Positions 1 through 64,000 of a stretch of DNA of 64,000 bases are shown in pieces. The stretch comes from Microbacterium sp. Nx66. Its GTDB lineage: Bacteria; Actinomycetota; Actinomycetes; Actinomycetales; Microbacteriaceae. Below the pieces are notes generated by a model. It worked only from the letters and a program-made list of their open reading frames with translations. It made no database searches and had not been told where the DNA came from. How positions within the stretch are numbered: the stretch's first letter is position 1; the number at the start of each line of letters is the position of its first letter. The translations under genes were made by a program, and so were the position numbers. Location: the NCBI RefSeq assembly GCF_904066215.1, contig NZ_LR880474.1, forward strand, positions 1,240,001 through 1,304,000, in the 5' to 3' direction.

Positions 1-1
1 G

Positions 2-790
2 CTGCAGACCTGGCACGGCACGCCCCTCAAGCGTCTGGCGCTGCACCGCCCCGGGTTCGATCCCCGGCGGATGGCGGCGGTGGTCAAGGAGTCCCGGCGG
101 TGGGACGTGCTGCTCGCGCAGAACACGTACGCCGCGCGGATCCTGCGCAAGGCTTATGCGTTCTTCGGGCGGCCGATCTGGGTCGACGGCTATCCGCGCA
201 ACGATGCGCTGCGTACCGGGGACCCGGTCGCCGTCCGCGCGGCGCTCGGCATCGGGGCCGACGAGCGCGTCCTCCTCTACGCCCCGACCTGGCGCGACGA
301 CCGGGCGGAGATGGTCGACTTCGTCGATCCCGAACTCCTCGCGCGGCAGACGAACGCCGTCGTGCTGGTGCGCGGCCACTCGCGCACGCTGGGCGAGGGC
401 AGGGATCGCGCCGGCGCCCGGGTGATCGATGTGACGGGCTACCCCGAGACGTCGCAGCTCCTGCTCGCCGCCGACGCCCTCGTCACGGACTACTCCTCCG
501 TCATGTTCGACTTCTCGGTGACCGGCAAGCCGATGTACTTCCTCGTGCCCGACCTCGACCACTACCGCGGTCAGCTCCGCGGCTTCTACTTCGATCTGGC
601 GGAGCGGGCGCCGGGGCCCTTGCTCCGTACGCAGGACGAACTCGTGGCCGCGCTGGAGGATGCGGGGCACCGGGAGAGGTACGCCGAGCGCTATGCCGCC
701 TGGCAGCGGCAGTTCAACACCCTCGACGACGGTCGGGCCGCGCAGCGGGTGGTCGACCGGATCCTCGACCTCGGATTCGTCACGCCGTAG
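2..790 (+). CDS. CDP-glycerol glycerophosphotransferase, C-terminal part (5' end outside window)
   Basis: The frame is open from base 2 and ends at TAG 788-790, giving 262 visible codons of a longer gene. It is the catalytic half of a TagB/TagF-family enzyme, which moves glycerol phosphate from CDP-glycerol onto a teichoic-acid-type chain at the inner membrane face. Visible signatures are TWHGTPLK at the very edge (the family's essential His), an APTWRDD block, a second His in RGHSR, and TDYSSVMFDF, the CDP-glycerol-binding stretch. Its stop lies 10 bp from the stop of the opposing ExoA-like gene. Whether it primes or polymerises the chain cannot be told from this half. Confidence 0.88.
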   Translation: MQTWHGTPLKRLALHRPGFDPRRMAAVVKESRRWDVLLAQNTYAARILRKAYAFFGRPIWVDGYPRNDALRTGDPVAVRAALGIGADERVLLYAPTWRDDRAEMVDFVDPELLARQTNAVVLVRGHSRTLGEGRDRAGARVIDVTGYPETSQLLLAADALVTDYSSVMFDFSVTGKPMYFLVPDLDHYRGQLRGFYFDLAERAPGPLLRTQDELVAALEDAGHRERYAERYAAWQRQFNTLDDGRAAQRVVDRILDLGFVTP

Positions 791-800
791 TCGTCGGACG

Positions 801-1874
801 TCAGGGCAGGGGGGTGTTCCGCGTGCCGAGCCGGGACGCGTCCACCGTGTCGCCGGCTCCGCGCAGCACGCCGCCGAGGAAGCCGAGACCCCACGAGAGG
901 TGCATCGTGGGCAGCACGAGGAGCGTCCACAGGCGTTGCCGCACGCCGCCCCCGCCGGGAGCGAGGGCCACGCCGACCACGAGTAGCACGTAGAGCGCGA
1001 GCGGGACGTAGACCAGGCACGAGGCGATGAGGGAGGCGGTTCCCGACACCGCACCGGAGAGCTGCAAGGCCCCGAGGACCACGGCGAGCGCGACGAACAG
1101 CAGCAGGACCGGCGGCGCGAAGTAACGAAGACCGTTGCGACGACCGAAGCGCCGCACTAGCTCCCCTCGCCAGGCGCCGGTCGCGCGGAACTGCCTGGCC
1201 AGGCGCAGCCAGCTCTCGCGGGGCCAGTAGGTCACCGACAGCTCGGGGTCGAACCACACGCGGTGCCCGGCCTGGCGGATGCGCAGGTTCAGCTCCCAGT
1301 CCTCGCCGCGGCGGATCGTCTCGTCGAACAGACCGACCTCGTCGAGGACGTCCCGACGGATCACGCCGAGGTAGGCGGACTCCGCCTCTCCTTCCACGCG
1401 TCCGCCGTGATACGCCCCGCCGCCGAGGCCGACGGGGGAGTTGTACAGCCGGGCGACGGCCTTCTGGAAGGGCGTCCGGCCCTCGGCGTGCATGACGCCG
1501 CCGACGTTGGCGGCCCCCGTGCGCTGCAGGGTCTGCAGGGCCCTGGCCGCGTAGCCGGGAGCGAGCTCGGAGTGGGCATCGACCCGGATGACCGTGGGGT
1601 AGCGGCTGGCCCGGATCGCGGCGTTGAGGCCGACCGGGATGTGCGCGGCCGGGTTGTCGACGAGACGGATCCGGTCGTCGGCCGCGGCCAGTCGGCGGGC
1701 GAGGGCGGTGGTGCCGTCCGATGACGGTCCCAGCGCGAGGATGAGCTCGGCGGGGACGCCGACCTCCTGGGCGAGCACCGATGCGACGGCGTGCTCCAGG
1801 TAGGCGCGTTCGTTGAGCACCGGCATCACGAAGGACACCCCGGTGACGGGGGTGGGGGATCCGTTGGCTGGCAC
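801..1874 (-). CDS. ExoA-like family 2 glycosyltransferase
   Basis: 357 residues from a GTG at 1874. The N-terminal 230 residues are a GT-A domain: VSFVMPVLNERAYLEHAV is the nucleotide-binding start, RVDAHSE the metal-binding Asp region typical of succinoglycan transferase ExoA, and RRGEDWELNLRIRQAG the acceptor-side acidic motif. The C-terminal third holds about three hydrophobic segments (roughly residues 250-330), so the enzyme sits in the membrane and uses a nucleotide sugar from the cytoplasm. It is divergent from the CDP-glycerol transferase-like gene at 1973 and convergent with the one before it, so all three probably act on one wall polymer. Donor and acceptor are unknown. Confidence 0.82.
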   Translation of the reverse strand: MPANGSPTPVTGVSFVMPVLNERAYLEHAVASVLAQEVGVPAELILALGPSSDGTTALARRLAAADDRIRLVDNPAAHIPVGLNAAIRASRYPTVIRVDAHSELAPGYAARALQTLQRTGAANVGGVMHAEGRTPFQKAVARLYNSPVGLGGGAYHGGRVEGEAESAYLGVIRRDVLDEVGLFDETIRRGEDWELNLRIRQAGHRVWFDPELSVTYWPRESWLRLARQFRATGAWRGELVRRFGRRNGLRYFAPPVLLLFVALAVVLGALQLSGAVSGTASLIASCLVYVPLALYVLLVVGVALAPGGGGVRQRLWTLLVLPTMHLSWGLGFLGGVLRGAGDTVDASRLGTRNTPLP

Positions 1875-1960
1875 ACGTCGATCATGTCACGCCGCTCCTG
1901 CCGCTCTCTCTCAGGCGGCGTCCGCCTGTCCGCCGCCGCGGATGCCGGGACAGGACGAAC

Positions 1961-1972
1961 TATCCTGGAGGG
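1961..1972 (+). promoter_or_regulatory. -10 box TATCCT close to start codon
   Basis: TATCCT at 1961-1966 lies 6 bases before the ATG at 1973. The spacer GGAGGG could also serve as a Shine-Dalgarno but abuts the ATG, so either a leaderless start or a misplaced start codon is possible. Confidence 0.4.
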
Positions 1973-3256
1973 ATGGGTGCACTGTCTGACGCGAAGAAGG
2001 CCTACCGTCTCCTGCAGCGGGCGCTCGCTTCGCGCTCGGCGGTGCAGCGCGTCCGCCGCCGGCTGGCGGATCAGGTGCCGTACCCGGCCGAGCACTTCCA
2101 GGTCGCGGTGTACTTCGCGGACGGCGCCGTGAACATGTACCAGATGCGGCAGTGGTACCGCCCGCTGGCCGCGCTCGCCGAGCGGTGGCCCGTCGTGGTG
2201 CTGGCACGCCAGGCGACCGGCGCGGAGAAGCTCCTCGAGGAGGACGGCCCGCCCGTCGCCTTCGTGCCGAAGGTGCGCGATCTCGAGCGCTTCCTGGCCA
2301 CGCAGGACATCCGCGTGGTGCTGTACGTGAACCAGAACACCCGCAACTTCCAGATGTTCCGGTACGGCCGCCGGTGGCACGTGTTCATCAACCACGGCGA
2401 GTCCGACAAGATGTACATGACCACGAATCAGTACAAGGCCTACGATTACGCCTTCGTCGCCGGTCAGGCGGCGAGGGACCGGCTGTCGCGGACGCTGTGG
2501 GACTACGACGTGGAGAGCCGGACGATCGAGATCGGACGCCCCCAGGCGGACCACTACTCCGGCTCGCTCCCGTACACACCGGACGACCGTCTCGTCGTGC
2601 TGTACGCGCCGACCTGGGAGGGAGACCGGCCCAGCGCGCACTACGGCTCCATCGCCTCGCACGGCGAGCGCCTCGTGGCGCGACTCCTCGCGACGGGGGA
2701 GCACCGTGTCATCTACCGTCCGCACCCGCGAAGCGGTGTCGTCGACGAGGCCTACGGGGCGGCGCACAGGCGCATCATCGCGGCCATCGCCGCCGCGAAC
2801 GCGGCCGATCCGACCGCCCAGCACGTGTATGACGACGGTCCAGAGCTCGGATGGCAGCTGGCCGCCGCCGACGTCGCCGTCGTGGACATCTCGGCCATGG
2901 TGTACGACCGCCTCGCGGCGGGAAAGCCGCTCATGATCACGCGACCGGTCGACGAGGAGGCCGCCGTCGACACCACCGGCTACCTCTCGGACTGCGAGTG
3001 GCTGTCCGCGGAGGCGGCGGACGACATCGTCGCCGAGGTGGAGCGCGTGCGGCAGGACGAGGCGGCCGTCGCGCGGCTGCAGATGTGGGTGCGCCACTAC
3101 TTCGGCGACACCACCCCCGGTGTCGCGACGCAGAAGTTCCACGCGGCCGTCGACCGTCTCATGGGCGAGTGGGAGCGGTGGCGCGACCGCGAGATCGGCG
3201 CCGTCCGCGGTGACGCGGACGATGACGACGACGAAGCCGACGACGAGGACGTATGA
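1973..3256 (+). CDS. CDP-glycerol glycerophosphotransferase family protein
   Basis: 427 residues. The GT-B-like architecture of the teichoic acid glycerophosphotransferase family is recognisable: FINHGESDKMYMT carries the first conserved His, VVLYAPTWEGDRP the mid-domain block, YRPHPRSG the second His, and AADVAVVDISAMVYDRLAAG the nucleotide-binding region. It lacks a membrane segment and ends in an unusual run of Asp/Glu (last 15 residues), which is not part of the catalytic fold. The stop overlaps the birA start by 4 bp (ATGA), so the two are translationally coupled. It may add glycerol phosphate or another polyol phosphate to a wall glycan; the substrate is not proven by sequence. Confidence 0.8.
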   Translation: MGALSDAKKAYRLLQRALASRSAVQRVRRRLADQVPYPAEHFQVAVYFADGAVNMYQMRQWYRPLAALAERWPVVVLARQATGAEKLLEEDGPPVAFVPKVRDLERFLATQDIRVVLYVNQNTRNFQMFRYGRRWHVFINHGESDKMYMTTNQYKAYDYAFVAGQAARDRLSRTLWDYDVESRTIEIGRPQADHYSGSLPYTPDDRLVVLYAPTWEGDRPSAHYGSIASHGERLVARLLATGEHRVIYRPHPRSGVVDEAYGAAHRRIIAAIAAANAADPTAQHVYDDGPELGWQLAAADVAVVDISAMVYDRLAAGKPLMITRPVDEEAAVDTTGYLSDCEWLSAEAADDIVAEVERVRQDEAAVARLQMWVRHYFGDTTPGVATQKFHAAVDRLMGEWERWRDREIGAVRGDADDDDDEADDEDV

Positions 3257-4023
3257 GCGGCGACTTCCCGCGCTCCGCCGCGCTCGCACCGCGTCTCGAG
3301 GTCGTCGACGCGGCGGGGTCGACCAACGCCGACCTCCGTGGGCATGCGGACGACGCCGACGGCTGGCCGCACTTCTCGGTCCTCCTGACCCGGCACCAGA
3401 CCGCCGGACGGGGGCGACTGGATCGCCGGTGGGTGGCCCCGGCGGGGTCGGCGCTTGCGGTGAGCGTCCTCCTCCGCGATCTGCCCGCCGAACCCGCGGC
3501 GCGAGGCTGGATCCCGCTCGCCGCCGGAGCGGCCATGACCGAGGCCGTCGCCGCGCAGCTGCCCGCCGCCACCGTGGCCCTCAAGTGGCCGAACGACGTC
3601 CTCGTCGACGGCCGCAAGATCTGCGGCATCCTCGCCGAGGCGACCCCGCACGCTGTCATCGTCGGCGCGGGGGTCAACACGTCCATGACCGCGACGCAGC
3701 TTCCGGTGCCCACGGCCACCTCGTTCGCGGTGCACGGCGTGGTCGTCGACGAGGACGAGCTGCTCCGCTCCTACCTCTCGGCGCTCGACGGTCACCTGAC
3801 CGCGCTCACCGCGGCGGACGACGCGATCGCGAGCGGTCTCCATGCGGCGGTCGCCGCACGGTGCGCGACGGTGGGACAGGCCGTGCGGGTCTCGCTCCCC
3901 GGCGGCTCCCTGCTCGACGGCACGGCCGTCGGCATCGACCCCGAGGGACGCCTGCGCGTCGAGGCGGAGGGCACCGTGCACGCGGTCTCGGCCGGCGACG
4001 TCGTGCACGTCCGCCCCGCGTGA
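3253..4023 (+). CDS. birA: biotin--[acetyl-CoA-carboxylase] ligase
   Basis: 256 residues, the length of class I BirA enzymes that lack the DNA-binding N-terminal domain. It charges biotin as biotinyl-AMP and joins it to the carboxyl-carrier domain of acyl-CoA carboxylases. Key signs are TAGRGRLDRRW (biotinyl-AMP loop), KWPNDVLVDGRKICGILAE (catalytic Lys and biotin pocket), and a short C-terminal SH3-like domain around residues 205-256 (GTAVGIDPEGRLRVEAEG). ATG overlaps the stop of the preceding gene. With no helix-turn-helix it should not repress biotin genes. Confidence 0.93.
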   Translation: MSGDFPRSAALAPRLEVVDAAGSTNADLRGHADDADGWPHFSVLLTRHQTAGRGRLDRRWVAPAGSALAVSVLLRDLPAEPAARGWIPLAAGAAMTEAVAAQLPAATVALKWPNDVLVDGRKICGILAEATPHAVIVGAGVNTSMTATQLPVPTATSFAVHGVVVDEDELLRSYLSALDGHLTALTAADDAIASGLHAAVAARCATVGQAVRVSLPGGSLLDGTAVGIDPEGRLRVEAEGTVHAVSAGDVVHVRPA

Positions 4024-4081
4024 GGCGGGGACACGCCGCCGCACGGACGATGTTGTCGGCGATCCCGGGCACAATGGGGGT

Positions 4082-4630
4082 GTGACCCAGCCCGTGACGC
4101 TCGGCGGACGCCCGCTGATGCCGCCGCCCGGCACTCCCGCCGAGGAGTTGCTGATCGCGCGCTTCCGTGGCCACGCGCGTCGGCTCTTCTGGTCGGCGCT
4201 CGTGCTCATCGCCGTCTTCGGGGCCACCGCCTACTTCTACGGCAACCTGCTGGCCGGCTTCGAGGACTGGATGCTGCTCGCGGCTGCGGGGACCGTCGTC
4301 CTCGTCGCCGTCGTGATCCCCTTCATCGTCTGGTACTCCCGTACGACGACGATCACGACGCGTCGCGTCATCGCCGCCCAGGGCCTGGGTGCGCGCAACC
4401 GCCGCGAGATGTCGCACGCACGCGGTTACACGATCGGCGTCCGTCGCGGCCCGCTGCAGCGGATGTGGGGCTGCGGGACCATCACGCTCTCGAACGGCGT
4501 GGACGCGCCTCTGCGTCTGGTGAACGTGCCGAACGTCACCCTCGTGCACGAGACCCTCGCCGACCAGATCGAGGTCGGTCAGATCCTCGCCCACCGCGAC
4601 GCCCAGGCGAGCGGCGACGACTTCGCCTGA
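4082..4630 (+). CDS. PH domain-containing membrane protein
   Basis: 182 residues from a GTG at 4082, chosen because the coding sequence starts there and the preceding gene ends at 4023. Residues about 35-55 and 62-84 are two membrane helices. The C-terminal half is a bacterial PH (YdbT/DUF304-like) domain, recognised by YSRTTTITTRRVIAAQGLG and the tail RLVNVPNVTLVHETLADQI. Proteins like this are common beside birA and purK in Microbacteriaceae (my recollection), but their job is not established. A CACAAT hexamer ends 6 bases before the GTG, and there is no clear ribosome site. Confidence 0.78.
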   Translation: MTQPVTLGGRPLMPPPGTPAEELLIARFRGHARRLFWSALVLIAVFGATAYFYGNLLAGFEDWMLLAAAGTVVLVAVVIPFIVWYSRTTTITTRRVIAAQGLGARNRREMSHARGYTIGVRRGPLQRMWGCGTITLSNGVDAPLRLVNVPNVTLVHETLADQIEVGQILAHRDAQASGDDFA

Positions 4631-4724
4631 GCTCGGCCGACGTGCCCGGTCCGTCCGGGGCGCACCTGCGTTCCCCGGGCGCTCGCGCGTGCGGAAGAAT
4701 GGGCATGACGAATGGAGGCGGCAC

Positions 4725-5849
4725 ATGGCGCTGCGCGTGGGCGTGATCGGCGGAGGACAGCTGGCACGGATGATGATCGCTCCGGCGGTCGAGCTCGGTC
4801 TCGATCTGCGGGTGCTCGCCGAAGAGGAGGGTATGGCCGCGGGCCTCGCCGCCACAGCGGTGGGTGACTACCGGGACCTCGAGACCGTGCGTGCCTTCGC
4901 CGCCGACGTCGACGTCATCACGTTCGACCACGAGCATGTGCCGCAGGACGTGCTCCGCGCTCTCGTCGCCGAGGGCGTCGCCGTGCACCCCGGCCCGGAT
5001 GCGCTCCAGTTCGCCCAGGACAAGCTCGTCATGCGCTCCCGGCTGGCGGAGCTCGGCGTGCCGCAGCCCGAGTGGGCTCCGGTCCGCTCCGCTGACGACC
5101 TGCAACGCTTCCTCGACGAGCACGACGGTGCCGCGGTGGTCAAGACGCCGCGGGGCGGGTACGACGGCAAGGGTGTGCGGGTGGTGCGCTCGGGCGCCGA
5201 AGCGCAGGACTGGCTCGATACGCTGCAGGGCTCTGACGCCCTGCTCGTCGAGGAGCTCGTCCCCTTCGTCCGTGAGCTCGCCCAGCAGGTCGCACGCCGA
5301 CCCGGGGGAGAGATGATCCCGTATCCGGTCGTCGAGACGGTGCAGCGCGACGGCGTCTGCGCCGAGGTGATCGCCCCGGCGCCCGCGGCGACCGAGCGTC
5401 TCGCCGAGGTCGCTGAGGACATCGGCCGTCGTATCGCGGAGGGCCTGGGCGTGACCGGGATGCTCGCGGTCGAGCTCTTCGAGACGGACGACGAGCGCAT
5501 CCTCGTGAACGAGCTCGCCATGCGACCGCACAACAGCGGACATTGGAGCCAGGACGGAGCCGTCACCGGACAGTTCGAGCAGCATCTGCGTGCCGTGGCG
5601 GATCTGCCCCTGGGGAACACCCAGCCCCGCGCGGCATGGTCGGTCATGGTGAACATCCTCGGCGGCCCGACGGACGGCACTCTCGGAGACCGTTTCGAGG
5701 CGGCGATGACCGCGCACCCCGATGCCAAGATCCACACGTACGGCAAGGCGCCGCGGCCCGGCCGCAAGGTGGGGCACGTGAACGTCGCCGGGGACGACCT
5801 CGACGACGCGGTGTACGAGGCCAGGGCCGCCGCAGCGGCCTTCGCCTGA
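4725..5849 (+). CDS. purK: 5-(carboxyamino)imidazole ribonucleotide synthase
   Basis: 374 residues from ATG 4725, which has GGAGGCGG (4714-4721) just upstream; an in-frame start at 4689 would add residues unlike PurK. This ATP-grasp enzyme carboxylates AIR to N5-CAIR with ATP and bicarbonate in purine synthesis. Seen: N-terminal Rossmann-like GVIGGGQLARMM, ATP-grasp loop KTPRGGYDGKGVRVV, LLVEELVPFVRELAQQVAR, and the metal-binding ELAMRPHNSGHWSQDG. The product is passed to PurE, encoded 76 bp downstream on the same strand. Confidence 0.95.
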   Translation: MALRVGVIGGGQLARMMIAPAVELGLDLRVLAEEEGMAAGLAATAVGDYRDLETVRAFAADVDVITFDHEHVPQDVLRALVAEGVAVHPGPDALQFAQDKLVMRSRLAELGVPQPEWAPVRSADDLQRFLDEHDGAAVVKTPRGGYDGKGVRVVRSGAEAQDWLDTLQGSDALLVEELVPFVRELAQQVARRPGGEMIPYPVVETVQRDGVCAEVIAPAPAATERLAEVAEDIGRRIAEGLGVTGMLAVELFETDDERILVNELAMRPHNSGHWSQDGAVTGQFEQHLRAVADLPLGNTQPRAAWSVMVNILGGPTDGTLGDRFEAAMTAHPDAKIHTYGKAPRPGRKVGHVNVAGDDLDDAVYEARAAAAAFA

Positions 5850-5913
5850 GGATTCCCGCGGCGGCACACGGAAAAGACGTGTGCCGCTCGGGGGTTCTCC
5901 CAGCGCGAGACCG

Positions 5914-5925
5914 TAGCCTGATCTG
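5914..5925 (+). promoter_or_regulatory. -10 box TAGCCT 6 bp before purE start
   Basis: TAGCCT 5914-5919, then GATCTG, then GTG 5926. No Shine-Dalgarno is present in the 20 bases before the start, which fits a leaderless purE transcript separate from purK. Confidence 0.55.
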
Positions 5926-6441
5926 GTGACCGAGCCACTGCACTCCTCCGCCGCTCCTCTGGTCGGCGTCGTCATGGGATCCGACTCCGACTGGCGCGTC
6001 ATGAGCGACGCGTCCCAAGCGCTCACCGACTTCGGGATCCCTCACGAGGTCGAGGTGGTCTCGGCCCACCGCACGCCGGACAAGCTCATGTCGTACGCGC
6101 GTGAGGCGCGGTCTCGTGGCCTGCGCGTCATCATCGCGGGCGCCGGCGGTGCCGCCCACCTGCCCGGCATGCTCGCATCGATGACGGCGCTCCCGGTCAT
6201 CGGCGTCCCCGTGCCGCTCGCGTACCTGGACGGCATGGACTCCCTGCTGTCGATCGTGCAGATGCCCGCGGGTATCCCGGTCGCGACGGTGTCGATCGGC
6301 GGCGCGCGCAACGCCGGCCTGCTCGCGGCCCGGATCCTCGCTGCCGCGGACGACGATCTGGCGGACCGCGTCGAGGCCTACGCCGCCGACCTCGAGGCGC
6401 AGGTCGAGGAGAAGAACGATCGGCTGAAGGGCTCGCTGTGA
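5926..6441 (+). CDS. purE: N5-carboxyaminoimidazole ribonucleotide mutase
   Basis: 171 residues, class I PurE, GTG start. It converts N5-CAIR from PurK to CAIR in purine biosynthesis and forms an octamer in known members. The active-site signatures are present: [12 protein letters not shown] (phosphate binding), [14 protein letters not shown] (catalytic His and Arg), and [15 protein letters not shown]. The last four bases overlap the LCP gene start (GTGA), so translation of the wall-polymer ligase may be coupled to purE even though the functions differ. Confidence 0.96.
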
Positions 6442-7892
6442 CCCTTGCGCCCCCGCGCGCGACACGACGTCCGCTCATCGAGACGCGGCCGCTGCGACAC
6501 CCGGACCCGGCCGATCCGGGCCTCATGTCGAAGCGTGCCTGGTGGCTCGTCGGGCTCAACCTCCTCATCCCGGGCTCCGCGCAGGTGCTCGCGGGCAATC
6601 GCCGCCTGGGCAGGTTCGGACTCGGCGTCACGCTGACGACGTGGGTCCTGGCCGTCCTCGCCCTCGCCCTCGCCCTGTTCGCGCGCCCCGTCTTCCTCTG
6701 GCTCACGATCGGCGGCGGCTTCGTCTCGGCGGTACTGCTCACCCTCGTGCAGGTGCTGCTCGTGGGTGTCGTGGTGCTCTGGATCGTCCTCACCTTCGAC
6801 ACGCTCCGGCTCGTCCGTCTGGTCAAGGTCCCCGCGCCGTCGCGCTTCGTCCTCCCGGTCGTCGCCCTCCTCCTGTTGGGGCTGGTCGGCGGCATGACCG
6901 GGTACGCGGCCACGGCGGTGGGCTCGGTGCGGGGCAGCGTCGGGGCCATCTTCGGGCAGAGTGGGCCGAGCCTGCCACCCAGCGACGGCTACTACAACAT
7001 CCTGCTGCTCGGCGCGGACAGTGGAGACGGTCGCGACTCGATGCGGTTCGACAGCATCTCCGTCGTCTCCGTCAATGCCGAGACCGGCGCGGTCACCATC
7101 ACCGGCATCCCCCGTGAGCTCCCGCATGCGCCGTTCAGCGACGGCAGCCCGATGCAGGAGCTGTATCCCGACGGCTTCCAGGGACAGGGCTCGTCCACCT
7201 GCGGCTGGAACGGCTGGATGAACCATGTGCGCAACGCCGCGGAGGTGTGCCGGGAGGACAAGGGGACCGGGCTCTATCCGGACGCGGACGCCACGGGCTC
7301 GGCACCGGGCATCGAGGCGACCAAGGACGCCGCGGAGGGCGTGCTCGGCATCGAGATCCCGTACTACGTGTTCGTCGACATGCACGGCTTCGCCGACCTC
7401 GTGGACGCCCTCGGCGGCGTGGACATCGCCGTCACCGAGCGCCTCCCCAAGGGCGGTCCGCCCGAGGGGTGGTCCGGGACCGACGTGAACGAGTGGGCGA
7501 TCGGGTGGATCGAGCCCGGGCAGCAGCACATGGATGGCGACACCGCGCAGTGGTACGCCCGCTCGCGGTACACGACCAGCGACTGGGACCGCATGAAGCG
7601 GCAGCGCGAGCTGCAGGAGGCGATCCTCGCCCAGTTCACGCCGCAGACCGTGCTCACGCGTTTCAACGAGGTGGCTGCCGCGGGCACGGCGCTCATCGAC
7701 ACGGATCTTCCGCAGGGCAAGCTGCCGGAGTTCTTCGATCTCATGCTCAAGGCCAAGGAGCAGCCGGTCCAGACGGTCGAACTGACGCCGGAGAACGGTG
7801 TCGACGAGTTCGACCCGAACTACGACTTCATCCACGAGCTCATGCAGCAGAAACTGCATCCGCCGACGGAGACCCCTACCCCCGCCCCGTGA
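6438..7892 (+). CDS. LCP-family (LytR-CpsA-Psr) wall polymer ligase
   Basis: 484 residues. Residues about 30-160 hold several membrane helices, more than the single one of classical LCP proteins. The extracytoplasmic LCP domain starts near residue 180. Visible catalytic-type motifs: [19 protein letters not shown] near residue 191, [10 protein letters not shown], a [17 protein letters not shown] block near 312 and [17 protein letters not shown] near 372, which supply the conserved Asp and Arg residues that bind the pyrophosphate of the lipid carrier. LCP enzymes move undecaprenyl-PP-linked glycopolymers onto peptidoglycan, so this could attach any of the polymers made in this window. Two strong hairpins follow the stop. 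Confidence 0.9.
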
Positions 7893-7911
7893 GTCCGCGG
7901 GGGACGACGCA

Positions 7912-7949
7912 GCCCACGGGCGATGTTCCCGGGAACATCGCCCGTGGGC
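7912..7949. terminator. perfect 38-bp palindrome between convergent genes
   Basis: Two 19-base arms (GCCCACGGGCGATGTTCCC and its exact complement) meet with no loop bases, centred between 7930 and 7931. Position 20 bp after the LCP stop suits a transcription terminator for the + strand; the symmetry also suits the opposite strand. There is no U tract. Confidence 0.6.
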
Positions 7950-7977
7950 CGTCCGGTGCATGACCGGATTCGCCAGA

Positions 7978-8010
7978 CGACGGTGATCGGAGGGGGAGGG
8001 ATCACCGTCG
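7978..8010. terminator. second hairpin, 11-bp stem
   Basis: CGACGGTGATC (7978-7988) pairs with GATCACCGTCG (8000-8010) across an 11-base G-rich loop. It lies between the LCP gene and the convergent LPXTG gene and may stop transcripts arriving from the right. Confidence 0.5.
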
Positions 8011-8043
8011 TCCAGCCGGCCACCGCACAAGGCGGCGACCTGG

Positions 8044-8091
8044 CTCAGGCGCGCGTGCGGCGCGCGACTCAGGCGCGCTTGCGGCGCGCGG
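8044..8091 (-). repeat. 24-bp tandem duplication at 3' end of sortase-substrate gene
   Basis: CTCAGGCGCGC(G/T)TGCGGCGCGCG(A/G) occurs twice back to back (8044-8067 and 8068-8091), two bases differing. The right copy encodes the terminal RRKRA and stop of the gene read on the minus strand; the left copy is a non-coding echo just past the stop. Confidence 0.7.
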
Positions 8092-8635
8092 CTCCGACGG
8101 CGACGAGGCCACCACCGGCGACCAGAGCGACTGCGGCGCCGCCGACGATCCACGGCGACACCGATCCGCCGGTGAGGGCGAGCTCCGTGCCGCCCGTGAG
8201 CGGCAGCTCGGTCCCGGCGGGAGCAGCGGTGCCGGGGTCGTGGTCGCAGCTGGAAGCGGCGGCGTTCCCGTGCGAGACCGTCACCGTGGCGGTGTATGCC
8301 CGAGAACCGGCGAAGTCGAGGGCGTAGGCCCCCTGCCCGTCGGAGGGCGGGCGGAACGTGACCCTCAGGCTGCCGTCGGATGCGGCGGTGTTGCCCGAGA
8401 TGGCGGCGGCGCCGGCGTTCTGCCCCGAGACGGACACTCCGACGGTCTCCGAGGGCTCGAAGTACCCGGCGCCGAAGGCGACGGTCGAGACCTCACAGGT
8501 GTCGATGATCGCGTCGCCCACCTTCGCGCCCGGAGGCGAGGGGTAGGAGTCGCTCGGTGCCGCAGAGGCGACGGTCGGCGCGGCCAAGATGAGCGCGCCA
8601 GCGGTAAGGCTGATGGCAGCCAGTTTCTTCAGCAT
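8069..8635 (-). CDS. sortase-anchored secreted protein with doubled sorting motif
   Basis: 188 residues from ATG 8635; GGGGAGAAATC directly precedes it, and longer in-frame starts lack a signal peptide at their N-terminus. MLKKLAAISLTAGALILAA with cleavage after ASAAP is a signal peptide. The middle (about 35-135) is a small beta-rich domain of unknown function (AFGAGYFEPSETVGVSV). The C-terminus has TELPLTGG followed directly by TELALTGG, a glycine-rich hydrophobic helix and RRKRA, so it is a substrate for a sortase; LPxTG fits class A/C-type and LAxTG class E enzymes. No sortase gene is in the window. It is separated from the DUF4012 gene by 142 bp. Confidence 0.85.
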   Translation of the reverse strand: MLKKLAAISLTAGALILAAPTVASAAPSDSYPSPPGAKVGDAIIDTCEVSTVAFGAGYFEPSETVGVSVSGQNAGAAAISGNTAASDGSLRVTFRPPSDGQGAYALDFAGSRAYTATVTVSHGNAAASSCDHDPGTAAPAGTELPLTGGTELALTGGSVSPWIVGGAAVALVAGGGLVAVGAARRKRA

Positions 8636-8777
8636 GATTTCTCCCCAGAATTTCACGCGGAATCGCCTCCGGACACACCCCTGCGTCCGACTGCGCGAGA
8701 TCCTCTGCCCCCACGGCAGGTTCACGGACCCCGGTTATTCCCCAGTGAGATGACAGTACCTCATCCGTCGGCGATTG

Positions 8778-10541
8778 TCACGAGCCGCACTGCAGGGTGT
8801 CGCGGGTCAGCTTCGGACCCACGATCAGCGGGGTGTGCTCGACCTCGGTGAGACGTGCTCCGGCGCCGTCGCCCTGGAACTCCACGGTGATCGTCGTGGA
8901 GGCGCCGGGGGCGAGGAGCACCTCGTGCTGCACGACGGAGCGATCGCCGATGGTCGTCGTCTGCACGCCCTCTTCCGAGCCGTCCCGGTCGATGTGCGAA
9001 GGCAGGGCGCCTTCCGGACCGTAGACGGCGATCAGAGTGCGCACGCTGCCGGCCGGCACGCCGTACACGCCGTCGCCGGTGACGTACGGGGGCAGGGAGG
9101 TGGCGGCGTCGGCGGGGGCCGTGTTCGACCACGTGACGCGCACCTGGGTCGTCGGCACCCCTGCGCAGGTGCCCACCGCCGTCGCGATGGACGCGCGGGT
9201 GTAATAGTCCATCTTCCCGCCGGTGCCGTCGTTCATCAGGACGCCGACCACCGCGGCGTCCTCGTCATCCTGCGGCATGGCGCCGCCGAGCGCGCTGGCG
9301 GCGAGGAGCGACTCCTCCGCCTCATGCGCGCTCCAGATCCGGATGCGGCCTTCGCCGGCGGCGTCGGCGAGCGCGCGGACGAGGGCCTGCGGCTCGGCAT
9401 GGGACAGAGCAGCCGAGAACAGTCCGCCGGCGGCCTGAGCGAAGATCGCGTCCTGAGCCGCGGGATCGGGGATCGCTGCGTAGATCTCGGAGAGGAGCAG
9501 GTCGGTCACGGTCTCCGCGGTCGCCGTGAACGGCCCGAAGGACAGGTCTCCGGTGGCCCGCATGAGGTGCGCGGCCACCACGGCGTCCACCGCGATCACC
9601 CCGTCGACCTTTCCCCCGTACCGCCCTTCCCACCGGGCGGCGATGGTCTGCCCGGCCTCCCGGAAATCGGGGATGCTGGTGATGTTCTGCAGATAGCGGC
9701 CGGGGCGGTCCTCGAAGAGCGCGACGGTGCTGTCGCTGAGCGGGAGCGCCGTGTCCAGCGGGGGGAAGTCGCGCGTCGACGCCTGCCGCTGCAGCGTGAC
9801 CTTGCCGTTCTCCGCGCGCAGGAGCGCGATCGATCCGATGATGCCGCCCGATGACCGCAGCTCGGCGTTGTTCTGCATCGCGAGCACGTAGGTGCGCGGG
9901 CCCTCACCCCCGAGCATGGTCGGCAGCAGGACGGAGGCGCCGTGCAGCGCGCCGACGGCCGTCGCAGCCTGGGTGACGGCTCCGCGCATCTCCCGGACGG
10001 CGTCGGCCAGAGGGGGGAGGGTGGCGTCGGCATCGATGCGCCGCGCCCGCTCCTCCGCGGCAGCCAAGGCCGAGCTCGCGGTGCCGAGTGGCTTCTCGAC
10101 GGTCGCGAAAGGGGCGAGGTCGATCGCCCCGCCCGAGAAGCCGAGGCTCGTGATGTCGACGTCGGCGGCGACGTCGAGCAGCGGACCGAGCGCGTCCGTG
10201 GAGACGTCGTCGGCGATCTCGGCGACATCGCTCACCGCGCGGAAGTTGGGCCCGATCCAGGGCAGCACCCCGAAGGCCTGCCAGACCGGGTCCCCGGTCA
10301 GCGACCGGGCCGACTCCGCGTTGCGGGAGATGCGGTCGGCGATCGGGGCCGCCCCGTCGAGATCTCCGTCGGCGATGGACTGCTTGAGCTGACTGGTCGC
10401 CTTCGCGATCTGCTGCAGGTTGTCGACCGCGCCGATGCCGCGCACCGTGACCCAGCCCAGTGCGAGGACGAGGAGCACGAGGACGAGGCCGACGGTCCAC
10501 CCGACCCATCGGCGGCGGACGGGAAGGCGACCATCGCTCAC
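8778..10541 (-). CDS. DUF4012 membrane-anchored protein
   Basis: 587 residues from GTG 10541; upstream in-frame codons give a long arginine-rich stretch typical of non-coding DNA, so the later start is preferred. Residues about 13-35 are one membrane helix after a basic MSDGRLPVRRRW, leaving a large extracytoplasmic region. An N-terminal helical part (roughly 40-180) precedes the DUF4012 core (VLAMQNNAELRSSGGIIGS near 215). DUF4012 proteins occur in polysaccharide clusters of actinobacteria; a link to the LCP fold has been suggested but the activity is not known. It is divergent from the glycosyltransferase at 10664. Confidence 0.85.
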   Translation of the reverse strand: MSDGRLPVRRRWVGWTVGLVLVLLVLALGWVTVRGIGAVDNLQQIAKATSQLKQSIADGDLDGAAPIADRISRNAESARSLTGDPVWQAFGVLPWIGPNFRAVSDVAEIADDVSTDALGPLLDVAADVDITSLGFSGGAIDLAPFATVEKPLGTASSALAAAEERARRIDADATLPPLADAVREMRGAVTQAATAVGALHGASVLLPTMLGGEGPRTYVLAMQNNAELRSSGGIIGSIALLRAENGKVTLQRQASTRDFPPLDTALPLSDSTVALFEDRPGRYLQNITSIPDFREAGQTIAARWEGRYGGKVDGVIAVDAVVAAHLMRATGDLSFGPFTATAETVTDLLLSEIYAAIPDPAAQDAIFAQAAGGLFSAALSHAEPQALVRALADAAGEGRIRIWSAHEAEESLLAASALGGAMPQDDEDAAVVGVLMNDGTGGKMDYYTRASIATAVGTCAGVPTTQVRVTWSNTAPADAATSLPPYVTGDGVYGVPAGSVRTLIAVYGPEGALPSHIDRDGSEEGVQTTTIGDRSVVQHEVLLAPGASTTITVEFQGDGAGARLTEVEHTPLIVGPKLTRDTLQCGS

Positions 10542-10651
10542 CCTGGCATTCAAGCACGGCGAAGCTGCCGGGCGCGCTCCCGATGCTGTGGGAACGCTGA
10601 GTAGCGGTGCGGACAGGTGATGCGCTCCCGGGGTCGTCGGCATCCCGCGGC

Positions 10652-10663
10652 TAGCCTGATCGC
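10652..10663 (+). promoter_or_regulatory. -10 box TAGCCT 6 bp before start
   Basis: TAGCCT 10652-10657 and spacer GATCGC lead into ATG 10664; the same hexamer and spacing as at purE. No ribosome site is visible. Confidence 0.55.
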
Positions 10664-11737
10664 ATGGGTGCTCGACTGCGTGTTGTTCTGGATCAGCTCG
10701 TGCACGTCGTCGACCCCGATCAGGCGGCGGCATCGCGAGATCTCGCCGCCGGGCTCGTCCAGACGGCGCCGCCGAACTGCACGGTCGATGCGATCGTGCC
10801 CTCGGGGGCAGAGGTGCCGCTCCGCGGGATCGGAGAAGTGCGCACGCTCGCGGTCGGACGGCGCGAGCTCGCCGCGTCCTGGCAACTCGGTATCGCCCCT
10901 GGCGTCGGCGGCGGCCTCATCCACGCGCCGACGCTGCTCGCCCCACTGATCCGCCACGACCGGGTGCACGACAACGATCAGACCACCGTCACGCTGTGGG
11001 ACCTGCGGGCCTGGGAGGCGCCGTCTCAGCTGTCGCGCGGCGCCGTCGCCTGGCAACGAGGCATGCTCCGACGTGCCGTGAAACACGCAGATGCCGTGGT
11101 CGTTCCGTCCCACTCCATGGCGGAGCGCCTGTCCGGTCTCGCGAAGCTCGGTGACCGCATCCGCGTCATCGCCGGCGCGCCACCTCAGGACCTCCTGCGT
11201 CCCGCGGACGTCGCCTCGCGTCGGGACGACCTCGGTGTCCCCGCGGACTACCTCGTCCTCTCCGGGCCGGAGGACGCGCTGGCCGCCGGTTTCCGCGGCG
11301 CCGTCGCGGCGAACCTCGACGCCGTGGTGATCGGAGCGGCCGAGGGGGCGGAACCGCGAATCGCCGAGATCGCCGCCGCCGCCGGGCTGCCCGAGCGGCG
11401 CGCGCACATCCGGGGGACGCTCGAGGTCTCGGATCGCGCCGCCGTCGTCGCCGGGGCGCGCGTCTTCGTGTCGACCGATGCCGTCTCCGGGTGGCCGTGG
11501 CGCGCTGTGGAGGCGATGTCGCTCGGCGTGCCCGTGGTCGCCGTGGAGTCCGGGTGTCATCACGACGTCCTCGCCGACGGGGGAGCGGTGGTCAGCGAGA
11601 GTGCTCTGCCGGAGGCCGTGGAGGACGCGGCGACGACAGGGAGGGAGCGCCTGCGCGTGCTCGCCGCCGACCGGTCGCGGGCGTTCTCCTGGGCGAGTGC
11701 GGCGGAGCGCGTGTGGAGTCTGCACGCAGACCTCTGA
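10664..11737 (+). CDS. family 4 (GT-B) glycosyltransferase
   Basis: 357 residues. A GT-B enzyme: N-terminal acceptor half, then ADAVVVPSHSMAERLS around residue 145, and a C-terminal donor half with AAVVAGARVFVSTDAVSGWPWRAVEAMSLGVPVVAVE near 265-300, where the Glu of the EAM motif should contact the nucleotide sugar. No signal peptide or membrane helix, so it acts in the cytoplasm or at the membrane face. It sits between the DUF4012 gene and the LGFP-repeat gene. The sugar is unknown. Confidence 0.8.
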   Translation: MGARLRVVLDQLVHVVDPDQAAASRDLAAGLVQTAPPNCTVDAIVPSGAEVPLRGIGEVRTLAVGRRELAASWQLGIAPGVGGGLIHAPTLLAPLIRHDRVHDNDQTTVTLWDLRAWEAPSQLSRGAVAWQRGMLRRAVKHADAVVVPSHSMAERLSGLAKLGDRIRVIAGAPPQDLLRPADVASRRDDLGVPADYLVLSGPEDALAAGFRGAVAANLDAVVIGAAEGAEPRIAEIAAAAGLPERRAHIRGTLEVSDRAAVVAGARVFVSTDAVSGWPWRAVEAMSLGVPVVAVESGCHHDVLADGGAVVSESALPEAVEDAATTGRERLRVLAADRSRAFSWASAAERVWSLHADL

Positions 11738-13050
11738 ACACCTGAACGCCAGCTTCGCATCCACGCGACACGCCGAGGGCTGATCGCATTTCCGTGGCAA
11801 CAGTGGCATCATCCCGCAACTTCCGTCACACTGGTCACATGTCTCGACGTGCCCCACGCTCTCGAAACACCACGAAGGTCACCCGCCTTCTCACCTGTTT
11901 CCTCGCTGCCTCCGCCCTGGTGATCGGCACGGTGGTCCCCGCCACCGCCGCCTCCGCCGCGACCTCCGTCGCACCGACCGTCGCACGTACCGCCGCCGAT
12001 CCCGCGCAGACCGGGCTGGCCAAGACCACTCTGGTCGGGTTCACGCCGGGCAACATCATCAGCGACGCCGTGTTCACCAACAAGAGCACGATGACCGAAG
12101 CGCAGATCCAGACCTTCTTCAACAGCAAGGTCTCCCGCTGCCTCGGCGGACGGGACGAGAACAACGAGCCGATCGTCTGTCTCAAGGACTTCCGCATGAA
12201 CACGGTCACCCGTCCGGGGGACCAGTACTGCAGCGGATACTCCGGTGCTGCGAACGAGTCCGCTGCGCGCATCATCTATCGCGTGGCCCAGGCCTGCAAC
12301 ATCAACCCGCAGGTGCTCATCGTCATGCTCCAGAAGGAGCAGGGGCTCGTGACCCACACCTGGCCGAGCGCCTGGCGGTACCGGATCGCGCTCGGGCAGG
12401 GCTGCCCGGACACCGCGCCGTGCGACCCGAACTACATCGGCTTCTTCCACCAGATCTACGGCGCCGCGCGCCAGATGCAGATCTACATGGAGGGCAAGTG
12501 GTTCCAGTGGTACGCGCCGGGGCGCACCTGGAACATCCTCTACAACCCGAACAGCTCCTGCGGATCCTCGCCGGTCTACGTCGCGAACAAGGCGACGTCC
12601 GCGCTGTACTACTACACGCCGTACCAGCCGAACGCCGCAGCGCTGCGGGCCGGCTACGGAAAGGGTGACGGGTGCTCCGCGTACGGTAACCGGAACTTCT
12701 ACAACTACTTCACGGACTGGTTCGGCTCGACCCAGAAGCCGGTGGTGGACCCGCTCGGCGACATCCGTCGCCTGCACACCTCGCTCGGCGGGGCGACCGG
12801 CGTTCTCGGCGCCGCGAAGACGACTCCGGCCTGTACGGCAACGACCGCGCGGTGCACCGTGACGTACGTCAACGGCATCATCACCTGGACGAAGGCGCTC
12901 GGCGCGCGACAGGTCTACGGTGAGGTGTATAAGGAGTACACGGCTCAGGGCGGTCTCGGGGGAAAGCTCGGATACCCGAAGACCACGCCCACGGCCGTCA
13001 CGGACCCGAACGGCAACGGGACCGCGCAGCAGTTCGACGCCGGGTGGGTT

Positions 13051-13883
13051 CATTCGTCGGTGGCGGGGACGTTCGCGTCGTCGAACACGATCATGACCGC
13101 GTACAGCAAGGCGGGATGGTTGCGTGGAAAGCTCGGGTGGCCGGCGGGTGTGGAGACGTGCTCGGCGACGTCGTGTGTGCAGGCGTTCCAGGGCGGCTCG
13201 ATCGGTTATCAGAAGGGGAAGGCGGCGGTTCCGCTGGTGGGCGTCGAGGCGGACGCGATCGATGTGGTGTTCGCGGCGCAGGGCGGCAGCTCGGGGGCGC
13301 TGGGTGCGCCGGTCGGGCAGTTGACGGTGGTGTCGGATCCGCAGGGCAATGGTCTCGTCCGTCAGTTCGCGAACGGGTGGATTCACGCGTCGGCGGCCGG
13401 GGCGTTCGTGACGTCGAACGCGTCGATGAAGGAGTACAGCGCGTCGGGGTGGCTGCGGGGAAGCTGGGATGGCCCACGAGTGCGGAGTCCAAGGTGACGG
13501 ATCCGAACGGCGACGGGGTCGCGCAGAGCTTCCGGGGTGGGTGGATCCACTCTTCTGCAAAGGGTGCGTTCGCGACCTCGACGCGGATGATGTCGGGATA
13601 CAGCAAGGCCGGTTGGGTGAGGGGTTCACTCGGATGGCCGGTGAGCGCTGAGGTGTGCACGGGCGCTTCGTGTACCCAGGCGTTCGCCGGGGGTGTCCTC
13701 TCGTTCACGGGCACCGCTGAGCCGACGAGTGCGGTGGGTGTCTCGGCCGCGGCCATCGCGAAGGTTCGCGCTGATCCAACCAGCAGTGCGGTCGCGCTCG
13801 GCGGAGCTGTCGATCCCGTACCTTCGCTCGTGGCGGACCCGAACGGTGGCGGTATGGCGCAGAAGTTCTCCGGTGGGTGGGTC
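13051..13883 (+). repeat. tandem repeat unit 1 (833 bp) of the LGFP gene
   Basis: Begins at CATTCGTCGGTGGCGGGGAC and repeats at 13884. It encodes 278 residues holding five LGFP-type modules. Compared with unit 2 the only difference I see is one missing G in the run at 13457-13460. Confidence 0.88.
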
Positions 13884-14717
13884 CATTCGTCGGTGGCGGG
13901 GACGTTCGCGTCGTCGAACACGATCATGACCGCGTACAGCAAGGCGGGATGGTTGCGTGGAAAGCTCGGGTGGCCGGCGGGTGTGGAGACGTGCTCGGCG
14001 ACGTCGTGTGTGCAGGCGTTCCAGGGCGGCTCGATCGGTTATCAGAAGGGGAAGGCGGCGGTTCCGCTGGTGGGCGTCGAGGCGGACGCGATCGATGTGG
14101 TGTTCGCGGCGCAGGGCGGCAGCTCGGGGGCGCTGGGTGCGCCGGTCGGGCAGTTGACGGTGGTGTCGGATCCGCAGGGCAATGGTCTCGTCCGTCAGTT
14201 CGCGAACGGGTGGATTCACGCGTCGGCGGCCGGGGCGTTCGTGACGTCGAACGCGTCGATGAAGGAGTACAGCGCGTCGGGGTGGCTGCGGGGGAAGCTG
14301 GGATGGCCCACGAGTGCGGAGTCCAAGGTGACGGATCCGAACGGCGACGGGGTCGCGCAGAGCTTCCGGGGTGGGTGGATCCACTCTTCTGCAAAGGGTG
14401 CGTTCGCGACCTCGACGCGGATGATGTCGGGATACAGCAAGGCCGGTTGGGTGAGGGGTTCACTCGGATGGCCGGTGAGCGCTGAGGTGTGCACGGGCGC
14501 TTCGTGTACCCAGGCGTTCGCCGGGGGTGTCCTCTCGTTCACGGGCACCGCTGAGCCGACGAGTGCGGTGGGTGTCTCGGCCGCGGCCATCGCGAAGGTT
14601 CGCGCTGATCCAACCAGCAGTGCGGTCGCGCTCGGCGGAGCTGTCGATCCCGTACCTTCGCTCGTGGCGGACCCGAACGGTGGCGGTATGGCGCAGAAGT
14701 TCTCCGGTGGGTGGGTC
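13884..14717 (+). repeat. tandem repeat unit 2 (834 bp) of the LGFP gene
   Basis: Exactly in frame (278 codons) with the five-G run at 14290-14294 intact. Such long, nearly identical neighbours are prone to unequal recombination and copy-number change. Confidence 0.88.
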
Positions 14718-14870
14718 CATTCGTCGGTGGCGGGGACGTTCGCGTCGTCGAACACGATCATGACCGCGTACAGCAAGGCGGGATGGTTGCGTGGAAAGCT
14801 CGGGTGGCCGGCGGGTGTGGAGACGTGCTCGGCGACGTCGTGTGTGCAGGCGTTCCAGGGCGGCTCGATC
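14718..14870 (+). repeat. partial third repeat unit (153 bp)
   Basis: Matches the first 153 bases of units 1 and 2, then diverges at AGCTATGTG, where the gene's unique C-terminus (SYVKGKAATVAYR) begins. Confidence 0.85.
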
Positions 14871-14910
14871 AGCTATGTGAAAGGCAAGGCGGCGACGGTC
14901 GCCTATCGCT

Positions 14911-14929
14911 GAGGCGCGGCCGTCGCCTC
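14911..14929 (+). terminator. short hairpin after the LGFP gene
   Basis: GAGGCG (14911-14916) pairs with CGCCTC (14924-14929) around a 7-base loop, overlapping the stop codon. No U tract; weak evidence for termination before the legB promoter. Confidence 0.35.
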
Positions 14930-14950
14930 GGGCAGTTCGCGGGGATCGGA

Positions 14951-14963
14951 TAGACTCGAACGC
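14951..14963 (+). promoter_or_regulatory. -10 box TAGACT 7 bp before legB
   Basis: TAGACT 14951-14956, spacer CGAACGC, ATG 14964. It is the only promoter I see before the nonulosonic acid operon, which would then start as a leaderless message. Confidence 0.58.
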
Positions 14964-15959
14964 ATGAAGGTACTGCTCACAGGAGCTGACGGATTCATCG
15001 GATCGCACCTCGCGGAGCAGCTCGTCAGAGATGGTCACGACGTCCGAGCCCTGGTGCTGTACAACTCGTTCGACTCGCGCGGTTGGCTCGATGGCATCGC
15101 GGACGAGGTCGCCCAAGAGATCGAGTTCCTGCCTGGTGACGTCCGTGATCCTGCGCTGATGATGTCGGCGGTGAGTGACCGTGATGCGGTCCTGCACCTC
15201 GCCGCACTCATCGCCATCCCCTACTCGTACGCGGCTCCTGACCTGTATGTGCAGACGAACATCCAGGGCACGCTCAACCTGCTCAATGCAGCGCGTGCCG
15301 CCGACGTGAGCCGCTTCATCCACACGTCGACCAGCGAGGTCTACGGCACCGCCCGGTACGTGCCGATGGATGAGGGGCACCCGCTGCAGGGGCAGTCGCC
15401 GTACTCCGCATCCAAAATCGCGGCGGACCAGATGGTGAACGCGTACCACTCGTCGTTCGGGCTCCCCGCGGTGACGATCCGCCCGTTCAACACCTTCGGG
15501 CCGCGGCAGTCCGCCCGCGCCGTGATCCCCACGATCATCAGCCAGCTCGCCGCCGGCAAGCGGGAGGTCCAGCTCGGGGCACTCACTCCGACCCGCGACT
15601 TCACCTATGTCCCGGACACGGTCGCCGGATTCACGACGGCGCTGACCAGCACCGCCGGCGTCGGAGAGGTGATCAACCTCGGTGTCGGCTTCGAGGTATC
15701 CATCGGGCAGACGTTCGATCTCATCGCCGAGGTGATGGGCGTCGATGCTGTGGCCACCGAGGATCCCGCGCGGCTGCGCCCGGCGAACTCGGAGGTGGAG
15801 CGGCTTTTCTCCGACAACGCGAAGGCGCGCGAGATCCTGGGGTGGGCGCCCCGGTACGACGGTGTGGACGGCTTCCGCGAGGGCCTGCGCGCCACCGCCG
15901 AGTGGTTCACCGACCCGGGCAACCTGGCGCGCTACCGCACCGACGCGTACGTCGTATGA
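14964..15959 (+). CDS. legB: LegB-type nucleotide-sugar 4,6-dehydratase
   Basis: 331 residues, an extended short-chain dehydrogenase. TGADGFIGSHLAEQL is the NAD-binding glycine motif, TSTSEVYGTAR and PYSASKIAADQ supply the Ser/Thr and Tyr-xxx-Lys catalytic residues, and IRPFNTFGPRQS is the substrate-loop signature. In the legionaminic acid pathway it converts GDP- (or UDP-) GlcNAc to the 4-keto-6-deoxy sugar. First gene of a run whose members overlap by 4 bp (ATGA), with legC next; this context, rather than the fold alone, sets the assignment. A generic sugar epimerase is the alternative. Confidence 0.83.
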   Translation: MKVLLTGADGFIGSHLAEQLVRDGHDVRALVLYNSFDSRGWLDGIADEVAQEIEFLPGDVRDPALMMSAVSDRDAVLHLAALIAIPYSYAAPDLYVQTNIQGTLNLLNAARAADVSRFIHTSTSEVYGTARYVPMDEGHPLQGQSPYSASKIAADQMVNAYHSSFGLPAVTIRPFNTFGPRQSARAVIPTIISQLAAGKREVQLGALTPTRDFTYVPDTVAGFTTALTSTAGVGEVINLGVGFEVSIGQTFDLIAEVMGVDAVATEDPARLRPANSEVERLFSDNAKAREILGWAPRYDGVDGFREGLRATAEWFTDPGNLARYRTDAYVV

Positions 15960-17113
15960 TCACCCCCGCAGATTTCGTCCGCACGATCCGCCGCGTGGTG
16001 GGCGATGAGCCTTTCGTCGGCCTGCACGTCCCCGACATCACCGAGGTCGAGAAGGTACGGGTGCAGGAATGCCTCGACTCGACCTTCGTCTCGAGTGTCG
16101 GCGCTTTCGTGACCGAGTTCGAGCGGGGCATCGCCGAGTTCACCGGTGCCCGTCACGCGATCGCGGTGTCCAACGGAACGTCGGCCTTGCAGGTCGCGCT
16201 CGAACTGGTCGGAGTCGGCGCGGGCGACGACGTGATCGTCCCGACCCTGTCCTTCGTGGCCACCGCGAACGCGGTCTCGCATGCGGGCGCCCAGCCGTAC
16301 TTCGTCGACAGCGATGAGATGTCCGCTGGGTTGTCTGTCGATGCCGTCTCGGACGTGCTCCGCTCCGCGCGATCCACGTCCGAGGGCCTGGTGAACGCCG
16401 TCACCGGACGACGCATCGCCGCCATCGTGCCGATGCACACGCTCGGCCACCCGATGCGCATCGTCGAGCTCGTCGCGCTCGCGACCGAGTACGGCGTTCC
16501 CGTGGTCGAGGATGCCGCCGAGTCGCTCGGCAGCCGGGTCGACGGCGTCCACACAGGCAGGTTCGGCCGGATGGGCATTCTCAGTTTCAACGGGAACAAG
16601 ATCCTCACGACCGGTGGCGGCGGGATGATCCTCACCGACGACGACGAGCTCGCCCACAGGGCGCGCCACCTCACCACGACGGCGAAGCTGCCGCACCGCT
16701 GGGAGTTCGAGCACGACGAGGTCGCGTACAACTACCGGATGCCCAACCTCAACGCCGCCCTCGGCGTCGCGCAGCTCGAACGCCTGCCTCGCTTCCTCGC
16801 CGACAAACGCCGGCTGGCGGCTCGCTACCGCTCCGCCTTCGCCGACGTCGATGGCATCGAGTTCCTCGACGAGCCGGAGGGGACCGTGAGCAACTACTGG
16901 CTGTGCGCGGTTCGCGTGGACGGCGACATCGCGCGCCGCGATGAGTTCCTCGAGGCGACCAACGACGCCGGCCTGCAGTGCCGGCCGTTCTGGAATCTGC
17001 TGCACGCCCAGGCGCCCTATCGTCAGCTGCCCCACGCCCGGGTGCCCGTGGCTGAAGCCCTGCACGCGTCCGTCGTGTGCATTCCGAGTTCGCCGGCGCT
17101 GGCAGCGGCATGA
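15956..17113 (+). CDS. legC: LegC-type PLP sugar aminotransferase
   Basis: 385 residues, DegT/DnrJ/EryC1 family, starting at the ATG that overlaps the legB stop. It should transfer an amino group from glutamate to the C4 keto group made by LegB. Seen: AVSNGTSALQVALELVGVG (PLP phosphate binding), VVEDAAESLGS (Asp to the pyridine N), and SFNGNKILTTGGGGMI with the Lys that carries PLP. The opening FVGLHVPDITEVEKVRVQ is like LegC proteins rather than PseC. The reaction product goes to the acetyltransferase encoded at 19359. Confidence 0.85.
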   Translation: MITPADFVRTIRRVVGDEPFVGLHVPDITEVEKVRVQECLDSTFVSSVGAFVTEFERGIAEFTGARHAIAVSNGTSALQVALELVGVGAGDDVIVPTLSFVATANAVSHAGAQPYFVDSDEMSAGLSVDAVSDVLRSARSTSEGLVNAVTGRRIAAIVPMHTLGHPMRIVELVALATEYGVPVVEDAAESLGSRVDGVHTGRFGRMGILSFNGNKILTTGGGGMILTDDDELAHRARHLTTTAKLPHRWEFEHDEVAYNYRMPNLNAALGVAQLERLPRFLADKRRLAARYRSAFADVDGIEFLDEPEGTVSNYWLCAVRVDGDIARRDEFLEATNDAGLQCRPFWNLLHAQAPYRQLPHARVPVAEALHASVVCIPSSPALAAA

Positions 17114-18279
17114 GGACGATCGCCGTCGTCACCGGCACCCGTGCGGACTACGGGCTGCTGCGCGGATTGCTCCGGGCGATCGATGACGACCCGCAGCTCG
17201 ACCTGCGGATCATCGTCACGGGCACTCATCTCACGGATTCCTTCGGGAGGACGGTGTCCGAGATCGAGCGGGACGGGTTCACCGTCGCCGCGGCGGTTCC
17301 GATCTGGTCGGGCGACGATAGCGCTCTCGCCGCCGCCGCGGACGTCGGCCGCGCCCTGCCCGAGTATGCGCGGGCGCTGGCGGATATCGGCCCCGACGTG
17401 GTCGTGGTGCTGGGGGATCGTCTGGAGGCCTACGCCGTCGCGACGGCCGCGACGATCCTCTCGGTTCCGGTCGCGCACATCCATGGCGGGGAGCTCACCG
17501 AGGGGGCGATGGACGACGCACTCCGCCACTCGATCACCAAGATGTCGTACCTGCACTTCACCTCGACACCTGAGCACCGCACGCGGGTCATCCAGCTGGG
17601 GGAGGACCCGCGACGGGTCTTCTTCTTCGGCGCGCCGATCGTCGACATCCTGGAGACCTTCGAGCCGATGCCGCGCCGTGACGTCGAGGAACGGTTCGGC
17701 ATCCGGCTGCCCGAGCCGACGGCGCTCGTCACCTTCCATCCGGCGATCATGGACGTGGCACCGGCCGAGCACCTCGTCGAGGAGCTCCTCGACGGATTGC
17801 TCGCGGTGGACGAGCTCCACATCGTCATCACGGGGTCAAACTCGGACATCGGCACGGATGCGGTCCGGGAACGGATCGCGCGCTTCGTGTCCGAACACCC
17901 CGAGCGCGTCGACTATGTCGAATCGTTCGGACAGCGCGGCTATCTCAGCGCCATGAGGGCGGCTGCCGTCGTCGCGGGGAACTCGTCCAGCACCGTCTTG
18001 GAGGCGCCGGTCCTCGGGACCCCCTCTGTGCTGATCGGCGATCGCCAGAAGGGCCGACCGATCGCCGCGAGCGTGGAGGTGCCAGAGCCCACCGCCGCGG
18101 CGATCGCCGCCGCCATCCGCCGGCAGCTCGCCGCCCCGCCTCTCGCCGATCCGGAGAGTCCGTTCGGTCGGCCGGGCTTCGCCGCCCGCACGGCGGCGAC
18201 GTTGCGAGACGCGGAGATCCCCCGCCCGCCGAAGAAGTCCTTCCACGATCTCGAACAGGGAGATGACCATGGCCGCTGA
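17110..18279 (+). CDS. legG: hydrolysing NDP-sugar 2-epimerase (LegG/NeuC type)
   Basis: 389 residues. It releases the nucleotide and inverts C2 to give the free mannosamine-type sugar for the synthase that follows. Signatures: VTGTRADYGLLRGLL, GDRLEAYAVATAA, HIHGGELTEGAMDDALRHS, and the C-terminal GNSSSTVLEAPVLGTPSV that binds the uracil or guanine nucleotide. NeuC-type members carry RADYG, while non-hydrolysing WecB enzymes have RPEAI or RPQFV, as seen at 36499. ATGA overlap with legC. In sialic acid pathways the same family makes ManNAc; the surrounding genes favour the 2,4-diacetamido sugar. Confidence 0.87.
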   Translation: MRTIAVVTGTRADYGLLRGLLRAIDDDPQLDLRIIVTGTHLTDSFGRTVSEIERDGFTVAAAVPIWSGDDSALAAAADVGRALPEYARALADIGPDVVVVLGDRLEAYAVATAATILSVPVAHIHGGELTEGAMDDALRHSITKMSYLHFTSTPEHRTRVIQLGEDPRRVFFFGAPIVDILETFEPMPRRDVEERFGIRLPEPTALVTFHPAIMDVAPAEHLVEELLDGLLAVDELHIVITGSNSDIGTDAVRERIARFVSEHPERVDYVESFGQRGYLSAMRAAAVVAGNSSSTVLEAPVLGTPSVLIGDRQKGRPIAASVEVPEPTAAAIAAAIRRQLAAPPLADPESPFGRPGFAARTAATLRDAEIPRPPKKSFHDLEQGDDHGR

Positions 18280-19366
18280 TGTGTTCGTGATCGCAGAGGC
18301 GGGGGTGAACCACAACGGTTCGCTCGACGTCGCCAAGGAGCTCGTGGACCTCGCCGCCGACGCGGGGGCGGACGCGGTGAAGTTCCAGACCTTCTCCGCC
18401 GATGCGCTCGCGCTCGAGACGGCAGAGCTCGCGGACTATCAGCGGGTGTCCGACCAAGACGCGCGCAGCCAGCATGACCTCCTCCGCGGGCTGGAGCTGA
18501 GCCGTGAGGAGTTCCGAGCCCTGCGGACGCACTGTGACGAGCGCGGAATCCGGTTCCTGTCCACGGCCTTCGATCTCGACGGTCTCGACTTCCTCATCGA
18601 CGAGCTCGGCATCCCTCTCGTGAAGATCGCGTCGGGTGATCTCACCTTCGCCCCGCTCCTGGTCAAAGCGGGCCGAAGCGGGCTGCCGGTGATCCTATCC
18701 ACGGGGATGGCCGATCTGGAGGAGATCGCCAGGGCGCTGCGCTTCCTCGCCGCGGGACTGGGGCAGCGTCACGGTGTGCTTGAGCCCTCGGAGCGCCTCA
18801 CCGAGAGCGCGCTCGCCAGGGCGTGGGAGGCACGGAACGAGCGCATCCGGTTCGACGAGCACGTGACGATCCTGCACTGCACGACTGAGTACCCGGCAGC
18901 GGACGAGCACCTGAACCTGAGAGCGATGCCGACGATCGCGAGCACGTTCGGGCACAGGGTCGGCTACTCCGATCATTCGCTCGGCTCGCTGGCCTCCGTG
19001 CTCGCCGTCGGGCTCGGCGCGACCGTCCTCGAGAAGCACTTCACATTCGACGTCGCCGCGGAGGGACCTGATCACGCGGCCTCGCTGGATCCCGACGGCC
19101 TGCGCGACTACGTCGCGGCGGTCCGCCGCGTGCCGGCGATGCTCGGATCGCCGGAGAAGCGGGCGCAGAGCGTCGAGGAGGGGAACCGCGCGGTCGTGCG
19201 GCGCAGTCTGGTGGCCGCGCGGGACATCCCCTCCGGCGCCGTGATCAGGGAGCAGGACCTCGCGTGCTTCCGCCCCGCGACGGGTCGCACCTCCTTCGAC
19301 TTCTGGGAAGTCGTCGGCGGCTTGGCGTCCCGGGCATACCGACGCGGTGAGCTCATCGATGAGTGA
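18269..19366 (+). CDS. legI: nonulosonic (legionaminic) acid synthase
   Basis: 365 residues from ATG 18269, which has AGGGAG six bases upstream; the ATG at 18263 touches that site and is less likely. A NeuB-family enzyme that condenses phosphoenolpyruvate with a six-carbon amino sugar to a nine-carbon acid. Seen: IAEAGVNHNGSL, ADAVKFQTF, VKIASGDLTF, VGYSDHSLGS and LEKHFTFD from the metal- and PEP-binding TIM barrel, then a C-terminal SAF antifreeze-like domain (ARDIPSGAVIREQDL) that closes the active site of the partner subunit. Legionaminic versus sialic acid synthase is decided by context. Confidence 0.9.
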   Translation: MAADVFVIAEAGVNHNGSLDVAKELVDLAADAGADAVKFQTFSADALALETAELADYQRVSDQDARSQHDLLRGLELSREEFRALRTHCDERGIRFLSTAFDLDGLDFLIDELGIPLVKIASGDLTFAPLLVKAGRSGLPVILSTGMADLEEIARALRFLAAGLGQRHGVLEPSERLTESALARAWEARNERIRFDEHVTILHCTTEYPAADEHLNLRAMPTIASTFGHRVGYSDHSLGSLASVLAVGLGATVLEKHFTFDVAAEGPDHAASLDPDGLRDYVAAVRRVPAMLGSPEKRAQSVEEGNRAVVRRSLVAARDIPSGAVIREQDLACFRPATGRTSFDFWEVVGGLASRAYRRGELIDE

Positions 19367-20003
19367 GCTGGTCCTGCTGGGCGGCGGGGGACACGCGAAG
19401 TCCGTGCTGGCGGCCGCACGCGCTCTGGGGCTCGGAGTGCGCGGGTATCTCGCGCCGGAGGCCGGAGATCTGGGCGAGGACTGTCCGTACCTCGGCGACG
19501 ACGACCTGCTCTCGTCGCTCCGCGCGGATGACGTGCTCTTCGTCAACGGGCTGGGCTCGACAGCGTCGACGCGGGCCCGGCGCGCTCTGTATGAGCGGGC
19601 CGTCGCATACGGTTTGCGGGCGGCGCAGATCGTCCATCCTCGAGGTTTCGTCGACCCGGGGGCCCGCCTGGCGGCGGGGGTTCAGGTGCTCGCCGCGGCG
19701 CTCGTGAACAGCGGGGCCGTCATCGGGGAGAACGTGCTGATCAATTCCGGGGCGATCATCGAGCACGACGTCCTGGTGGACGCCCACGCGCACGTCTCTC
19801 CCGGTGCGGTGATCGCCGGCGGTGTCCGGATCGGCGAGGGCGCCCACGTCGGTCTCGGTGCCCGTGTCAGCCAGGGACTCACGCTGGGACCCGGGAGCGT
19901 CATCGGTGCCGGCGCCGTCGTGATCAGGGACGTCCCGGCGGGGGCTGTGGTCGCGGGCGTGCCGGCCAGGGTCATCGAATCCGAGAGAAGGGAACCGGCA
20001 TGA
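19359..20003 (+). CDS. legH: sugar O/N-acyltransferase, NeuD/LegH type
   Basis: 214 residues from ATG 19359. N-terminal LVLLGGGGHAKSVLAAARALG binds the sugar nucleotide, and from about residue 95 a left-handed beta helix of hexapeptide repeats follows (INSGAIIEHDVLVDAHAHVS, GAVIAGGVRIGEGAHVG), with the His of EHD as likely base. In this pathway it should acetylate the 4-amino sugar made by LegC. It overlaps legI by 8 bp. A NeuD-type O-acetyltransferase role cannot be ruled out. Confidence 0.83.
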   Translation: MSELVLLGGGGHAKSVLAAARALGLGVRGYLAPEAGDLGEDCPYLGDDDLLSSLRADDVLFVNGLGSTASTRARRALYERAVAYGLRAAQIVHPRGFVDPGARLAAGVQVLAAALVNSGAVIGENVLINSGAIIEHDVLVDAHAHVSPGAVIAGGVRIGEGAHVGLGARVSQGLTLGPGSVIGAGAVVIRDVPAGAVVAGVPARVIESERREPA

Positions 20004-21043
20004 GCTCGAACGCCGACCTGTCCGTGCACCCGGAGACGAGCATCCGCGACGCGCTCTCCCAACTCGACCGGAGCCGACGCCAGGTCGTCTTCGTCGAAGA
20101 TGACGGAGGGCGACTGGTCGGAGCGGTGAGCGACGGCGACATCCGTCGTGGCCTCCTCGCCGGAGCATCGCTCGAGGACCGTGTCGATCGGGTGATGAAC
20201 GCGAGCCCGGGCACGGTACCTCCGACGGCGACTCAGGACGCCGTCGACGAGCTGAAGGCGAGACGCGGCATCCGCGTCGTCGCGGTGGTCGACGACGGGC
20301 GCATCGTCGACGTCGTCGGCGAGGGCGAGCGCATCGCCACGCCGCTTCCGACGTCCGTGGTACTCATGGCCGGCGGCCGGGGGCAGCGGCTCTACCCGAT
20401 CACGAAGGACATTCCGAAGCCTCTCGTCCCCCTGGGCGACAGTCCGATGATCGACATCATCCTCGGCAGGCTCCGCAGTCAGGGGTTCCGCCGCGTGCAC
20501 GTGTCCGTCAACCACCTCGGGCATCTCATCGAGGAGCATCTCGGCGACGGCAGCGCGCACGGGTTGGACGTCACGTACCTGCACGAGCCGATGCCGCTCG
20601 GCACAGCCGGCGCGATCGCCCAGCTGCGCGGCGAGATCACCTCGCCCTTCGTGGTGATGAACTCGGACCTGCTCACCGACGTCGATCTCCGGCGCATGCT
20701 CGGCTTCCATCGCGATGCGCGGGCGACCGCCACGATCGGAGCGCGCGAGTACGGCTTCGAGATCCCGTACGGCGTCATCCGCCGTGACGGCCACCGTGTC
20801 ACCGGGCTCGCCGAGAAGCCGTATCACAGCGAGCTCGTCAGCGCCGGGATCTATGTTCTCGATCCGGACGCCCTGCAACTGCTCGAACAGGACGAGTACT
20901 GCGACATGCCGACGCTGTTGTCGCGCCTCATGGACGCCGATCGTTCGGTCGCCGCCTATGAGATCCGCGAAGAGTGGATCGATGTGGGCAGACCGGAAGA
21001 TCTCGAACGCGCCAGGGTGGCGTGGGAACGGAGAACCAGATGA
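20000..21043 (+). CDS. ptmE: CBS-domain sugar-1-phosphate nucleotidyltransferase (PtmE type)
   Basis: 347 residues. Residues about 8-112 are two CBS motifs (VFVEDDGGRLVGAVSDGDIRR, then a second copy), and residues 118-345 are an NTP transferase domain (VVLMAGGRGQRLYPITKDIP, metal-binding NSDLLTDVD). This two-part build matches PtmE of Campylobacter jejuni, which makes GDP-glucosamine as the entry step of the GDP route to legionaminic acid. Its presence is the best argument that this operon uses GDP-linked, not UDP-linked, intermediates. CBS pairs often bind adenine nucleotides, so the entry step may be controlled by energy state (inference). Confidence 0.82.
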   Translation: MSSNADLSVHPETSIRDALSQLDRSRRQVVFVEDDGGRLVGAVSDGDIRRGLLAGASLEDRVDRVMNASPGTVPPTATQDAVDELKARRGIRVVAVVDDGRIVDVVGEGERIATPLPTSVVLMAGGRGQRLYPITKDIPKPLVPLGDSPMIDIILGRLRSQGFRRVHVSVNHLGHLIEEHLGDGSAHGLDVTYLHEPMPLGTAGAIAQLRGEITSPFVVMNSDLLTDVDLRRMLGFHRDARATATIGAREYGFEIPYGVIRRDGHRVTGLAEKPYHSELVSAGIYVLDPDALQLLEQDEYCDMPTLLSRLMDADRSVAAYEIREEWIDVGRPEDLERARVAWERRTR

Positions 21044-21738
21044 GGATCTGCACGATCACTGTGCGCGCCGGTTCGAAGGGAGTCCCGGGGAAGAACCTCC
21101 GCATGGTCGCGGGGCGGCCGATGTTCGCTCATTCGGTGGCGCAAGCTGCGGCGACAGGACTCTTCGACGAGGTCGTCGTCTCCAGCGACTCGGAGGAGAT
21201 CCTTGCTCTCGCCCCGCAGTACGGCGCGACGGGCGTCGTGCGCCGACCCCCGGAGATGGCTACCGACACGGCGGGCAAGGTCCCCGCCATCGCCCACGCC
21301 GTGCGCACCACGGAGCAGCGCACCGGTAGGACCTACGACGTGTGCGTGGACCTCGACGCGACCAGTCCGCTCCGCACCTTGGACGACATCCGCACGGCCG
21401 TGCGGATGTTCGAGGAATCGGAGGCCGCGTCACTGATCACGGGTGCGGAAGCGCGGCGCAATCCGTACTTCAACCTCGTCGAGGAGCAGCCGGACGGCAC
21501 CGTCGCCGTGAGCAAGCAGCCCGACGACGCGGTGCTCCGGCGGCAGGACGCGCCGCGGTGCTTCGACATGAACGGCTCCATCTACGTGTGGAAGCGGCAG
21601 GCGCTGGTGGAGGACCAGGTCGTCTTCCTGCCGTCGACCATCCTGTACGAGATGCCCGCTGAACGTTCCGTCGACGTGGACAGCGAGTTCGACTTCCGCA
21701 TCGTCGAGTGGCTGATGGAGCAACGGGAGGATCTGTGA
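21040..21738 (+). CDS. legF: CMP-nonulosonic acid cytidylyltransferase
   Basis: 232 residues; ATG overlaps the ptmE stop. It activates the nine-carbon acid with CTP to CMP-legionaminic acid, the donor for the transferase. Family signs: RAGSKGVPGKNLRMVAGRPM (CTP loop), CVDLDATSPLRTLDDI and the late FDMNGSIYVWKR and DVDSEFDF metal site. This completes the pathway between 14964 and 21738. NeuA (sialic acid) is the close alternative; sequence by eye does not separate their substrate choice. Confidence 0.88.
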   Translation: MRICTITVRAGSKGVPGKNLRMVAGRPMFAHSVAQAAATGLFDEVVVSSDSEEILALAPQYGATGVVRRPPEMATDTAGKVPAIAHAVRTTEQRTGRTYDVCVDLDATSPLRTLDDIRTAVRMFEESEAASLITGAEARRNPYFNLVEEQPDGTVAVSKQPDDAVLRRQDAPRCFDMNGSIYVWKRQALVEDQVVFLPSTILYEMPAERSVDVDSEFDFRIVEWLMEQREDL

Positions 21739-23210
21739 CCGCCGATTCGCGCAGCCTCGACGCGCGGACGTCCGATGCGGTACGCCGGTTGCTCGACCTC
21801 GAGGACGATGCCCCCGACGTAGTGCGGGAGACGCTGCCCGGAGCATCGGTGCCCTTCTGGGCCCAGGTCCGCATGCGGGTGGCCTGGGCGCTCTCCGCAC
21901 AGCAGACCGGCAGTGTCGATGTGACACCCGGTACGTGGAACCGATGGAAGCAGGCCCGGCGCATCGCGAGGGCCCAGCTTCCGGACCGCTGGGATGCGCC
22001 GCGGCGCGCTCGACGCCACGATGTCTGCTTCTACGTCGGAGGCGGCACGCTGGCCGCCTCGGACGGCACAGCGCTGAACTGGCTCGTCGACGATTTCGCC
22101 GGGGCGGCCGGGGATGCGGTGGTGGTGCAGCAGCAACCTCTGCCGTCCCCTCTGGGACGGCCGTCGTTCCGTCCGACGCTGACCATGGATGCCGCGAACG
22201 CGCGGGTGACCATGCGGGTGCGCGGCGCGCATCCGTCCGATGCGGTAGGGCGGTCGATAGAGTCGCTGCTCGCCGATTTCGCCCGACGGCTGGGGCAAGA
22301 GCCCGGTGCGTTCGCGAAGATCGCGCAACGCGCGGTCCGGGATGAGAACTATCGCCGACCGCAGCTCGACGAACTTCGCCGCCTGATCGACAGGGTCCGT
22401 CCGCGCGTCGTCCTCTTCGACAACGGCTCGTACACGTATCACGGCGAATCGGTGGGATTGTTCAAAGACGCGGGCGCGTACGTCGCCGAGCCGCAACACG
22501 GCTGGATCGGCCCGTCCCACGCCGCATACAACTACGGGCGGTTGTTCCGGGAGCCTGCGCTCCGCCGAGCGCTGCCGGACGAGGTGCTGACGTTCGGCGA
22601 TTTCTGGTCCGACTCGATCCGTCATCCCGGGCGGGTGACGGCGATCGGAAAGCCGCATCTCGAGCGGCAGGCCGCATCCGCGCCGGCGTCCCGACGCCCG
22701 CAGGTCCTCGTGGTCTCCTCTCGCACTGACCCTGAGCGGACCGATGCGCTCGTCATCGAGCTGCGGGGGCTGCTCGATGACAGCTGGTCGGTCGTCTTCC
22801 GTCCGCATCCGGGCGAGCGCTACGAGACCGGGGGGAGGTACCCGCGGCTCTCTGCGCACCCGGGAGTGACGGTTGACGAGCAACCGGACGTCTACGAATC
22901 GTTGAAGCAGACGACGGTGGTGGTCGGTGAGGCGAGCACGGTGCTGTTCGAGGCCCGGGCCTTCGGGTGCGAGGTGATCCCGCGGGACAGTGCGTTCGCG
23001 GCCGCAGTAATCGGCGATGCGTTCGGGGATCGGGTGCAGGACGCGCGACAGATCGCAGATCGCATCCGCAGCAGTGCGGGGCATCGGACGGCGGCGAGGG
23101 TCGACGACAGCATCTGGGCAACGCACGCAGTCCAGAACTTCCGAGACTGGCTGGCCGCAAGCCTCGACTCGGAGGACAGTCCGCGTGCAGGAAGCTCCGA
23201 ACCCGCCTGA
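21735..23210 (+). CDS. predicted glycosyltransferase, candidate nonulosonic acid transferase
   Basis: 491 residues from a GTG in the GTGA overlap with legF. I do not recognise a named family with certainty. The C-terminal half looks like a GT-B donor domain: VAEPQHGWIGPSHAAYNYGR, VLTFGDFWSDSI, VVFRPHPGERYETGG and VVVGEASTVLFEARAFGCEV resemble the HP and SSS-like motifs of capsule sialyltransferases and TagF-type enzymes. No membrane helix. Its place directly after the CMP-sugar synthase and before the exporter makes it the best candidate to add legionaminic acid to a polymer (inference). Confidence 0.6.
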   Translation: MTADSRSLDARTSDAVRRLLDLEDDAPDVVRETLPGASVPFWAQVRMRVAWALSAQQTGSVDVTPGTWNRWKQARRIARAQLPDRWDAPRRARRHDVCFYVGGGTLAASDGTALNWLVDDFAGAAGDAVVVQQQPLPSPLGRPSFRPTLTMDAANARVTMRVRGAHPSDAVGRSIESLLADFARRLGQEPGAFAKIAQRAVRDENYRRPQLDELRRLIDRVRPRVVLFDNGSYTYHGESVGLFKDAGAYVAEPQHGWIGPSHAAYNYGRLFREPALRRALPDEVLTFGDFWSDSIRHPGRVTAIGKPHLERQAASAPASRRPQVLVVSSRTDPERTDALVIELRGLLDDSWSVVFRPHPGERYETGGRYPRLSAHPGVTVDEQPDVYESLKQTTVVVGEASTVLFEARAFGCEVIPRDSAFAAAVIGDAFGDRVQDARQIADRIRSSAGHRTAARVDDSIWATHAVQNFRDWLAASLDSEDSPRAGSSEPA

Positions 23211-23212
23211 TC

Positions 23213-23218
23213 TAGAAT
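23213..23218 (+). promoter_or_regulatory. possible internal -10 box TAGAAT
   Basis: TAGAAT lies about 45 bases before the GTG of the exporter permease in the only real gap (52 bp) of the operon. No -35 is clear; it may drive the exporter pair separately. Confidence 0.35.
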
Positions 23219-23262
23219 GATGGAGTCGCGGCACAGGCCGCCGTGCGTCGAATGAGTGGACT

Positions 23263-24198
23263 GTGACTGAAACCCGAGATCTCTTCGCTGCCATCCCACG
23301 CACCGAGTTCGACACCCCCGGCACGAGCCACGGGCTGATCGATGTGGTGCGCTGGCGGTATCTGCTGAGCCTCCTCGTCCGTACCGGCGTGACGACCCGG
23401 TACCGCAACTCCGTGCTGGGCTGGGTGTGGTCGTATGTCCGCCCAGCGGCGCAGTTCCTGGTCTTCTGGGTCGTCCTCGGGATATTCATGAACCTGGACC
23501 GTGTCCCGAACTACGCCGTGTACCTCTTCTCCGGCATCGTCGTCATCAACCTCTTCTCCGAGGGGTTCAAGAACGCGACGGGGTCGATCGTCGGGAATGC
23601 GGCGCTGGTGCGGAAGGTGTTCCTGCCGAGGCAGCTCTTCGCGGTCTCGGCGGTGCTGGTGTCTTTCGTGCACTTTCTCCCTCAGGTCGGGCTCCTCCTG
23701 CTGGTGTGCGCGCTCATGGGCGGATTCGCGCACATGACGGTGCTCGGCGTGCTCGCGGCGATCGCCGGAATGCTCATCGTGATGGTCTTCGCGCTCGGCA
23801 CCGGTCTCTTCTTCGGAGCAGTGAACGTGAGGTTCCGTGACGCGGAGAACATCGTCGAACTGCTTCTCCTGCTGGCGACGTGGGCGTCGCCAGTGCTCTA
23901 TGCCTGGACCATGGTGTACGAGGCGGTGGTCGACAAGCTGGGCTGGCCGTCCTGGCTCGTCGAGGCCTACATGCTCAATCCGATCACCCAGGGCGTGGAA
24001 CTCTTCCACTACGCGTTCTGGCGCCCCGCGAGTCAAGACCTCGTCCAGTCCGCCGGGTACGCCGGTGAGGCGCTGACCCCGATCCCGCCCGACCTCGGCA
24101 TGAATACGCTGTGGACCGCGCTCATCGCCGTCGGCGCGCTGCTGCTCGGGCAGCTCGTGTTCCGACGCCTGGAAGGAAAGTTCGCACAGGACCTATGA
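23263..24198 (+). CDS. wzm: ABC-2 polysaccharide export permease (Wzm/TagG type), first system
   Basis: 311 residues with about six membrane helices. The N-terminal TTRYRNSVLGWVWSYVRPAA is the amphipathic interface motif of O-antigen and teichoic acid exporters, followed by hydrophobic segments from FLVFWVVLGIF to the end. It should form the channel that flips or exports an undecaprenyl-linked glycan made by the preceding genes. The stop overlaps the ATPase start (ATGA). An insert between the last helices (about 250-285) extends outward. Confidence 0.9.
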   Translation: MTETRDLFAAIPRTEFDTPGTSHGLIDVVRWRYLLSLLVRTGVTTRYRNSVLGWVWSYVRPAAQFLVFWVVLGIFMNLDRVPNYAVYLFSGIVVINLFSEGFKNATGSIVGNAALVRKVFLPRQLFAVSAVLVSFVHFLPQVGLLLLVCALMGGFAHMTVLGVLAAIAGMLIVMVFALGTGLFFGAVNVRFRDAENIVELLLLLATWASPVLYAWTMVYEAVVDKLGWPSWLVEAYMLNPITQGVELFHYAFWRPASQDLVQSAGYAGEALTPIPPDLGMNTLWTALIAVGALLLGQLVFRRLEGKFAQDL

Positions 24199-24929
24199 GT
24201 GATACCGCGCTCCGTCCGAGCATCATCGTCGAGGGTGTTCGCAAGACGTTCACGCTGAACCATGCGTTCTCGCTGAAGGACACCGTGGTGTCCTGGATCC
24301 GGCGCCGGAAGCTGACGTCGACGTTCGAGGCTCTCCAGGGTGTCGACCTCGTTATCCAGGAAGGTGAGTCGGTCGCCATCCTCGGGATGAACGGCTCGGG
24401 GAAGTCGACACTGCTCAAGATGATTTCCGGCGTCATGGACCCGGACGCCGGTGAGGTGCTCACCCGAGGACGCGTGGCGGGGCTCATCGAGGTCGGGGCG
24501 GGCTTCCATCCCGAGCTCTCCGGCCGAGAGAACGTGTTCTTGAACGCTGCGATCCTCGGGATGAAGAAGCACCAGATAGAGGAGCGCTACGACGAGATCG
24601 TGGCGTTCAGCGAGATCGAGGAGTTCATCGATCAGGAGGTCAAGCATTATTCGTCAGGGATGTTCCTCCGCCTGGCGTTCGCCGTGGCGATCCACGTGGA
24701 ATTGGACGTGCTCCTGATGGATGAGATCCTCTCGGTCGGCGATGTGCCGTTCCGGGAGAAGTGCCGACAGAAGTTCGAAGAGCTTGTGGCTGCAGGCAAG
24801 ACCCTCGTCGTGGTGAGTCACGACATGGAGATGGTCCGCCAGCTGTGCACGCGGGGCGTGGTCATCAGCAAGGGCAGGGTCGTCTACGACGGCGAGCTCG
24901 AGGGCGCCATCGCGCTGGTGGACGCGTGA
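24195..24929 (+). CDS. wzt: ABC polysaccharide export ATPase (Wzt/TagH type), first system
   Basis: 244 residues, without the C-terminal carbohydrate-binding domain of long Wzt proteins. Walker A is LGMNGSGKSTLLKM, the signature VKHYSSGMFLRLAFAVAI, Walker B LDVLLMDEILSVGD, and the switch His is in VVSHDMEMV. The phrase GLIEVGAGFHPELSGRENVFLN is typical for polysaccharide export ATPases. It powers the permease encoded just upstream. GTGA overlap links it to the DUF6541 gene. Confidence 0.92.
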   Translation: MSDTALRPSIIVEGVRKTFTLNHAFSLKDTVVSWIRRRKLTSTFEALQGVDLVIQEGESVAILGMNGSGKSTLLKMISGVMDPDAGEVLTRGRVAGLIEVGAGFHPELSGRENVFLNAAILGMKKHQIEERYDEIVAFSEIEEFIDQEVKHYSSGMFLRLAFAVAIHVELDVLLMDEILSVGDVPFREKCRQKFEELVAAGKTLVVVSHDMEMVRQLCTRGVVISKGRVVYDGELEGAIALVDA

Positions 24930-26821
24930 GCGCCGACTGGCTCGGGCAGATCCCGGCCTTTCTCGTCGCATGCGCGCTGCTGACCCTCCCCGGTCTTCCC
25001 TCCGCGTTGCTGCTTCGTCTCCGAGGTGTGACGGCTCTCGGAGGCGCGATCGTCCTGTCGTTGGCGAGCGTCGGTGCGGCCACGCTGTTGGCACCCGTCC
25101 TCGGTCTGCGCTGGTCGCTTTTGCCCGTGCTCATCGCGGCGGCAGCAATCACGGTGGTGGCCGCTGCGCTCTGGTTCGTCCGGCGATCGGCCGTCCAGCC
25201 GTTGGGTGGGGGTGCCGGCCGGAGTGTATGGCTGGGGGTCGGCGTCGGCGCACTCGGCTGGATACTGATCTTGATCGTGGGCATGTCGGGTGCGGGACAT
25301 CCGAGTCAGCTCTTCGACGGCCTGTTCCATCTCAACGCCGTCGAGTTCGTCATGGAGAACGGCGATGCATCGCCGTTCCACATGACCATGGTGATGCCGG
25401 GCGTCGCGAGCACGTTCTACCCGACCCTGTGGCATGCGCTGGTCTCTCTGGTCGTACCCTTCAGCTCTGGAATCGTCCCCGCGACGAACGTCATGACGAT
25501 CGCGGCGATCGCCGTCGTGTGGCCGGTCGCCCTCGCCACCCTGACGAACGTTCTCTTCGCGCGCTATCGCGCCGCGGCGGCGTGGGCTCCGCTGGTCGCA
25601 TTCGGCTTCAGCGTCTTCCCCCTCGGTTTCCTGAACTGGGGAGTGCTGTATCCCAACCTGATCGGGACGCTTCAGATCCCGCTGTTGCTCGCGTTCGTCG
25701 TCCTGGCCTGCCGTCCCGGCCTGACGTGGGGCCAGCGCACCGGTCTCGTCCTGACCGCCATCGCCGCGATGGGCGCGACCGCCCTCGGCCACCCTTCCGC
25801 GCTGCTCGGGGCGATCGCTCTGCTGGTGCCGTTCGCCGTATGGGGCGCTTGGAGGGTGGCGAAGGCGGGGAGCACCCGTACGAGGGTGCTCGTCGTGATC
25901 GCGGTCGCCGTCGCAACGGTGGCACTGGTTGCCGTGTGGAGACTCGCCAACGTGACGACTCACGAATGGCTCCCGGGCTCGACCCTCGGCGCGGCCCTCG
26001 GCGAGGTCGCCTTCCTCAGCCCCGTCGGTCGGGCGACCGGTCTGCTCGTGGGACCGCTGGCATTCGTCGGGATCTGGACCGTCGCGAAGAGCCGTCGATG
26101 GTGGATCCTGGGGAGTTATGGGGTCGCGATCATCCTGTTCCTCGTGTCGACCTCGCTCTCGATTCTCGGGCTCCGAAGCGCGTTGGTGGGAATCTGGTAC
26201 GACGACACGACTCGTGTGGCAGCGCTTCTCGGAGTGCTGGGCGTGCCGCTGGCAGCACTCGGGGCAGCCGTGGTCTGGAGCTGGATCCGGACACAGTGGA
26301 AGCAGAGGCGCAGCGTGCGCGCTGTTGCGGTGGTCGTCCTCGGTGTGCTGCTCGCCGCCACACACCTGAGCGCGCTGGTCAACGATCTGCGGTACATGCG
26401 CAATGTGAGTTTCCGCTTCGACGCTCATTCGCAGGGGCTCTCCGCGGACGAGGCCGAGCTCTTCGCCGAAGCATCCTCTCTGCTCGGACCGGACGCTCTC
26501 GTGCTCGGTGATCCGCTCACCGGCGCGGCACTGCTCTATGCGTACACAGGCCACGACGTCGTGTTCCCGCACGTCACCGGGCGATACGACGCCGACGCGT
26601 TGCTGCTGGCTCGATCGTTGAACACCGCCTCGACCGAGGTCTGTTCATCGATCGACCGCCTGGGGGTCACGCACGTGCTCGATTTCGGGGACAGGCAGCT
26701 CTATGAGAACCACTACGTCACGTACAACGGTCTGCACGACCTCGCCGGGTCCCCGATCCTGACCGAGGTCGCCAGCGTCGGCGACAGTGCTGCGCTCTAT
26801 CAGGTCACCGGCTGCCCGTAG
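24926..26821 (+). CDS. DUF6541-type polytopic membrane protein
   Basis: 631 residues from GTG 24926. Around 12-14 hydrophobic segments fill residues 1-500, starting with FLVACALLTLPGLPSALLL, followed by a final outside domain of about 125 residues that contains two Cys. An early periplasmic-loop motif GLFHLNAVEFVMENGDASPF resembles the substrate loop of GT-C glycosyltransferases, which use lipid-linked sugars outside the membrane. It is the last gene of the legionaminic operon, so a role in modifying the exported polymer is plausible. Function otherwise unknown. Confidence 0.72.
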   Translation: MSADWLGQIPAFLVACALLTLPGLPSALLLRLRGVTALGGAIVLSLASVGAATLLAPVLGLRWSLLPVLIAAAAITVVAAALWFVRRSAVQPLGGGAGRSVWLGVGVGALGWILILIVGMSGAGHPSQLFDGLFHLNAVEFVMENGDASPFHMTMVMPGVASTFYPTLWHALVSLVVPFSSGIVPATNVMTIAAIAVVWPVALATLTNVLFARYRAAAAWAPLVAFGFSVFPLGFLNWGVLYPNLIGTLQIPLLLAFVVLACRPGLTWGQRTGLVLTAIAAMGATALGHPSALLGAIALLVPFAVWGAWRVAKAGSTRTRVLVVIAVAVATVALVAVWRLANVTTHEWLPGSTLGAALGEVAFLSPVGRATGLLVGPLAFVGIWTVAKSRRWWILGSYGVAIILFLVSTSLSILGLRSALVGIWYDDTTRVAALLGVLGVPLAALGAAVVWSWIRTQWKQRRSVRAVAVVVLGVLLAATHLSALVNDLRYMRNVSFRFDAHSQGLSADEAELFAEASSLLGPDALVLGDPLTGAALLYAYTGHDVVFPHVTGRYDADALLLARSLNTASTEVCSSIDRLGVTHVLDFGDRQLYENHYVTYNGLHDLAGSPILTEVASVGDSAALYQVTGCP

Positions 26822-26824
26822 ACC

Positions 26825-27190
26825 TCAGGGGCGATCGCCCTCGACCGGGTGCTCTCGTGACTCGTGTTCCTCGGCCTCCAGCAGAGCGATCTTGCGCGAG
26901 AGTCGTGTCAGCTGACGCTGCTGTTGGGCGTTTCGCCGATACTGCGTGTATACGAATGCGAGGAACATCACGATGAGTCCGTACAGCACGAGATCGGTGC
27001 CGCGTCCGACGCCGACGAGCTGAGCGAGCCACGAGAGCCACTGGGGGAAGAGTACCGAGAGCACCGCGACGACAACGAACAGGCCCATCAGGATGCGGCG
27101 GATGGCCAGATGGCTGTCGGCGCCGGTGCGCCGCATCATGAAGGCGGCGAGCACGACGATCGCCGCGATGAGAAGGAACTGGATCCACAT
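26825..27190 (-). CDS. DUF2304 small membrane protein
   Basis: 121 residues; ATG 27190 with GAGGTGA upstream. Three hydrophobic helices (about 3-19, 31-49, 65-83) and a charged C-terminal coiled stretch (QQQRQLTRLSRKIALLEAEE). DUF2304 proteins travel with family 2 glycosyltransferases like the one 3 bp upstream in the same transcript, and may help present the lipid carrier. The stop lies 3 bp from the stop of the convergent operon. Confidence 0.8.
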   Translation of the reverse strand: MWIQFLLIAAIVVLAAFMMRRTGADSHLAIRRILMGLFVVVAVLSVLFPQWLSWLAQLVGVGRGTDLVLYGLIVMFLAFVYTQYRRNAQQQRQLTRLSRKIALLEAEEHESREHPVEGDRP

Positions 27191-27193
27191 GGG

Positions 27194-27892
27194 TCACCTC
27201 ACCACCAGATCGACGAGGATGTTGACCGAGTTCAGCACACTCTGTCCTTTGGCTTTCGAGTAGTCGGTGTAGAGCAGCTCGACCGGATACTCCCGCCAGG
27301 GCAGGCCGGTGCGGCCGAGCTCGAGCACGATCTCTGTGGCGTGCGCCATGCGGTCCTGCTTCAGATCGATCTGCTCGGCGGCGTCGCGGCGGATCACCCG
27401 GAGGCCGTTGTGCGCGTCGGTGAGCTTCAGACTGGTGGTGAGGTTCGTCACCCACACTGCGGTCTTCAGCATGACCTTCTTGATCCAGCCGGGGTTGGTC
27501 CGGTCGTCGAGGAAGCGCGAGCCGAAGACGATCGCGAGGTCCTCCGCACGCGCTAGCTCGAGCATCCCGAGGGCATCTTCGATACGGTGCTGGCCATCGG
27601 CGTCGAAGGTGACGATGTACTCGCACTCCGAGTGGCTGAGCGCGTAGGTGATGCCGGTCTGCAGTGCGGCACCCTGACCCAGGTTGACGGGGTGCTGGAC
27701 GAGCATCGCTCCGGCCTCCGTGGCGATCCGTGCGGAAGCGTCGCTGGAGCCGTCGTCGACGCAGATGACGTGGGCGAACTCCTGACGCAACTGGGTGATC
27801 ACACTGCCGATGACGCTGGCTTCGTTGTACAGGGGGATGACGATCCAGGCTCGCCGATCGGGCGTTCGAGGTGAGGGGACGCTCGGGGACAT
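27194..27892 (-). CDS. family 2 glycosyltransferase, polyprenyl-phosphate sugar synthase type
   Basis: 232 residues. GT-A fold with AWIVIPLYNEASVIGSVITQ, VICVDDGSSDASARIA, HPVNLGQGAALQTGI and the metal-binding TFDADGQHRIEDAL, the set seen in dolichol-phosphate-mannose synthase-like enzymes that load a sugar onto polyprenyl phosphate. No membrane helices of its own; the adjacent DUF2304 protein may supply them. The start at 27892 has a CACAAT hexamer 6 bases upstream, overlapping the region of the divergent gene at 27951. Which sugar it loads is not visible. Confidence 0.85.
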   Translation of the reverse strand: MSPSVPSPRTPDRRAWIVIPLYNEASVIGSVITQLRQEFAHVICVDDGSSDASARIATEAGAMLVQHPVNLGQGAALQTGITYALSHSECEYIVTFDADGQHRIEDALGMLELARAEDLAIVFGSRFLDDRTNPGWIKKVMLKTAVWVTNLTTSLKLTDAHNGLRVIRRDAAEQIDLKQDRMAHATEIVLELGRTGLPWREYPVELLYTDYSKAKGQSVLNSVNILVDLVVR

Positions 27893-27950
27893 GATTCCAT
27901 TGTGTCAGGTGTCTTTCCGGTCACCGTGAACCCCGAGCCCGTTGGACGAG

Positions 27951-29132
27951 ATGACGAAACGAAACAGAGTGATCGTCGCGACCCGGCTGTACACCCCGGA
28001 GGTGACCGCCGCGAGCTTCCGGATGGAGGCGCTCGTGCAGGCCATGACGACGAGCGCGGACGTGACCGTGCTCACCACCCGGCCGCCAGCCGGCAGCGTC
28101 GCGCGCGCTGAGGACACCGCAGCCAGGATCAAACGGATGCCCGTGCTGCGTGACCGCTCCGGCGCGATCCGCGGGTACGTGCAGTACCTGTCGTTCGATA
28201 TCCCTCTGTTCTTCCGTCTGCTCGTGAACCGTGCCGACGTTATCGTCGCGGAGGCGCCACCTACCACGGGGTTGGTGGCTGCCGTCGCCGGCATGCTCAC
28301 CAGGCGACCGGTTGTGTACTACCCGGGGGACGTGTGGTCGGATGCCGTGGCCTCGACGGAGGCGCCAGGACTGGTGGTGCGACTGATGACAGCGGTCGAG
28401 CGCTTCGTGCTCCGGCGTTCCGCGCGGTCGATCGCCGTGTCGGCGGAGGTCGCCGAACGTCTGGTCGCGGTCGGTGCGCTGCCCGAGCGCGTCGTCGAGG
28501 TGGGCAACGGCATCGACACGGATGTGTTCCGCCCCGATGTGTCACCCGCCGCCGCCGAGCGTCCGTACTTCGTGTACACGGGAACGATGTCGGAGTGGCA
28601 GCAGCCCGACGTGTTCGTGCGCGCATTGGCCGAGCTGGACGACGTCGACGTCGATATCCGGTTCTTCGGCCAGGGATCCGTGGAGGCGGAACTGAAGGCG
28701 CTGGCGGACACGCTGGTGCCCGGCCGCGTGCACTTCGGTGGGCTCGTGCCGCCTGCAGGCTCGGCGTCCTGGATCAGGGGAGCGGTGGGTGCGCTCGTGA
28801 GCATCGTGCCCGGGATCGGCTACGATTTCGCACGACCGACGAAGACGTACGCTGCGGCCGCCGTCGGCACCCCCGTGCTCTTCGCGGGGGCGCAGACGGG
28901 CGCCGAGGTCGTTCGGGCCGCGGGTCTCGGTGAGGCCAGCGACTTCACGGTCTCCGAGGTCGCGCAGGCGATGCGACGACTCGTCGCCCAGGCACAGGAC
29001 GGGACGACGGAGCGCGAGCGTCCGCGTCGAGCGCAATGGGCCGTCGACACGGTGTCCTGGAGCACGGTCGGTGGGAAGGCCGCCGATGTCGTGCGGAGCG
29101 TGCTTGACGGTCTGCGCGGCCGACGCCGGTAG
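27951..29132 (+). CDS. family 4 glycosyltransferase (WbuB-like)
   Basis: 393 residues from ATG 27951. N-terminal VIVATRLYTPEVTAASFRM and YYPGDVWSDAVAS match WbuB-type transferases of O-antigen clusters; the donor half has YFVYTGTMSEWQQPDVFV, VHFGGLVPPAGSASWI and a YAAAAVGTPVLFAG block. It probably moves an amino sugar in the cytoplasm. The TAG stop at 29130-29132 forms the first half of a TAGAAT box for the acetyltransferase gene that follows. Confidence 0.85.
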   Translation: MTKRNRVIVATRLYTPEVTAASFRMEALVQAMTTSADVTVLTTRPPAGSVARAEDTAARIKRMPVLRDRSGAIRGYVQYLSFDIPLFFRLLVNRADVIVAEAPPTTGLVAAVAGMLTRRPVVYYPGDVWSDAVASTEAPGLVVRLMTAVERFVLRRSARSIAVSAEVAERLVAVGALPERVVEVGNGIDTDVFRPDVSPAAAERPYFVYTGTMSEWQQPDVFVRALAELDDVDVDIRFFGQGSVEAELKALADTLVPGRVHFGGLVPPAGSASWIRGAVGALVSIVPGIGYDFARPTKTYAAAAVGTPVLFAGAQTGAEVVRAAGLGEASDFTVSEVAQAMRRLVAQAQDGTTERERPRRAQWAVDTVSWSTVGGKAADVVRSVLDGLRGRRR

Positions 29133-29135
29133 AAT
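29104..29135 (+). promoter_or_regulatory. promoter candidate TTGACG-N20-TAGAAT
   Basis: TTGACG 29104-29109 and TAGAAT 29130-29135, spacer 20 bases (longer than ideal). The box uses the stop codon of the preceding gene; an AAGGAG ribosome site at 29169-29174 precedes the GTG at 29179, so this message would have a leader. Confidence 0.45.
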
Positions 29136-29178
29136 CGCCTGTGGTGCCGCCACGTCCTGGCATCATGCAAGGAGCGCT

Positions 29179-29790
29179 GTGACCGAATCATCCCGCGTGC
29201 GGATCGTCGAATCCGCTGATGTCTCCTCGGATGCCTCCATCGGCGACGGCTCCTCGATCTGGCATCTCGCACAGGTGCGGGAGCAGGCGCAGCTCGGCGA
29301 GAACTGCATCATCGGGCGGGGGGCCTACGTCGGCACCGGCGTCGTCATGGGCGACAACTGCAAGGTGCAGAACTACGCGCTCGTCTACGAGCCGGCGCGG
29401 CTCGGCGACGGTGTCTTCATCGGGCCGGCCGTGGTCCTCACCAATGACACGTATCCGCGGGCCATCAACCCGGACGGCTCGATCAAGAGCGCGCACGACT
29501 GGGAGCCCGTCGGCGTCACGATCGAGACGGGCGCGGCGATCGGTGCCCGGGCGACGTGCGTCGCCCCGGTCACCATCGGCGCGTGGGCGACGGTCGCCGC
29601 GGGAGCGGTGGTCGTCAAGGACGTCCCGGCGTATGCACTCGTGGCGGGTGTGCCCGCCAAGCGGATCGGCTGGGTCGGCGAGTCCGGCGTACCGTTGACC
29701 GCCGGCGCCGAGGCCGGTGTATGGATTTGCCCGCAGAGCGGCGAACGCTATGCGGAGAACGATGGAACCCTGACCAAGGAGGCAGTGTGA
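29179..29790 (+). CDS. wbpD: UDP-2-acetamido-3-amino-glucuronate N-acetyltransferase (WbpD type)
   Basis: 203 residues from GTG 29179 with a good AAGGAG. Left-handed beta helix of hexapeptide repeats: SIGDGSSIWHLAQVREQ, GENCIIGRGAYVGTGVVMGD, NYALVYEPARLGDGVFIG, and a loop with LTNDTYPRAINPDG, which is the WbpD/WlbB hallmark. It acetylates the 3-amino group of a UDP-uronic acid. The next two genes encode the matching aminotransferase and oxidase in the reverse of the pathway order. A tail after residue 165 (WICPQSGERY) is an extra typical of this subgroup. Confidence 0.87.
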   Translation: MTESSRVRIVESADVSSDASIGDGSSIWHLAQVREQAQLGENCIIGRGAYVGTGVVMGDNCKVQNYALVYEPARLGDGVFIGPAVVLTNDTYPRAINPDGSIKSAHDWEPVGVTIETGAAIGARATCVAPVTIGAWATVAAGAVVVKDVPAYALVAGVPAKRIGWVGESGVPLTAGAEAGVWICPQSGERYAENDGTLTKEAV

Positions 29791-30884
29791 GCGAGTTCAT
29801 CCCCCCGGCGAAGCCGATCATCGGCGACGAGGAGCGCGAGGCCGTCGACCGGGTGCTCCGCAGCGGCATGGTCGCCCAGGGGCCGGAGGTCGCTGCCTTC
29901 GAGGCGGAGTTCGCCGATCACTTCGTGCAGGGGCGTCCGTCCGTCGCCGTCAACAGCGGCACCGCCGGCCTGCACCTCGGGCTGCTGGCTGCGGGCGTCG
30001 GTGCGGGCGATGAGGTCATCGTTCCGTCGTTCACATTTGCCGCGACCGGCAACTCCGTCGCACTCACCGGCGGCACGCCGGTCTTCGTCGACATCGAGCC
30101 GGAGACCTTCTCCCTCGATCCGGCCGCCGTCGCCGCCGCCATCACCCCGAACACCAAGGGCATCCTGCCCGTGCATCTTTACGGGCACCCGGCCCGCATG
30201 CGCGAGCTCGAGGCGCTGGCCGCTGACCGCGGTGTCGCGCTGTATGAAGACGCCGCGCAGGCGCACGGCGCTTCGCTGGACGGCCGCCCTGTCGGCACGT
30301 TCGGACAGTTCGCCATGTTCAGCCTCTACCCGACGAAGAACATGACCAGTGGTGAAGGTGGCATGGTCACGGCGGAGAACGCCGGGATCGCCCGGATGCT
30401 GAAACTGCTCCGCAACCAGGGCATGGAGCGTCAGTACGAGAACGAGATCGTCGGCTTCAACGCCCGTATGACCGACATCCACGCCGCCATCGGGCGTGTG
30501 CAGCTGACGAAGGTCGACGCGTGGACGGCTCAGCGCCAGGCGAACGCCGCGTTCCTGGATGCCGAGCTGCGAGGCGTCATGACGCCTCCGGTCGCCGAGG
30601 GCGCCGTGCACGTCTACCACCAGTACACGATCCGCGTCCCCGAGGACCGTGACGGCTTCGTCGCGGCTCTCAAGGCGGAGCACAATGTGGGCTCGGGCGT
30701 CTACTATCCGATACCGAATCACCGCCTGCCGTCGCTCGCACCCTACGCACCGGATCTGGACCTGCCCGAGACCGAGCGCGCCGCCCGCGAGGTGGTGTCG
30801 CTGCCGGTGCACCCGTCGCTGTCGCAGGACGACCTCGATCGCATCGTCACCGCAGTGAACACCCTCGCGGGAGCGGGCGCCTGA
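29787..30884 (+). CDS. wbpE: UDP-3-keto-uronate PLP aminotransferase (WbpE type)
   Basis: 365 residues; GTG overlaps the wbpD stop. DegT-family fold: AVNSGTAGLHLGLLAAGVGAG, ALYEDAAQAHGA (Asp to PLP), and FSLYPTKNMTSGEGGM with the Lys that forms the Schiff base. The YPTKN form is usual for WbpE and ArnB-like enzymes and differs from the LegC gene at 15956. It should aminate C3 of UDP-3-keto-GlcNAcA made by the next gene. One-base overlap (TGATG) to wbpB. Confidence 0.87.
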   Translation: MSEFIPPAKPIIGDEEREAVDRVLRSGMVAQGPEVAAFEAEFADHFVQGRPSVAVNSGTAGLHLGLLAAGVGAGDEVIVPSFTFAATGNSVALTGGTPVFVDIEPETFSLDPAAVAAAITPNTKGILPVHLYGHPARMRELEALAADRGVALYEDAAQAHGASLDGRPVGTFGQFAMFSLYPTKNMTSGEGGMVTAENAGIARMLKLLRNQGMERQYENEIVGFNARMTDIHAAIGRVQLTKVDAWTAQRQANAAFLDAELRGVMTPPVAEGAVHVYHQYTIRVPEDRDGFVAALKAEHNVGSGVYYPIPNHRLPSLAPYAPDLDLPETERAAREVVSLPVHPSLSQDDLDRIVTAVNTLAGAGA

Positions 30885-31867
30885 TGGTGTTGCGGGCGGG
30901 TCTGCTCGGCGTTGGGATGATGGGACGCCATCACGCGCGCGTCCTGCGTGAGGTGGACGGCGTCGACCTGGTCGCTATCGCCGACCCCGGAGGAGACCCG
31001 CACGGTGTCGCCGGCGACCTCAGCATCCTGCCCGACATCGAAGCCCTCATCGATGCGGGCATCGATCTCGCCGTCGTCGCCGTGCCGACGCGTTTCCACG
31101 AGGACGCGGCGCTCAAACTGGCCGCCGCCGGAGTGCACACGCTGGTGGAGAAGCCCATCGCGCACAGCATCGAGGCCGGACAGCGCATGGTGGACGCGTT
31201 CGAGAGCGCGGGCCTGGTCGGCGCGGTCGGTCACATCGAGCGCTTCAACCCCGCGCTGCAGGAGCTGCGCCGTCGGATCGAGGCCGGTGAGCTCGGTGCG
31301 GTCTACCAGGTGGCGACGCGCCGGCAGGGGCCGTTCCCGTCCCGCATCGCCGACGTCGGAGTGGCGAAGGACCTCGCCTCGCACGACGTCGACCTCACGG
31401 CCTGGGTCGTGCAGTCCGACTACGAACGCGTGTTCGCGCAGACGGCGTTCAAGAGCGGCAGAGAGCATGAGGACATGATCACGATCACCGGGCGCACCAT
31501 GTCGGGTGTCATCGTGAATAACATCGTCAATTGGCTCTCGCCCATGAAGGAGCGGTTGACCGTGGTCACAGGCGAGAAGGGCGCGTTCGTCGCCGACACC
31601 TCGACCGGCGATCTCACGTTCTACGCGAATGGCACCATTCCGCTGGAGTGGGAGTCCGTGTCGACGTTCCGTGGCGTGTCCGAGGGCGACGTCACCCGCT
31701 ACGCCTTCGCGAAGCGGGAACCCCTGCGTGTCGAGCACGAGGCGTTCCGCGACGCGGTCCTGGGAGCCGACAGCGACGTGGTGACGATGGCCCAGGGCTT
31801 GCGCACGCTCGCAGTCGTCGAGGCCGCGCTGGAGTCCGCGCGCACGGGCAGCTCGATCACGATCTGA
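30884..31867 (+). CDS. wbpB: Gfo/Idh/MocA-family UDP-GlcNAcA 3-dehydrogenase (WbpB type)
   Basis: 327 residues. Rossmann start RAGLLGVGMMGRHHARVL, the EKPIAHSIEAGQRM motif with the family's Lys-Pro, and a C-terminal beta-sheet domain with GHIERFNPALQEL and VAKDLASHDVDL (catalytic His and Asp). In the WbpB/WbpE pair it oxidises C3 of UDP-GlcNAcA; known enzymes recycle NADH with 2-oxoglutarate. The three genes from 29179 form one transcript that ends at a strong convergent hairpin. Confidence 0.85.
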   Translation: MVLRAGLLGVGMMGRHHARVLREVDGVDLVAIADPGGDPHGVAGDLSILPDIEALIDAGIDLAVVAVPTRFHEDAALKLAAAGVHTLVEKPIAHSIEAGQRMVDAFESAGLVGAVGHIERFNPALQELRRRIEAGELGAVYQVATRRQGPFPSRIADVGVAKDLASHDVDLTAWVVQSDYERVFAQTAFKSGREHEDMITITGRTMSGVIVNNIVNWLSPMKERLTVVTGEKGAFVADTSTGDLTFYANGTIPLEWESVSTFRGVSEGDVTRYAFAKREPLRVEHEAFRDAVLGADSDVVTMAQGLRTLAVVEAALESARTGSSITI

Positions 31868-31924
31868 GGCCCGAGGGGTCCGGAGGGATGACTCAGCACG
31901 AGCTCCTTCCGGATCTCGGGCTCA
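31865..31924. terminator. bidirectional hairpin covering both convergent stop codons
   Basis: TGAGGCCCGAG (31865-31875) pairs with CTCGGGCTCA (31915-31924) with one bulged G, and the inner TCCGGA at 31879-31884 pairs with TCCGGA at 31908-31913. The outer stem contains the TGA of wbpB and the TGA of the opposing glycosyltransferase. Confidence 0.6.
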
Positions 31925-33154
31925 GACGATCGCTTCCAGAGCGTCCAGGAACACCCGGCTCTGGGCGTCACGCGTGAACTGCGTGCCCTCGGCGAGCGAT
32001 GGGGCCTGTACGCGTCCGGTGCGCGACTTCTCCTCGGCCATCGCGTATAGAGCGTCCGCGATCGCCGCGGGGTCATTGCTGACGACGCCGAGCCCGTTGT
32101 CGCGTATCAGGTCGCCGGCGGCGCTGTCCTCGAGCCCGGTCATGATGATCGGGCGCGCAGCTCCGATGTACTCGAAGACCTTGCCGCTCAGCACGCCCTT
32201 CTCGCCGGGGTCGTTCCACAGCAGAAGCAGCAGCGCGTCGGAGTCGGCTTGGATCTGCAGCGACTCCGCGTGGCTCACCTTCCCGTGCTGGCGGACGGCG
32301 GCATCGAGCCCCAGCGACTCGATGGCGGCAGCGACCTCGGCCGAATGCGGACCGTAGAAGTCGACGGAAATGCGGGTGTCCGGGTGCGCACGCAGCAGCT
32401 CCGCAACGCCGCTGAGGAACGGCAGGGGATCGCGTCTTTTAGGGATCACCCAGCCGCAGTAGGCGATGCGCAGTTCGGAAGAGGACGGGTGGTACTCGAG
32501 ATGCGCGAAGTCCTGGGGGTCGTAGCCGTTGGTGACCACGACCGTGGGGACCCCATACGCAGCTTCGAGTTCGTCCGCGAGGGGGGCGCTGACCGTGGTG
32601 AGCAAGGCAGCGTCCGACACGTGCCGACGCTCGACAGACGAGTCCAGGCGACGTCGGAGCGCGCCGTACGGGTAGTAGGTGCTGTTGGAGAGCAGGTCAC
32701 GGTAGTCGACGGCGAGCTCGGCCTCGAAGTGCTTCGCCAGTCTGGAACCGAGCATCAGGGCGCTGAACGGGCCGACGCTGGTCACGACCACGTCAGGGCG
32801 CCAGTCCCATGCGGCGGCGTGGCGCCCTGCGGCTTTCGCCCACCGGCCGTAGATGTCCGGCCAGACGAACTTCATCGCGATGGCGTAAGCGACCGACGCG
32901 GCACGGTGCCACGGCCGCGGCTTCTTCGGTTTGAGGCTCTGCACGCCGGAGACGGCCTTCATCATCGGGTCCGCCACGCGGTGGATGGTCAGCCCGGCGT
33001 GCTCGGGGACGATGAGACCCTCGTCCGCGCCGTCGCGGGTGAGCACACGCACCTCGTGCCCCGCGGAGGCCCAGAACGAGGCGAGCTTCGAGATCCGCAC
33101 GGCGGCGATCTTGTTCTCGGGCGGGAAGAACGGGCAGATGAGCAGGATTCGCAT
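31922..33154 (-). CDS. family 4 glycosyltransferase
   Basis: 410 residues from ATG 33154, with AGGAGA upstream; longer in-frame readings lack a start like this. MRILLICPFFPPENKIAAVR opens a GT-B enzyme, with VVTNGYDPQDF, IAYCGWVIPKRRDPLPFL, and LLLLWNDPGEKGVLSGKVFE where Lys and Glu should hold the nucleotide sugar. It lies 47 bp downstream of the ABC flippase gene and is probably in its transcript. The sugar is unknown; similar proteins assemble capsule or O-antigen repeat units. Confidence 0.82.
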   Translation of the reverse strand: MRILLICPFFPPENKIAAVRISKLASFWASAGHEVRVLTRDGADEGLIVPEHAGLTIHRVADPMMKAVSGVQSLKPKKPRPWHRAASVAYAIAMKFVWPDIYGRWAKAAGRHAAAWDWRPDVVVTSVGPFSALMLGSRLAKHFEAELAVDYRDLLSNSTYYPYGALRRRLDSSVERRHVSDAALLTTVSAPLADELEAAYGVPTVVVTNGYDPQDFAHLEYHPSSSELRIAYCGWVIPKRRDPLPFLSGVAELLRAHPDTRISVDFYGPHSAEVAAAIESLGLDAAVRQHGKVSHAESLQIQADSDALLLLLWNDPGEKGVLSGKVFEYIGAARPIIMTGLEDSAAGDLIRDNGLGVVSNDPAAIADALYAMAEEKSRTGRVQAPSLAEGTQFTRDAQSRVFLDALEAIV

Positions 33155-33201
33155 GTTCCGGGTCTCCTGGGAAGGGCGGACGGGGGAGGGAGCGGACGAA
33201 G

Positions 33202-34977
33202 CTACGGCACAAGTCCGGCGAGCGACGCTTGGAACCGGAAGTCGGGTACCTGCGCGACGACTTCGTCGAAGGTGCCGAAGCCCAGGACGCGACCCTGATC
33301 GAGGTAGCAGACCTGGTCGTAGTGCCGGATGGTGGCGAGACGGTGCGCCACGGTGATGAAGGTCACCTTGCCGTGCAGCTCGTTCATCGATTCGACGACT
33401 CGGTTCTCGGTGGCCGTGTCGAGCGAGCTCGTTGCTTCGTCCATGACCATCACCAAGGGATCGGTGTAAAGCGCCCTGGCGATCCCGAGTCGCTGTTGCT
33501 GCCCTCCGGATACCGAGGAGCCGCGTTCGCCGAGACGCTCCTCGAGTCCGCCGGGACGCTCGGCAATCTCGCTGATGTGCGCTCGTCGAAGAGCCTGGAC
33601 GACACGGTCGGGATCGTAGTCCTGCTCCCACGTCAGCGCGACGTTCTGCGCCACGGAGCCGTCGAACAGCGCCACCCGCTGCGGCACATACCCCACGCGC
33701 TGACGCCACTGATGCAGGACACGGTCCACGGGGTGCCCGTCGATCTCGAGAGTTCCCGACGTCGGTACGCTGAGGCCGAGGATGATGTCGATCAGCGTGG
33801 ACTTCCCGGCGCCCGAAGGACCGACGATAGCGAGGCTGGATCCGAACGGGACGCTCAGATCGAGGTCCTTCAAGACCGGTCCGCGGTCACCGTCGTAGCT
33901 GAAGGAGACGTTCCGCAACCGCAGCTCGCGGGGGTGCAGGGGCAGGCTCTCGGAGTCGCTCGGCTCGGTCTGCACGGCCGTGTTCGTCTGCGTGAGCTGT
34001 CGGATCACGTCCCTCGCGTAGACCTCGTTCGAGGATGCGGCTGTGAGGCTGGCCTGCACAGCGTTCATCGAGGGGATCATCCGGAATCCGGACGCGGCGA
34101 ACAGCGATATGGCCACGACAGCCTCCGCGGCGCCGCCGGTCAGGAATGCCGAGGCGCCGATGAGGACGAATCCGCCGATCAGGGCGGCCTCGAAGGCGTA
34201 GCGCGGGACGATGGTCATGAAGGCGAGGTTCGCCCGCGATCGGGTCGCAACCGCTCGGTTCTTCGAGATGACGCGCCCGGCCTCGTCAAGCTTGCCCCGC
34301 AACGTGACCTCTTTCAGCGCCTCCACCATCTCCGTCATCACAGTCGCGACCCGATAGGAGTAGTCACGACTGCGTTGGCCTTCGGATTTCGAACGACGGG
34401 AGAGCGTGAGCGAGATGGTTCCGGACACGATCGAGAGGTAGACGAAGGCGATCAGTGCCGTCAGCGGCTGAGCGATCACGAGGATGAGCAGTGCCGCGAG
34501 GAACGTGAACAGGTTGCCGGGCACTTGGGAGAGCGCGAGAAGGAATCCGCGGTTCGCGCTGCCCACCGAGGAATCGACCACGCGCGTGAGCTCCGCAGTG
34601 CTGATCCGCGAACGGTCCTCCCAGCTTGAGTGGGTGTACGCGGCGAACAACCTGTCGCCGAGGTCCAGCTCGTACCTGGCGAACCGGCGCGTGGCGCGCC
34701 AGTGCAGCGTCGCCGCGAGCACTCCCTTGAGGATGAACAGCGCGGCGACGGCGACCACGACCCAGGCCGTGGCCGACTCGGGGAGCGGGCCGAAGAACGG
34801 GATCTCGATCGGTTTGTCGGTGACGAAGGTGTTCACCGCGAGGACAATCAGAGCCAGCGCCGCGGTGTCGAGGATCGCGAGCAGGCCTGTGGCGATCGAA
34901 TACCAGAGATAGAACGGGCGGGCATCGCGCGGAAGCACGCGGAACAGATCGAGCAGTGTCCGCCAGATGCTTCTCAT
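33202..34977 (-). CDS. ABC flippase for lipid-linked oligosaccharide (PglK/MsbA-like)
   Basis: 591 residues with membrane and ATPase domains in one chain. About six helices in residues 20-310, then the nucleotide-binding domain: Walker A VGPSGAGKSTLIDI, Q-loop YVPQRVALFDG, signature SSVSGGQQQRLGIARAL, Walker B LVMVMDEATSSLD, switch His in TVAHRLATIR. The ordering and an unusual short linker resemble PglK-type flippases for undecaprenyl-PP glycans more than drug exporters. It sits among glycosyltransferase genes. AAGGAGA lies before the ATG. Confidence 0.82.
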   Translation of the reverse strand: MRSIWRTLLDLFRVLPRDARPFYLWYSIATGLLAILDTAALALIVLAVNTFVTDKPIEIPFFGPLPESATAWVVVAVAALFILKGVLAATLHWRATRRFARYELDLGDRLFAAYTHSSWEDRSRISTAELTRVVDSSVGSANRGFLLALSQVPGNLFTFLAALLILVIAQPLTALIAFVYLSIVSGTISLTLSRRSKSEGQRSRDYSYRVATVMTEMVEALKEVTLRGKLDEAGRVISKNRAVATRSRANLAFMTIVPRYAFEAALIGGFVLIGASAFLTGGAAEAVVAISLFAASGFRMIPSMNAVQASLTAASSNEVYARDVIRQLTQTNTAVQTEPSDSESLPLHPRELRLRNVSFSYDGDRGPVLKDLDLSVPFGSSLAIVGPSGAGKSTLIDIILGLSVPTSGTLEIDGHPVDRVLHQWRQRVGYVPQRVALFDGSVAQNVALTWEQDYDPDRVVQALRRAHISEIAERPGGLEERLGERGSSVSGGQQQRLGIARALYTDPLVMVMDEATSSLDTATENRVVESMNELHGKVTFITVAHRLATIRHYDQVCYLDQGRVLGFGTFDEVVAQVPDFRFQASLAGLVP

Positions 34978-35034
34978 CGGGGTGAGTCTCCTTGCTGTTT
35001 CACAGGGCTACGCCGACGCGGGAAACCCTCATGG

Positions 35035-35040
35035 ATCCTA
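35035..35040 (-). promoter_or_regulatory. possible -10 box for the flippase transcript
   Basis: Read on the minus strand this is TAGGAT, about 58 bases before the ATG at 34977, in the 166-bp gap between two divergent genes. The -35 region is not clear. The gap shows nothing else I can name except GGGAG before the gene at 35144. Confidence 0.3.
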
Positions 35041-35143
35041 CCCGTTGGCATTCGGGCGGATCTGTGGGCGTGCGCAGAGACGCGGAGGCGTCGCTCTTCA
35101 CCCGTGTGCGAGGATGGACGGCAGCTGAACCGACGGGAGTCCG

Positions 35144-36448
35144 ATGCGCCACGCCGCCGCCAGAGAGCAGGCTTCGGAGACCTGCCTGATCCTCCTCACG
35201 AACTGCTTCCCGTTCGCCCCCGGCGAGGAGTTCCTCGAATCGGAGATCGGCCACCTCGCGGCGGCATTCGATCGTGTGCTCCTCATCCCGGTCGTCCGCA
35301 GCGTCGGACAGACACGGAGACGGGCGACTCCCGAGAACGTCGAGGTGATCCTCCCCGAAGCCGTCAGCACGGCGAAGGCCGGCATCCGGAGAGCTCTTCG
35401 CTATGTGGTCCGGCACCCCGTCAGAGCCGCGGCGGCTTTCGGGCGCGCATTGCGATCCTTCCCCCATCCGCGGCGGATCTTCGTCGACCTCCGTCTCGAT
35501 CTGCTCGCCTGCACGGTCGCCGACGAGGTGGCAGCACCGGTCCGCGCGCGGCTCGCTCCGGGAACGCGCGCCGTGTTGTACAGCTACTGGATGATGGTGC
35601 CGGCGCGGACGGCGGTGCGACTGGCTGACCGGTTGGGCAGTCGGACGGTGCCGGTGATCAGCCGCGCACACGGCTACGACGTGTTCTCCGAGCGTAGCCC
35701 TGGCGACTTCCTGCCTCAGCGCGAGCTGCTCCTCTCCCGCGTCTCGGAGGTCTTCACCGCTTCAGAGCACGGGGCGGACTACCTCCGGACGAAGTACCCG
35801 GACTACGCCGACCGCATCAAGACTGGCCATCTCGGTGTCGCACCGGCGAGGTCGGCAGGCAACGTGGTGCAACACCCGCTGAAGGTGTACACCTGCGCCT
35901 ACCTGGTGCCGGTGAAGCGCATCCCGCTGCTCATACAGGCGCTTGCCGTCGCGCAGCGTCGGGGGCTGAAGGTCACCTGGACCCACATCGGCTCAGGGGG
36001 TGGGGAGTATGCCGCTGCTGTCGAGAGACAGGCGGGCGAACACCTGGAGTCCGGAACCTTCGAGTTCCTCGGCGACCTCACCAACGACGAAGTCCGCGCG
36101 CAGTACACAGCACAGCCGGGCGGTGTGTTCGTCAACGTTTCCGAATCGGAGGGGGTTCCCGTGTCGATCATGGAGGCACTCGCACAGGGGTTCCCCGTGA
36201 TCGCCACGGACGTCGGGGGCAACAGCGAACTGATCGACGTCGATGGCGGGATGTTCGACGGACTGCTCCCGGCTACGCCGACCGCCGAGGAGATCGCCGA
36301 CCGACTCGAGCTGCTGACCGCTGCGGAGACGGATGACTACCGACGGTACGTGGAGGCGAGCATCGCGCACTGGAAGCGGGCATGGTCGAGCGACGCGAAC
36401 TACTCCGCGTTCAGCGCACACCTGCTCGGCGCGGCGCGCGCAATCTGA
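35144..36448 (+). CDS. family 4 glycosyltransferase
   Basis: 434 residues with GGGAG five bases before ATG 35144. GT-B type: CLILLTNCFPFAPGEEFLE, VISRAHGYDVFSERSPGDFL, VFTASEHGADYLRTKYPD, ACTYLVPVKR-like KVYTCAYLVPVKRIPLLIQA, and NVSESEGVPVSIMEALAQG with the Glu of the EX7E motif. The form SRAHGYD is common in exopolysaccharide enzymes that work on galactose or mannose. It opens a co-directional set with the 2-epimerase at 36499. Confidence 0.83.
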   Translation: MRHAAAREQASETCLILLTNCFPFAPGEEFLESEIGHLAAAFDRVLLIPVVRSVGQTRRRATPENVEVILPEAVSTAKAGIRRALRYVVRHPVRAAAAFGRALRSFPHPRRIFVDLRLDLLACTVADEVAAPVRARLAPGTRAVLYSYWMMVPARTAVRLADRLGSRTVPVISRAHGYDVFSERSPGDFLPQRELLLSRVSEVFTASEHGADYLRTKYPDYADRIKTGHLGVAPARSAGNVVQHPLKVYTCAYLVPVKRIPLLIQALAVAQRRGLKVTWTHIGSGGGEYAAAVERQAGEHLESGTFEFLGDLTNDEVRAQYTAQPGGVFVNVSESEGVPVSIMEALAQGFPVIATDVGGNSELIDVDGGMFDGLLPATPTAEEIADRLELLTAAETDDYRRYVEASIAHWKRAWSSDANYSAFSAHLLGAARAI

Positions 36449-36485
36449 CAGCCTGTCCAAGCGCATCGCCCCGCAGCGGCTTGCC

Positions 36486-36498
36486 TAGGATGGGTGTC
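36486..36498 (+). promoter_or_regulatory. -10 box TAGGAT 7 bp before start
   Basis: TAGGAT 36486-36491, spacer GGGTGTC, GTG 36499. This box decides the start: the ATG at 36490 lies inside it, so the GTG is preferred. Confidence 0.5.
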
Positions 36499-37566
36499 GT
36501 GAAGATCATGAGTGTCGTGGGCGCGCGCCCGCAGTTCGTCAAGCTCGCCCCCATCGCCCACGCCATGCAGGCTGCCGGCCACGAGCACGTCATCGTGCAC
36601 ACCGGCCAGCACTACGACCCGATGCTCTCGGACGTTTTCTTCCGCGACCTCGGCATCCCCGAGCCGGACGCGCACCTGGGTGTCGGTTCCGCTTCACACG
36701 GTGTTCAGACGGGCGCGATGCTCGCCCAGATGGATGAGGTGCTTGCGCGTTTCGAGCCGGACAGTGTCCTCGTCTACGGCGACACGAATTCCACGCTCGC
36801 GGCCGCCATCAGCGCGGTGAAGCTGCACTACCCCGTGGCCCATCTGGAGGCAGGGTTGCGGTCCTTCAACAGGGCGATGCCCGAGGAACACAACCGTGTA
36901 CTCACCGACCATTCCGCCGATCTCTGCCTCGCACCCACTGAAGTGGCGATGGGGCACCTCGCAGAGGAGGGACTCTCCGCGCGGTCGGTCTTGGTTGGCG
37001 ACGTCATGACCGACGTGCTGTTCCAGGTTCGTGATGCTGTGATCCGCGAGGGCTCGACCGACGCTGCAGGCATCAGTGGTCCGGGGGAGTACTACGTGGC
37101 CACCATTCACCGCGCCGAGAACACGGATAGCCCTGAGCGGCTGCGCGAAGTCGTTGCGGCCTTGGCTGCCGCGGACAAGCCGGTGATCCTGCTGGCGCAT
37201 CCGCGCGTGCGCGCCAAAGCGGCCGAGCACGGCATCGCGCTCGACGCGGGCGCGTTGCGAACGCGGGATCCACTCGCGTACCCGGAGCTGATCGCCGCGG
37301 TTCTCTCGAGCGCCGGCGTCGTGACTGATTCCGGAGGCCTGCAGAAGGAGGCCTTCCTGCTGAGGGTGCCGTGCACCACAGTCCGGCGTGAGACCGAGTG
37401 GGTGGAGACGGTCGATCTCGGATGGAATGTGCTGGCGAACTCCGCGGAGGAGATCACCGCCGCACTGACGAGGCCGGCGCCCGAAGCGACCGAGGCGGCC
37501 CCGTACGGCGACGGGCATGCCGCGACACGCGCGGTGAACGCGATCGTCGCGGCTTTCGGCGGCTGA
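36499..37566 (+). CDS. wecB: non-hydrolysing UDP-GlcNAc 2-epimerase (WecB/WbpI type)
   Basis: 355 residues. KIMSVVGARPQFVKLAPI is the non-hydrolysing epimerase opening, HTGQHYDPMLSDVFF binds UDP, and HLEAGLRSFNRAMPEEHNRV with TDSGGLQKEAFLLRVPC complete the family set. It interconverts UDP-GlcNAc and UDP-ManNAc (WecB) or the 3-acetamido uronic acid forms (WbpI). With wbpD, wbpE and wbpB 5 kb upstream and a sugar dehydrogenase downstream, the WbpI role is likely; a plain UDP-ManNAcA pathway with the dehydrogenase is the alternative. Confidence 0.88.
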   Translation: MKIMSVVGARPQFVKLAPIAHAMQAAGHEHVIVHTGQHYDPMLSDVFFRDLGIPEPDAHLGVGSASHGVQTGAMLAQMDEVLARFEPDSVLVYGDTNSTLAAAISAVKLHYPVAHLEAGLRSFNRAMPEEHNRVLTDHSADLCLAPTEVAMGHLAEEGLSARSVLVGDVMTDVLFQVRDAVIREGSTDAAGISGPGEYYVATIHRAENTDSPERLREVVAALAAADKPVILLAHPRVRAKAAEHGIALDAGALRTRDPLAYPELIAAVLSSAGVVTDSGGLQKEAFLLRVPCTTVRRETEWVETVDLGWNVLANSAEEITAALTRPAPEATEAAPYGDGHAATRAVNAIVAAFGG

Positions 37567-37608
37567 GCACTCGGCGCAGGGCGCCAGCGTGGCCATGTGG
37601 TTCTGCGA

Positions 37609-37620
37609 TACGATTCGGCC
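37609..37620 (+). promoter_or_regulatory. -10 box TACGAT 6 bp before start
   Basis: TACGAT 37609-37614, spacer TCGGCC, GTG 37621. It selects this GTG over the in-frame ATG-like start at 37597, which would lie upstream of the box. Confidence 0.5.
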
Positions 37621-38568
37621 GTGCTTCTGACTATCGGGATCCCCACCTACAACCGCGCCGAGGACGTCAGGAAGACCGTGACGGAGATCCTGGCGCACGA
37701 GGATTCTGAACTGGTCGACATCGTCGTCATCGACGACGGGGGAACCGACGACGCCGCTGAGCGCCTGCGCGCAGATCCGGCGGTCGTCGACAGGGTCCGC
37801 GTGCTGCGGAACCCGGAGAATCTGGGTTACGCAGGCACCTTTGCGAGGTTGTTCCGCGAGTGCGAGACCGAGTACCTCATGCTCACGGCCGATGACGACC
37901 GTGTCCTGATGGAGAACATCCGAGCCCTTGTGGAATACCTGAGCGACCACGCCCCCGTTTTCGTCTCTCCCCAGTTCCTCAGAGATGGGCGAGTTTCCCG
38001 GGGACGCTCGTTCACCGGGGCGATCGCCCCCAGGGACTTCCTCGCGGCATCCGCGCACGCGCCGGGCCTGGTGTATCGCGTGGAGGACTGCCTGCCCGCG
38101 CTGGGGGAGCTCGCGGAGCGAGCGGAGGCCGAGGAGGTCGACGCCCTCGTATACCCGCAGGTGCACATCGCCATGCGCCTGATGCTGGCTGGCGAACGCT
38201 GCACCTGGCTCGCGCTGCCCACCGTCGCCGAAGGTGCGTACCGGCCATCGGGTATCCGGGATGCGGCAGGGGGCCAGTACTGGTCGGTCGAGTCGCGTTG
38301 GAAACAGCTGCAGGCATACGACGCTCTTCTCTCCCGGTGGACCGCCGACGATGCGAGCGGGCGGGCGCAGGAGATGCTCACAGCGCAGCGGGACCGCGCC
38401 TTCCATGCGATCGCGAGCGCTATCCGCATGGAGCACCCTGACCTCGGCGCCGCGTTCGACGAGGGTGCTCGTCGGCGTTATCAGAGAACCCTGCGAAGCC
38501 GCATCCTTGCCGTGCCGATCGTCGGGTGGGTGGTGCGCCAGCGCCGGTCTTTCGCACGCCGATCATGA
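37621..38568 (+). CDS. family 2 glycosyltransferase
   Basis: 315 residues from GTG 37621. LLTIGIPTYNRAEDVRKTV and VVIDDGGTDDAAERLR mark the GT-A nucleotide fold; LMLTADDDRVLMENI holds the metal-binding Asp triplet. The last 100 residues are helical and basic (RRYQRTLRSRILAV, RQRRSFARRS), likely for contact with membrane lipid. No helix crosses the membrane. The substrate is not visible; its neighbours point to an envelope polymer with amino-uronic acids. Confidence 0.82.
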   Translation: MLLTIGIPTYNRAEDVRKTVTEILAHEDSELVDIVVIDDGGTDDAAERLRADPAVVDRVRVLRNPENLGYAGTFARLFRECETEYLMLTADDDRVLMENIRALVEYLSDHAPVFVSPQFLRDGRVSRGRSFTGAIAPRDFLAASAHAPGLVYRVEDCLPALGELAERAEAEEVDALVYPQVHIAMRLMLAGERCTWLALPTVAEGAYRPSGIRDAAGGQYWSVESRWKQLQAYDALLSRWTADDASGRAQEMLTAQRDRAFHAIASAIRMEHPDLGAAFDEGARRRYQRTLRSRILAVPIVGWVVRQRRSFARRS

Positions 38569-38627
38569 CGGTGCTCCCCCTTCCGAGGGGTCTGTCGCGC
38601 GCGGGCATCATCCGCCGAATCGCCCCA

Positions 38628-38640
38628 TAGACTGGACCCC
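38628..38640 (+). promoter_or_regulatory. -10 box TAGACT 7 bp before start
   Basis: TAGACT 38628-38633, spacer GGACCCC, ATG 38641. Same hexamer and distance as before legB, glf-exporter and galE. Confidence 0.58.
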
Positions 38641-41119
<2,479 letters not shown>

Positions 41120-41122
<3 letters not shown>

Positions 41123-41132
41123 ACTCGGAATC
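41120..41132 (+). promoter_or_regulatory. -10 box TAGACT built on the glf stop codon
   Basis: TAGACT 41120-41125 starts with the TAG that ends glf; spacer CGGAATC leads to GTG 41133. The exporter can thus be transcribed apart from glf although only 10 bp separate the genes. Confidence 0.55.
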
Positions 41133-41951
41133 GTGAGTCACGCTGCTGTCGGGGCGCCCGGGACGCCCCGGCGCTATCTGCATTCGCTGTGGCTGCTGTC
41201 CGCGCGCGACCTCAAGGTCCGGTATGCGACCAGCTTCCTCGGTTACGTGTGGTCGGTTCTCGACCCGCTGGTGATGAGCGCGATCTACTGGTTCGTGTTC
41301 ACGCAGGTGTTCAGCCGCGACGTCGGCGAGCAGCCGTACATCATCTTCCTCATCAGTGCGCTGCTGCCGTGGGTGTGGTTCAACAGCTCGGTGTCGGACT
41401 TCACCCGGGCGTTCAAGAAGGACGCCCGCCTCGTCCGCTCGACGTCGATCCCTCGTTCCATCTGGGTGAACCGCATCGTCCTCAGCAAGGGCATGGAGTT
41501 CCTGTTCTCCCTGCCGGTGCTGGTGCTGTTCATCGTCATCAACCTCCTGTTCGAGAGTCATGCCGACCAGGTCGTGCAGATCGGCTGGGGCGTGCTGTGG
41601 GTGCCGGTGGCCATCCTCATGCAGACCGTGCTGCTCGTCGGGCTCGGCTTGCTCGTCGCTCCGCTGTGCGTGCTCTACACCGACCTCGAGCGCACCACCG
41701 CCCTCATCCTGCGTGCGATGTTCTACGCGACACCGATCATCTACAACGTCACGGACCTGCCCGGCATCTTCCAGACCCTCGGCGCCTTCAATCCGCTCGC
41801 GGGGATCTTCATGCTGTACCGCATGCCGTTCTTCCCCGATCAGTGGAACCCGTTCACGCTCACCGTCAGCGCCGTGATGTGCCTGGTCATCCTCGCGCTC
41901 GGCGTCTGGGCGTTCCGACGTCTCGAGCGCCCCGTCCTGAAGGAGCTGTGA
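41133..41951 (+). CDS. wzm: ABC-2 polysaccharide export permease (Wzm type), galactan system
   Basis: 272 residues, six helices. KVRYATSFLGYVWSVLDPLV is the N-terminal interface motif; YWFVFTQVFSRDV and later helices follow, ending FRRLERPVLKEL. The best functional parallel is the Rv3783 permease of mycobacteria, which exports lipid-linked galactan. It is distinct from the permease at 23263 in length and sequence. Its stop overlaps the ATPase start by one base (TGATG). Confidence 0.9.
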   Translation: MSHAAVGAPGTPRRYLHSLWLLSARDLKVRYATSFLGYVWSVLDPLVMSAIYWFVFTQVFSRDVGEQPYIIFLISALLPWVWFNSSVSDFTRAFKKDARLVRSTSIPRSIWVNRIVLSKGMEFLFSLPVLVLFIVINLLFESHADQVVQIGWGVLWVPVAILMQTVLLVGLGLLVAPLCVLYTDLERTTALILRAMFYATPIIYNVTDLPGIFQTLGAFNPLAGIFMLYRMPFFPDQWNPFTLTVSAVMCLVILALGVWAFRRLERPVLKEL

Positions 41952-42685
41952 TGGACGCCGCTATCGTCGTGCAGAACCTCGGCGTCCGCTTCCGCCGCAA
42001 CCGTCGCGGGCAGCGGAACTTCAAGGACCTCTTCGCAGGAGCGTCCCGGCGCTCGCGTCCCGGCGAGTTCTGGGCGCTGCGCGACGTCTCCTTCACCGTG
42101 CAGCCGGGTGAGTCGATCGGCGTGGTCGGTCGGAACGGGCAGGGCAAGTCGACGCTGCTCCGCCTCGTGGCCGGCGTCCTCCTGCCCGATGAGGGCACGG
42201 TGAGTGTGAACGGCGGCGTCGCCCCGCTCATCGAGATCACCGGCGGATTCGTCGGCGACCTCACGGTCCGGGAGAACGTCCGCCTGACCGCCGGACTGCA
42301 CGGCATGTCGAAGGACGAGGTCGCCCGTCGGTACGACGACATCATCGCCTTCGCCGAACTCGCCGGATTCGAGGAGACGCCCTACAAGCACCTCTCGAAC
42401 GGCATGAAGGTGCGTCTGGCGTTCTCCGTCGTCTCGCAGCTCGACGAACCCATCCTGCTCGTCGACGAGGTGCTCGCGGTCGGCGACAAGGCCTTCAGGG
42501 AGAAGTGCTACAAGCGCATCGACGAACTGCTCTCGGACGGCCGCACGCTGTTCTTCGTCAGTCACAACGAGCGCGACCTGCGCCGGTTCTGCACCAGGGG
42601 GCTGTACCTGGATCGCGGCACGCTCGCCATGGACGCCCCGATCAAGGACGTCCTGGACCGCTACAACGCGGACTACTCCGTCTGA
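41951..42685 (+). CDS. wzt: ABC polysaccharide export ATPase (Wzt type), galactan system
   Basis: 244 residues, short form without a carbohydrate-binding domain. Walker A VGRNGQGKSTLLRLVAG, signature YKHLSNGMKVRLAFSVV, Walker B PILLVDEVLAVGD, switch His in FVSHNERDL. The N-terminal NRRGQRNFKDLFAGASRR is a basic insert seen in this exporter class. It energises the permease just upstream. It shares only the general fold with the ATPase at 24195. Confidence 0.92.
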   Translation: MDAAIVVQNLGVRFRRNRRGQRNFKDLFAGASRRSRPGEFWALRDVSFTVQPGESIGVVGRNGQGKSTLLRLVAGVLLPDEGTVSVNGGVAPLIEITGGFVGDLTVRENVRLTAGLHGMSKDEVARRYDDIIAFAELAGFEETPYKHLSNGMKVRLAFSVVSQLDEPILLVDEVLAVGDKAFREKCYKRIDELLSDGRTLFFVSHNERDLRRFCTRGLYLDRGTLAMDAPIKDVLDRYNADYSV

Positions 42686-42699
42686 GGCGACGCACCGAC

Positions 42700-42778
42700 C
42701 CGGAGTGTCAGAGGCCGACGAGGCCGCGCAGATCTGCCGCGGCGGAGCGTGCATCGGCGATCGCCCCTGACACTCCGG
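42700..42778. repeat. 12-bp inverted repeat around a convergent stop codon
   Basis: CCGGAGTGTCAG (42700-42711) is exactly complementary to CTGACACTCCGG (42767-42778), 55 bases apart. The left arm covers the stop codon of the minus-strand gene and lies 14 bp after the Wzt stop; a long-range terminator stem is possible. Confidence 0.45.
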
Positions 42779-43307
42779 AGCCGCTCTCGATCGCCGCTCG
42801 CAGTGCTGCGAGGCGCTGCGCGTAGGTCTCCACGCCGGAGCGCCAGGGGTCCTGGATGGACGACGGCGGCAGTGCGTCGCCCAGGCGCTGCGCGTCCTGC
42901 TGGAGCGAATCCACGACAGGAAGCGCGTCCTGGCCGCTCGCTCCCGCGATGATGTCGAGTCCCCGGTCAGCGGAGTTCAGCCACCCGGACACCTTGTCGC
43001 GGAAGACCTCGACCGTCGGGTCGCCGACCGGGGGCGCGGTCGTGATCGGAGTCGGGTCCGGGGTCGCGGACGGGGCCGACGTGGCGGTCGGCGTGGGAGC
43101 GGACGTCTCGGACGGGCTTGCCGTCGGAGACGGACTCGCGCTGCCGGCGGGCTCGGGGCCACCATCGCGCGGCAACAGGAAGAACAGCAGGACCCCGACG
43201 ATCGCGAGCACCGCAACGCTCAGCCCGACGATCAGCCACACCCGGCCGGTGCGCTTCGGCGCGGGGGGAAGCGGGGCCCACCGTACCTCGGGCTGCGGCT
43301 CGTCCAT
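42708..43307 (-). CDS. membrane-anchored protein of unknown function in the galactan cassette
   Basis: 199 residues. A short Pro-rich cytoplasmic tail, one membrane helix (about residues 22-45, VWLIVGLSVAVLAIVGVLLF), a 45-residue Ser/Thr/Pro linker (SPSPTASPSETSAPTPTATS) as found in wall-spanning proteins, and a helical outer domain of about 100 residues. I recognise no family. GGAGG precedes its ATG, 1 bp after the glfT1 stop, so it is the third gene of a glfT2-glfT1 transcript. It may help hand over or anchor the exported glycan (inference). Confidence 0.75.
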   Translation of the reverse strand: MDEPQPEVRWAPLPPAPKRTGRVWLIVGLSVAVLAIVGVLLFFLLPRDGGPEPAGSASPSPTASPSETSAPTPTATSAPSATPDPTPITTAPPVGDPTVEVFRDKVSGWLNSADRGLDIIAGASGQDALPVVDSLQQDAQRLGDALPPSSIQDPWRSGVETYAQRLAALRAAIESGSGVSGAIADARSAAADLRGLVGL

Positions 43308-43308
43308 G

Positions 43309-44271
43309 TCAGGCCTCCAGAGGGCTCATCGGCTCCCAGGTGCGATCGCGACCGATGCGGCCGCCGTCCCTGAGCCCGCGGAACAGGTTGCTCGTGCCGC
43401 GGACGGTGCGCTCCACGAAGACGAGCCGGATCAGCTCCTTGAAGAACGTCGCGGTCGTCCCGAGACCGAACAGCACGGGGTTGTAGACGCCGTGCACGCG
43501 ATAGTACTGCTTGATGAAGGCCCGGTTGCGCATGATGTAGTAACGGTAGGCGTTGCTCGAGGCGTTCATGTGCCGGATGCCCATGTCCCACTGCCGGATC
43601 TCGCGGGTGCGGCGCAGCACGAACTCGTCGACGATGACCGCGGTGGTCAGGCGCGAGGCCAGCCACCCGTACATCTGGTCGTCCCAGTAGATGAAGAAGC
43701 GGGGGTCGGGGAGGCCGATCTGCTTCACGATCGAGCGGTGGATGAACATCCCCTCGAAGCAGCCGCTGTTCATCTCCTTGTAGCCGGAGGAATCGAAGCC
43801 TGCAGGGGCGAAGGGGATCGGGATGCCCATGCGCTCCGCGATGCGGTACTGCCAGTAGAACTCGCTGCCGTCGTAGTCGTAGCGCCGTCCCTGGATGCTC
43901 TTGAAGCGCGGTGCCCAGGCGCCCATTCGGGCGAGACCGTCCGGGAGCACTTCGACGTCGTCGTCCATCATCCAGATCCACTGCGCGCCGAGGTCGTACG
44001 CCGTGCGCATGCCCTCGCTGAATCCGCCGGACCCGCCGGTGTTGACGTCGAGACGGCGATACACGAGGTCGGTGCCGATGTCGTCTCGGAAGGACTCGAC
44101 GACGTCGGTCGTATCGTCCGAGGAGGCGTTGTCGATCACGATCACGTGGCCCGGCTTCGGATCCATCGCGGTGATGCTCGTGAGCAGGCCGGTCAGCAGA
44201 TGCGAGCGGTTGTACGTGACGATGACGATCGCGGCGGAAGAGGGATCGAAGGCAGGAGCCTCGGTGGTCAT
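43309..44271 (-). CDS. glfT1: galactofuranosyltransferase 1-like family 2 enzyme
   Basis: 320 residues from ATG 44271 in a 4-bp overlap with the preceding gene. IVIVTYNRSHLLTGLLTSI, VIDNASSDDTTDVV, VNTGGSGGFSEGMRTA and WMMDDDVEVLPDG form the GT2 fold of galactofuranosyltransferases; YWDDQMYGWLASRL is the acceptor-side Asp pair. In mycobacteria GlfT1 (304 residues) adds the first galactofuranoses to the linker lipid and is encoded between the two exporter genes; here it is next to them. The acceptor in an organism without mycolyl-arabinogalactan is open. Confidence 0.83.
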   Translation of the reverse strand: MTTEAPAFDPSSAAIVIVTYNRSHLLTGLLTSITAMDPKPGHVIVIDNASSDDTTDVVESFRDDIGTDLVYRRLDVNTGGSGGFSEGMRTAYDLGAQWIWMMDDDVEVLPDGLARMGAWAPRFKSIQGRRYDYDGSEFYWQYRIAERMGIPIPFAPAGFDSSGYKEMNSGCFEGMFIHRSIVKQIGLPDPRFFIYWDDQMYGWLASRLTTAVIVDEFVLRRTREIRQWDMGIRHMNASSNAYRYYIMRNRAFIKQYYRVHGVYNPVLFGLGTTATFFKELIRLVFVERTVRGTSNLFRGLRDGGRIGRDRTWEPMSPLEA

Positions 44272-46178
44272 GCCTTCTCCTCGAAGACCTGCTGCCAGGA
44301 TTCGGGCGAGACGAGCTCCGGCAGTGCTTCCCGGTACTGACGCTGCAGTTCGGGCCATCGACGTCGCAGCTGAGCGTGCAGACGCACGGTGTCTCGGAGC
44401 ATGCGGCGGTACTTGGCACGGTCGCGCGTGTAGATGTTCTTCCCGGACCCGTCGGCGGCGCTCACGAGCGCGCTGTCGTACAGCGGGACGCGCCACCAGT
44501 GTGCGTCACCCTTCCCGAACTCCACCTCCGGCCGAGCGATGTTCGCCGGGTCAGGGCGGTGCACCCAGTGCGAGAGCAGCGTCTTCAGTGTGAAGATCCG
44601 CAGTCGCAAGCCGGTCGGGCTGTCGAACTCGTTCTTCGGCAGCCGCTTGTAGACCTGTCGTCCGCGGCGCGAGTGCAGCACGCGCGCAGGATCGCGATGG
44701 ACCACCGTCTCCGGGTATTCCGCGGCCAGGGCGCGTGCGGCCGGCATCGCCGTGGCCAGGTTGCGGCGCATGTGGTCGGGTCCGGAGAGCACGTCGCGGA
44801 GGGCGCGATTGCGCAGCGCCACCGGGTAGTACTGCATCATCATGAGGTGCTTCAGATCCACGCGCCGGCTGTGCACGATGAGGCGGCCGCCTCGAGGTGC
44901 TCCGGAGTGCAGGAGCCCGGCGACGATCCGGTTGCGGGCGTGGAAGTAGGCCTGCCAGTCGATCGAGTCGTCCTTGTTCACCCAGGAGACGTGCCAGAGC
45001 GCGACGCCGGGCATCGACACGGTCGGGAAGCCCGCCTCGCCGGCACGCAGGCAGAACTCGGCGTCGTCCCACTTGATGAAGGCGGGAAGGGACAGCCCGA
45101 CCTTGCGCACCGCGTCGAGCGGGATGAGGCACATCCACCAGCCGTTGTAGTCGGCGTCCATCCGCATGTGCAGCAGCGGCGACTGGCGCAGGTTGGCGAC
45201 GCCGAAGTCGTGCGGCATCTTCTCCTGGTAGAGGTTGCGCCACATGAACGGCCCCTCGTCGACGACCTCCGCCCAGCCGTGCAGCTTCGGGCGGTCGAGG
45301 AGGTCGAACATGTGTCCGCCGACGAGCACGGGCGTCGTCGCGAACTGACCGAAGACGATGGAGCGCCGCAGGGACTCCGGCTCGATGCGGACGTCGTCGT
45401 CCAGCAACTGCACGAAGTCGCTCTCCGGGCGCTGCAGGGACTCGTGCATCGCTCGGGCGAAGCCGCCCGATCCGCCGAGGTTGCCCTGGCGGATGACCTG
45501 CAGCGTCTCGCCCAGGCGCTCGGCGACCTCGGCGTAGCCGTCCTGGTCCGCGACGAGCTGCGTGCCCTGGTCGACGAGGAAGATGCGGTCGACGAACTCC
45601 AGCGCATCGGGGGAGGAGGCGAGCGCCCTCAGGGTCTCCACGCAGTAGTCGGGCTTGTTGTACGTCGTGATGCCGAGGGAGGCCTTCCCGGTGCGGGCAG
45701 GCTCCTGCTCAGTGGTCCACTCCGCGCCCTCGAGCACGGCGGGCTTCTCGTCGGCGACGATGTCGAACCAGATCCAGCCGCCGTCGCTGTACTGGGTGAG
45801 GTCGAGGTCGAACGAGGTCGTCGCCTCGCCGGTGACCTCCCGAGTGGCCACGCGCTGGCGGACTCCGCCGCCGTTGGAGCGGTAGACGAGGATGGTCGCC
45901 GGCCCCGTGGTCCGTACCGTGAGCTGCACCTCGCGGACGCTCGTCCAGTGCTGCCAGTACGACGCGGGGAAGGCGTTGAAGTAGGTACCGAGGGAGACGC
46001 GCCGACCGGCCACGATGCGGGCGCGGTGCCGTCCCAGGATGTTGCCCAGGTGCGCGCGGCTGGAGACCCGGACCGGTTCCTCCTCGATCACCGACCACGT
46101 TTCCGGATCCGCGTACAGCGGGAGAAGATCGGGGTCGCGATCGAGCGGGAAGACGACGTTCTGAAGGACGTGGGCCAC
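44268..46178 (-). CDS. glfT2: galactofuranan polymerase-like glycosyltransferase
   Basis: 636 residues from GTG 46178. Built like mycobacterial GlfT2 (637 residues): N-terminal beta-sandwich (to about 150), GT-A domain beginning ASLGITTYNKPDYCVETLR, and helical C-terminus. Counting codons places the DDD metal motif at residues 260-262, the WDDAE Asp pair at 371-372 and the WH histidine at 396; from memory the M. tuberculosis enzyme has Asp372 and His396 at the same numbers and DDD at 256-258. It would extend a galactan from UDP-galactofuranose with alternating linkages. An alternative upstream start was not found. Confidence 0.9.
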   Translation of the reverse strand: MAHVLQNVVFPLDRDPDLLPLYADPETWSVIEEEPVRVSSRAHLGNILGRHRARIVAGRRVSLGTYFNAFPASYWQHWTSVREVQLTVRTTGPATILVYRSNGGGVRQRVATREVTGEATTSFDLDLTQYSDGGWIWFDIVADEKPAVLEGAEWTTEQEPARTGKASLGITTYNKPDYCVETLRALASSPDALEFVDRIFLVDQGTQLVADQDGYAEVAERLGETLQVIRQGNLGGSGGFARAMHESLQRPESDFVQLLDDDVRIEPESLRRSIVFGQFATTPVLVGGHMFDLLDRPKLHGWAEVVDEGPFMWRNLYQEKMPHDFGVANLRQSPLLHMRMDADYNGWWMCLIPLDAVRKVGLSLPAFIKWDDAEFCLRAGEAGFPTVSMPGVALWHVSWVNKDDSIDWQAYFHARNRIVAGLLHSGAPRGGRLIVHSRRVDLKHLMMMQYYPVALRNRALRDVLSGPDHMRRNLATAMPAARALAAEYPETVVHRDPARVLHSRRGRQVYKRLPKNEFDSPTGLRLRIFTLKTLLSHWVHRPDPANIARPEVEFGKGDAHWWRVPLYDSALVSAADGSGKNIYTRDRAKYRRMLRDTVRLHAQLRRRWPELQRQYREALPELVSPESWQQVFEEKA

Positions 46179-46249
46179 AGGGAGGTTCTCCGTTGTTGGT
46201 GCCGCGGTTGCTGCCGGAGGGGCAGCGCGCGACTCGACGAGCAGTGAGT

Positions 46250-46255
46250 AGCCTA
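46250..46255 (-). promoter_or_regulatory. -10 box TAGGCT for the glfT2-glfT1 transcript
   Basis: On the minus strand TAGGCT sits about 72 bases before the GTG at 46178. It is divergent from the galE box 58 bases away. Confidence 0.4.
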
Positions 46256-46312
46256 CCGGTGGTCGCCTTCGGATCTGCGGAGAGCCGACCCCCTGCGCTC
46301 GGCGCGTCTGGC

Positions 46313-46325
46313 TAGACTGGCCGCG
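46313..46325 (+). promoter_or_regulatory. -10 box TAGACT 7 bp before galE
   Basis: TAGACT 46313-46318, spacer GGCCGCG, ATG 46326; no ribosome site. Confidence 0.58.
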
Positions 46326-47315
46326 ATGAAGGTACTGATCACCGGCGGGGCCGGCTACATCGGATCGACCGTGGCGACGGCGTGCATCGAGGCCGGGATC
46401 GAGGTCGTGGTGCTCGACGATCTGTCCACCGGGCTGGCGGCCTTCGGGGAGGGACGCCACCTCTACGTCGGCGACATCGCCGACGCCGCCGTCCTCGACC
46501 GGCTGCTGAGCGAGCACCCCGACATCGACGCGGTCGTGCACTGCGCCGCGCGCATCGTCGTGCCGGAGTCCGTGGCCGATCCGCTCGGCTACTACGACAG
46601 CAACGTCGGCAAGACGATCACGCTCCTCCGGCGCCTCCGCGATGCGGGCATCCCGCGCATCGTGTTCAGCTCCTCCGCCTCGATCTACGCGGGGGAGACG
46701 GGCGACGGGGTCGACGAGAGCGGGCGTCTCGCCCCCTCGAGCCCCTACGCGACCACGAAGGCCATGGTCGAGCAGATCCTCTCCGATGCCGCCGCCGCCG
46801 GGGACTTCCGGGCCATCGCGCTCCGCTACTTCAACCCGATCGGTGCCGACCCGAAGCTCCGGACCGGACTGCAGAACCCCACGCCGTCGCACGCGCTCGG
46901 CAAGATCATGCAGGCGCGCGCGGCCGGTGAGCCTTTCACGATCACCGGCACGGACTGGGCCACCCGTGACGGGTCGGGCCTGCGGGACTACATCCACGTC
47001 TGGGATCTCGCGCTCGCACACGTCGCGGCGGTGACCCGTTTCGACGACGTCGCGACGCCGGAGCAGCCGTATCAGGTGATCAACCTCGGCACCGGAGACG
47101 GTGTCACGGTCCGGGAACTCGTGCAGGCGTTCGAGCGCGTGACCGGGGCACCGCTGCCTGTGGTCGAGACCGATCGCCGGCCCGGCGACCAGGCCGGGGC
47201 CTTCGCGATCGTGGATCGGGCGCGCGAGGTGCTGGGGTGGCGTGCGGAGCGCTCTGTCGACGACGGCGTGCGCGACGCGCTCGCCTGGGCGGAGAAGCTC
47301 CCCACCGTCCGCTGA
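46326..47315 (+). CDS. galE: UDP-glucose 4-epimerase
   Basis: 329 residues. KVLITGGAGYIGSTVATACI is the NAD motif, VFSSSASIYAG supplies the Ser, SPYATTKAMVEQIL the Tyr-xxx-Lys, and LRYFNPIGADP and RDYIHVWDLALAH are standard GalE blocks. It makes UDP-galactose, which Glf converts to the furanose form, so it feeds the galactan cassette it adjoins. It is convergent with the ligase-like gene at 47329. Confidence 0.94.
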   Translation: MKVLITGGAGYIGSTVATACIEAGIEVVVLDDLSTGLAAFGEGRHLYVGDIADAAVLDRLLSEHPDIDAVVHCAARIVVPESVADPLGYYDSNVGKTITLLRRLRDAGIPRIVFSSSASIYAGETGDGVDESGRLAPSSPYATTKAMVEQILSDAAAAGDFRAIALRYFNPIGADPKLRTGLQNPTPSHALGKIMQARAAGEPFTITGTDWATRDGSGLRDYIHVWDLALAHVAAVTRFDDVATPEQPYQVINLGTGDGVTVRELVQAFERVTGAPLPVVETDRRPGDQAGAFAIVDRAREVLGWRAERSVDDGVRDALAWAEKLPTVR

Positions 47316-47328
47316 CCGCCCGCCGAGC

Positions 47329-48624
47329 TCACTCCTGTGGGCGCAGGGTGGGAATGGTCCCCGTGTGCGCCGCGTCGATGTTCTCGCGCCACGACCGGGA
47401 CTGACCGGCGCGCAGGGCGCACAGCGCGAGCATGAACCACCCGGCGCCGACGAGGGTGAAGCTCTCGAACATCGAGTCCACCGCGAGGGTCACGAGCGTG
47501 ATCGGGGTCCAGGCGTAGACGACCGAGCGGCGGACGCTCGCGACCAGCCAGGAGCGGATCAACGCGATCCCACCGAGCAGCAGGAACAGCACCAGCCCCG
47601 CCGCGCCGAGTTGCAGCAGCACGTCGAAGAAGGCGTTCAGCGCGCTCTGGTGCCGGTCGTCGAGCTGGAAGTTGATGAACGTGAAGGGGTATTCGCCTCG
47701 AGCCCAGTCGCCGAACCACCCCCACCCGGTGATGGGCTTCACGGCGACGAAGTCGAGGATCATGTTCCACAGCTCGGCCCGCATGGAGAAGTCGGAGCCG
47801 GCGTCGAGCAGCGCGATGATCTGGTGACGAAGCGCGAACGCGACGGTGAGGGCGAGCGCGACCAGGACGCCCAGCGCCCATTGCACCAGGTTCCGACGCG
47901 CCGGAGCGGTGTGGCGGACGATGGTGAGCGCGACGGTCACGATCCCCACGGCGACCGCCAGCACGAGCACCGTCGGTGAGGACGACAGGAAGGCCAGGCC
48001 GCCGGCCAGGGCGACGGAGACCACGGCGAGCGGGGGGTCGACGGACTGGGTGCGCCACTCGATGACGAACGTGATCAGGGCGAGCACCGCGATGAAGCCG
48101 AGCATGTTGCGGCTGCCGAACAGCCCCTGGACCGGACCGCCGGCGGCGAGGTTGCCCTGGATGTCCAGGAACGCGAACGGGAGGTCGAGGAGCACCCCGG
48201 AGAGGATCTCCACGCCGAGGGAGACGCCGAGGAGCACGCGCAGGGTGTCGCCGAGTGCACGGACGGTCTGGAGCGTGTCGCGGATGTGCCCGATGGTGAT
48301 GGCAAGGAAGGCGTACCCGAAGAGCGACAGCCAGCCCAGCACGGTGTCGGAGCGGTCGGTCGTCCACACCAGGCTCACGAGCGCCCACGCGAGGAACGCC
48401 AGGAGGGAGGAGGGCGCGATGCGCAGCGGGGACAGCTCCTCCCTGCGCACCCAGAGGATCGCGGCTCCCAGGAGGCACAGGGCGGTGATGACGGTGGCGA
48501 GGGTGACCGGCGACGTCATCCGTCCGATGGCGAACGAGCCGAACACGGCGGTCAGTGCCGCGAGCGTGAAGGCCCTGGCCATCTCGGCTGAGCCGAGGAG
48601 ACGGACGAGCGGATGCACCGTCAC
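47329..48624 (-). CDS. O-antigen ligase/polymerase-like membrane protein
   Basis: 431 residues from a GTG overlapping the stop of the gene before it (GTGA). About 11-12 hydrophobic helices. The outer loop NFQLDDRHQSALNAFFDVLLQLG and GWGWFGDWARG match the Wzy_C region in which a His joins sugar chains outside the membrane; FGSRNMLGFIAVLAL is the other typical segment. Wzy polymerises repeat units and WaaL-type proteins attach glycans; which applies is unclear. It forms a tandem pair with a second such protein. Confidence 0.85.
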   Translation of the reverse strand: MTVHPLVRLLGSAEMARAFTLAALTAVFGSFAIGRMTSPVTLATVITALCLLGAAILWVRREELSPLRIAPSSLLAFLAWALVSLVWTTDRSDTVLGWLSLFGYAFLAITIGHIRDTLQTVRALGDTLRVLLGVSLGVEILSGVLLDLPFAFLDIQGNLAAGGPVQGLFGSRNMLGFIAVLALITFVIEWRTQSVDPPLAVVSVALAGGLAFLSSSPTVLVLAVAVGIVTVALTIVRHTAPARRNLVQWALGVLVALALTVAFALRHQIIALLDAGSDFSMRAELWNMILDFVAVKPITGWGWFGDWARGEYPFTFINFQLDDRHQSALNAFFDVLLQLGAAGLVLFLLLGGIALIRSWLVASVRRSVVYAWTPITLVTLAVDSMFESFTLVGAGWFMLALCALRAGQSRSWRENIDAAHTGTIPTLRPQE

Positions 48625-50036
48625 GGCACCCGCCGCGTCGCCGTGCCGCGCTCGAACACGAGGTCGCGCTCGCCGACGCCCACCAGCGGCACCGACTTGA
48701 GCTTGAACGACAGCAGCACCAGGAGCAGCCAGCCCCACAGCATGATCGGCGTGGACTCGGTGAGCCCCTGCACCAGGAGGACGACGGTGTACAGGCTCGG
48801 CAGCAGGGTCAGCGGGGAGTACGGGCGGTGGGCATCGAGGTCCCACCGCGGGCGATCGACGGCGAAGAACCAGGAGCGCCACAGCAGGCTGCCGTACGCC
48901 ACGGCCATCAGCACGAGTCCGAGGACGCCGAGCTGCAGCAGCACGTCCAGCCACATGTTGTGGGCGTGGAACACGGTGATCCCGTGGTCGACGATCCAGC
49001 CGTCGAAGGCAGGGTCCGTGGGGACCCACGGGCTGGAGAAGCCGTTGCCGATGACCGGGTGCTCCCCGACGCGTCCCAGGACCGCCGCCCAGATCTTGTT
49101 CGAGCGGCCGGTGAGATCGGCGCTGCGGCCGAGGAGACCGAGGAGGGGCTCGCGCAGCAGCCACAGGGCGAGGGCGAGGACTGCGGTGGACCCGATCGCG
49201 ACGACGTAGATCCGGGTGCGGGCGGTCGGCGACGCTGCACGGCGCATCAGCAGGGCGACGACGAGGACCACGGCGGCTGCACCGGCGCACGCGAGCGCGG
49301 TCGCGGACGCGGTGCGGAAGAGGAAGTACGCCGCGAGGATCATCCACAGCGCGAGTGTCGTCCGCCAGCGGGCCTTCGCCGCGAACAGCACGCCGAACGT
49401 GATCAGCGCGAACAGCGAGACGATGCCGAGCAGATTCGCGTTGCCGAGGATGCCCTGGATGCGTCCCCCGTCGAACAGGTTGTCGCGGACCCAGTACCAC
49501 TGGGGATCGATCTTCCCTGTGGGGATGTCCGCGAAGTTCGGCAGGAGAGGGCCGTGCAGGACCAACGACACCCACAGCTCGAGTGCGAGGGAGAGCCCGA
49601 GGATCCACTTGAAGGCGGACGACAGGGCGCGCACGATCTCGTGCCAGGTGAGCACGTGCGCGATGAACAGGCCGTTCACCGTGACGGCGGCCAGGAGCAT
49701 GCCCGTGGCGACGGTGGGAACCCGCCACTGGGACCAGGCGACGGAGAGGAGGGCGAGCGCGGTGTAGCCGACGGCCGCCCAGGGGAGCCGGCGCCAGCGG
49801 AAGGGCTGCGGGCGGTTCCTCGCGAGCATCGGGACGCCGATCGCGAGGGTGGCCGCGCTGAAGAGCGCGAGCACGATCGCGGCGCCGATCTCGCCGAGCA
49901 GGTTGTACACCGCCGAGTGCGCGAACGCCACGAAGAGGACGGCGATGACGTATCCGCGCAGCAGGAGGTGCCCCGTGGACTCGCGCTCGGGCGCGGTGGG
50001 CAGGGCTGCCACCGGGTGCTTGGTGTACTGGGCCAT
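48621..50036 (-). CDS. O-antigen ligase/polymerase-like membrane protein, second copy
   Basis: 471 residues, about 12 helices. Wzy_C signatures: GRIQGILGNANLLGIVSLF, and the large outer loop VGEHPVIGNGFSSPW through VFHAHNMWLDVLLQLGVLGL, including the conserved His of HAHN. It is clearly related to the protein at 47329 but not a recent duplicate. Having both suggests two polymers or a polymerase plus a ligase. On the minus strand TAGCCT lies 8 bases before the ATG. Confidence 0.87.
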   Translation of the reverse strand: MAQYTKHPVAALPTAPERESTGHLLLRGYVIAVLFVAFAHSAVYNLLGEIGAAIVLALFSAATLAIGVPMLARNRPQPFRWRRLPWAAVGYTALALLSVAWSQWRVPTVATGMLLAAVTVNGLFIAHVLTWHEIVRALSSAFKWILGLSLALELWVSLVLHGPLLPNFADIPTGKIDPQWYWVRDNLFDGGRIQGILGNANLLGIVSLFALITFGVLFAAKARWRTTLALWMILAAYFLFRTASATALACAGAAAVVLVVALLMRRAASPTARTRIYVVAIGSTAVLALALWLLREPLLGLLGRSADLTGRSNKIWAAVLGRVGEHPVIGNGFSSPWVPTDPAFDGWIVDHGITVFHAHNMWLDVLLQLGVLGLVLMAVAYGSLLWRSWFFAVDRPRWDLDAHRPYSPLTLLPSLYTVVLLVQGLTESTPIMLWGWLLLVLLSFKLKSVPLVGVGERDLVFERGTATRRVP

Positions 50037-50050
50037 CGCGACTCAGGCTA
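50037..50050 (-). promoter_or_regulatory. -10 box TAGCCT 8 bp before start
   Basis: Minus-strand TAGCCT at 50045-50050 and spacer GAGTCGCG before ATG 50036; only 42 bases from the divergent manA box. Confidence 0.5.
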
Positions 50051-50092
50051 CCGCGACGTGCCCGGATCCGACCTGTCCGTCGCACCGGGCTC

Positions 50093-50104
50093 TACGCTGG
50101 GGGC
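50093..50104 (+). promoter_or_regulatory. -10 box TACGCT 6 bp before manA
   Basis: TACGCT 50093-50098, spacer GGGGGC, ATG 50105. The spacer is G-rich but too close to the ATG to act as a ribosome site. Confidence 0.45.
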
Positions 50105-51229
50105 ATGCTGCGCAGCCTCACCAACGTGCCCCGCGACTATGCCTGGGGATCGCCGTCCCTCCTCGCCGAGCTCGAAGGCCGCACCCCGACGGGTGCGCCG
50201 GAGGCCGAGGTCTGGTTCGGCGACCACCCGGGAGATCCCGCCGACCTCGCGGACGGGGGGACGTTGGACACGGTGACGGGCGGCACGCTGCCGTACCTGC
50301 TCAAGCTCCTCGCCGCCGCGCGGCCGTTGTCGATCCAGGTGCACCCGACCAGGGAACAGGCCCAGGACGGCTGGGCCAGGGAGAGCGCGCTGCCGCTGGA
50401 CGACCCGCGGCGGAACTACCGCGACGCCAACCACAAGCCGGAGCTGATCGTCGCCCTGAGCGACCGCTTCGAGTCGCTCAGCGGCCTGCGTCCGATAGCG
50501 GACACGCTGCGCCTGCTCGAGGCCCTCGAGGACGGTCCGGGGGTGCGGGCCCTGCGGGAGCGGCTCTCGGGTGACGGCGACCCGCTCGGCGACGCGATCG
50601 GCTGGCTGCTCGGTGGAGGAGCGCAGGAGGAGGTCGAGGAGATCATCGCCGCCGTCGTCGCCGCCGCCGGCGCCGCAGGGGAGGAGTTCCCGGCCCTGCG
50701 TGCGGTGGCCGCGATCGCCGAGAGCTCGCCGGGTGATCCCGGGGTCGTCGTCGCCCTGCTCATGAACCACCTCGTGCTGCGCCGCGGCGAGGGCGTCTTC
50801 CTTCGGGCGGGGCTGCTGCACGCCTATCTCTCCGGCCTCGGTGTCGAGATCATGGCCGCGAGCGACAACGTGCTCCGGGGCGGTCTGACCCCCAAGCGCA
50901 TCGATGTGCCCGAACTGCTCGCCGTGCTGGACACCACGCCCGGCGAGGTCCCGGTCCTGCGGCCCGCGGGCGACGAAGCCGTGACGACGTACCCGGTGCC
51001 CGTGCCCGACTTCGCCCTCCGACGGGTCAGGATCGACGACACGGCGGTCACCCTGGACGTGTCCGGCCCGACCATGGTGCTGGCGACAGCCGGCTCCGTC
51101 CGGGTGACGGCGGAGTCCGGAGCGGAAGTCTCCGTCCCGATCGGCACGGTGGCGTTCGCCGACGCCGATGAGCGCTCCCTCACGCTCTCCGGGGCGGGCG
51201 AGGTCTTCGTCGCGACCCCCGGACGCTGA
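50105..51229 (+). CDS. manA: mannose-6-phosphate isomerase, class I
   Basis: 374 residues. Zinc enzyme that links fructose-6-phosphate and mannose-6-phosphate, the way into GDP-mannose for wall and lipid mannans. Seen: VPRDYAWGSPSLLAEL, LSIQVHPTREQAQ (zinc His), YRDANHKPELIVALS (zinc Glu and active Lys), and GVEIMAASDNVLRGGLTPKR. The neighbourhood manA, whiB, DUF3499 and zincin-like gene recalls Rv3255c-Rv3260c of mycobacteria, though here the phosphomannomutase gene is not in the group. Confidence 0.95.
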   Translation: MLRSLTNVPRDYAWGSPSLLAELEGRTPTGAPEAEVWFGDHPGDPADLADGGTLDTVTGGTLPYLLKLLAAARPLSIQVHPTREQAQDGWARESALPLDDPRRNYRDANHKPELIVALSDRFESLSGLRPIADTLRLLEALEDGPGVRALRERLSGDGDPLGDAIGWLLGGGAQEEVEEIIAAVVAAAGAAGEEFPALRAVAAIAESSPGDPGVVVALLMNHLVLRRGEGVFLRAGLLHAYLSGLGVEIMAASDNVLRGGLTPKRIDVPELLAVLDTTPGEVPVLRPAGDEAVTTYPVPVPDFALRRVRIDDTAVTLDVSGPTMVLATAGSVRVTAESGAEVSVPIGTVAFADADERSLTLSGAGEVFVATPGR

Positions 51230-51309
51230 GGGGTCGAGCGCAGGCGCGCGACACGCCGGTGGAAGCTCATGAACCTTCAAGAAACGCTTGAGGGTTTACG
51301 ATCCGCGAC

Positions 51310-51338
51310 TTGACCCGAGCGAATGACACGGGTGTAAT
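51310..51338 (+). promoter_or_regulatory. whiB promoter TTGACC-N17-TGTAAT
   Basis: TTGACC 51310-51315, 17 bases, TGTAAT 51333-51338: the best sigma-70-type promoter in the window, about 45 bases of leader before a GGAGG site. The 161-bp gap after manA holds nothing else I can name. Confidence 0.6.
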
Positions 51339-51390
51339 TAGGTGAGCACGGCCCGCCAGGGGGGCGGTTTCTGAAGGGTTGGAGGTCGAG

Positions 51391-51708
51391 ATGACGGGTT
51401 ACCGTTCCGATGTGCCGGAGAACTGGTTCGTCGATCCGGTCAACCTCGGTGTTCCCGGGGTCCGCCGGTCCGACCCGGACGACGACAACGCCCTTGCCTG
51501 GCAGAGCGACGCGCTCTGCTCGCAGACCGACCCCGAGGCCTTCTTCCCGGAGAAGGGCGGCTCCACGCGGGATGCCAAGCGCATCTGCACGGCGTGCGAC
51601 GTGCGTGGCGAGTGCCTCGAATACGCGCTGGCCAACGATGAGCGCTTCGGCATCTGGGGCGGGCTCTCCGAGCGCGAGCGGCGCAAGCTCAAGCGGCGCG
51701 CCAGCTGA
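51391..51708 (+). CDS. whiB: WhiB-family iron-sulfur regulator (WhiB2/WhmD-like)
   Basis: 105 residues from ATG 51391, five bases after GGAGG (51381-51385); an in-frame ATG at 51379 lies upstream of that site and is rejected. Four Cys at 43, 66, 69 and 75 (C-x22-C-x2-C-x5-C) hold a [4Fe-4S] cluster; FGIWGGLSERERRKLKRRA has the sigma-contacting GIWGG turn and basic DNA-binding tail. The neighbours suggest the WhiB2/WhmD class, which governs septation and division in mycobacteria. It could set expression of envelope genes here (inference). Confidence 0.93.
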   Translation: MTGYRSDVPENWFVDPVNLGVPGVRRSDPDDDNALAWQSDALCSQTDPEAFFPEKGGSTRDAKRICTACDVRGECLEYALANDERFGIWGGLSERERRKLKRRAS

Positions 51709-51739
51709 CGCCTCCACGGCGCGGCTTCGTGGGCGCGCC
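51695..51739 (+). terminator. possible hairpin after whiB
   Basis: GGCGCGCC occurs at 51695-51702 and 51732-51739 and can pair with itself; inside, CCACG (51714-51718) pairs with CGTGG (51728-51732). No U tract. Confidence 0.35.
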
Positions 51740-51773
51740 GGGAGCGGTGCGCTTCCTGGACTGACGCCCCGCA

Positions 51774-51788
51774 TAGGCTGACCACGTC
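51774..51788 (+). promoter_or_regulatory. -10 box TAGGCT 9 bp before start
   Basis: TAGGCT 51774-51779, nine bases before ATG 51789; the spacing is slightly wider than in the other cases. Confidence 0.4.
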
Positions 51789-54700
51789 ATGCCAGCCCGA
51801 GTTCATGCCCTCATCGTCGCGCGCCCCGGCCCCTCCGCCCGCGCCCAGCTCCTCCGCACGCTCGACGCCGTCCGTTCCCAGACGCTCCCGCCCGCGGCCG
51901 TCACGCTGATCATCTGCGGCGACGCCACCACAGCACGGGAGAGCGACGCCGTCGCCGCCACCGTCGAGGGCATCATCGAGGCGCGGTCGTCGACCTCGTT
52001 CGCCGAGGCCCTCGAGCTGGCGCGTCCACGCGTCCTCGACGGATCGGCGATCTGGATCCTCGCGCAGGACACCGCGCCGCACCCGCGGGCGCTGGAACGG
52101 CTCACGGGCATGTTGGAGCGTTCCCCGTCCGCGGCGATCGTCGCTCCGAAGCTCGTGGCCACCGACAACGAGCGCGAGATCGTCTCCCTCGGCGTGAGCA
52201 TGACCACCTTCGGCCGCTCGGTCGAGCTGGCCGCCGGGGAGCTGGACCAGGGACAGCACGACCGGATGGACGACGCCCTCGGGGCGGACATCCGCGGCCT
52301 GCTCATCCGCGGCGAGGTGCGCGACGCGCTGCGGCCGGACCCCGCCCTCGGCGGTGCCGACGAGGGCCTCGACCTCGGCGTCCGCGCGCGGCTCGGAGGC
52401 GGGCGTGTGGTCCTCGCCCCGGCTGCGAGGGTCTCCGCGGCCCCGGATGGTCCGGCGGCGCTACCGGCAGGACGAGCCCGGAGGGCATTCGTCACCCGTC
52501 TCGCCCAGCTCCATCGGCGCCTCGCCTATGCGCCCGCGGCCGCCGTGCCGCTGCACTGGCTGACCTTCCTGCCGCTCGCGCTGTGGCGTTCCCTCACCCA
52601 TCTCATCGGCAAGCGGCCCGAGGCGGTGTTCCCGGAGTGGGGCGCGGCTCTCCTCGCGATGATCCGCTTCGGCGCCGTGGCGCGATCGCGCGCCCGTATC
52701 CGCTCGTTCCGATCCTCCACCTGGGCGAGCATCGCCCCGTTGCGGGTCACCCCCGCGCAGCTGCGGCGCCGGCTCGACGACGGTCATGGCAGCGAACACG
52801 GTGCCGTCAGCGAGCTCCGCTTCTTCTCCGGGGGTGGGGCGTGGGCGGTGCTGGCCGCGCTCGTCGTGAGCATCGCCTCCTTCACCAGCCTCCTCGCCTG
52901 GCCGGCGCTGGGGGGCGGGGGCCTCCTGCCCCTGCGCGAGACCGTCGCCGCGCTGTGGCAGGATGCGGCGTGGGGGAGGCGCGGGCTCGGCATCGACCTC
53001 GTCGGCCCTGCGGACCCGTTCGCCGCGGTCGTCGCGGTGCTGGGCTCGCTGTGGCCCGGGGCGCCGTCCTTCGCGATGGTGCTGCTGTGGATCCTCGCAC
53101 TGCCGCTCGCCGTCCTCGGGGGATGGTTCGCCGCGACCCGCGTCACCGACCGAGCCGGCCTGCGCATCTTCGCCGGCATCGCGTGGGCGCTCGCGCCGAC
53201 GTTCCTCACCGCACTCGTGGACGGTCGGCCTTCCGCCGTGCTCGTCCACCTGCTGCTCCCGTGGCTGTTCCACTCGGCGGTGGTCGCCCACCGTTCCTGG
53301 GGCGCGGCCGGAAGCGCGTCCCTGCTCCTGGCGGCGGTTGTCGCCTGCGCGCCGGTCCTCGCTCCGGCGCTCGCGGTGCTGTGGGTCGTGGCTCTGGGGA
53401 TCGTGCTGGGAACTGCGCAGTTCCGCGGGGCCGGCCGCCTGCTCTGGCTCCCGCTGCCGACCGCGGCGCTGTTCGCTCCTCTGATCTTCTGGCAGTTCGC
53501 CCACGGCACGGCCCTCGGTCTGCTCGCCGATCCCGGACGGACGTGGCTCGGGCCGCAGGCGGCCGCCGACGCCGCCGGTCGCCTGGCGATCGCCGGTGGC
53601 TTCCCCACGAGCGATCTGGCAGGGTGGGCGACCGTCCTTCCCGGCACCTGGGCGGCGCTGCTGTGCGCGCCGCTCGCGCTGCTCGCACTGGGATCCGCCG
53701 TCTCGCCCCGGTGGCGTGCGGGGATCACCATGCTGGTCGTCGCGCTCAGCGGACTCGCCACGGCGTTCCTCGCCGTCGGTGTCAGCGTCGCCTCCGCAGG
53801 AGCGACCGCGGTCCCGCTCTGGCCGGGCACCGGTCTGAGCCTCGCCTGGATCGGCGTCGTCGGCGCGGCGACGATCACGCTGGACACGGCGCTCACGCTT
53901 CCCCGACTGCGCGTGGCCGCCACGGGACTGGCCGCCCTCGCGCTGGTGGTGTGCGCGGTCCCCGCCCTCACCGCGTTCCACGGCGACCGTTCCGCGCTGA
54001 CCAACGGCCCCGAATCCACGCTGCCCGCCTACGTGCGTGCGCAGGCGGCCGGGGACCGTCCGATCTCCACTCTCATCCTCACGCCGCAGAACGACGGCGG
54101 TCTCGCCGTCGAGGTGGTGCGCGGCGCGAGCGAGACCCTGGGAGCGCAGACGACGATGCTCTCCACGGCGGTCGAACCGCAGGGGACGGACCTCGCCGTC
54201 CTCGCCGTCGATCTCATCTCCGCCCGCGACTTCGACGCGCCGGCGCAGCTCCTCGCGCAGGGGATCAGCTACGTCCTCCTCGCCGAGGTACCGGGCGAAG
54301 GGGATCGCGCACGCACCCTGCGCACGGCCTCCGTCGCCGCGATCGACCAGCGGGCGGGCCTCGTGCAGGCCGGTTCGACGGACCGCGGGGTCCTCTGGCG
54401 CCTCGAGGGCGAGCCGGCGGAGCCGGCAGCGCTGAGCGCGACGCAGGAGGGGACCGCCAGGGTCGTCGTGACGCTGCAGCTCCTCGTCGTGCTCGCCGCG
54501 CTGCTCCTGTCCATCCCGACGCGCGCGTCGCGTCGGGCCGCCAGAGCGCAGTCGAGGATCGTCGGCAGGGCGCCGGAGGAACCTCTGGTCCTGCCACGCC
54601 ACGCGGAGGACTCGGTGCCGGACGCGGCCGTCGTGCCGCCGGTCGGTACCGTCGAGGACCCGCAGGACGAACCCGCGCTCGCCGACGAGGCACTCGCCCC

Positions 54701-54830
54701 GATCGCCGACGCCGAACCCGCTGACGACGGTGCAGACCCCCGCCCGACGGCGGACGGCGAGGAGGACCGGCCGGATGTCTCGTCCGCCGACCACCAGGGA
54801 AGCACCAGCTCCGAGGAGGACCACCGATGA
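51789..54830 (+). CDS. large membrane glycosyltransferase-like protein
   Basis: 1013 residues. Residues 1-230 resemble a family 2 glycosyltransferase (VHALIVARPGPSARAQLLRT, LDAVRSQTLPPAAVTLII, WILAQDTAPHPRALERL), with the metal motif changed to QDTA, so catalysis is uncertain. Residues about 345-730 hold some ten membrane helices, followed by an outside domain of about 140 residues, one more helix near 900 and an acidic tail (last 80 residues rich in Asp, Glu, Pro). It overlaps the DUF5719 gene by 4 bp; the two sit together beside whiB in related genomes as far as I recall. Function unknown; wall glycan assembly is likely. Confidence 0.78.
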   Translation: MPARVHALIVARPGPSARAQLLRTLDAVRSQTLPPAAVTLIICGDATTARESDAVAATVEGIIEARSSTSFAEALELARPRVLDGSAIWILAQDTAPHPRALERLTGMLERSPSAAIVAPKLVATDNEREIVSLGVSMTTFGRSVELAAGELDQGQHDRMDDALGADIRGLLIRGEVRDALRPDPALGGADEGLDLGVRARLGGGRVVLAPAARVSAAPDGPAALPAGRARRAFVTRLAQLHRRLAYAPAAAVPLHWLTFLPLALWRSLTHLIGKRPEAVFPEWGAALLAMIRFGAVARSRARIRSFRSSTWASIAPLRVTPAQLRRRLDDGHGSEHGAVSELRFFSGGGAWAVLAALVVSIASFTSLLAWPALGGGGLLPLRETVAALWQDAAWGRRGLGIDLVGPADPFAAVVAVLGSLWPGAPSFAMVLLWILALPLAVLGGWFAATRVTDRAGLRIFAGIAWALAPTFLTALVDGRPSAVLVHLLLPWLFHSAVVAHRSWGAAGSASLLLAAVVACAPVLAPALAVLWVVALGIVLGTAQFRGAGRLLWLPLPTAALFAPLIFWQFAHGTALGLLADPGRTWLGPQAAADAAGRLAIAGGFPTSDLAGWATVLPGTWAALLCAPLALLALGSAVSPRWRAGITMLVVALSGLATAFLAVGVSVASAGATAVPLWPGTGLSLAWIGVVGAATITLDTALTLPRLRVAATGLAALALVVCAVPALTAFHGDRSALTNGPESTLPAYVRAQAAGDRPISTLILTPQNDGGLAVEVVRGASETLGAQTTMLSTAVEPQGTDLAVLAVDLISARDFDAPAQLLAQGISYVLLAEVPGEGDRARTLRTASVAAIDQRAGLVQAGSTDRGVLWRLEGEPAEPAALSATQEGTARVVVTLQLLVVLAALLLSIPTRASRRAARAQSRIVGRAPEEPLVLPRHAEDSVPDAAVVPPVGTVEDPQDEPALADEALAPIADAEPADDGADPRPTADGEEDRPDVSSADHQGSTSSEEDHR

Positions 54831-56209
54831 CGGGCACTCGCGCGTTCCGCGTCGCTGCGACCAGCGCACGGGTCGTCACCGGCGTCGTGGTCGCCGCCGC
54901 CTGTGTGCTGGGCGTCGCGACCGCCGTGCACGCCCCCTGGCCGACCGTCACGCACGAGCCGGCGCAGGAGCGGGTGACCCCGCTCCCCGGAGACAGCGTC
55001 CTGGTGTGCGCCGGCGACTTCCGCGCGCTCGGTCGCAACACGGCCGCGCCGTCGGAGATGCGCCGGGCGGCGACCCCCGAGCTCACAGCGGGAGGCACGA
55101 ACGGCGTCCCGTCGCAGACGGGGCTCGCGGTGCCGGACCTCGTGGACGGGCAGGAGGTGCCGGTGCTCACCGGAGCCGTCGAGGGGCGGTCAGCACCGCT
55201 CATCGCCGGCGCCGAGTCGTCGACTCTCGCCGCGGAGGACCTCGCCGGCTTCGCCGCCTCTCCCTGCGGAGTGCCTCGGCTCGAGTCGTGGCTCGTCGGC
55301 GGGTACGTGGGCACCGGAGCCGAGGACGTCGTCCTCCTCGCGAACACAGCCGACGTCCCCGCGACCGTGACGCTCGCGGTCTACGGAACGGCCCGCGGCG
55401 GACGGACGGTCATCGTCCCGCCGCGCACGCAGACGGCACTGCCGCTGACGTCCATCGCTGCGGGCAACGACGTCCCCGTCGTCAAGGTGAGTGCGGTCGG
55501 AGCGCCCGTCCGCGCCGTCCTGCAGTCGGCGCTGATGCAGGTGCTCGACCCGGCCGGGGCCGACCAGCAGGAAGCGGTGTCGGGCCCGCAGCAGCACGTC
55601 GTGCTCCCCGGTGTGCAGGCCTTCGCGGCAGCAGGGGACCAGGGCGACATGACGGTGCTGCGTCTGCTCGCGCCCGGAACGGACGCGCTCGCCGAGGTCC
55701 ATGTGACCGCCGAGGGCGGTGGCGCCGGTCTGGACGCGTTCACGGTGCCGCTCACCGCCGACGAGCCCGCGCAGGTCTCGCTCAGCGGTCTCGAGCCGGG
55801 GACCTACACCGTGGAGATCGAGGCCGATGCCCCCGTCGTCGCCGGGGTGCGGCAGCAGGACGGCTTCGGAGCGGACTCCGATTTCGCGTGGGTCACCCCC
55901 GCACCGGAGATAGACGCGGAGGTCGCCTTCGCCGTGCCGTCCGGTCCATCCCCGCGGCTGCAGCTGGCCAACACGTCCGATGAGGAGACCACCGTCTCCC
56001 TCTCGACCATCGACGGGGGCTCGCCGCAGGAGATCGTCATCCCGGCGGGGGAGACCCGTGGCCTCGACGTCGCAGCGGACACGACCTATGTGCTCCGTCC
56101 GGAGGGAGAGGTGCACGCCGCCGTCGCGATGACGGCGCCCGGCGCCCTCGCCGTGCTTCCGGTCCCGCCGTCGCCGGGGGTCGAGGCGTCGATCACCGTC
56201 TACCCCTGA
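54827..56209 (+). CDS. DUF5719 exported protein
   Basis: 460 residues. One N-terminal membrane helix or uncleaved signal (RVVTGVVVAAACVLGVATAV) and a long outer part of repeating beta-sandwich modules (about 150-245, 270-350, 360-455; for example LANTADVPATVTLAVYGTA and LANTSDEETTVSLSTI, which are clearly related). The LANT(A/S)D pattern suggests duplicated Ig-like domains. Two Cys (near residues 60 and 145) could form a disulfide. Coupled to the large membrane protein, it is likely the outer partner of that complex (inference). Confidence 0.82.
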   Translation: MTGTRAFRVAATSARVVTGVVVAAACVLGVATAVHAPWPTVTHEPAQERVTPLPGDSVLVCAGDFRALGRNTAAPSEMRRAATPELTAGGTNGVPSQTGLAVPDLVDGQEVPVLTGAVEGRSAPLIAGAESSTLAAEDLAGFAASPCGVPRLESWLVGGYVGTGAEDVVLLANTADVPATVTLAVYGTARGGRTVIVPPRTQTALPLTSIAAGNDVPVVKVSAVGAPVRAVLQSALMQVLDPAGADQQEAVSGPQQHVVLPGVQAFAAAGDQGDMTVLRLLAPGTDALAEVHVTAEGGGAGLDAFTVPLTADEPAQVSLSGLEPGTYTVEIEADAPVVAGVRQQDGFGADSDFAWVTPAPEIDAEVAFAVPSGPSPRLQLANTSDEETTVSLSTIDGGSPQEIVIPAGETRGLDVAADTTYVLRPEGEVHAAVAMTAPGALAVLPVPPSPGVEASITVYP

Positions 56210-56218
56210 CGGGCGGGG

Positions 56219-56644
56219 TCAGCGGCCGTGGCCGAGATCCCACGGTTCCCGGCCGACGTACTCCGCCGCCGCACGGAAGACGGCACTCTCGATCGCCATC
56301 CGTCGATGCGCGGCGTCGTCGTGTCCCGGCGGGAGCAGCCGCTCGATCGGGATCCGGAAGAGGACGATCCTCCGCTGATCGCGGTCGAGGTGCCAACGCG
56401 GCACCTCGCCGTCGGCGTCGTACGTCGGCAGCGCACCGATCTCGAATCGGACGTCCTGGAGTTCCGGCCACGTCCCGCGCAGGAACTCGACCGCTGTGCC
56501 CACGGTGAGGTCGAAGCGATCGATGCGGCCGTCCAACGGGGCAAGCGGCGGCTTCACGACTTCGCTGCGTCCGAGACGACCGTGCCGGCCGTGCCTGGCA
56601 CCGCGGCGAGCGGCGGCGGCGGGGACGGAACGGCGACGGGGCAT
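56219..56644 (-). CDS. zincin-like (metallopeptidase-family) protein without the HExxH motif
   Basis: 141 residues from ATG 56644. A basic start (MPRRRSVPAAAARRGARHGR) precedes a small alpha-beta domain: FDLTVGTAVEFLRGTWPEL, VRFEIGALPTYDADGE, and IVLFRIPIERLLPPG. By position it matches the Rv3259-type gene of actinobacteria that is often labelled metallopeptidase. Where the metal helix should be, the sequence is MAIESAVFRAAAEYVG, with no HExxH, so protease activity is doubtful. Ends 9 bp from the stop of DUF5719. Confidence 0.75.
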   Translation of the reverse strand: MPRRRSVPAAAARRGARHGRHGRLGRSEVVKPPLAPLDGRIDRFDLTVGTAVEFLRGTWPELQDVRFEIGALPTYDADGEVPRWHLDRDQRRIVLFRIPIERLLPPGHDDAAHRRMAIESAVFRAAAEYVGREPWDLGHGR

Positions 56645-56657
56645 GCCGAAAAGTCTA
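56645..56657 (-). promoter_or_regulatory. -10 box TAGACT 7 bp before start, minus strand
   Basis: Minus-strand TAGACT at 56652-56657 and spacer TTTCGGC before ATG 56644, the same arrangement as on the + strand genes. Confidence 0.55.
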
Positions 56658-56709
56658 GGCGCTGTGGCGGCTCCCGGCGCGGCAGCCCCGCCGCCGCCGG
56701 GAGGCGCCG

Positions 56710-56722
56710 TACGCTGACGGAG
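56710..56722 (+). promoter_or_regulatory. -10 box TACGCT 7 bp before DUF3499 gene
   Basis: TACGCT 56710-56715 and spacer GACGGAG before ATG 56723; GGAG is too near the ATG for normal ribosome binding. Confidence 0.45.
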
Positions 56723-56929
56723 ATGGACGGACGACTGTGCTCGAAGGTCGGCTGCGCGCGCGAGGCCGTGGCCACCCTCACGTATGACTACGGGGATCAG
56801 ATGGCCGCGCTCGGGCCGCTCGGTGCGGCGAACGATCCGCAGGCGCACGACCTCTGTGCGCCGCATGCGGACCGCCTCTCCGTCCCTGCGGGATGGCTGG
56901 TCGTCCGCCACGAGGCCCTGCGCGCCTGA
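56723..56929 (+). CDS. DUF3499 small cysteine protein
   Basis: 68 residues, shorter than most members. RLCSKVGCAREAVATLTYDY and DLCAPHADRLSVPAGWLVV give three Cys and two His that may bind a metal as a zinc ribbon (inference). DUF3499 genes (Rv3258c in M. tuberculosis) keep company with whiB2, the zincin-like gene and manA, as here, but no function is known. The ATG is set by the upstream box and by the conserved N-terminus. Confidence 0.85.
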   Translation: MDGRLCSKVGCAREAVATLTYDYGDQMAALGPLGAANDPQAHDLCAPHADRLSVPAGWLVVRHEALRA

Positions 56930-56950
56930 CCGACGCGACCGGCGAGGTGG

Positions 56951-57760
56951 TCAGGCGCCCAGACGGCGACCCGTCAGTCGCTCCGCACGTCGATCCGCGT
57001 TGTCCAGCGCGCGGCGTTCGCGCTCGCGGCGGAGGACGGTGACGCCGACCAGCACGAGCTCGGGCGGCGCCGCCGGTACGGGGGAGATGAAGGGTGCGGC
57101 CTCGGCGAGCAGGTCGCGGGCCACGCGTTCCCGAGCAGCCGGGAGCATGCGCGGGGCGCTCACGAGGAATTGGGAGATGCGGCGGGCGAGCCGATCAGGA
57201 AGCCGCGCCACGTCGGCGACCTGCGCCCATGCCGTCAGCGCCGGAGGCAGCGTCGGCGCGAGCGTGACCAGCTGCGGGGTGCGTACCCGCTGGCTGTACG
57301 TGCCGGCGACCAGGTCGCCGAGGCGCTGGGAACGCGCCGTGAAGGCCCCGACCAGGACGGCGAGGCCGCCGAAGGTGAGATAGATCTCGAGGACGCCGAG
57401 CAGGGCGCGGATGAACGCGTGGCGGAACCCGGCCGCTCCGCCGTCCATCCGTACGATCCTGCCGCCGACGGCGAGCTTTCCGAGGCTGCGTCCCTTCAGC
57501 GCCACCTCCATCGTGATCGGCAGGATCACGAAGCTGATGACGAGGGAGGCCACGAGGGCGATGCGGTCGGTGGCGGTGTCGAGCACGCCGATGTCGAGAA
57601 GCCAGATGCGAAGGAAGATCGACCCGACGAAGACGGCGTAGCCCAGCAGCATGTCGATGACGGCGCCGGCCGCCCGGAGGAGGAACCCCACCGGCTGGAC
57701 GTCGATCGCGACCGCCTCGCCGGAGAGCACCTCGTCGGAGACGTCGATCTGCGCGGACAT
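56951..57760 (-). CDS. RDD-family membrane protein
   Basis: 269 residues. QPVGFLLRAAGAVIDMLLGYA has the Arg and Asp of the RDD name, with helices at about 26-48, 65-88 and 118-140; LKGRSLGKLAVGGRIVRMDG is the second family motif. The C-terminal 110 residues are soluble. RDD proteins are suggested transporters or Na+/H+-type antiporters; the substrate here is unknown. It is divergent from the SpoIIM-like gene with overlapping promoters, a pairing usual in actinobacteria near MoxR operons. Confidence 0.87.
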   Translation of the reverse strand: MSAQIDVSDEVLSGEAVAIDVQPVGFLLRAAGAVIDMLLGYAVFVGSIFLRIWLLDIGVLDTATDRIALVASLVISFVILPITMEVALKGRSLGKLAVGGRIVRMDGGAAGFRHAFIRALLGVLEIYLTFGGLAVLVGAFTARSQRLGDLVAGTYSQRVRTPQLVTLAPTLPPALTAWAQVADVARLPDRLARRISQFLVSAPRMLPAARERVARDLLAEAAPFISPVPAAPPELVLVGVTVLRRERERRALDNADRRAERLTGRRLGA

Positions 57761-57763
57761 GAG

Positions 57764-57776
57764 TACAGTAAATCAG
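57764..57776 (+). promoter_or_regulatory. divergent overlapping -10 region
   Basis: TACAGT 57764-57769 lies 7 bases before GTG 57777. Its complement gives TACTGT (57770-57765) reading toward the RDD gene start at 57760. One short segment thus seems to serve both directions. Confidence 0.45.
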
Positions 57777-58769
57777 GTGGATGCCGATGCCCTCACCGAT
57801 GCGCGCCGGTCCGAATGGGAACGGCTGGACACCCTCAGCCGTGCCCGCCTGGACGGTGCCGGTGTCGACGAGCTCATCGTGCGCTACCGTGCCGCATCGG
57901 CCGACCTCGCGGAACTGAAGACGTCGGTCGGGGAGTCCCCGCAGGGCGCCTACCTCTCCACGATCCTCGTGCGTGCGCGGCTCCGGCTCACGGGGGCCGC
58001 GGACAGCATCCTCACCCAGACGTCGCGGTTCTTCCGCCTCCAGCTCCCCGCGGCGCTCTACCGCCTGCGTCGGACGACCCTGGTCATCGCGCTCGCCTTC
58101 GTGGCGGTCGCCGTCGGCACGGCCGCGTGGATCGCCGGTGACCCGGCGCTCGTCGCCACGCTCGGTCCACCGGACGCCTTGGAGCAGTACGCCGACGAGA
58201 GCTTCACCGGCTACTACACCGAGAACCCCGCAGCGGTGTTCATAGGGATGGTCTGGACGAACAATGCCTGGATAGCGATGCAGTGCGTGCTGTTCGGGGT
58301 GACCGGCATCTGGCCCGTCTACATGCTCGTGCAGAACGCCATGGGGCTGGGCACGTCGGGGGCGGTCATGGCGATCCACGACAAGGCCGACCTCATGGTC
58401 CTGTACATCCTTCCCCACGGCATGCTGGAGATGACGTGCATCTTCGTCGCCGCGGCCGCCGGCCTGCGCATGTTCTGGGCCTGGGTCGCGCCGGGCCACC
58501 GCACCCGCGGCGAGGCGCTCGCGGAGGAGGGCAGGGCGCTGGCCACCGTCGCCCTCGGGCTCGTGTTCGCGCTCTTCCTCTCCGGGCTGGTCGAGGGGTT
58601 CGTCACCGGATGGGCACTGCCCTGGCCGGTCAAGATCGGCATCGGTGCCGCGGCCCTCGCGGTCTTCCTCATCTACATGCTCGTGATCGGCAGGCGCGCC
58701 TATCGCCGCGGCGAGACCGGTGACCTCGTCGAGTACGAGTCCGGCACGCCGCGGCTCGTGGCGGGCTGA
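57777..58769 (+). CDS. stage II sporulation protein M (SpoIIM)-like membrane protein
   Basis: 330 residues from GTG 57777, preferred to ATG 57759 because of the TACAGT box between them. Residues 1-90 are a soluble helical part (WERLDTLSRARLDGAGVDE), then five or six helices with ESFTGYYTENPAAVFIGMVW, NAMGLGTSGAVMAI, and LYILPHGMLEMTCIFVAAAA, the HG(x)LE motif of the family. The name comes from Bacillus sporulation; nothing else here points to sporulation. The role in actinobacteria is unknown, likely envelope-related. Confidence 0.87.
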   Translation: MDADALTDARRSEWERLDTLSRARLDGAGVDELIVRYRAASADLAELKTSVGESPQGAYLSTILVRARLRLTGAADSILTQTSRFFRLQLPAALYRLRRTTLVIALAFVAVAVGTAAWIAGDPALVATLGPPDALEQYADESFTGYYTENPAAVFIGMVWTNNAWIAMQCVLFGVTGIWPVYMLVQNAMGLGTSGAVMAIHDKADLMVLYILPHGMLEMTCIFVAAAAGLRMFWAWVAPGHRTRGEALAEEGRALATVALGLVFALFLSGLVEGFVTGWALPWPVKIGIGAAALAVFLIYMLVIGRRAYRRGETGDLVEYESGTPRLVAG

Positions 58770-58793
58770 GGAACGGCGACCGCCGTCAGAGCC
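58764..58793. terminator. hairpin over two convergent stop codons
   Basis: ACGGC (58773-58777) pairs with GCCGT (58782-58786) with a GACC loop; GGCT (58764-58767) and AGCC (58790-58793) extend it outward. It includes the stops of both genes. Confidence 0.45.
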
Positions 58794-60093
58794 GCCCCGC
58801 CGCCTTGAGCTCGAGGTAGCGGTCGGCGATCCGCGGCGGGAGGTCCTCGGGGTCCGCGGCGATGGCTTCGCCACCGGCGCGGCGGATCGCGTCCGCGACG
58901 TTCTCGGCGTCCCGGAGCGTGCGCTCGGCGGCGGCGGCGAGATAGACGTCCTCCCGGGACTCCCGCGCGCGGGTGAGGGCGGCGATGCCGTCGTCCGTGA
59001 CCGAACCGACCAGCACCGTCATGGCCCGTGAGGCGTCGGGGAAGGCACCGAGGAAGCCCCGTGCCGACTCGGCGGCGTCCTGCGCCGTGAGCACGACGAG
59101 AAGAGAGGGACGCGTGGTCAGCGTCCGCACCGACGCGAAGGCCCCATGCCAATCGGTGTCGACGAGGCGGGCGTGCACCGGAGCCATGGCGTCGGTGAGA
59201 GCCGGCAGGAGCGCCGCGCCGTCCACCCCGGTCACCCGTGCCCTGGTCACCCTGTCGTGCATGAGCAGGTGCACGTGGTCGCCTGCCCGTGCCGCGAGCG
59301 CGGAGAGCAGGAGCGCGGCCTCCAGCGCCGCATCGAGTCGTGTGCCGTCGCCCACCCGGGCTGCGGCCGTGCGCCCGGTGTCGACGATGAGGACCACATG
59401 CCGGTCGCGCTCGGGGCGCCAGGTGCGCAGCATCGTCGTCCCCGCTCGTGCCGTCGCCCGCCAGTCTATGGAGCGGACGTCGTCCCCTCGCACGTACTCG
59501 CGCAGGGAGTCGAACTCGGTGCCCTGTCCCCGGACCTGGATGCTGGTGTTCCCATCGAGCTCCCGCAGCCGCGCCAGCCGCGAAGGCAGATGCTTGCGCG
59601 AGGAGAAGGCGGGCAGCACACGGATCGCGCCGCGGACGGGGTGCAGTGCCTGTCGGCCGGCGAGCCCCAGGGGACCGCGGGAACGAAGCACGACGAAGGC
59701 GCTGACGAGCTCGCCACGGCGTCTCGGGCGGAGGGGGATCTCCACGCGCCGCCGTTCCCCGGGCGGAATGCGCAGGTGCTGCCGTTCCGACGGCGCTCCC
59801 GCGGTGGGCTGCCACGCGTCGCGGAGCAGGACGTCGAGCGTCCGCGTCCCCCGGTTCTGCACCGCCACGCTGACCGGCACCTGCTCGCCGAGCCGGGCGC
59901 GCGACGGGACGCGACGGGTGACGGTCGCCGCGCGCGGGTCGCCGCCCAGGACGACGTCGACGGCCACGAGGAGGAGGCACAGCCCGATCCACCCGCCCAG
60001 CACCGCATACGGCGGAAACCCCGCCAGCCCGGTGAGGACCAGCGGCACGATGCCGACGGCGAGGGCGACGGCGAGACGGCCCGAGACGAACAC
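58786..60093 (-). CDS. DUF58 membrane protein
   Basis: 435 residues from GTG 60093, directly after the TAG of moxR (no gap). Two N-terminal helices (about 6-25 and 28-48), a beta-rich middle with VQNRGTRTLDVLLRDAWQ, and the DUF58 motif REYVRGDDVRSIDWRATAR near 205-225, which leads into a von Willebrand A-like fold (VVLIVDTGRTAA has the metal-site Asp but not a full DxSxS). Such proteins work with MoxR ATPases, probably as targets or partners in assembling membrane complexes. Confidence 0.9.
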   Translation of the reverse strand: MFVSGRLAVALAVGIVPLVLTGLAGFPPYAVLGGWIGLCLLLVAVDVVLGGDPRAATVTRRVPSRARLGEQVPVSVAVQNRGTRTLDVLLRDAWQPTAGAPSERQHLRIPPGERRRVEIPLRPRRRGELVSAFVVLRSRGPLGLAGRQALHPVRGAIRVLPAFSSRKHLPSRLARLRELDGNTSIQVRGQGTEFDSLREYVRGDDVRSIDWRATARAGTTMLRTWRPERDRHVVLIVDTGRTAAARVGDGTRLDAALEAALLLSALAARAGDHVHLLMHDRVTRARVTGVDGAALLPALTDAMAPVHARLVDTDWHGAFASVRTLTTRPSLLVVLTAQDAAESARGFLGAFPDASRAMTVLVGSVTDDGIAALTRARESREDVYLAAAAERTLRDAENVADAIRRAGGEAIAADPEDLPPRIADRYLELKAAGRL

Positions 60094-61065
60094 CTAGATC
60101 GGCACCCGGGTCTGCTGCACCACCGATGTCAGCACGGCGTCCGCGGACACGCCCTCCATCTGCGCGTCAGGACGGAGCTGGAGACGATGCCGCCAGACCG
60201 GGACGAGCATCGTCTGCACGTGGTCCGGCGTCACGGCGGTGGAGGCGTTGAGCCAGGCCCAGGCCTTGGCCGCGGCGAGCAGTCCCGTCGAGGCGCGGGG
60301 GCTGGCACCGAGCTCGACGGAGGGGGAGTGGCGGGTCGCGCGGGCCAGGTCGACCACGTAGCCGAGTACGTCGTCGGTCACCTCGACCCGGGCCGCGGCC
60401 CGCTGGGCGGCGCGGATCTCGTCGGCGCCGATCACGGCGTCGACGCCCGTGAGCTCGCGCGGCGAGAAGCCCTGTGCATGGCGCCGGAGCACGGACACCT
60501 CGGCGTCGCGTTCCGGCATGCCGACGACGAGCTTCATCAGGAAGCGGTCGAGTTGGGCTTCGGGCAGAGAGTAGGTCCCCTCGTGCTCGACGGGGTTCTG
60601 CGTCGCGGCGACGAGGAACGGGTCGGGCAGCGCGCGGCTCACGCCGTCCGCGGAGACCTGACGCTCCTCCATCGCCTCCAGGAGCGCCGCCTGGGTCTTC
60701 GGGGGCGTGCGGTTGATCTCGTCCGCGAGCAGGATGTGCGTGAACACGGGGCCCGCGCGGAAGTCGAACTCCCCGGTCCTGGCGTCGTAGACGAGGGACC
60801 CCGTGACGTCGCCGGGCATCAGGTCGGGCGTGAACTGGACGCGTTTGGTGTCGAGCCCGAGAGCCCGGGCGAACGACCGCACGACCAGGGTCTTCGCCAC
60901 GCCGGGAACACCCTCCAGCAGCACATGGCCGCGCGCCAGGAGCGACACGAGCAGGCCGGTGACCGTGCCGGCCTGGCCGACCACCGCCTTGTCGACCTCG
61001 GTGCGGACGCGGTGCATGGCCTGTCGCAGCGCGGCGTCGTCGGCGGGACTGTTCTCGTCGGTCAC
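60094..61065 (-). CDS. MoxR-family AAA+ ATPase
   Basis: 323 residues from GTG 61065 with GAGGAG eight bases upstream; earlier in-frame starts extend into the next gene. Walker A LEGVPGVAKTLVVRSF, Walker B ILLADEINRTPPKTQAALLE, sensor 1 ATQNPVEHEGTYSLPEAQLD and sensor 2 helices after residue 230 are complete. MoxR ATPases act as chaperones for cofactor or complex assembly with DUF58-type partners. The operon order DUF4129, DUF4350, MoxR, DUF58 is standard for Microbacteriaceae (recalled). Confidence 0.93.
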   Translation of the reverse strand: MTDENSPADDAALRQAMHRVRTEVDKAVVGQAGTVTGLLVSLLARGHVLLEGVPGVAKTLVVRSFARALGLDTKRVQFTPDLMPGDVTGSLVYDARTGEFDFRAGPVFTHILLADEINRTPPKTQAALLEAMEERQVSADGVSRALPDPFLVAATQNPVEHEGTYSLPEAQLDRFLMKLVVGMPERDAEVSVLRRHAQGFSPRELTGVDAVIGADEIRAAQRAAARVEVTDDVLGYVVDLARATRHSPSVELGASPRASTGLLAAAKAWAWLNASTAVTPDHVQTMLVPVWRHRLQLRPDAQMEGVSADAVLTSVVQQTRVPI

Positions 61066-61114
61066 GGGGTCTCCTCGGCTTCGGTCGGGAAAGGGGTGTG
61101 GGGCGGACGGATGT

Positions 61115-62302
61115 TCATGTGCCGCTCCGCGGGGACTGCGCGCTCGTCTCCACGGCGGTCTCGAGCTCGTCGAGCCGACGGGCGAGCGCGACGAGGGCGG
61201 CGTCGTCGGTGGGCGGAGGTCCCGCCAGCAGGCTCTGCAGCGTGCCGCGCGGGATCCGGAGACGGTCGGCGGCGGCGTCGGCGATCTCGTCCGCGTCCGC
61301 ATGCACAGCCAACCCGAGTCGTCGGGCCAGTCGCCTACGAGTGCCCTCCCGCAGTGCGTCCGCGGCGTGTGGGGCGTCCGCGGCCCTGGCCGTCAGCCGC
61401 GCGCGTCCGTGCATCGTCTCCGACGCGCGGACGGTCACCGGAAGGGTCTCCGCCACGAGCGGGCCGAAACGTCGGCCGCGGGCGAGGGCGACGGCCAGGC
61501 CCGCGGCGAGGAGCAGCAGGATCGCCGGGGTGACCCAGTCCGGGGTGAGGCTCCCGAGCGTGTCGGGGGTGGTGCCCTCGATGTCGGTGTCCTCGAACGA
61601 CGGGACGTACCAGACGACCCGGTCGGTCTGCCCGAGCAGGGCGAGTCCGAGCGCGGCGTTGCCGTCCTCGGCGAGGGCCGCGTTGCTGAACAGCTTCACG
61701 CCCTCGACCACCGCGCGGTATCCGTCCCTCTCGTCGACGAGCACGGCCGCGGCATCGTCCTCGCCGAAGCACCCGGTCACGTCGTCTGCGGGGGAGAAGA
61801 GCCGATCAGGGCGGATGGCGCCGACTTCGGCGAACTCGGGGACTGCGCAGGTGGCTGTTCTCGGCGCGGCCGAACCCGACGCGTTCTCGCCGATCGCGAG
61901 TTCGGCCAGCAGATGCGTGCCTGTGGAGAGGAAGACGACGCGGTCGGCCGGCGCGAGGAGATCCGCCAGCGCGTCGTCGGAGAGCGTGTAGGGGTTGGTC
62001 AGGGCCAGCGTGGTGTCCTCGTCGAGGGCGGCGGCTGCCGCGGCCCGCGAGCGGACGACCTCGACCTCGACTCCCTGGTCCCGCAGCAGCTCGGCCAGGG
62101 CCAGGGCGCCGGTGCCGGACCGGCTCTCCGGATCGAGGGTGCCCCGCGCGCCGGGGCCGCTCGCCGCGAGTTGGGAGGCTGCGAGGGCGACCGCGACCAC
62201 GAGCGCCGCGACGAGGAGCCACCCGAGGAGAGAGGCGGTCCGACGCCGCGGGCGCTCGGCGGTGGTGTCGACGGCGATCTCGTCCGATGCGATCGTCGTC
62301 AC
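61115..62302 (-). CDS. DUF4350 membrane protein
   Basis: 395 residues from a GTG overlapping the DUF4129 stop (GTGA). A helix near 25-45 (LLGWLLVAALVVAVALAA), an outer domain with SGTGALALAELLRDQGVEVEV that resembles ThuA/GATase-like folds of this family, a second helix near 250-270 (WVTPAILLLLAAGLAVAL), and a cytoplasmic helical C-terminus. Two Cys (in TATCAV and VTGCFG) may pair. Likely a partner of the MoxR and DUF58 proteins, function not known. Confidence 0.85.
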   Translation of the reverse strand: MTTIASDEIAVDTTAERPRRRTASLLGWLLVAALVVAVALAASQLAASGPGARGTLDPESRSGTGALALAELLRDQGVEVEVVRSRAAAAAALDEDTTLALTNPYTLSDDALADLLAPADRVVFLSTGTHLLAELAIGENASGSAAPRTATCAVPEFAEVGAIRPDRLFSPADDVTGCFGEDDAAAVLVDERDGYRAVVEGVKLFSNAALAEDGNAALGLALLGQTDRVVWYVPSFEDTDIEGTTPDTLGSLTPDWVTPAILLLLAAGLAVALARGRRFGPLVAETLPVTVRASETMHGRARLTARAADAPHAADALREGTRRRLARRLGLAVHADADEIADAAADRLRIPRGTLQSLLAGPPPTDDAALVALARRLDELETAVETSAQSPRSGT

Positions 62303-62940
62303 GCGGGCACCCCCTCGGGGCGGTGGGCGCGGAGGCGCTCGTCCGTCGCGGCGAGGTGCCGGTAGTCGTCCTCCGTGGCGGGATGCCGTAGGTAGCGCAC
62401 GTCGTCGAAGGACGCGGCGGCCCGCCGCAGGGCGTCCGCCTCGTCGGTGAAGACCGCGCTCGCCGAGCGGGCGAGGGACTGCGCCGTCGCTCCGGGCGCC
62501 GGATCGATGAGGTCGCGCTCGAGCAGGCTGCGGGCGATCGCGCGGTAGCGGAGCACGACCGCGGCGTCCCAGTCGCTCTGGCGTGCGCTGCGCTCGGCGT
62601 CGGCGCGGAGCTGTTCCGCGCTGCGGTCGTCGGCGGCGCCGAGGAGGTCGCCGTGCGCGCGCCGGATCGCTCTCGAGCGTCGGGGGCGCCCCCACACGAT
62701 CAGCGCGGTGACCAGAGCCGCGGCGATGAGCACCGTGACCACGATGAGTGCGGTCGGGCCGACGCTCGCCCCGTTCTCCCCGCTGAAGAGATCGGCGAGG
62801 AAGCGCATCACGTCGCGGGCGAGGAGGTCGAACCACGTGGGCTTCGCGTCCGCGTACCGCGGATTGGACAGCTCCTCCTCGGCCCAGCGTCGCGCTTCGT
62901 CCCCGTCCGGGACGAAGACGTCGTCGAACCGTCGCATCAT
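62299..62940 (-). CDS. DUF4129 membrane protein
   Basis: 213 residues from ATG 62940, which overlaps the stop of the previous gene (ATGA). One helix (about 65-88, ALIVVTVLIAAALVTALIVW) and a cytoplasmic domain of DUF4129 type with WDAAVVLRYRAIARSLLERD and ATAQSLARSA. DUF4129 domains are usual companions of MoxR operons and may act as assembly factors. The next gene follows in GTGA overlap. Confidence 0.87.
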   Translation of the reverse strand: MMRRFDDVFVPDGDEARRWAEEELSNPRYADAKPTWFDLLARDVMRFLADLFSGENGASVGPTALIVVTVLIAAALVTALIVWGRPRRSRAIRRAHGDLLGAADDRSAEQLRADAERSARQSDWDAAVVLRYRAIARSLLERDLIDPAPGATAQSLARSASAVFTDEADALRRAAASFDDVRYLRHPATEDDYRHLAATDERLRAHRPEGVPA

Positions 62941-64000
62941 GACGGCGGGGTGCTGCCCGGCGCCGTCCATCCGGCTGCGTCCTCGGCGGACGGCGGGGCG
63001 GGAGGGGCCGGTGCGGGCGGCGGCGGAGGGGCGAACGCGGTCGGCGCGGGAGAGGTCGGGAGAGGACCCGCCGCCCCCGGGAACGGCATCGGCGCCACGG
63101 GGGGCCCGCCGTACGCCGGGGAGCCGTAGCCCTGGGACATCATCACGTGCTCCGGCACCTGCCGGGGCGGGGGAGCGCTGGTGACCGCACGGGCGGGATC
63201 GATCGCGAACGGGTCGCCGAGCTGGTCTTCCGGCACACCGAGGTCGCGGCGCTCCACGTGGGAGAGGAGCGTCTGGTCGAGCCCCTCGTAGCGCATCCGG
63301 CAGTCGAGGTAGACGAGCACGCCGCCGGTGCTCTGCACGACGATGGTGATCGCCTGCAGGATCAGCAGCAGCACCTGCGGGGCGAGGAGGGCGAAGACGT
63401 ACGCGATGACGGCGCTCGGCTCGCTGGACCCGGTCGGGGCGATGACCGTCCCGAGGAACGAGGAGAACATGGCGGTCGGGATGCTGACCACCTGCATCGC
63501 CAGGCCCATGATGAGGCTGATGAGGAAGGTCACGCCGAACGCGACCCAGAACCGGCCGCGGGTCAGGCGCCACGACCGCACGAACGCCTCCCGGAAGCGG
63601 GCCCGCTCCAGCACGAGGATCGACGGGACGAGCAGCAGCTTGGTCGACAGCCAGACCGTGAGCGGGATCGCCGCCAGGGCCAGGAGCACCACGACGAGCA
63701 CGACGATGCCGATCATCTCCGGGGTGCCCCCGAGACCGCCGGCGATGAGAGCGGCGATGACGACCGCGACGATCGCGAGCCCGCCGAAGAGCGCGAGCAC
63801 GGAGAGGGACGCGAAGCCGGCGAGCCGCCAGAAGGCCGGGGCCATGCGGCGCCACAGCATCCGCAGCGTGGCCTTGACGCCGACCGTCGCGTAGCCGACC
63901 TCGGCGGCCACCACCCCCTGCATGATCGCGGTGAACGCGACGGAGGCGAGCCCCACGACGAGGCCGGCGATGAGGTTGATGGCGATCGTGCCGGCGAACA
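62937..64000 (-). CDS. polytopic membrane protein with Pro-rich tail (5' end outside window)
   Basis: At least 354 codons; the frame stays open past 64000, so the N-terminus is not seen. Several long hydrophobic helices (for example LSVLALFGGLAIVAVVIAAL and IGIVVLVVVLLALAAIPLTV) and TKLLLVPSILVLERARFREA, ending in a cytoplasmic tail of about 80 residues rich in Pro, Ala and Gly. It resembles membrane proteins annotated with a glycerophosphoryl diester phosphodiesterase membrane domain, but there is no catalytic domain in the visible part. It heads the MoxR operon as far as can be seen. Confidence 0.78.
   Translation of the reverse strand, partial: FAGTIAINLIAGLVVGLASVAFTAIMQGVVAAEVGYATVGVKATLRMLWRRMAPAFWRLAGFASLSVLALFGGLAIVAVVIAALIAGGLGGTPEMIGIVVLVVVLLALAAIPLTVWLSTKLLLVPSILVLERARFREAFVRSWRLTRGRFWVAFGVTFLISLIMGLAMQVVSIPTAMFSSFLGTVIAPTGSSEPSAVIAYVFALLAPQVLLLILQAITIVVQSTGGVLVYLDCRMRYEGLDQTLLSHVERRDLGVPEDQLGDPFAIDPARAVTSAPPPRQVPEHVMMSQGYGSPAYGGPPVAPMPFPGAAGPLPTSPAPTAFAPPPPPAPAPPAPPSAEDAAGWTAPGSTPPS

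Follow-up and report, generated by a model that had tools for sequence, protein, structure and literature searches.

A legionaminic acid gene set in Microbacterium that looks like a swappable cassette beside an older cell-surface sugar exporter

Introduction

Does the legionaminic acid (Leg) gene block of this Microbacterium chromosome specify a self-contained polymer with an exporter of its own, as an earlier note on this DNA had proposed? Legionaminic acid is a bacterial cousin of sialic acid, best known from the flagella, capsules and LPS of Gram-negative bacteria. Schoenhofen et al. 2009 is said to describe the CMP-legionaminic acid pathway of Campylobacter, a GDP-linked route. Outside the Gram-negatives, legionaminic acid is reported from Bacillus spores (PMC7439481) and from a haloarchaeon (PMC6137143). 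In 2020, a survey covering 12,939 genomes reported that 93 of 96 C. jejuni genomes have the GDP route, and that 10 further genomes have the UDP route (PMC7725333).

Results

Gene content and order

Within the window, i. e. the whole stretch of 64,000 nucleotides analysed, the + strand at 14964-24929 carries legB, legC, legG, legI, legH, ptmE and legF, a candidate transferase and a Wzm/Wzt pair, all as first described. Their order is legB-legC-legG-legI-legH-ptmE-legF-GTx, then wzm-wzt, GTx being our label for the transferase-like gene 3′ of legF. The legionaminic acid gene set of this chromosome is complete, which confirms the observation, and the host is an actinobacterium as noted, its closest named relatives being Microbacterium. 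The features are the following.

6438..7892, + strand, LytR-CpsA-Psr (LCP) wall glycopolymer ligase of the conserved locus (PF03816; synteny)
11794..14912, + strand, surface protein gene with LGFP repeats, 5′ of the cassette and read as two frames that overlap (11794-13497, 13044-14912; PF08310 in both)
14964..15959, + strand, LegB, NAD-dependent 4,6-dehydratase, first cassette gene (TIGR04180)
15956..17113, + strand, LegC aminotransferase (TIGR04181; open frame from 15842, the 4-bp overlap making 15956 the likely start)
17110..18279, + strand, LegG, NeuC-like hydrolysing 2-epimerase (TIGR03568; open frame from 17077)
18263..19366, + strand, LegI, legionaminic acid synthase, NeuB family (TIGR03569; tree)
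19359..20003, + strand, LegH, NeuD-type acetyltransferase (TIGR03570; open frame from 19347)
20000..21043, + strand, PtmE-like CBS and sugar nucleotidyltransferase (PF00571, PF00483)
21040..21738, + strand, LegF, CMP-nonulosonate cytidylyltransferase (PF02348; best NCBIfam match PseF; open frame from 20974)
21735..23210, + strand, GTx, candidate legionaminic acid transferase, last cassette gene (GT-B fold; association with nonulosonic acid genes; open frame from 21708)
23263..24198, + strand, Wzm, ABC-2 polysaccharide export permease of the conserved locus, outside the cassette (PF01061)
24195..24929, + strand, Wzt, export ATPase (PF00005; TagH/Wzt-like NCBIfam matches below cut-off; open frame from 24111)
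24926..26821, + strand, DUF6541 membrane protein, 4-bp overlap with wzt (PF20176; open frame from 24761)
27942..31867, + strand, GT4, hexapeptide acyltransferase, DegT aminotransferase and Gfo/Idh dehydrogenase (family matches)

Gene overlaps mostly of 4-8 bp had been claimed, and the available start codons agree with this. Overlaps of 4 bp are possible with starts at 15956 (LegC), 17110 (LegG), 20000 (PtmE), 21040 (LegF), 21735 (GTx), 24195 (Wzt) and 24926 (DUF6541 gene); the LegH start at 19359 gives 8 bp, and the LegI start options give 17 or 11 bp. Gaps occur in two places only, 51 bp upstream of LegB and 52 bp upstream of Wzm, and at gene level the cassette extends from LegB to GTx. Seven other Microbacterium records keep the eleven genes from LegB to DUF6541 in identical order and an eighth holds part of it, interrupted by a contig end, meaning that the arrangement is not due to chance.

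Pathway enzymes and product

The pathway proteins were scored against NCBIfam profiles with curated cut-offs, which LegC, LegG, LegI and LegH all exceeded (4/4): LegC with 500.6 bits for TIGR04181 (cut-off 420; in the long frame the profile starts at residue 59), LegG with 372.3 for TIGR03568 (235.9), LegI with 401.5 for TIGR03569 (399.65) and LegH with 193.8 for TIGR03570 (160.8), TIGR03568 and TIGR03569 carrying Neu enzyme names and being unable alone to tell Leg from Neu. LegB reached 461.8 bits for TIGR04180, slightly below the cut-off of 475; this was the best of the 32 families compared, and the whole profile was covered. LegF matched PF02348 above its cut-off, and its best NCBIfam family was TIGR03584 (PseF), with 133.5 bits, below the cut-off of 205.7.

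In a tree of synthases without experimental characterisation, with types set by gene neighbours alone, LegI fell inside a 16-row clade (support 100/98) made up entirely of rows with Leg-type neighbours, with 13 Pse-type and 3 Kdn-type rows outside. The Leg label requires 5 changes across the whole tree. The proposed check on LegI thus stands for its grouping with Leg-neighbour synthases, apart from the Pse and Kdn types, a comparison that stops short of the true Neu5Ac synthases. CMP-legionaminic acid is well supported as the predicted product. Two of the 9 Leg+ genomes (G022 and G083) lack legH between legI and ptmE, and their best LegH relative is a 40-41% identical gene elsewhere in the genome; either the sugar differs there, or that gene serves.

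The predicted PtmE-like fusion was found, with CBS (PF00571, residues 7-52) and NTP_transferase (PF00483, residues 121-340) domains in one protein, a fusion that the earlier note takes to mark the Campylobacter GDP-GlcN route. GTP is a plausible PtmE substrate, judging from PLGTAG and NSD motifs common to mannose-1-phosphate guanylyltransferases. It is possible, although we find it unlikely, that the block makes a different nonulosonic acid of this type (e. g. a Leg epimer or N-acyl variant), or that it uses a UDP- rather than a GDP-sugar. The C8 configuration and the N-acyl groups are not fixed by the gene families, legH is absent from two cassettes as just described, the solved relatives of PtmE include UTP enzymes, MurU among them, and its motifs vary in other Leg clusters. 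However, clusters with annotated legB and legC agree with this one in gene set and order, and the motifs retained by PtmE itself are guanylyltransferase-like.

The candidate transferase

Relatives of GTx at least 55% identical were found in exactly 9 of 148 genomes. These are all the Leg+ genomes, and the same 9 in which LegC exceeds its cut-off (9 of 149 and 9 of 148 in two counts). With up to 4 candidates scored per genome, a GTx profile matched in at least 9 of 349 Microbacteriaceae genomes, and all 9 matches (its own and 8 others) have nonulosonic acid genes no more than about 11 kb away; 5 of them are weak, partial matches (E from 2.8e-24 to 7.8e-4), including one, in G640, that falls on a DUF6716 gene. 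No match was obtained in G089, a Microbacterium with a different Leg cluster, and in G001, a Pse genome, a 36% identical relative lies ~16 kb from wzm, outside the cassette. A fold search that barely covered the first ~100 residues returned a GT-B fold with generic matches, 2-epimerases outranking polysialyltransferase. One homologue bears the NCBI name alpha-2,8-polysialyltransferase family protein, profile comparison with such families was weak, and two others are named UDP-N-acetylglucosamine 2-epimerase in UniRef. Compared with the GT-B transferases with CMP/CDP donors, polysialyltransferase (5wcn) and TarL (8va1), other GT-B enzymes score equal or better, and GTx differs from both in having no match in Pfam or NCBIfam. 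Based on the restriction of its close relatives to the 9 Leg+ genomes, and on the 8 other profile matches beside nonulosonic acid genes, GTx probably belongs to a nonulosonic acid transferase family of GT-B fold.

The exporter and the cassette slot

An ABC-2 permease and export ATPase pair is present (PF01061, PF00005), with a 4-bp overlap. It belongs to a conserved locus of order purK - LCP ligase - GT - surface protein - [slot] - wzm - wzt - DUF6541, the slot being the interval between the surface-protein gene and wzm. A close Wzm (at least 67% identity) occurs in 31 of 148 genomes, these 31 being Microbacterium. Their slots hold Leg in 9 cases, Pse in one and an opposite-strand glycosyltransferase in one; the remaining 20 are empty, with about 70-135 bp from the preceding stop to the Wzm match. 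In the Pse cassette (G001), PseB (489.2 over 407.75) and PseI (456.3 over 340.25) exceed their cut-offs, and PseC (419.2) is just below 423.5. On an rpoB tree of 28 rows, 8 of them Leg, the Leg+ rows are scattered, and no fewer than 6 changes on supported branches are needed to account for them; the Leg+ genome G017 forms a close pair with G095, whose slot is empty.

A restriction of the exporter to Leg-bearing genomes is ruled out, only 9 of the 31 being Leg+. The varying slot and the scattered cassette indicate an exporter more general than Leg. The claim that the block has its own exporter is therefore not supported, as the close Wzm comes with a slot free of nonulosonic acid genes in 21 of 31 genomes, and with Pse in one more. 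Leg is most likely a decoration on the polymer of a general exporter, and the block looks like a swappable cassette beside an older cell-surface sugar exporter.

The self-contained legionaminic acid polymer with a dedicated Wzm-Wzt pair that the earlier note had suggested, here taken to be of teichulosonic type, is improbable. The Leg genes, GTx and the wzm-wzt pair stand side by side on one strand, and teichulosonic acids are known from actinobacterial walls (PMC7831098), but 22 of the 31 genomes with a close Wzm have no Leg genes beside it (one of the 22 carries the Pse cassette), the tight overlaps stop exactly at the 52-bp gap between GTx and wzm, and the sugar and GT genes that lie downstream suggest a heteropolymer. 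These downstream genes (GT4, hexapeptide, DegT, Gfo/Idh) are likely part of the backbone-sugar genes of the polymer. GT4 and DegT genes lie downstream in all 8 of the Leg+ loci compared (L132-L139), and the hexapeptide and Gfo genes in 7, both being missing from L134 within the available stretch.

The neighbouring surface protein

LGFP repeats were found in the surface protein of 9 of 10 cassette-bearing genomes, versus 1 of 20 without cassette, a link with cassette presence that is a lead, not proof. That GTx or an export-coupled step places Leg on this protein is very improbable: the protein directly adjoins the cassette and its LGFP type follows cassette presence, but the surface protein is exported whereas CMP-Leg would be made, and GTx would act, in the cytoplasm, the block is flanked by polymer genes (LCP on one side, Wzm-Wzt on the other), and cassette-bearing G078 has FG-GAP repeats instead. 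A further idea, speculative and in our opinion rather doubtful, is that the cassette and the C-terminal repeats of the surface protein switch jointly: strains would swap Leg, Pse or nothing on a shared polymer, LGFP repeats would read the nonulosonic-acid-bearing polymer (CWB2 or FG-GAP when it is absent), and GTx would found a new family of nonulosonic acid transferases.

Discussion

The reading that we favour, and hold to be fairly probable, is that LegB-GTx (14964-23210) is a modular nonulosonic acid cassette located between the surface-protein gene and wzm, which adds Leg to an exported wall glycan as a side branch or cap. Judging from family membership, PtmE would activate a hexosamine-1-phosphate, probably with GTP, LegB, LegC and LegH would make the 2,4-diacetamido sugar, LegG would epimerise and release it, LegI would join it to PEP, and LegF would form CMP-Leg. 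From its association and fold, GTx may then move Leg onto the glycan in the cytoplasm, and the Leg-bearing glycan would be exported by the general Wzm-Wzt pair.

LegB, LegC, LegG, LegI, LegH, LegF and a PtmE-type nucleotidyltransferase are common to the Campylobacter pathway. The differences are the actinobacterial host, a wall-glycopolymer locus here and flagellin glycosylation there, a different transferase (GTx) and, as regards the block only, no space in the packed run for ptmA- or ptmF-type genes. The order legB-C-G-I-H-ptmE is also found on three alphaproteobacterial plasmids. The plasmid operons of Rhizobium sp. WL3 and Sphingomonadaceae OTU29THOMA1 share the legB-legC-neuC-neuB-acetyltransferase-nucleotidyltransferase order with Microbacterium, the cytidylyltransferase following one gene further on and their LegI being 46-47% identical, but they have additional genes, including Gfo/Idh and SDR-type oxidoreductases; a GTx search in 17-kb stretches of these operons gave no match.

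In Bacillus subtilis, sps genes are reported to make legionaminic acid for the spore crust, by what the title of the paper calls an original pathway (PMC7439481), likewise a Leg pathway in a Gram-positive. The teichulosonic acid of Streptomyces coelicolor is described as a Kdn-galactose polymer (PMC7831098). Common to both is a nonulosonic acid expected in a wall glycopolymer, here beside an LCP ligase gene, but Kdn is in the main chain there and Leg is probably a decoration in Microbacterium. A second nonulosonic acid locus, of Kdn type (L026), lies elsewhere in the genome, and matches the Streptomyces coelicolor system more closely than the Leg cassette does.

In this Gram-positive wall locus the Leg pathway takes the form of a patchily distributed cassette, with Leg, Pse and empty slots as the alternatives. 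The roles of nonulosonic acids on a Gram-positive surface, in phage adsorption, protein anchoring or predation, could be studied in this natural system. As a candidate Leg transferase, GTx is concrete and open to assay, and close pairs such as G017 and G095 are ready-made comparisons.

Gene content and layout

The earlier note had read a legionaminic acid gene set, a transferase candidate and a Wzm/Wzt pair into this stretch, and gene families and overlaps bear this out. The window is C1:1240001-1304000 of a genome that measures 3.46 Mb in 2 contigs, and the closest named relatives of the window are Microbacterium. The genes are as follows.

14964 to 24929, + strand: LegB, LegC, LegG, LegI, LegH, PtmE, LegF, GTx, Wzm and Wzt, in this order (Pfam and NCBIfam; GTx as an open frame only)
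24926 to 26821, + strand, directly after Wzt: DUF6541 membrane protein (Pfam)

NCBIfam cut-offs were missed by LegB and LegF. Overlaps at the likely starts are of 4 bp for LegC, LegG, PtmE, LegF, GTx, Wzt and DUF6541, 8 bp for LegH, and 17 or 11 bp for LegI, while gaps of 51 and 52 bp precede LegB and Wzm, respectively. The genes thus form two tightly packed units, legB to GTx (the Leg cassette) and wzm-wzt-DUF6541. Compared with its counterparts at the other cassette-bearing Microbacterium loci (L132-L139), the DUF6541 copy shows two levels of identity, 58-78% with some and only 30-32% with others, as though exchangeable types existed for this gene as well. A second Wzm/Wzt-type pair is found at 38641 to 42685, directly after genes for UDP-glucose dehydrogenase and UDP-galactopyranose mutase, and probably serves a galactofuranose-containing polymer beside the first polymer.

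Pathway type

A phylogeny of LegI, which the earlier note had put forward as a check, places it with synthases that have Leg-type neighbours and apart from pseudaminic- and Kdn-type ones. In a maximum likelihood tree of 49 NeuB-family rows, typed by their neighbouring genes, LegI falls in a clade of 16 rows (support 100/98), all with Leg-type neighbours and including alphaproteobacterial plasmid operons. Outside this clade are 13 pseudaminic-type rows, 3 Kdn-type rows and one Listeria grayi NeuB/NeuC-type synthase. Over the whole tree the Leg label (21 rows) requires 5 changes, and so does not correspond to one clade. LegI (18263 to 19366) aligns with solved NeuB relatives in two segments, and some 30 residues near 165-199 fall between them; the Leg-type alphaproteobacterial rows are likewise long.

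The order legB-legC-legG-legI-legH-ptmE is identical on three plasmids, from Rhizobium, a sphingomonad and Aestuarium. The LegF match sits one gene further on than in the window in the first two, whereas the Aestuarium cytidylyltransferase matches the Kdn-type enzyme better than LegF. A phylum-wide LegC profile search, scoring up to five candidates per genome, gave matches in 266 of 396 genomes, of which 3, our own included, exceeded the cut-off; the count below the cut-off says little because many DegT enzymes match.

Against solved structures, PtmE, a CBS domain joined to a sugar nucleotidyltransferase, scored best with UTP--glucose-1-phosphate uridylyltransferase, followed by mannose-1-phosphate guanylyltransferases and MurU. 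The motifs PLGTAG and NSD are common to PtmE and the guanylyltransferases, whereas MurU has PLETGG and NGD. Both are kept in all 11 examined Microbacteriaceae loci of the window's type (L003-L010, L177, L179, L184), and vary in more distant loci. These motifs are compatible with GTP as substrate, though they do not prove its use.

A variable slot beside a shared exporter

Wzm relatives at least 67% identical were found in 31 of 148 Microbacterium genomes, at 32 places, the second Wzm of G083 (L159) being a different locus. The conserved order is purK, an LCP wall-polymer ligase, often DUF4012, a 357-residue glycosyltransferase, a surface protein, wzm-wzt and usually DUF6541 (the purK/LCP part covers all but G023, on a short contig). 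What differs is the slot between the surface-protein gene and wzm. It holds the Leg cassette in 9 of the 31 genomes (our own, G000, with G017, G022, G023, G069, G078, G083, G087 and G147; G078 has an extra 1.5 kb between surface protein and legB), and PseB, PseC, PseI and a cytidylyltransferase in G001. In 20 the slot is empty, with 68-134 bp from the stop of the preceding open frame to the point where the Wzm match begins. That frame is the glycosyltransferase in G064, where no surface-protein match was found, and in G121 the slot shows a glycosyltransferase-like frame on the opposite strand.

An exporter of its own, as the earlier note had proposed for the cassette, is rejected on this genus-wide Wzm search and slot inspection, since a close Wzm occurs in 31 of 148 genomes and the Leg cassette in only 9 of those slots. 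An rpoB DNA tree was built for 28 of these genomes (without G023 and G064, neither of which gave an rpoB match, and without G112; the G085 stretch, devoid of an open frame, was entered as plain DNA). On it, the 8 cassette-bearing rows cannot be explained by fewer than 6 changes on supported branches, and they cluster no more than shuffled labels do (104 of 500 shuffles were as low). G017, which bears the cassette, and G095, whose slot is empty, are sisters on this tree. Their DNA alignment shows upstream homology ending inside the surface-protein gene and resuming at wzm, so that the exchanged stretch includes the C-terminal part of the protein. For a second such pair, G011 and G087, matches were more broken. 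Most simply, the cassette has been gained, lost or exchanged repeatedly beside an exporter of more general use.

The cassette itself is not constant. Among the nine cassette-bearing Microbacterium genomes (8 loci and the window), legH is absent between legI and ptmE in G022 (L133) and G083 (L135), where spacing is only about 30 bp and no LegH match is found. Their best LegH relatives are NeuD-like genes elsewhere, 40-41% identical, and next to each of these, at a distance of about 1 kb or less, is a second LegC-like gene that does not reach the cut-off. N-acetylation could be supplied by that NeuD-like gene, or the sugar could differ; this bears on which sugar is made, not on the reading of the cassette.

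The surface protein

The protein preceding the slot has LGFP repeats in 9 of the 10 cassette-bearing genomes (G000, G017, G022, G083, G087, G147, G069, G023 and G001), and FG-GAP repeats instead in G078. Beside the 20 cassette-free slots, Pfam gave CWB2 in 9 cases, FG-GAP in 9 and LGFP in 1 (G034); repeat types of this set were assigned to genomes by home-made profiles, none of which matched G112. The association of LGFP with a cassette has a Fisher p of 6.7e-6 when kinship is ignored. When the comparison is limited to independent pairs of the rpoB tree, repeat type and cassette state match in an average of 5.4 out of 6 pairs (median p 0.0625), with the window's genome scored as LGFP. LGFP is mentioned among the cell-wall-binding domains of phage lysins (PMC8223927). 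Functional pairing and plain physical linkage are both possible; linkage alone could explain the association, because homology between G017 and G095 breaks inside the surface-protein gene.

In the window this gene (11794 to 14912) consists of two overlapping frames around 13460, from either sequencing error or real variation. It is a single 1152-codon frame in G022, G083 and G069, and in G023 the frame continues into LegB.

The candidate transferase GTx

GTx is a 500-residue open frame that matched nothing in Pfam or NCBIfam, and nothing better than E 0.07 among PDB sequences. Its fold proved undiagnostic, with 2-epimerases and assorted GT-B enzymes as top matches. Among the 50 fold matches listed, the only sialyltransferases were the polysialyltransferase entries 5wcn and 5wc6; the Foldseek matches listed also include the Kdo transferase 2xci. 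An alignment of GTx comprises the query and 79 of 120 homologues listed. Comparing a GTx profile with single sequences, hhalign gave P 0.0013 against the polysialyltransferase-like protein of the same genome and P 4e-4 against DUF6716; controls gave P 0.04 for a TagF-like protein, with the same motifs aligned, and P 0.14 for LegG. Kinship with the first two is suggestive in these comparisons, at low probabilities (18% and 35%).

Stronger evidence for the role of GTx comes from its association with nonulosonic acid genes. The genomes that have a relative at least 55% identical are precisely the 9 in which LegC exceeds its cut-off (149 genomes searched for LegC, 148 for GTx, with up to ten candidates scored per genome). 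The 148 gave one further relative, 36% identical, in G001, whose slot carries the Pse genes, about 16 kb from wzm. Across Microbacteriaceae, 9 of 349 genomes had a profile match, 5 of the 9 being partial, and all 9 lie near nonulosonic acid genes. By a rough estimate from NeuB counts, about 1 in 100 random places lies at most 20 kb from a NeuB-family gene.

GTx profile matches in Microbacteriaceae (up to four candidates scored per genome)
G000 (own genome): in the cassette
G607 and G740: Leg operons, with LegF followed by a GTx-like stretch
G649: Leg operon about 10 kb away
G771 and G581: Pse genes nearby
G620: LegI-like synthase nearby
G715: Kdn-type and Pse genes nearby
G640 (L186:10094-10327): weak, E 7.8e-4, in a Kdn-type locus, on its DUF6716 gene

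The G640 match hints at a distant kinship between GTx and DUF6716. Three GTx relatives, those of G078, G022 and G001, were flagged for one TGA where they align; open frames suggest that it is the end stop in G022 and lies before the frame in G078. A differently arranged Leg cluster in G089 (L149, C1:2400000-2419000; LegB 57%, PtmE 39% and LegI 41% identical to the window) had no GTx relative among the candidates scored.

Other nonulosonic acid loci

NeuB-family genes are present in 93 of 148 Microbacterium genomes. Our own genome has a second locus for nonulosonic acid, near 2.806 Mb (L026, G000:C1:2798000-2816000; also L002), encoding a 290-residue NeuB, a cytidylyltransferase fused to a KDN-9-phosphate-phosphatase-like domain, DUF6716, a polysialyltransferase-like protein (PF07388) and a GT2. 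The Kdn label is suggested by the phosphatase-like domain, which reached 107.8 bits with NF058599 and missed the cut-off of 180. This locus is a better candidate than the Leg cassette for classical Kdn teichulosonic acid. In G010 (L150, C1:2358000-2377000) pseudaminic acid genes lie outside the slot, close to an exporter of the Wzm2/GLF type, and no GTx match was found among the candidates scored. Several further genomes also have NeuB close to a PseC-like aminotransferase.

Proposed route and significance

Beyond gene identity, we infer the following route. CMP-legionaminic acid would be made by the cytoplasmic enzymes, and GTx would join the sugar to a growing wall glycan. Backbone sugars would probably be made by enzymes encoded downstream: hexapeptide transferase, DegT and Gfo/Idh and, at a greater distance, UDP-glucose dehydrogenase and UDP-galactopyranose mutase. 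The glycan would be exported by Wzm-Wzt and fixed to peptidoglycan by the LCP ligase.

Among the papers searched, none pairs legionaminic acid with Microbacterium, while two pair pseudaminic acid with it. The legionaminic acid gene set is real and conserved; its pathway is known, but the setting has been little described. What is new is the slot, with its Leg, Pse or empty states, beside a shared wall-polymer exporter, as well as the family of GTx and the correlation of LGFP repeats with the cassette.
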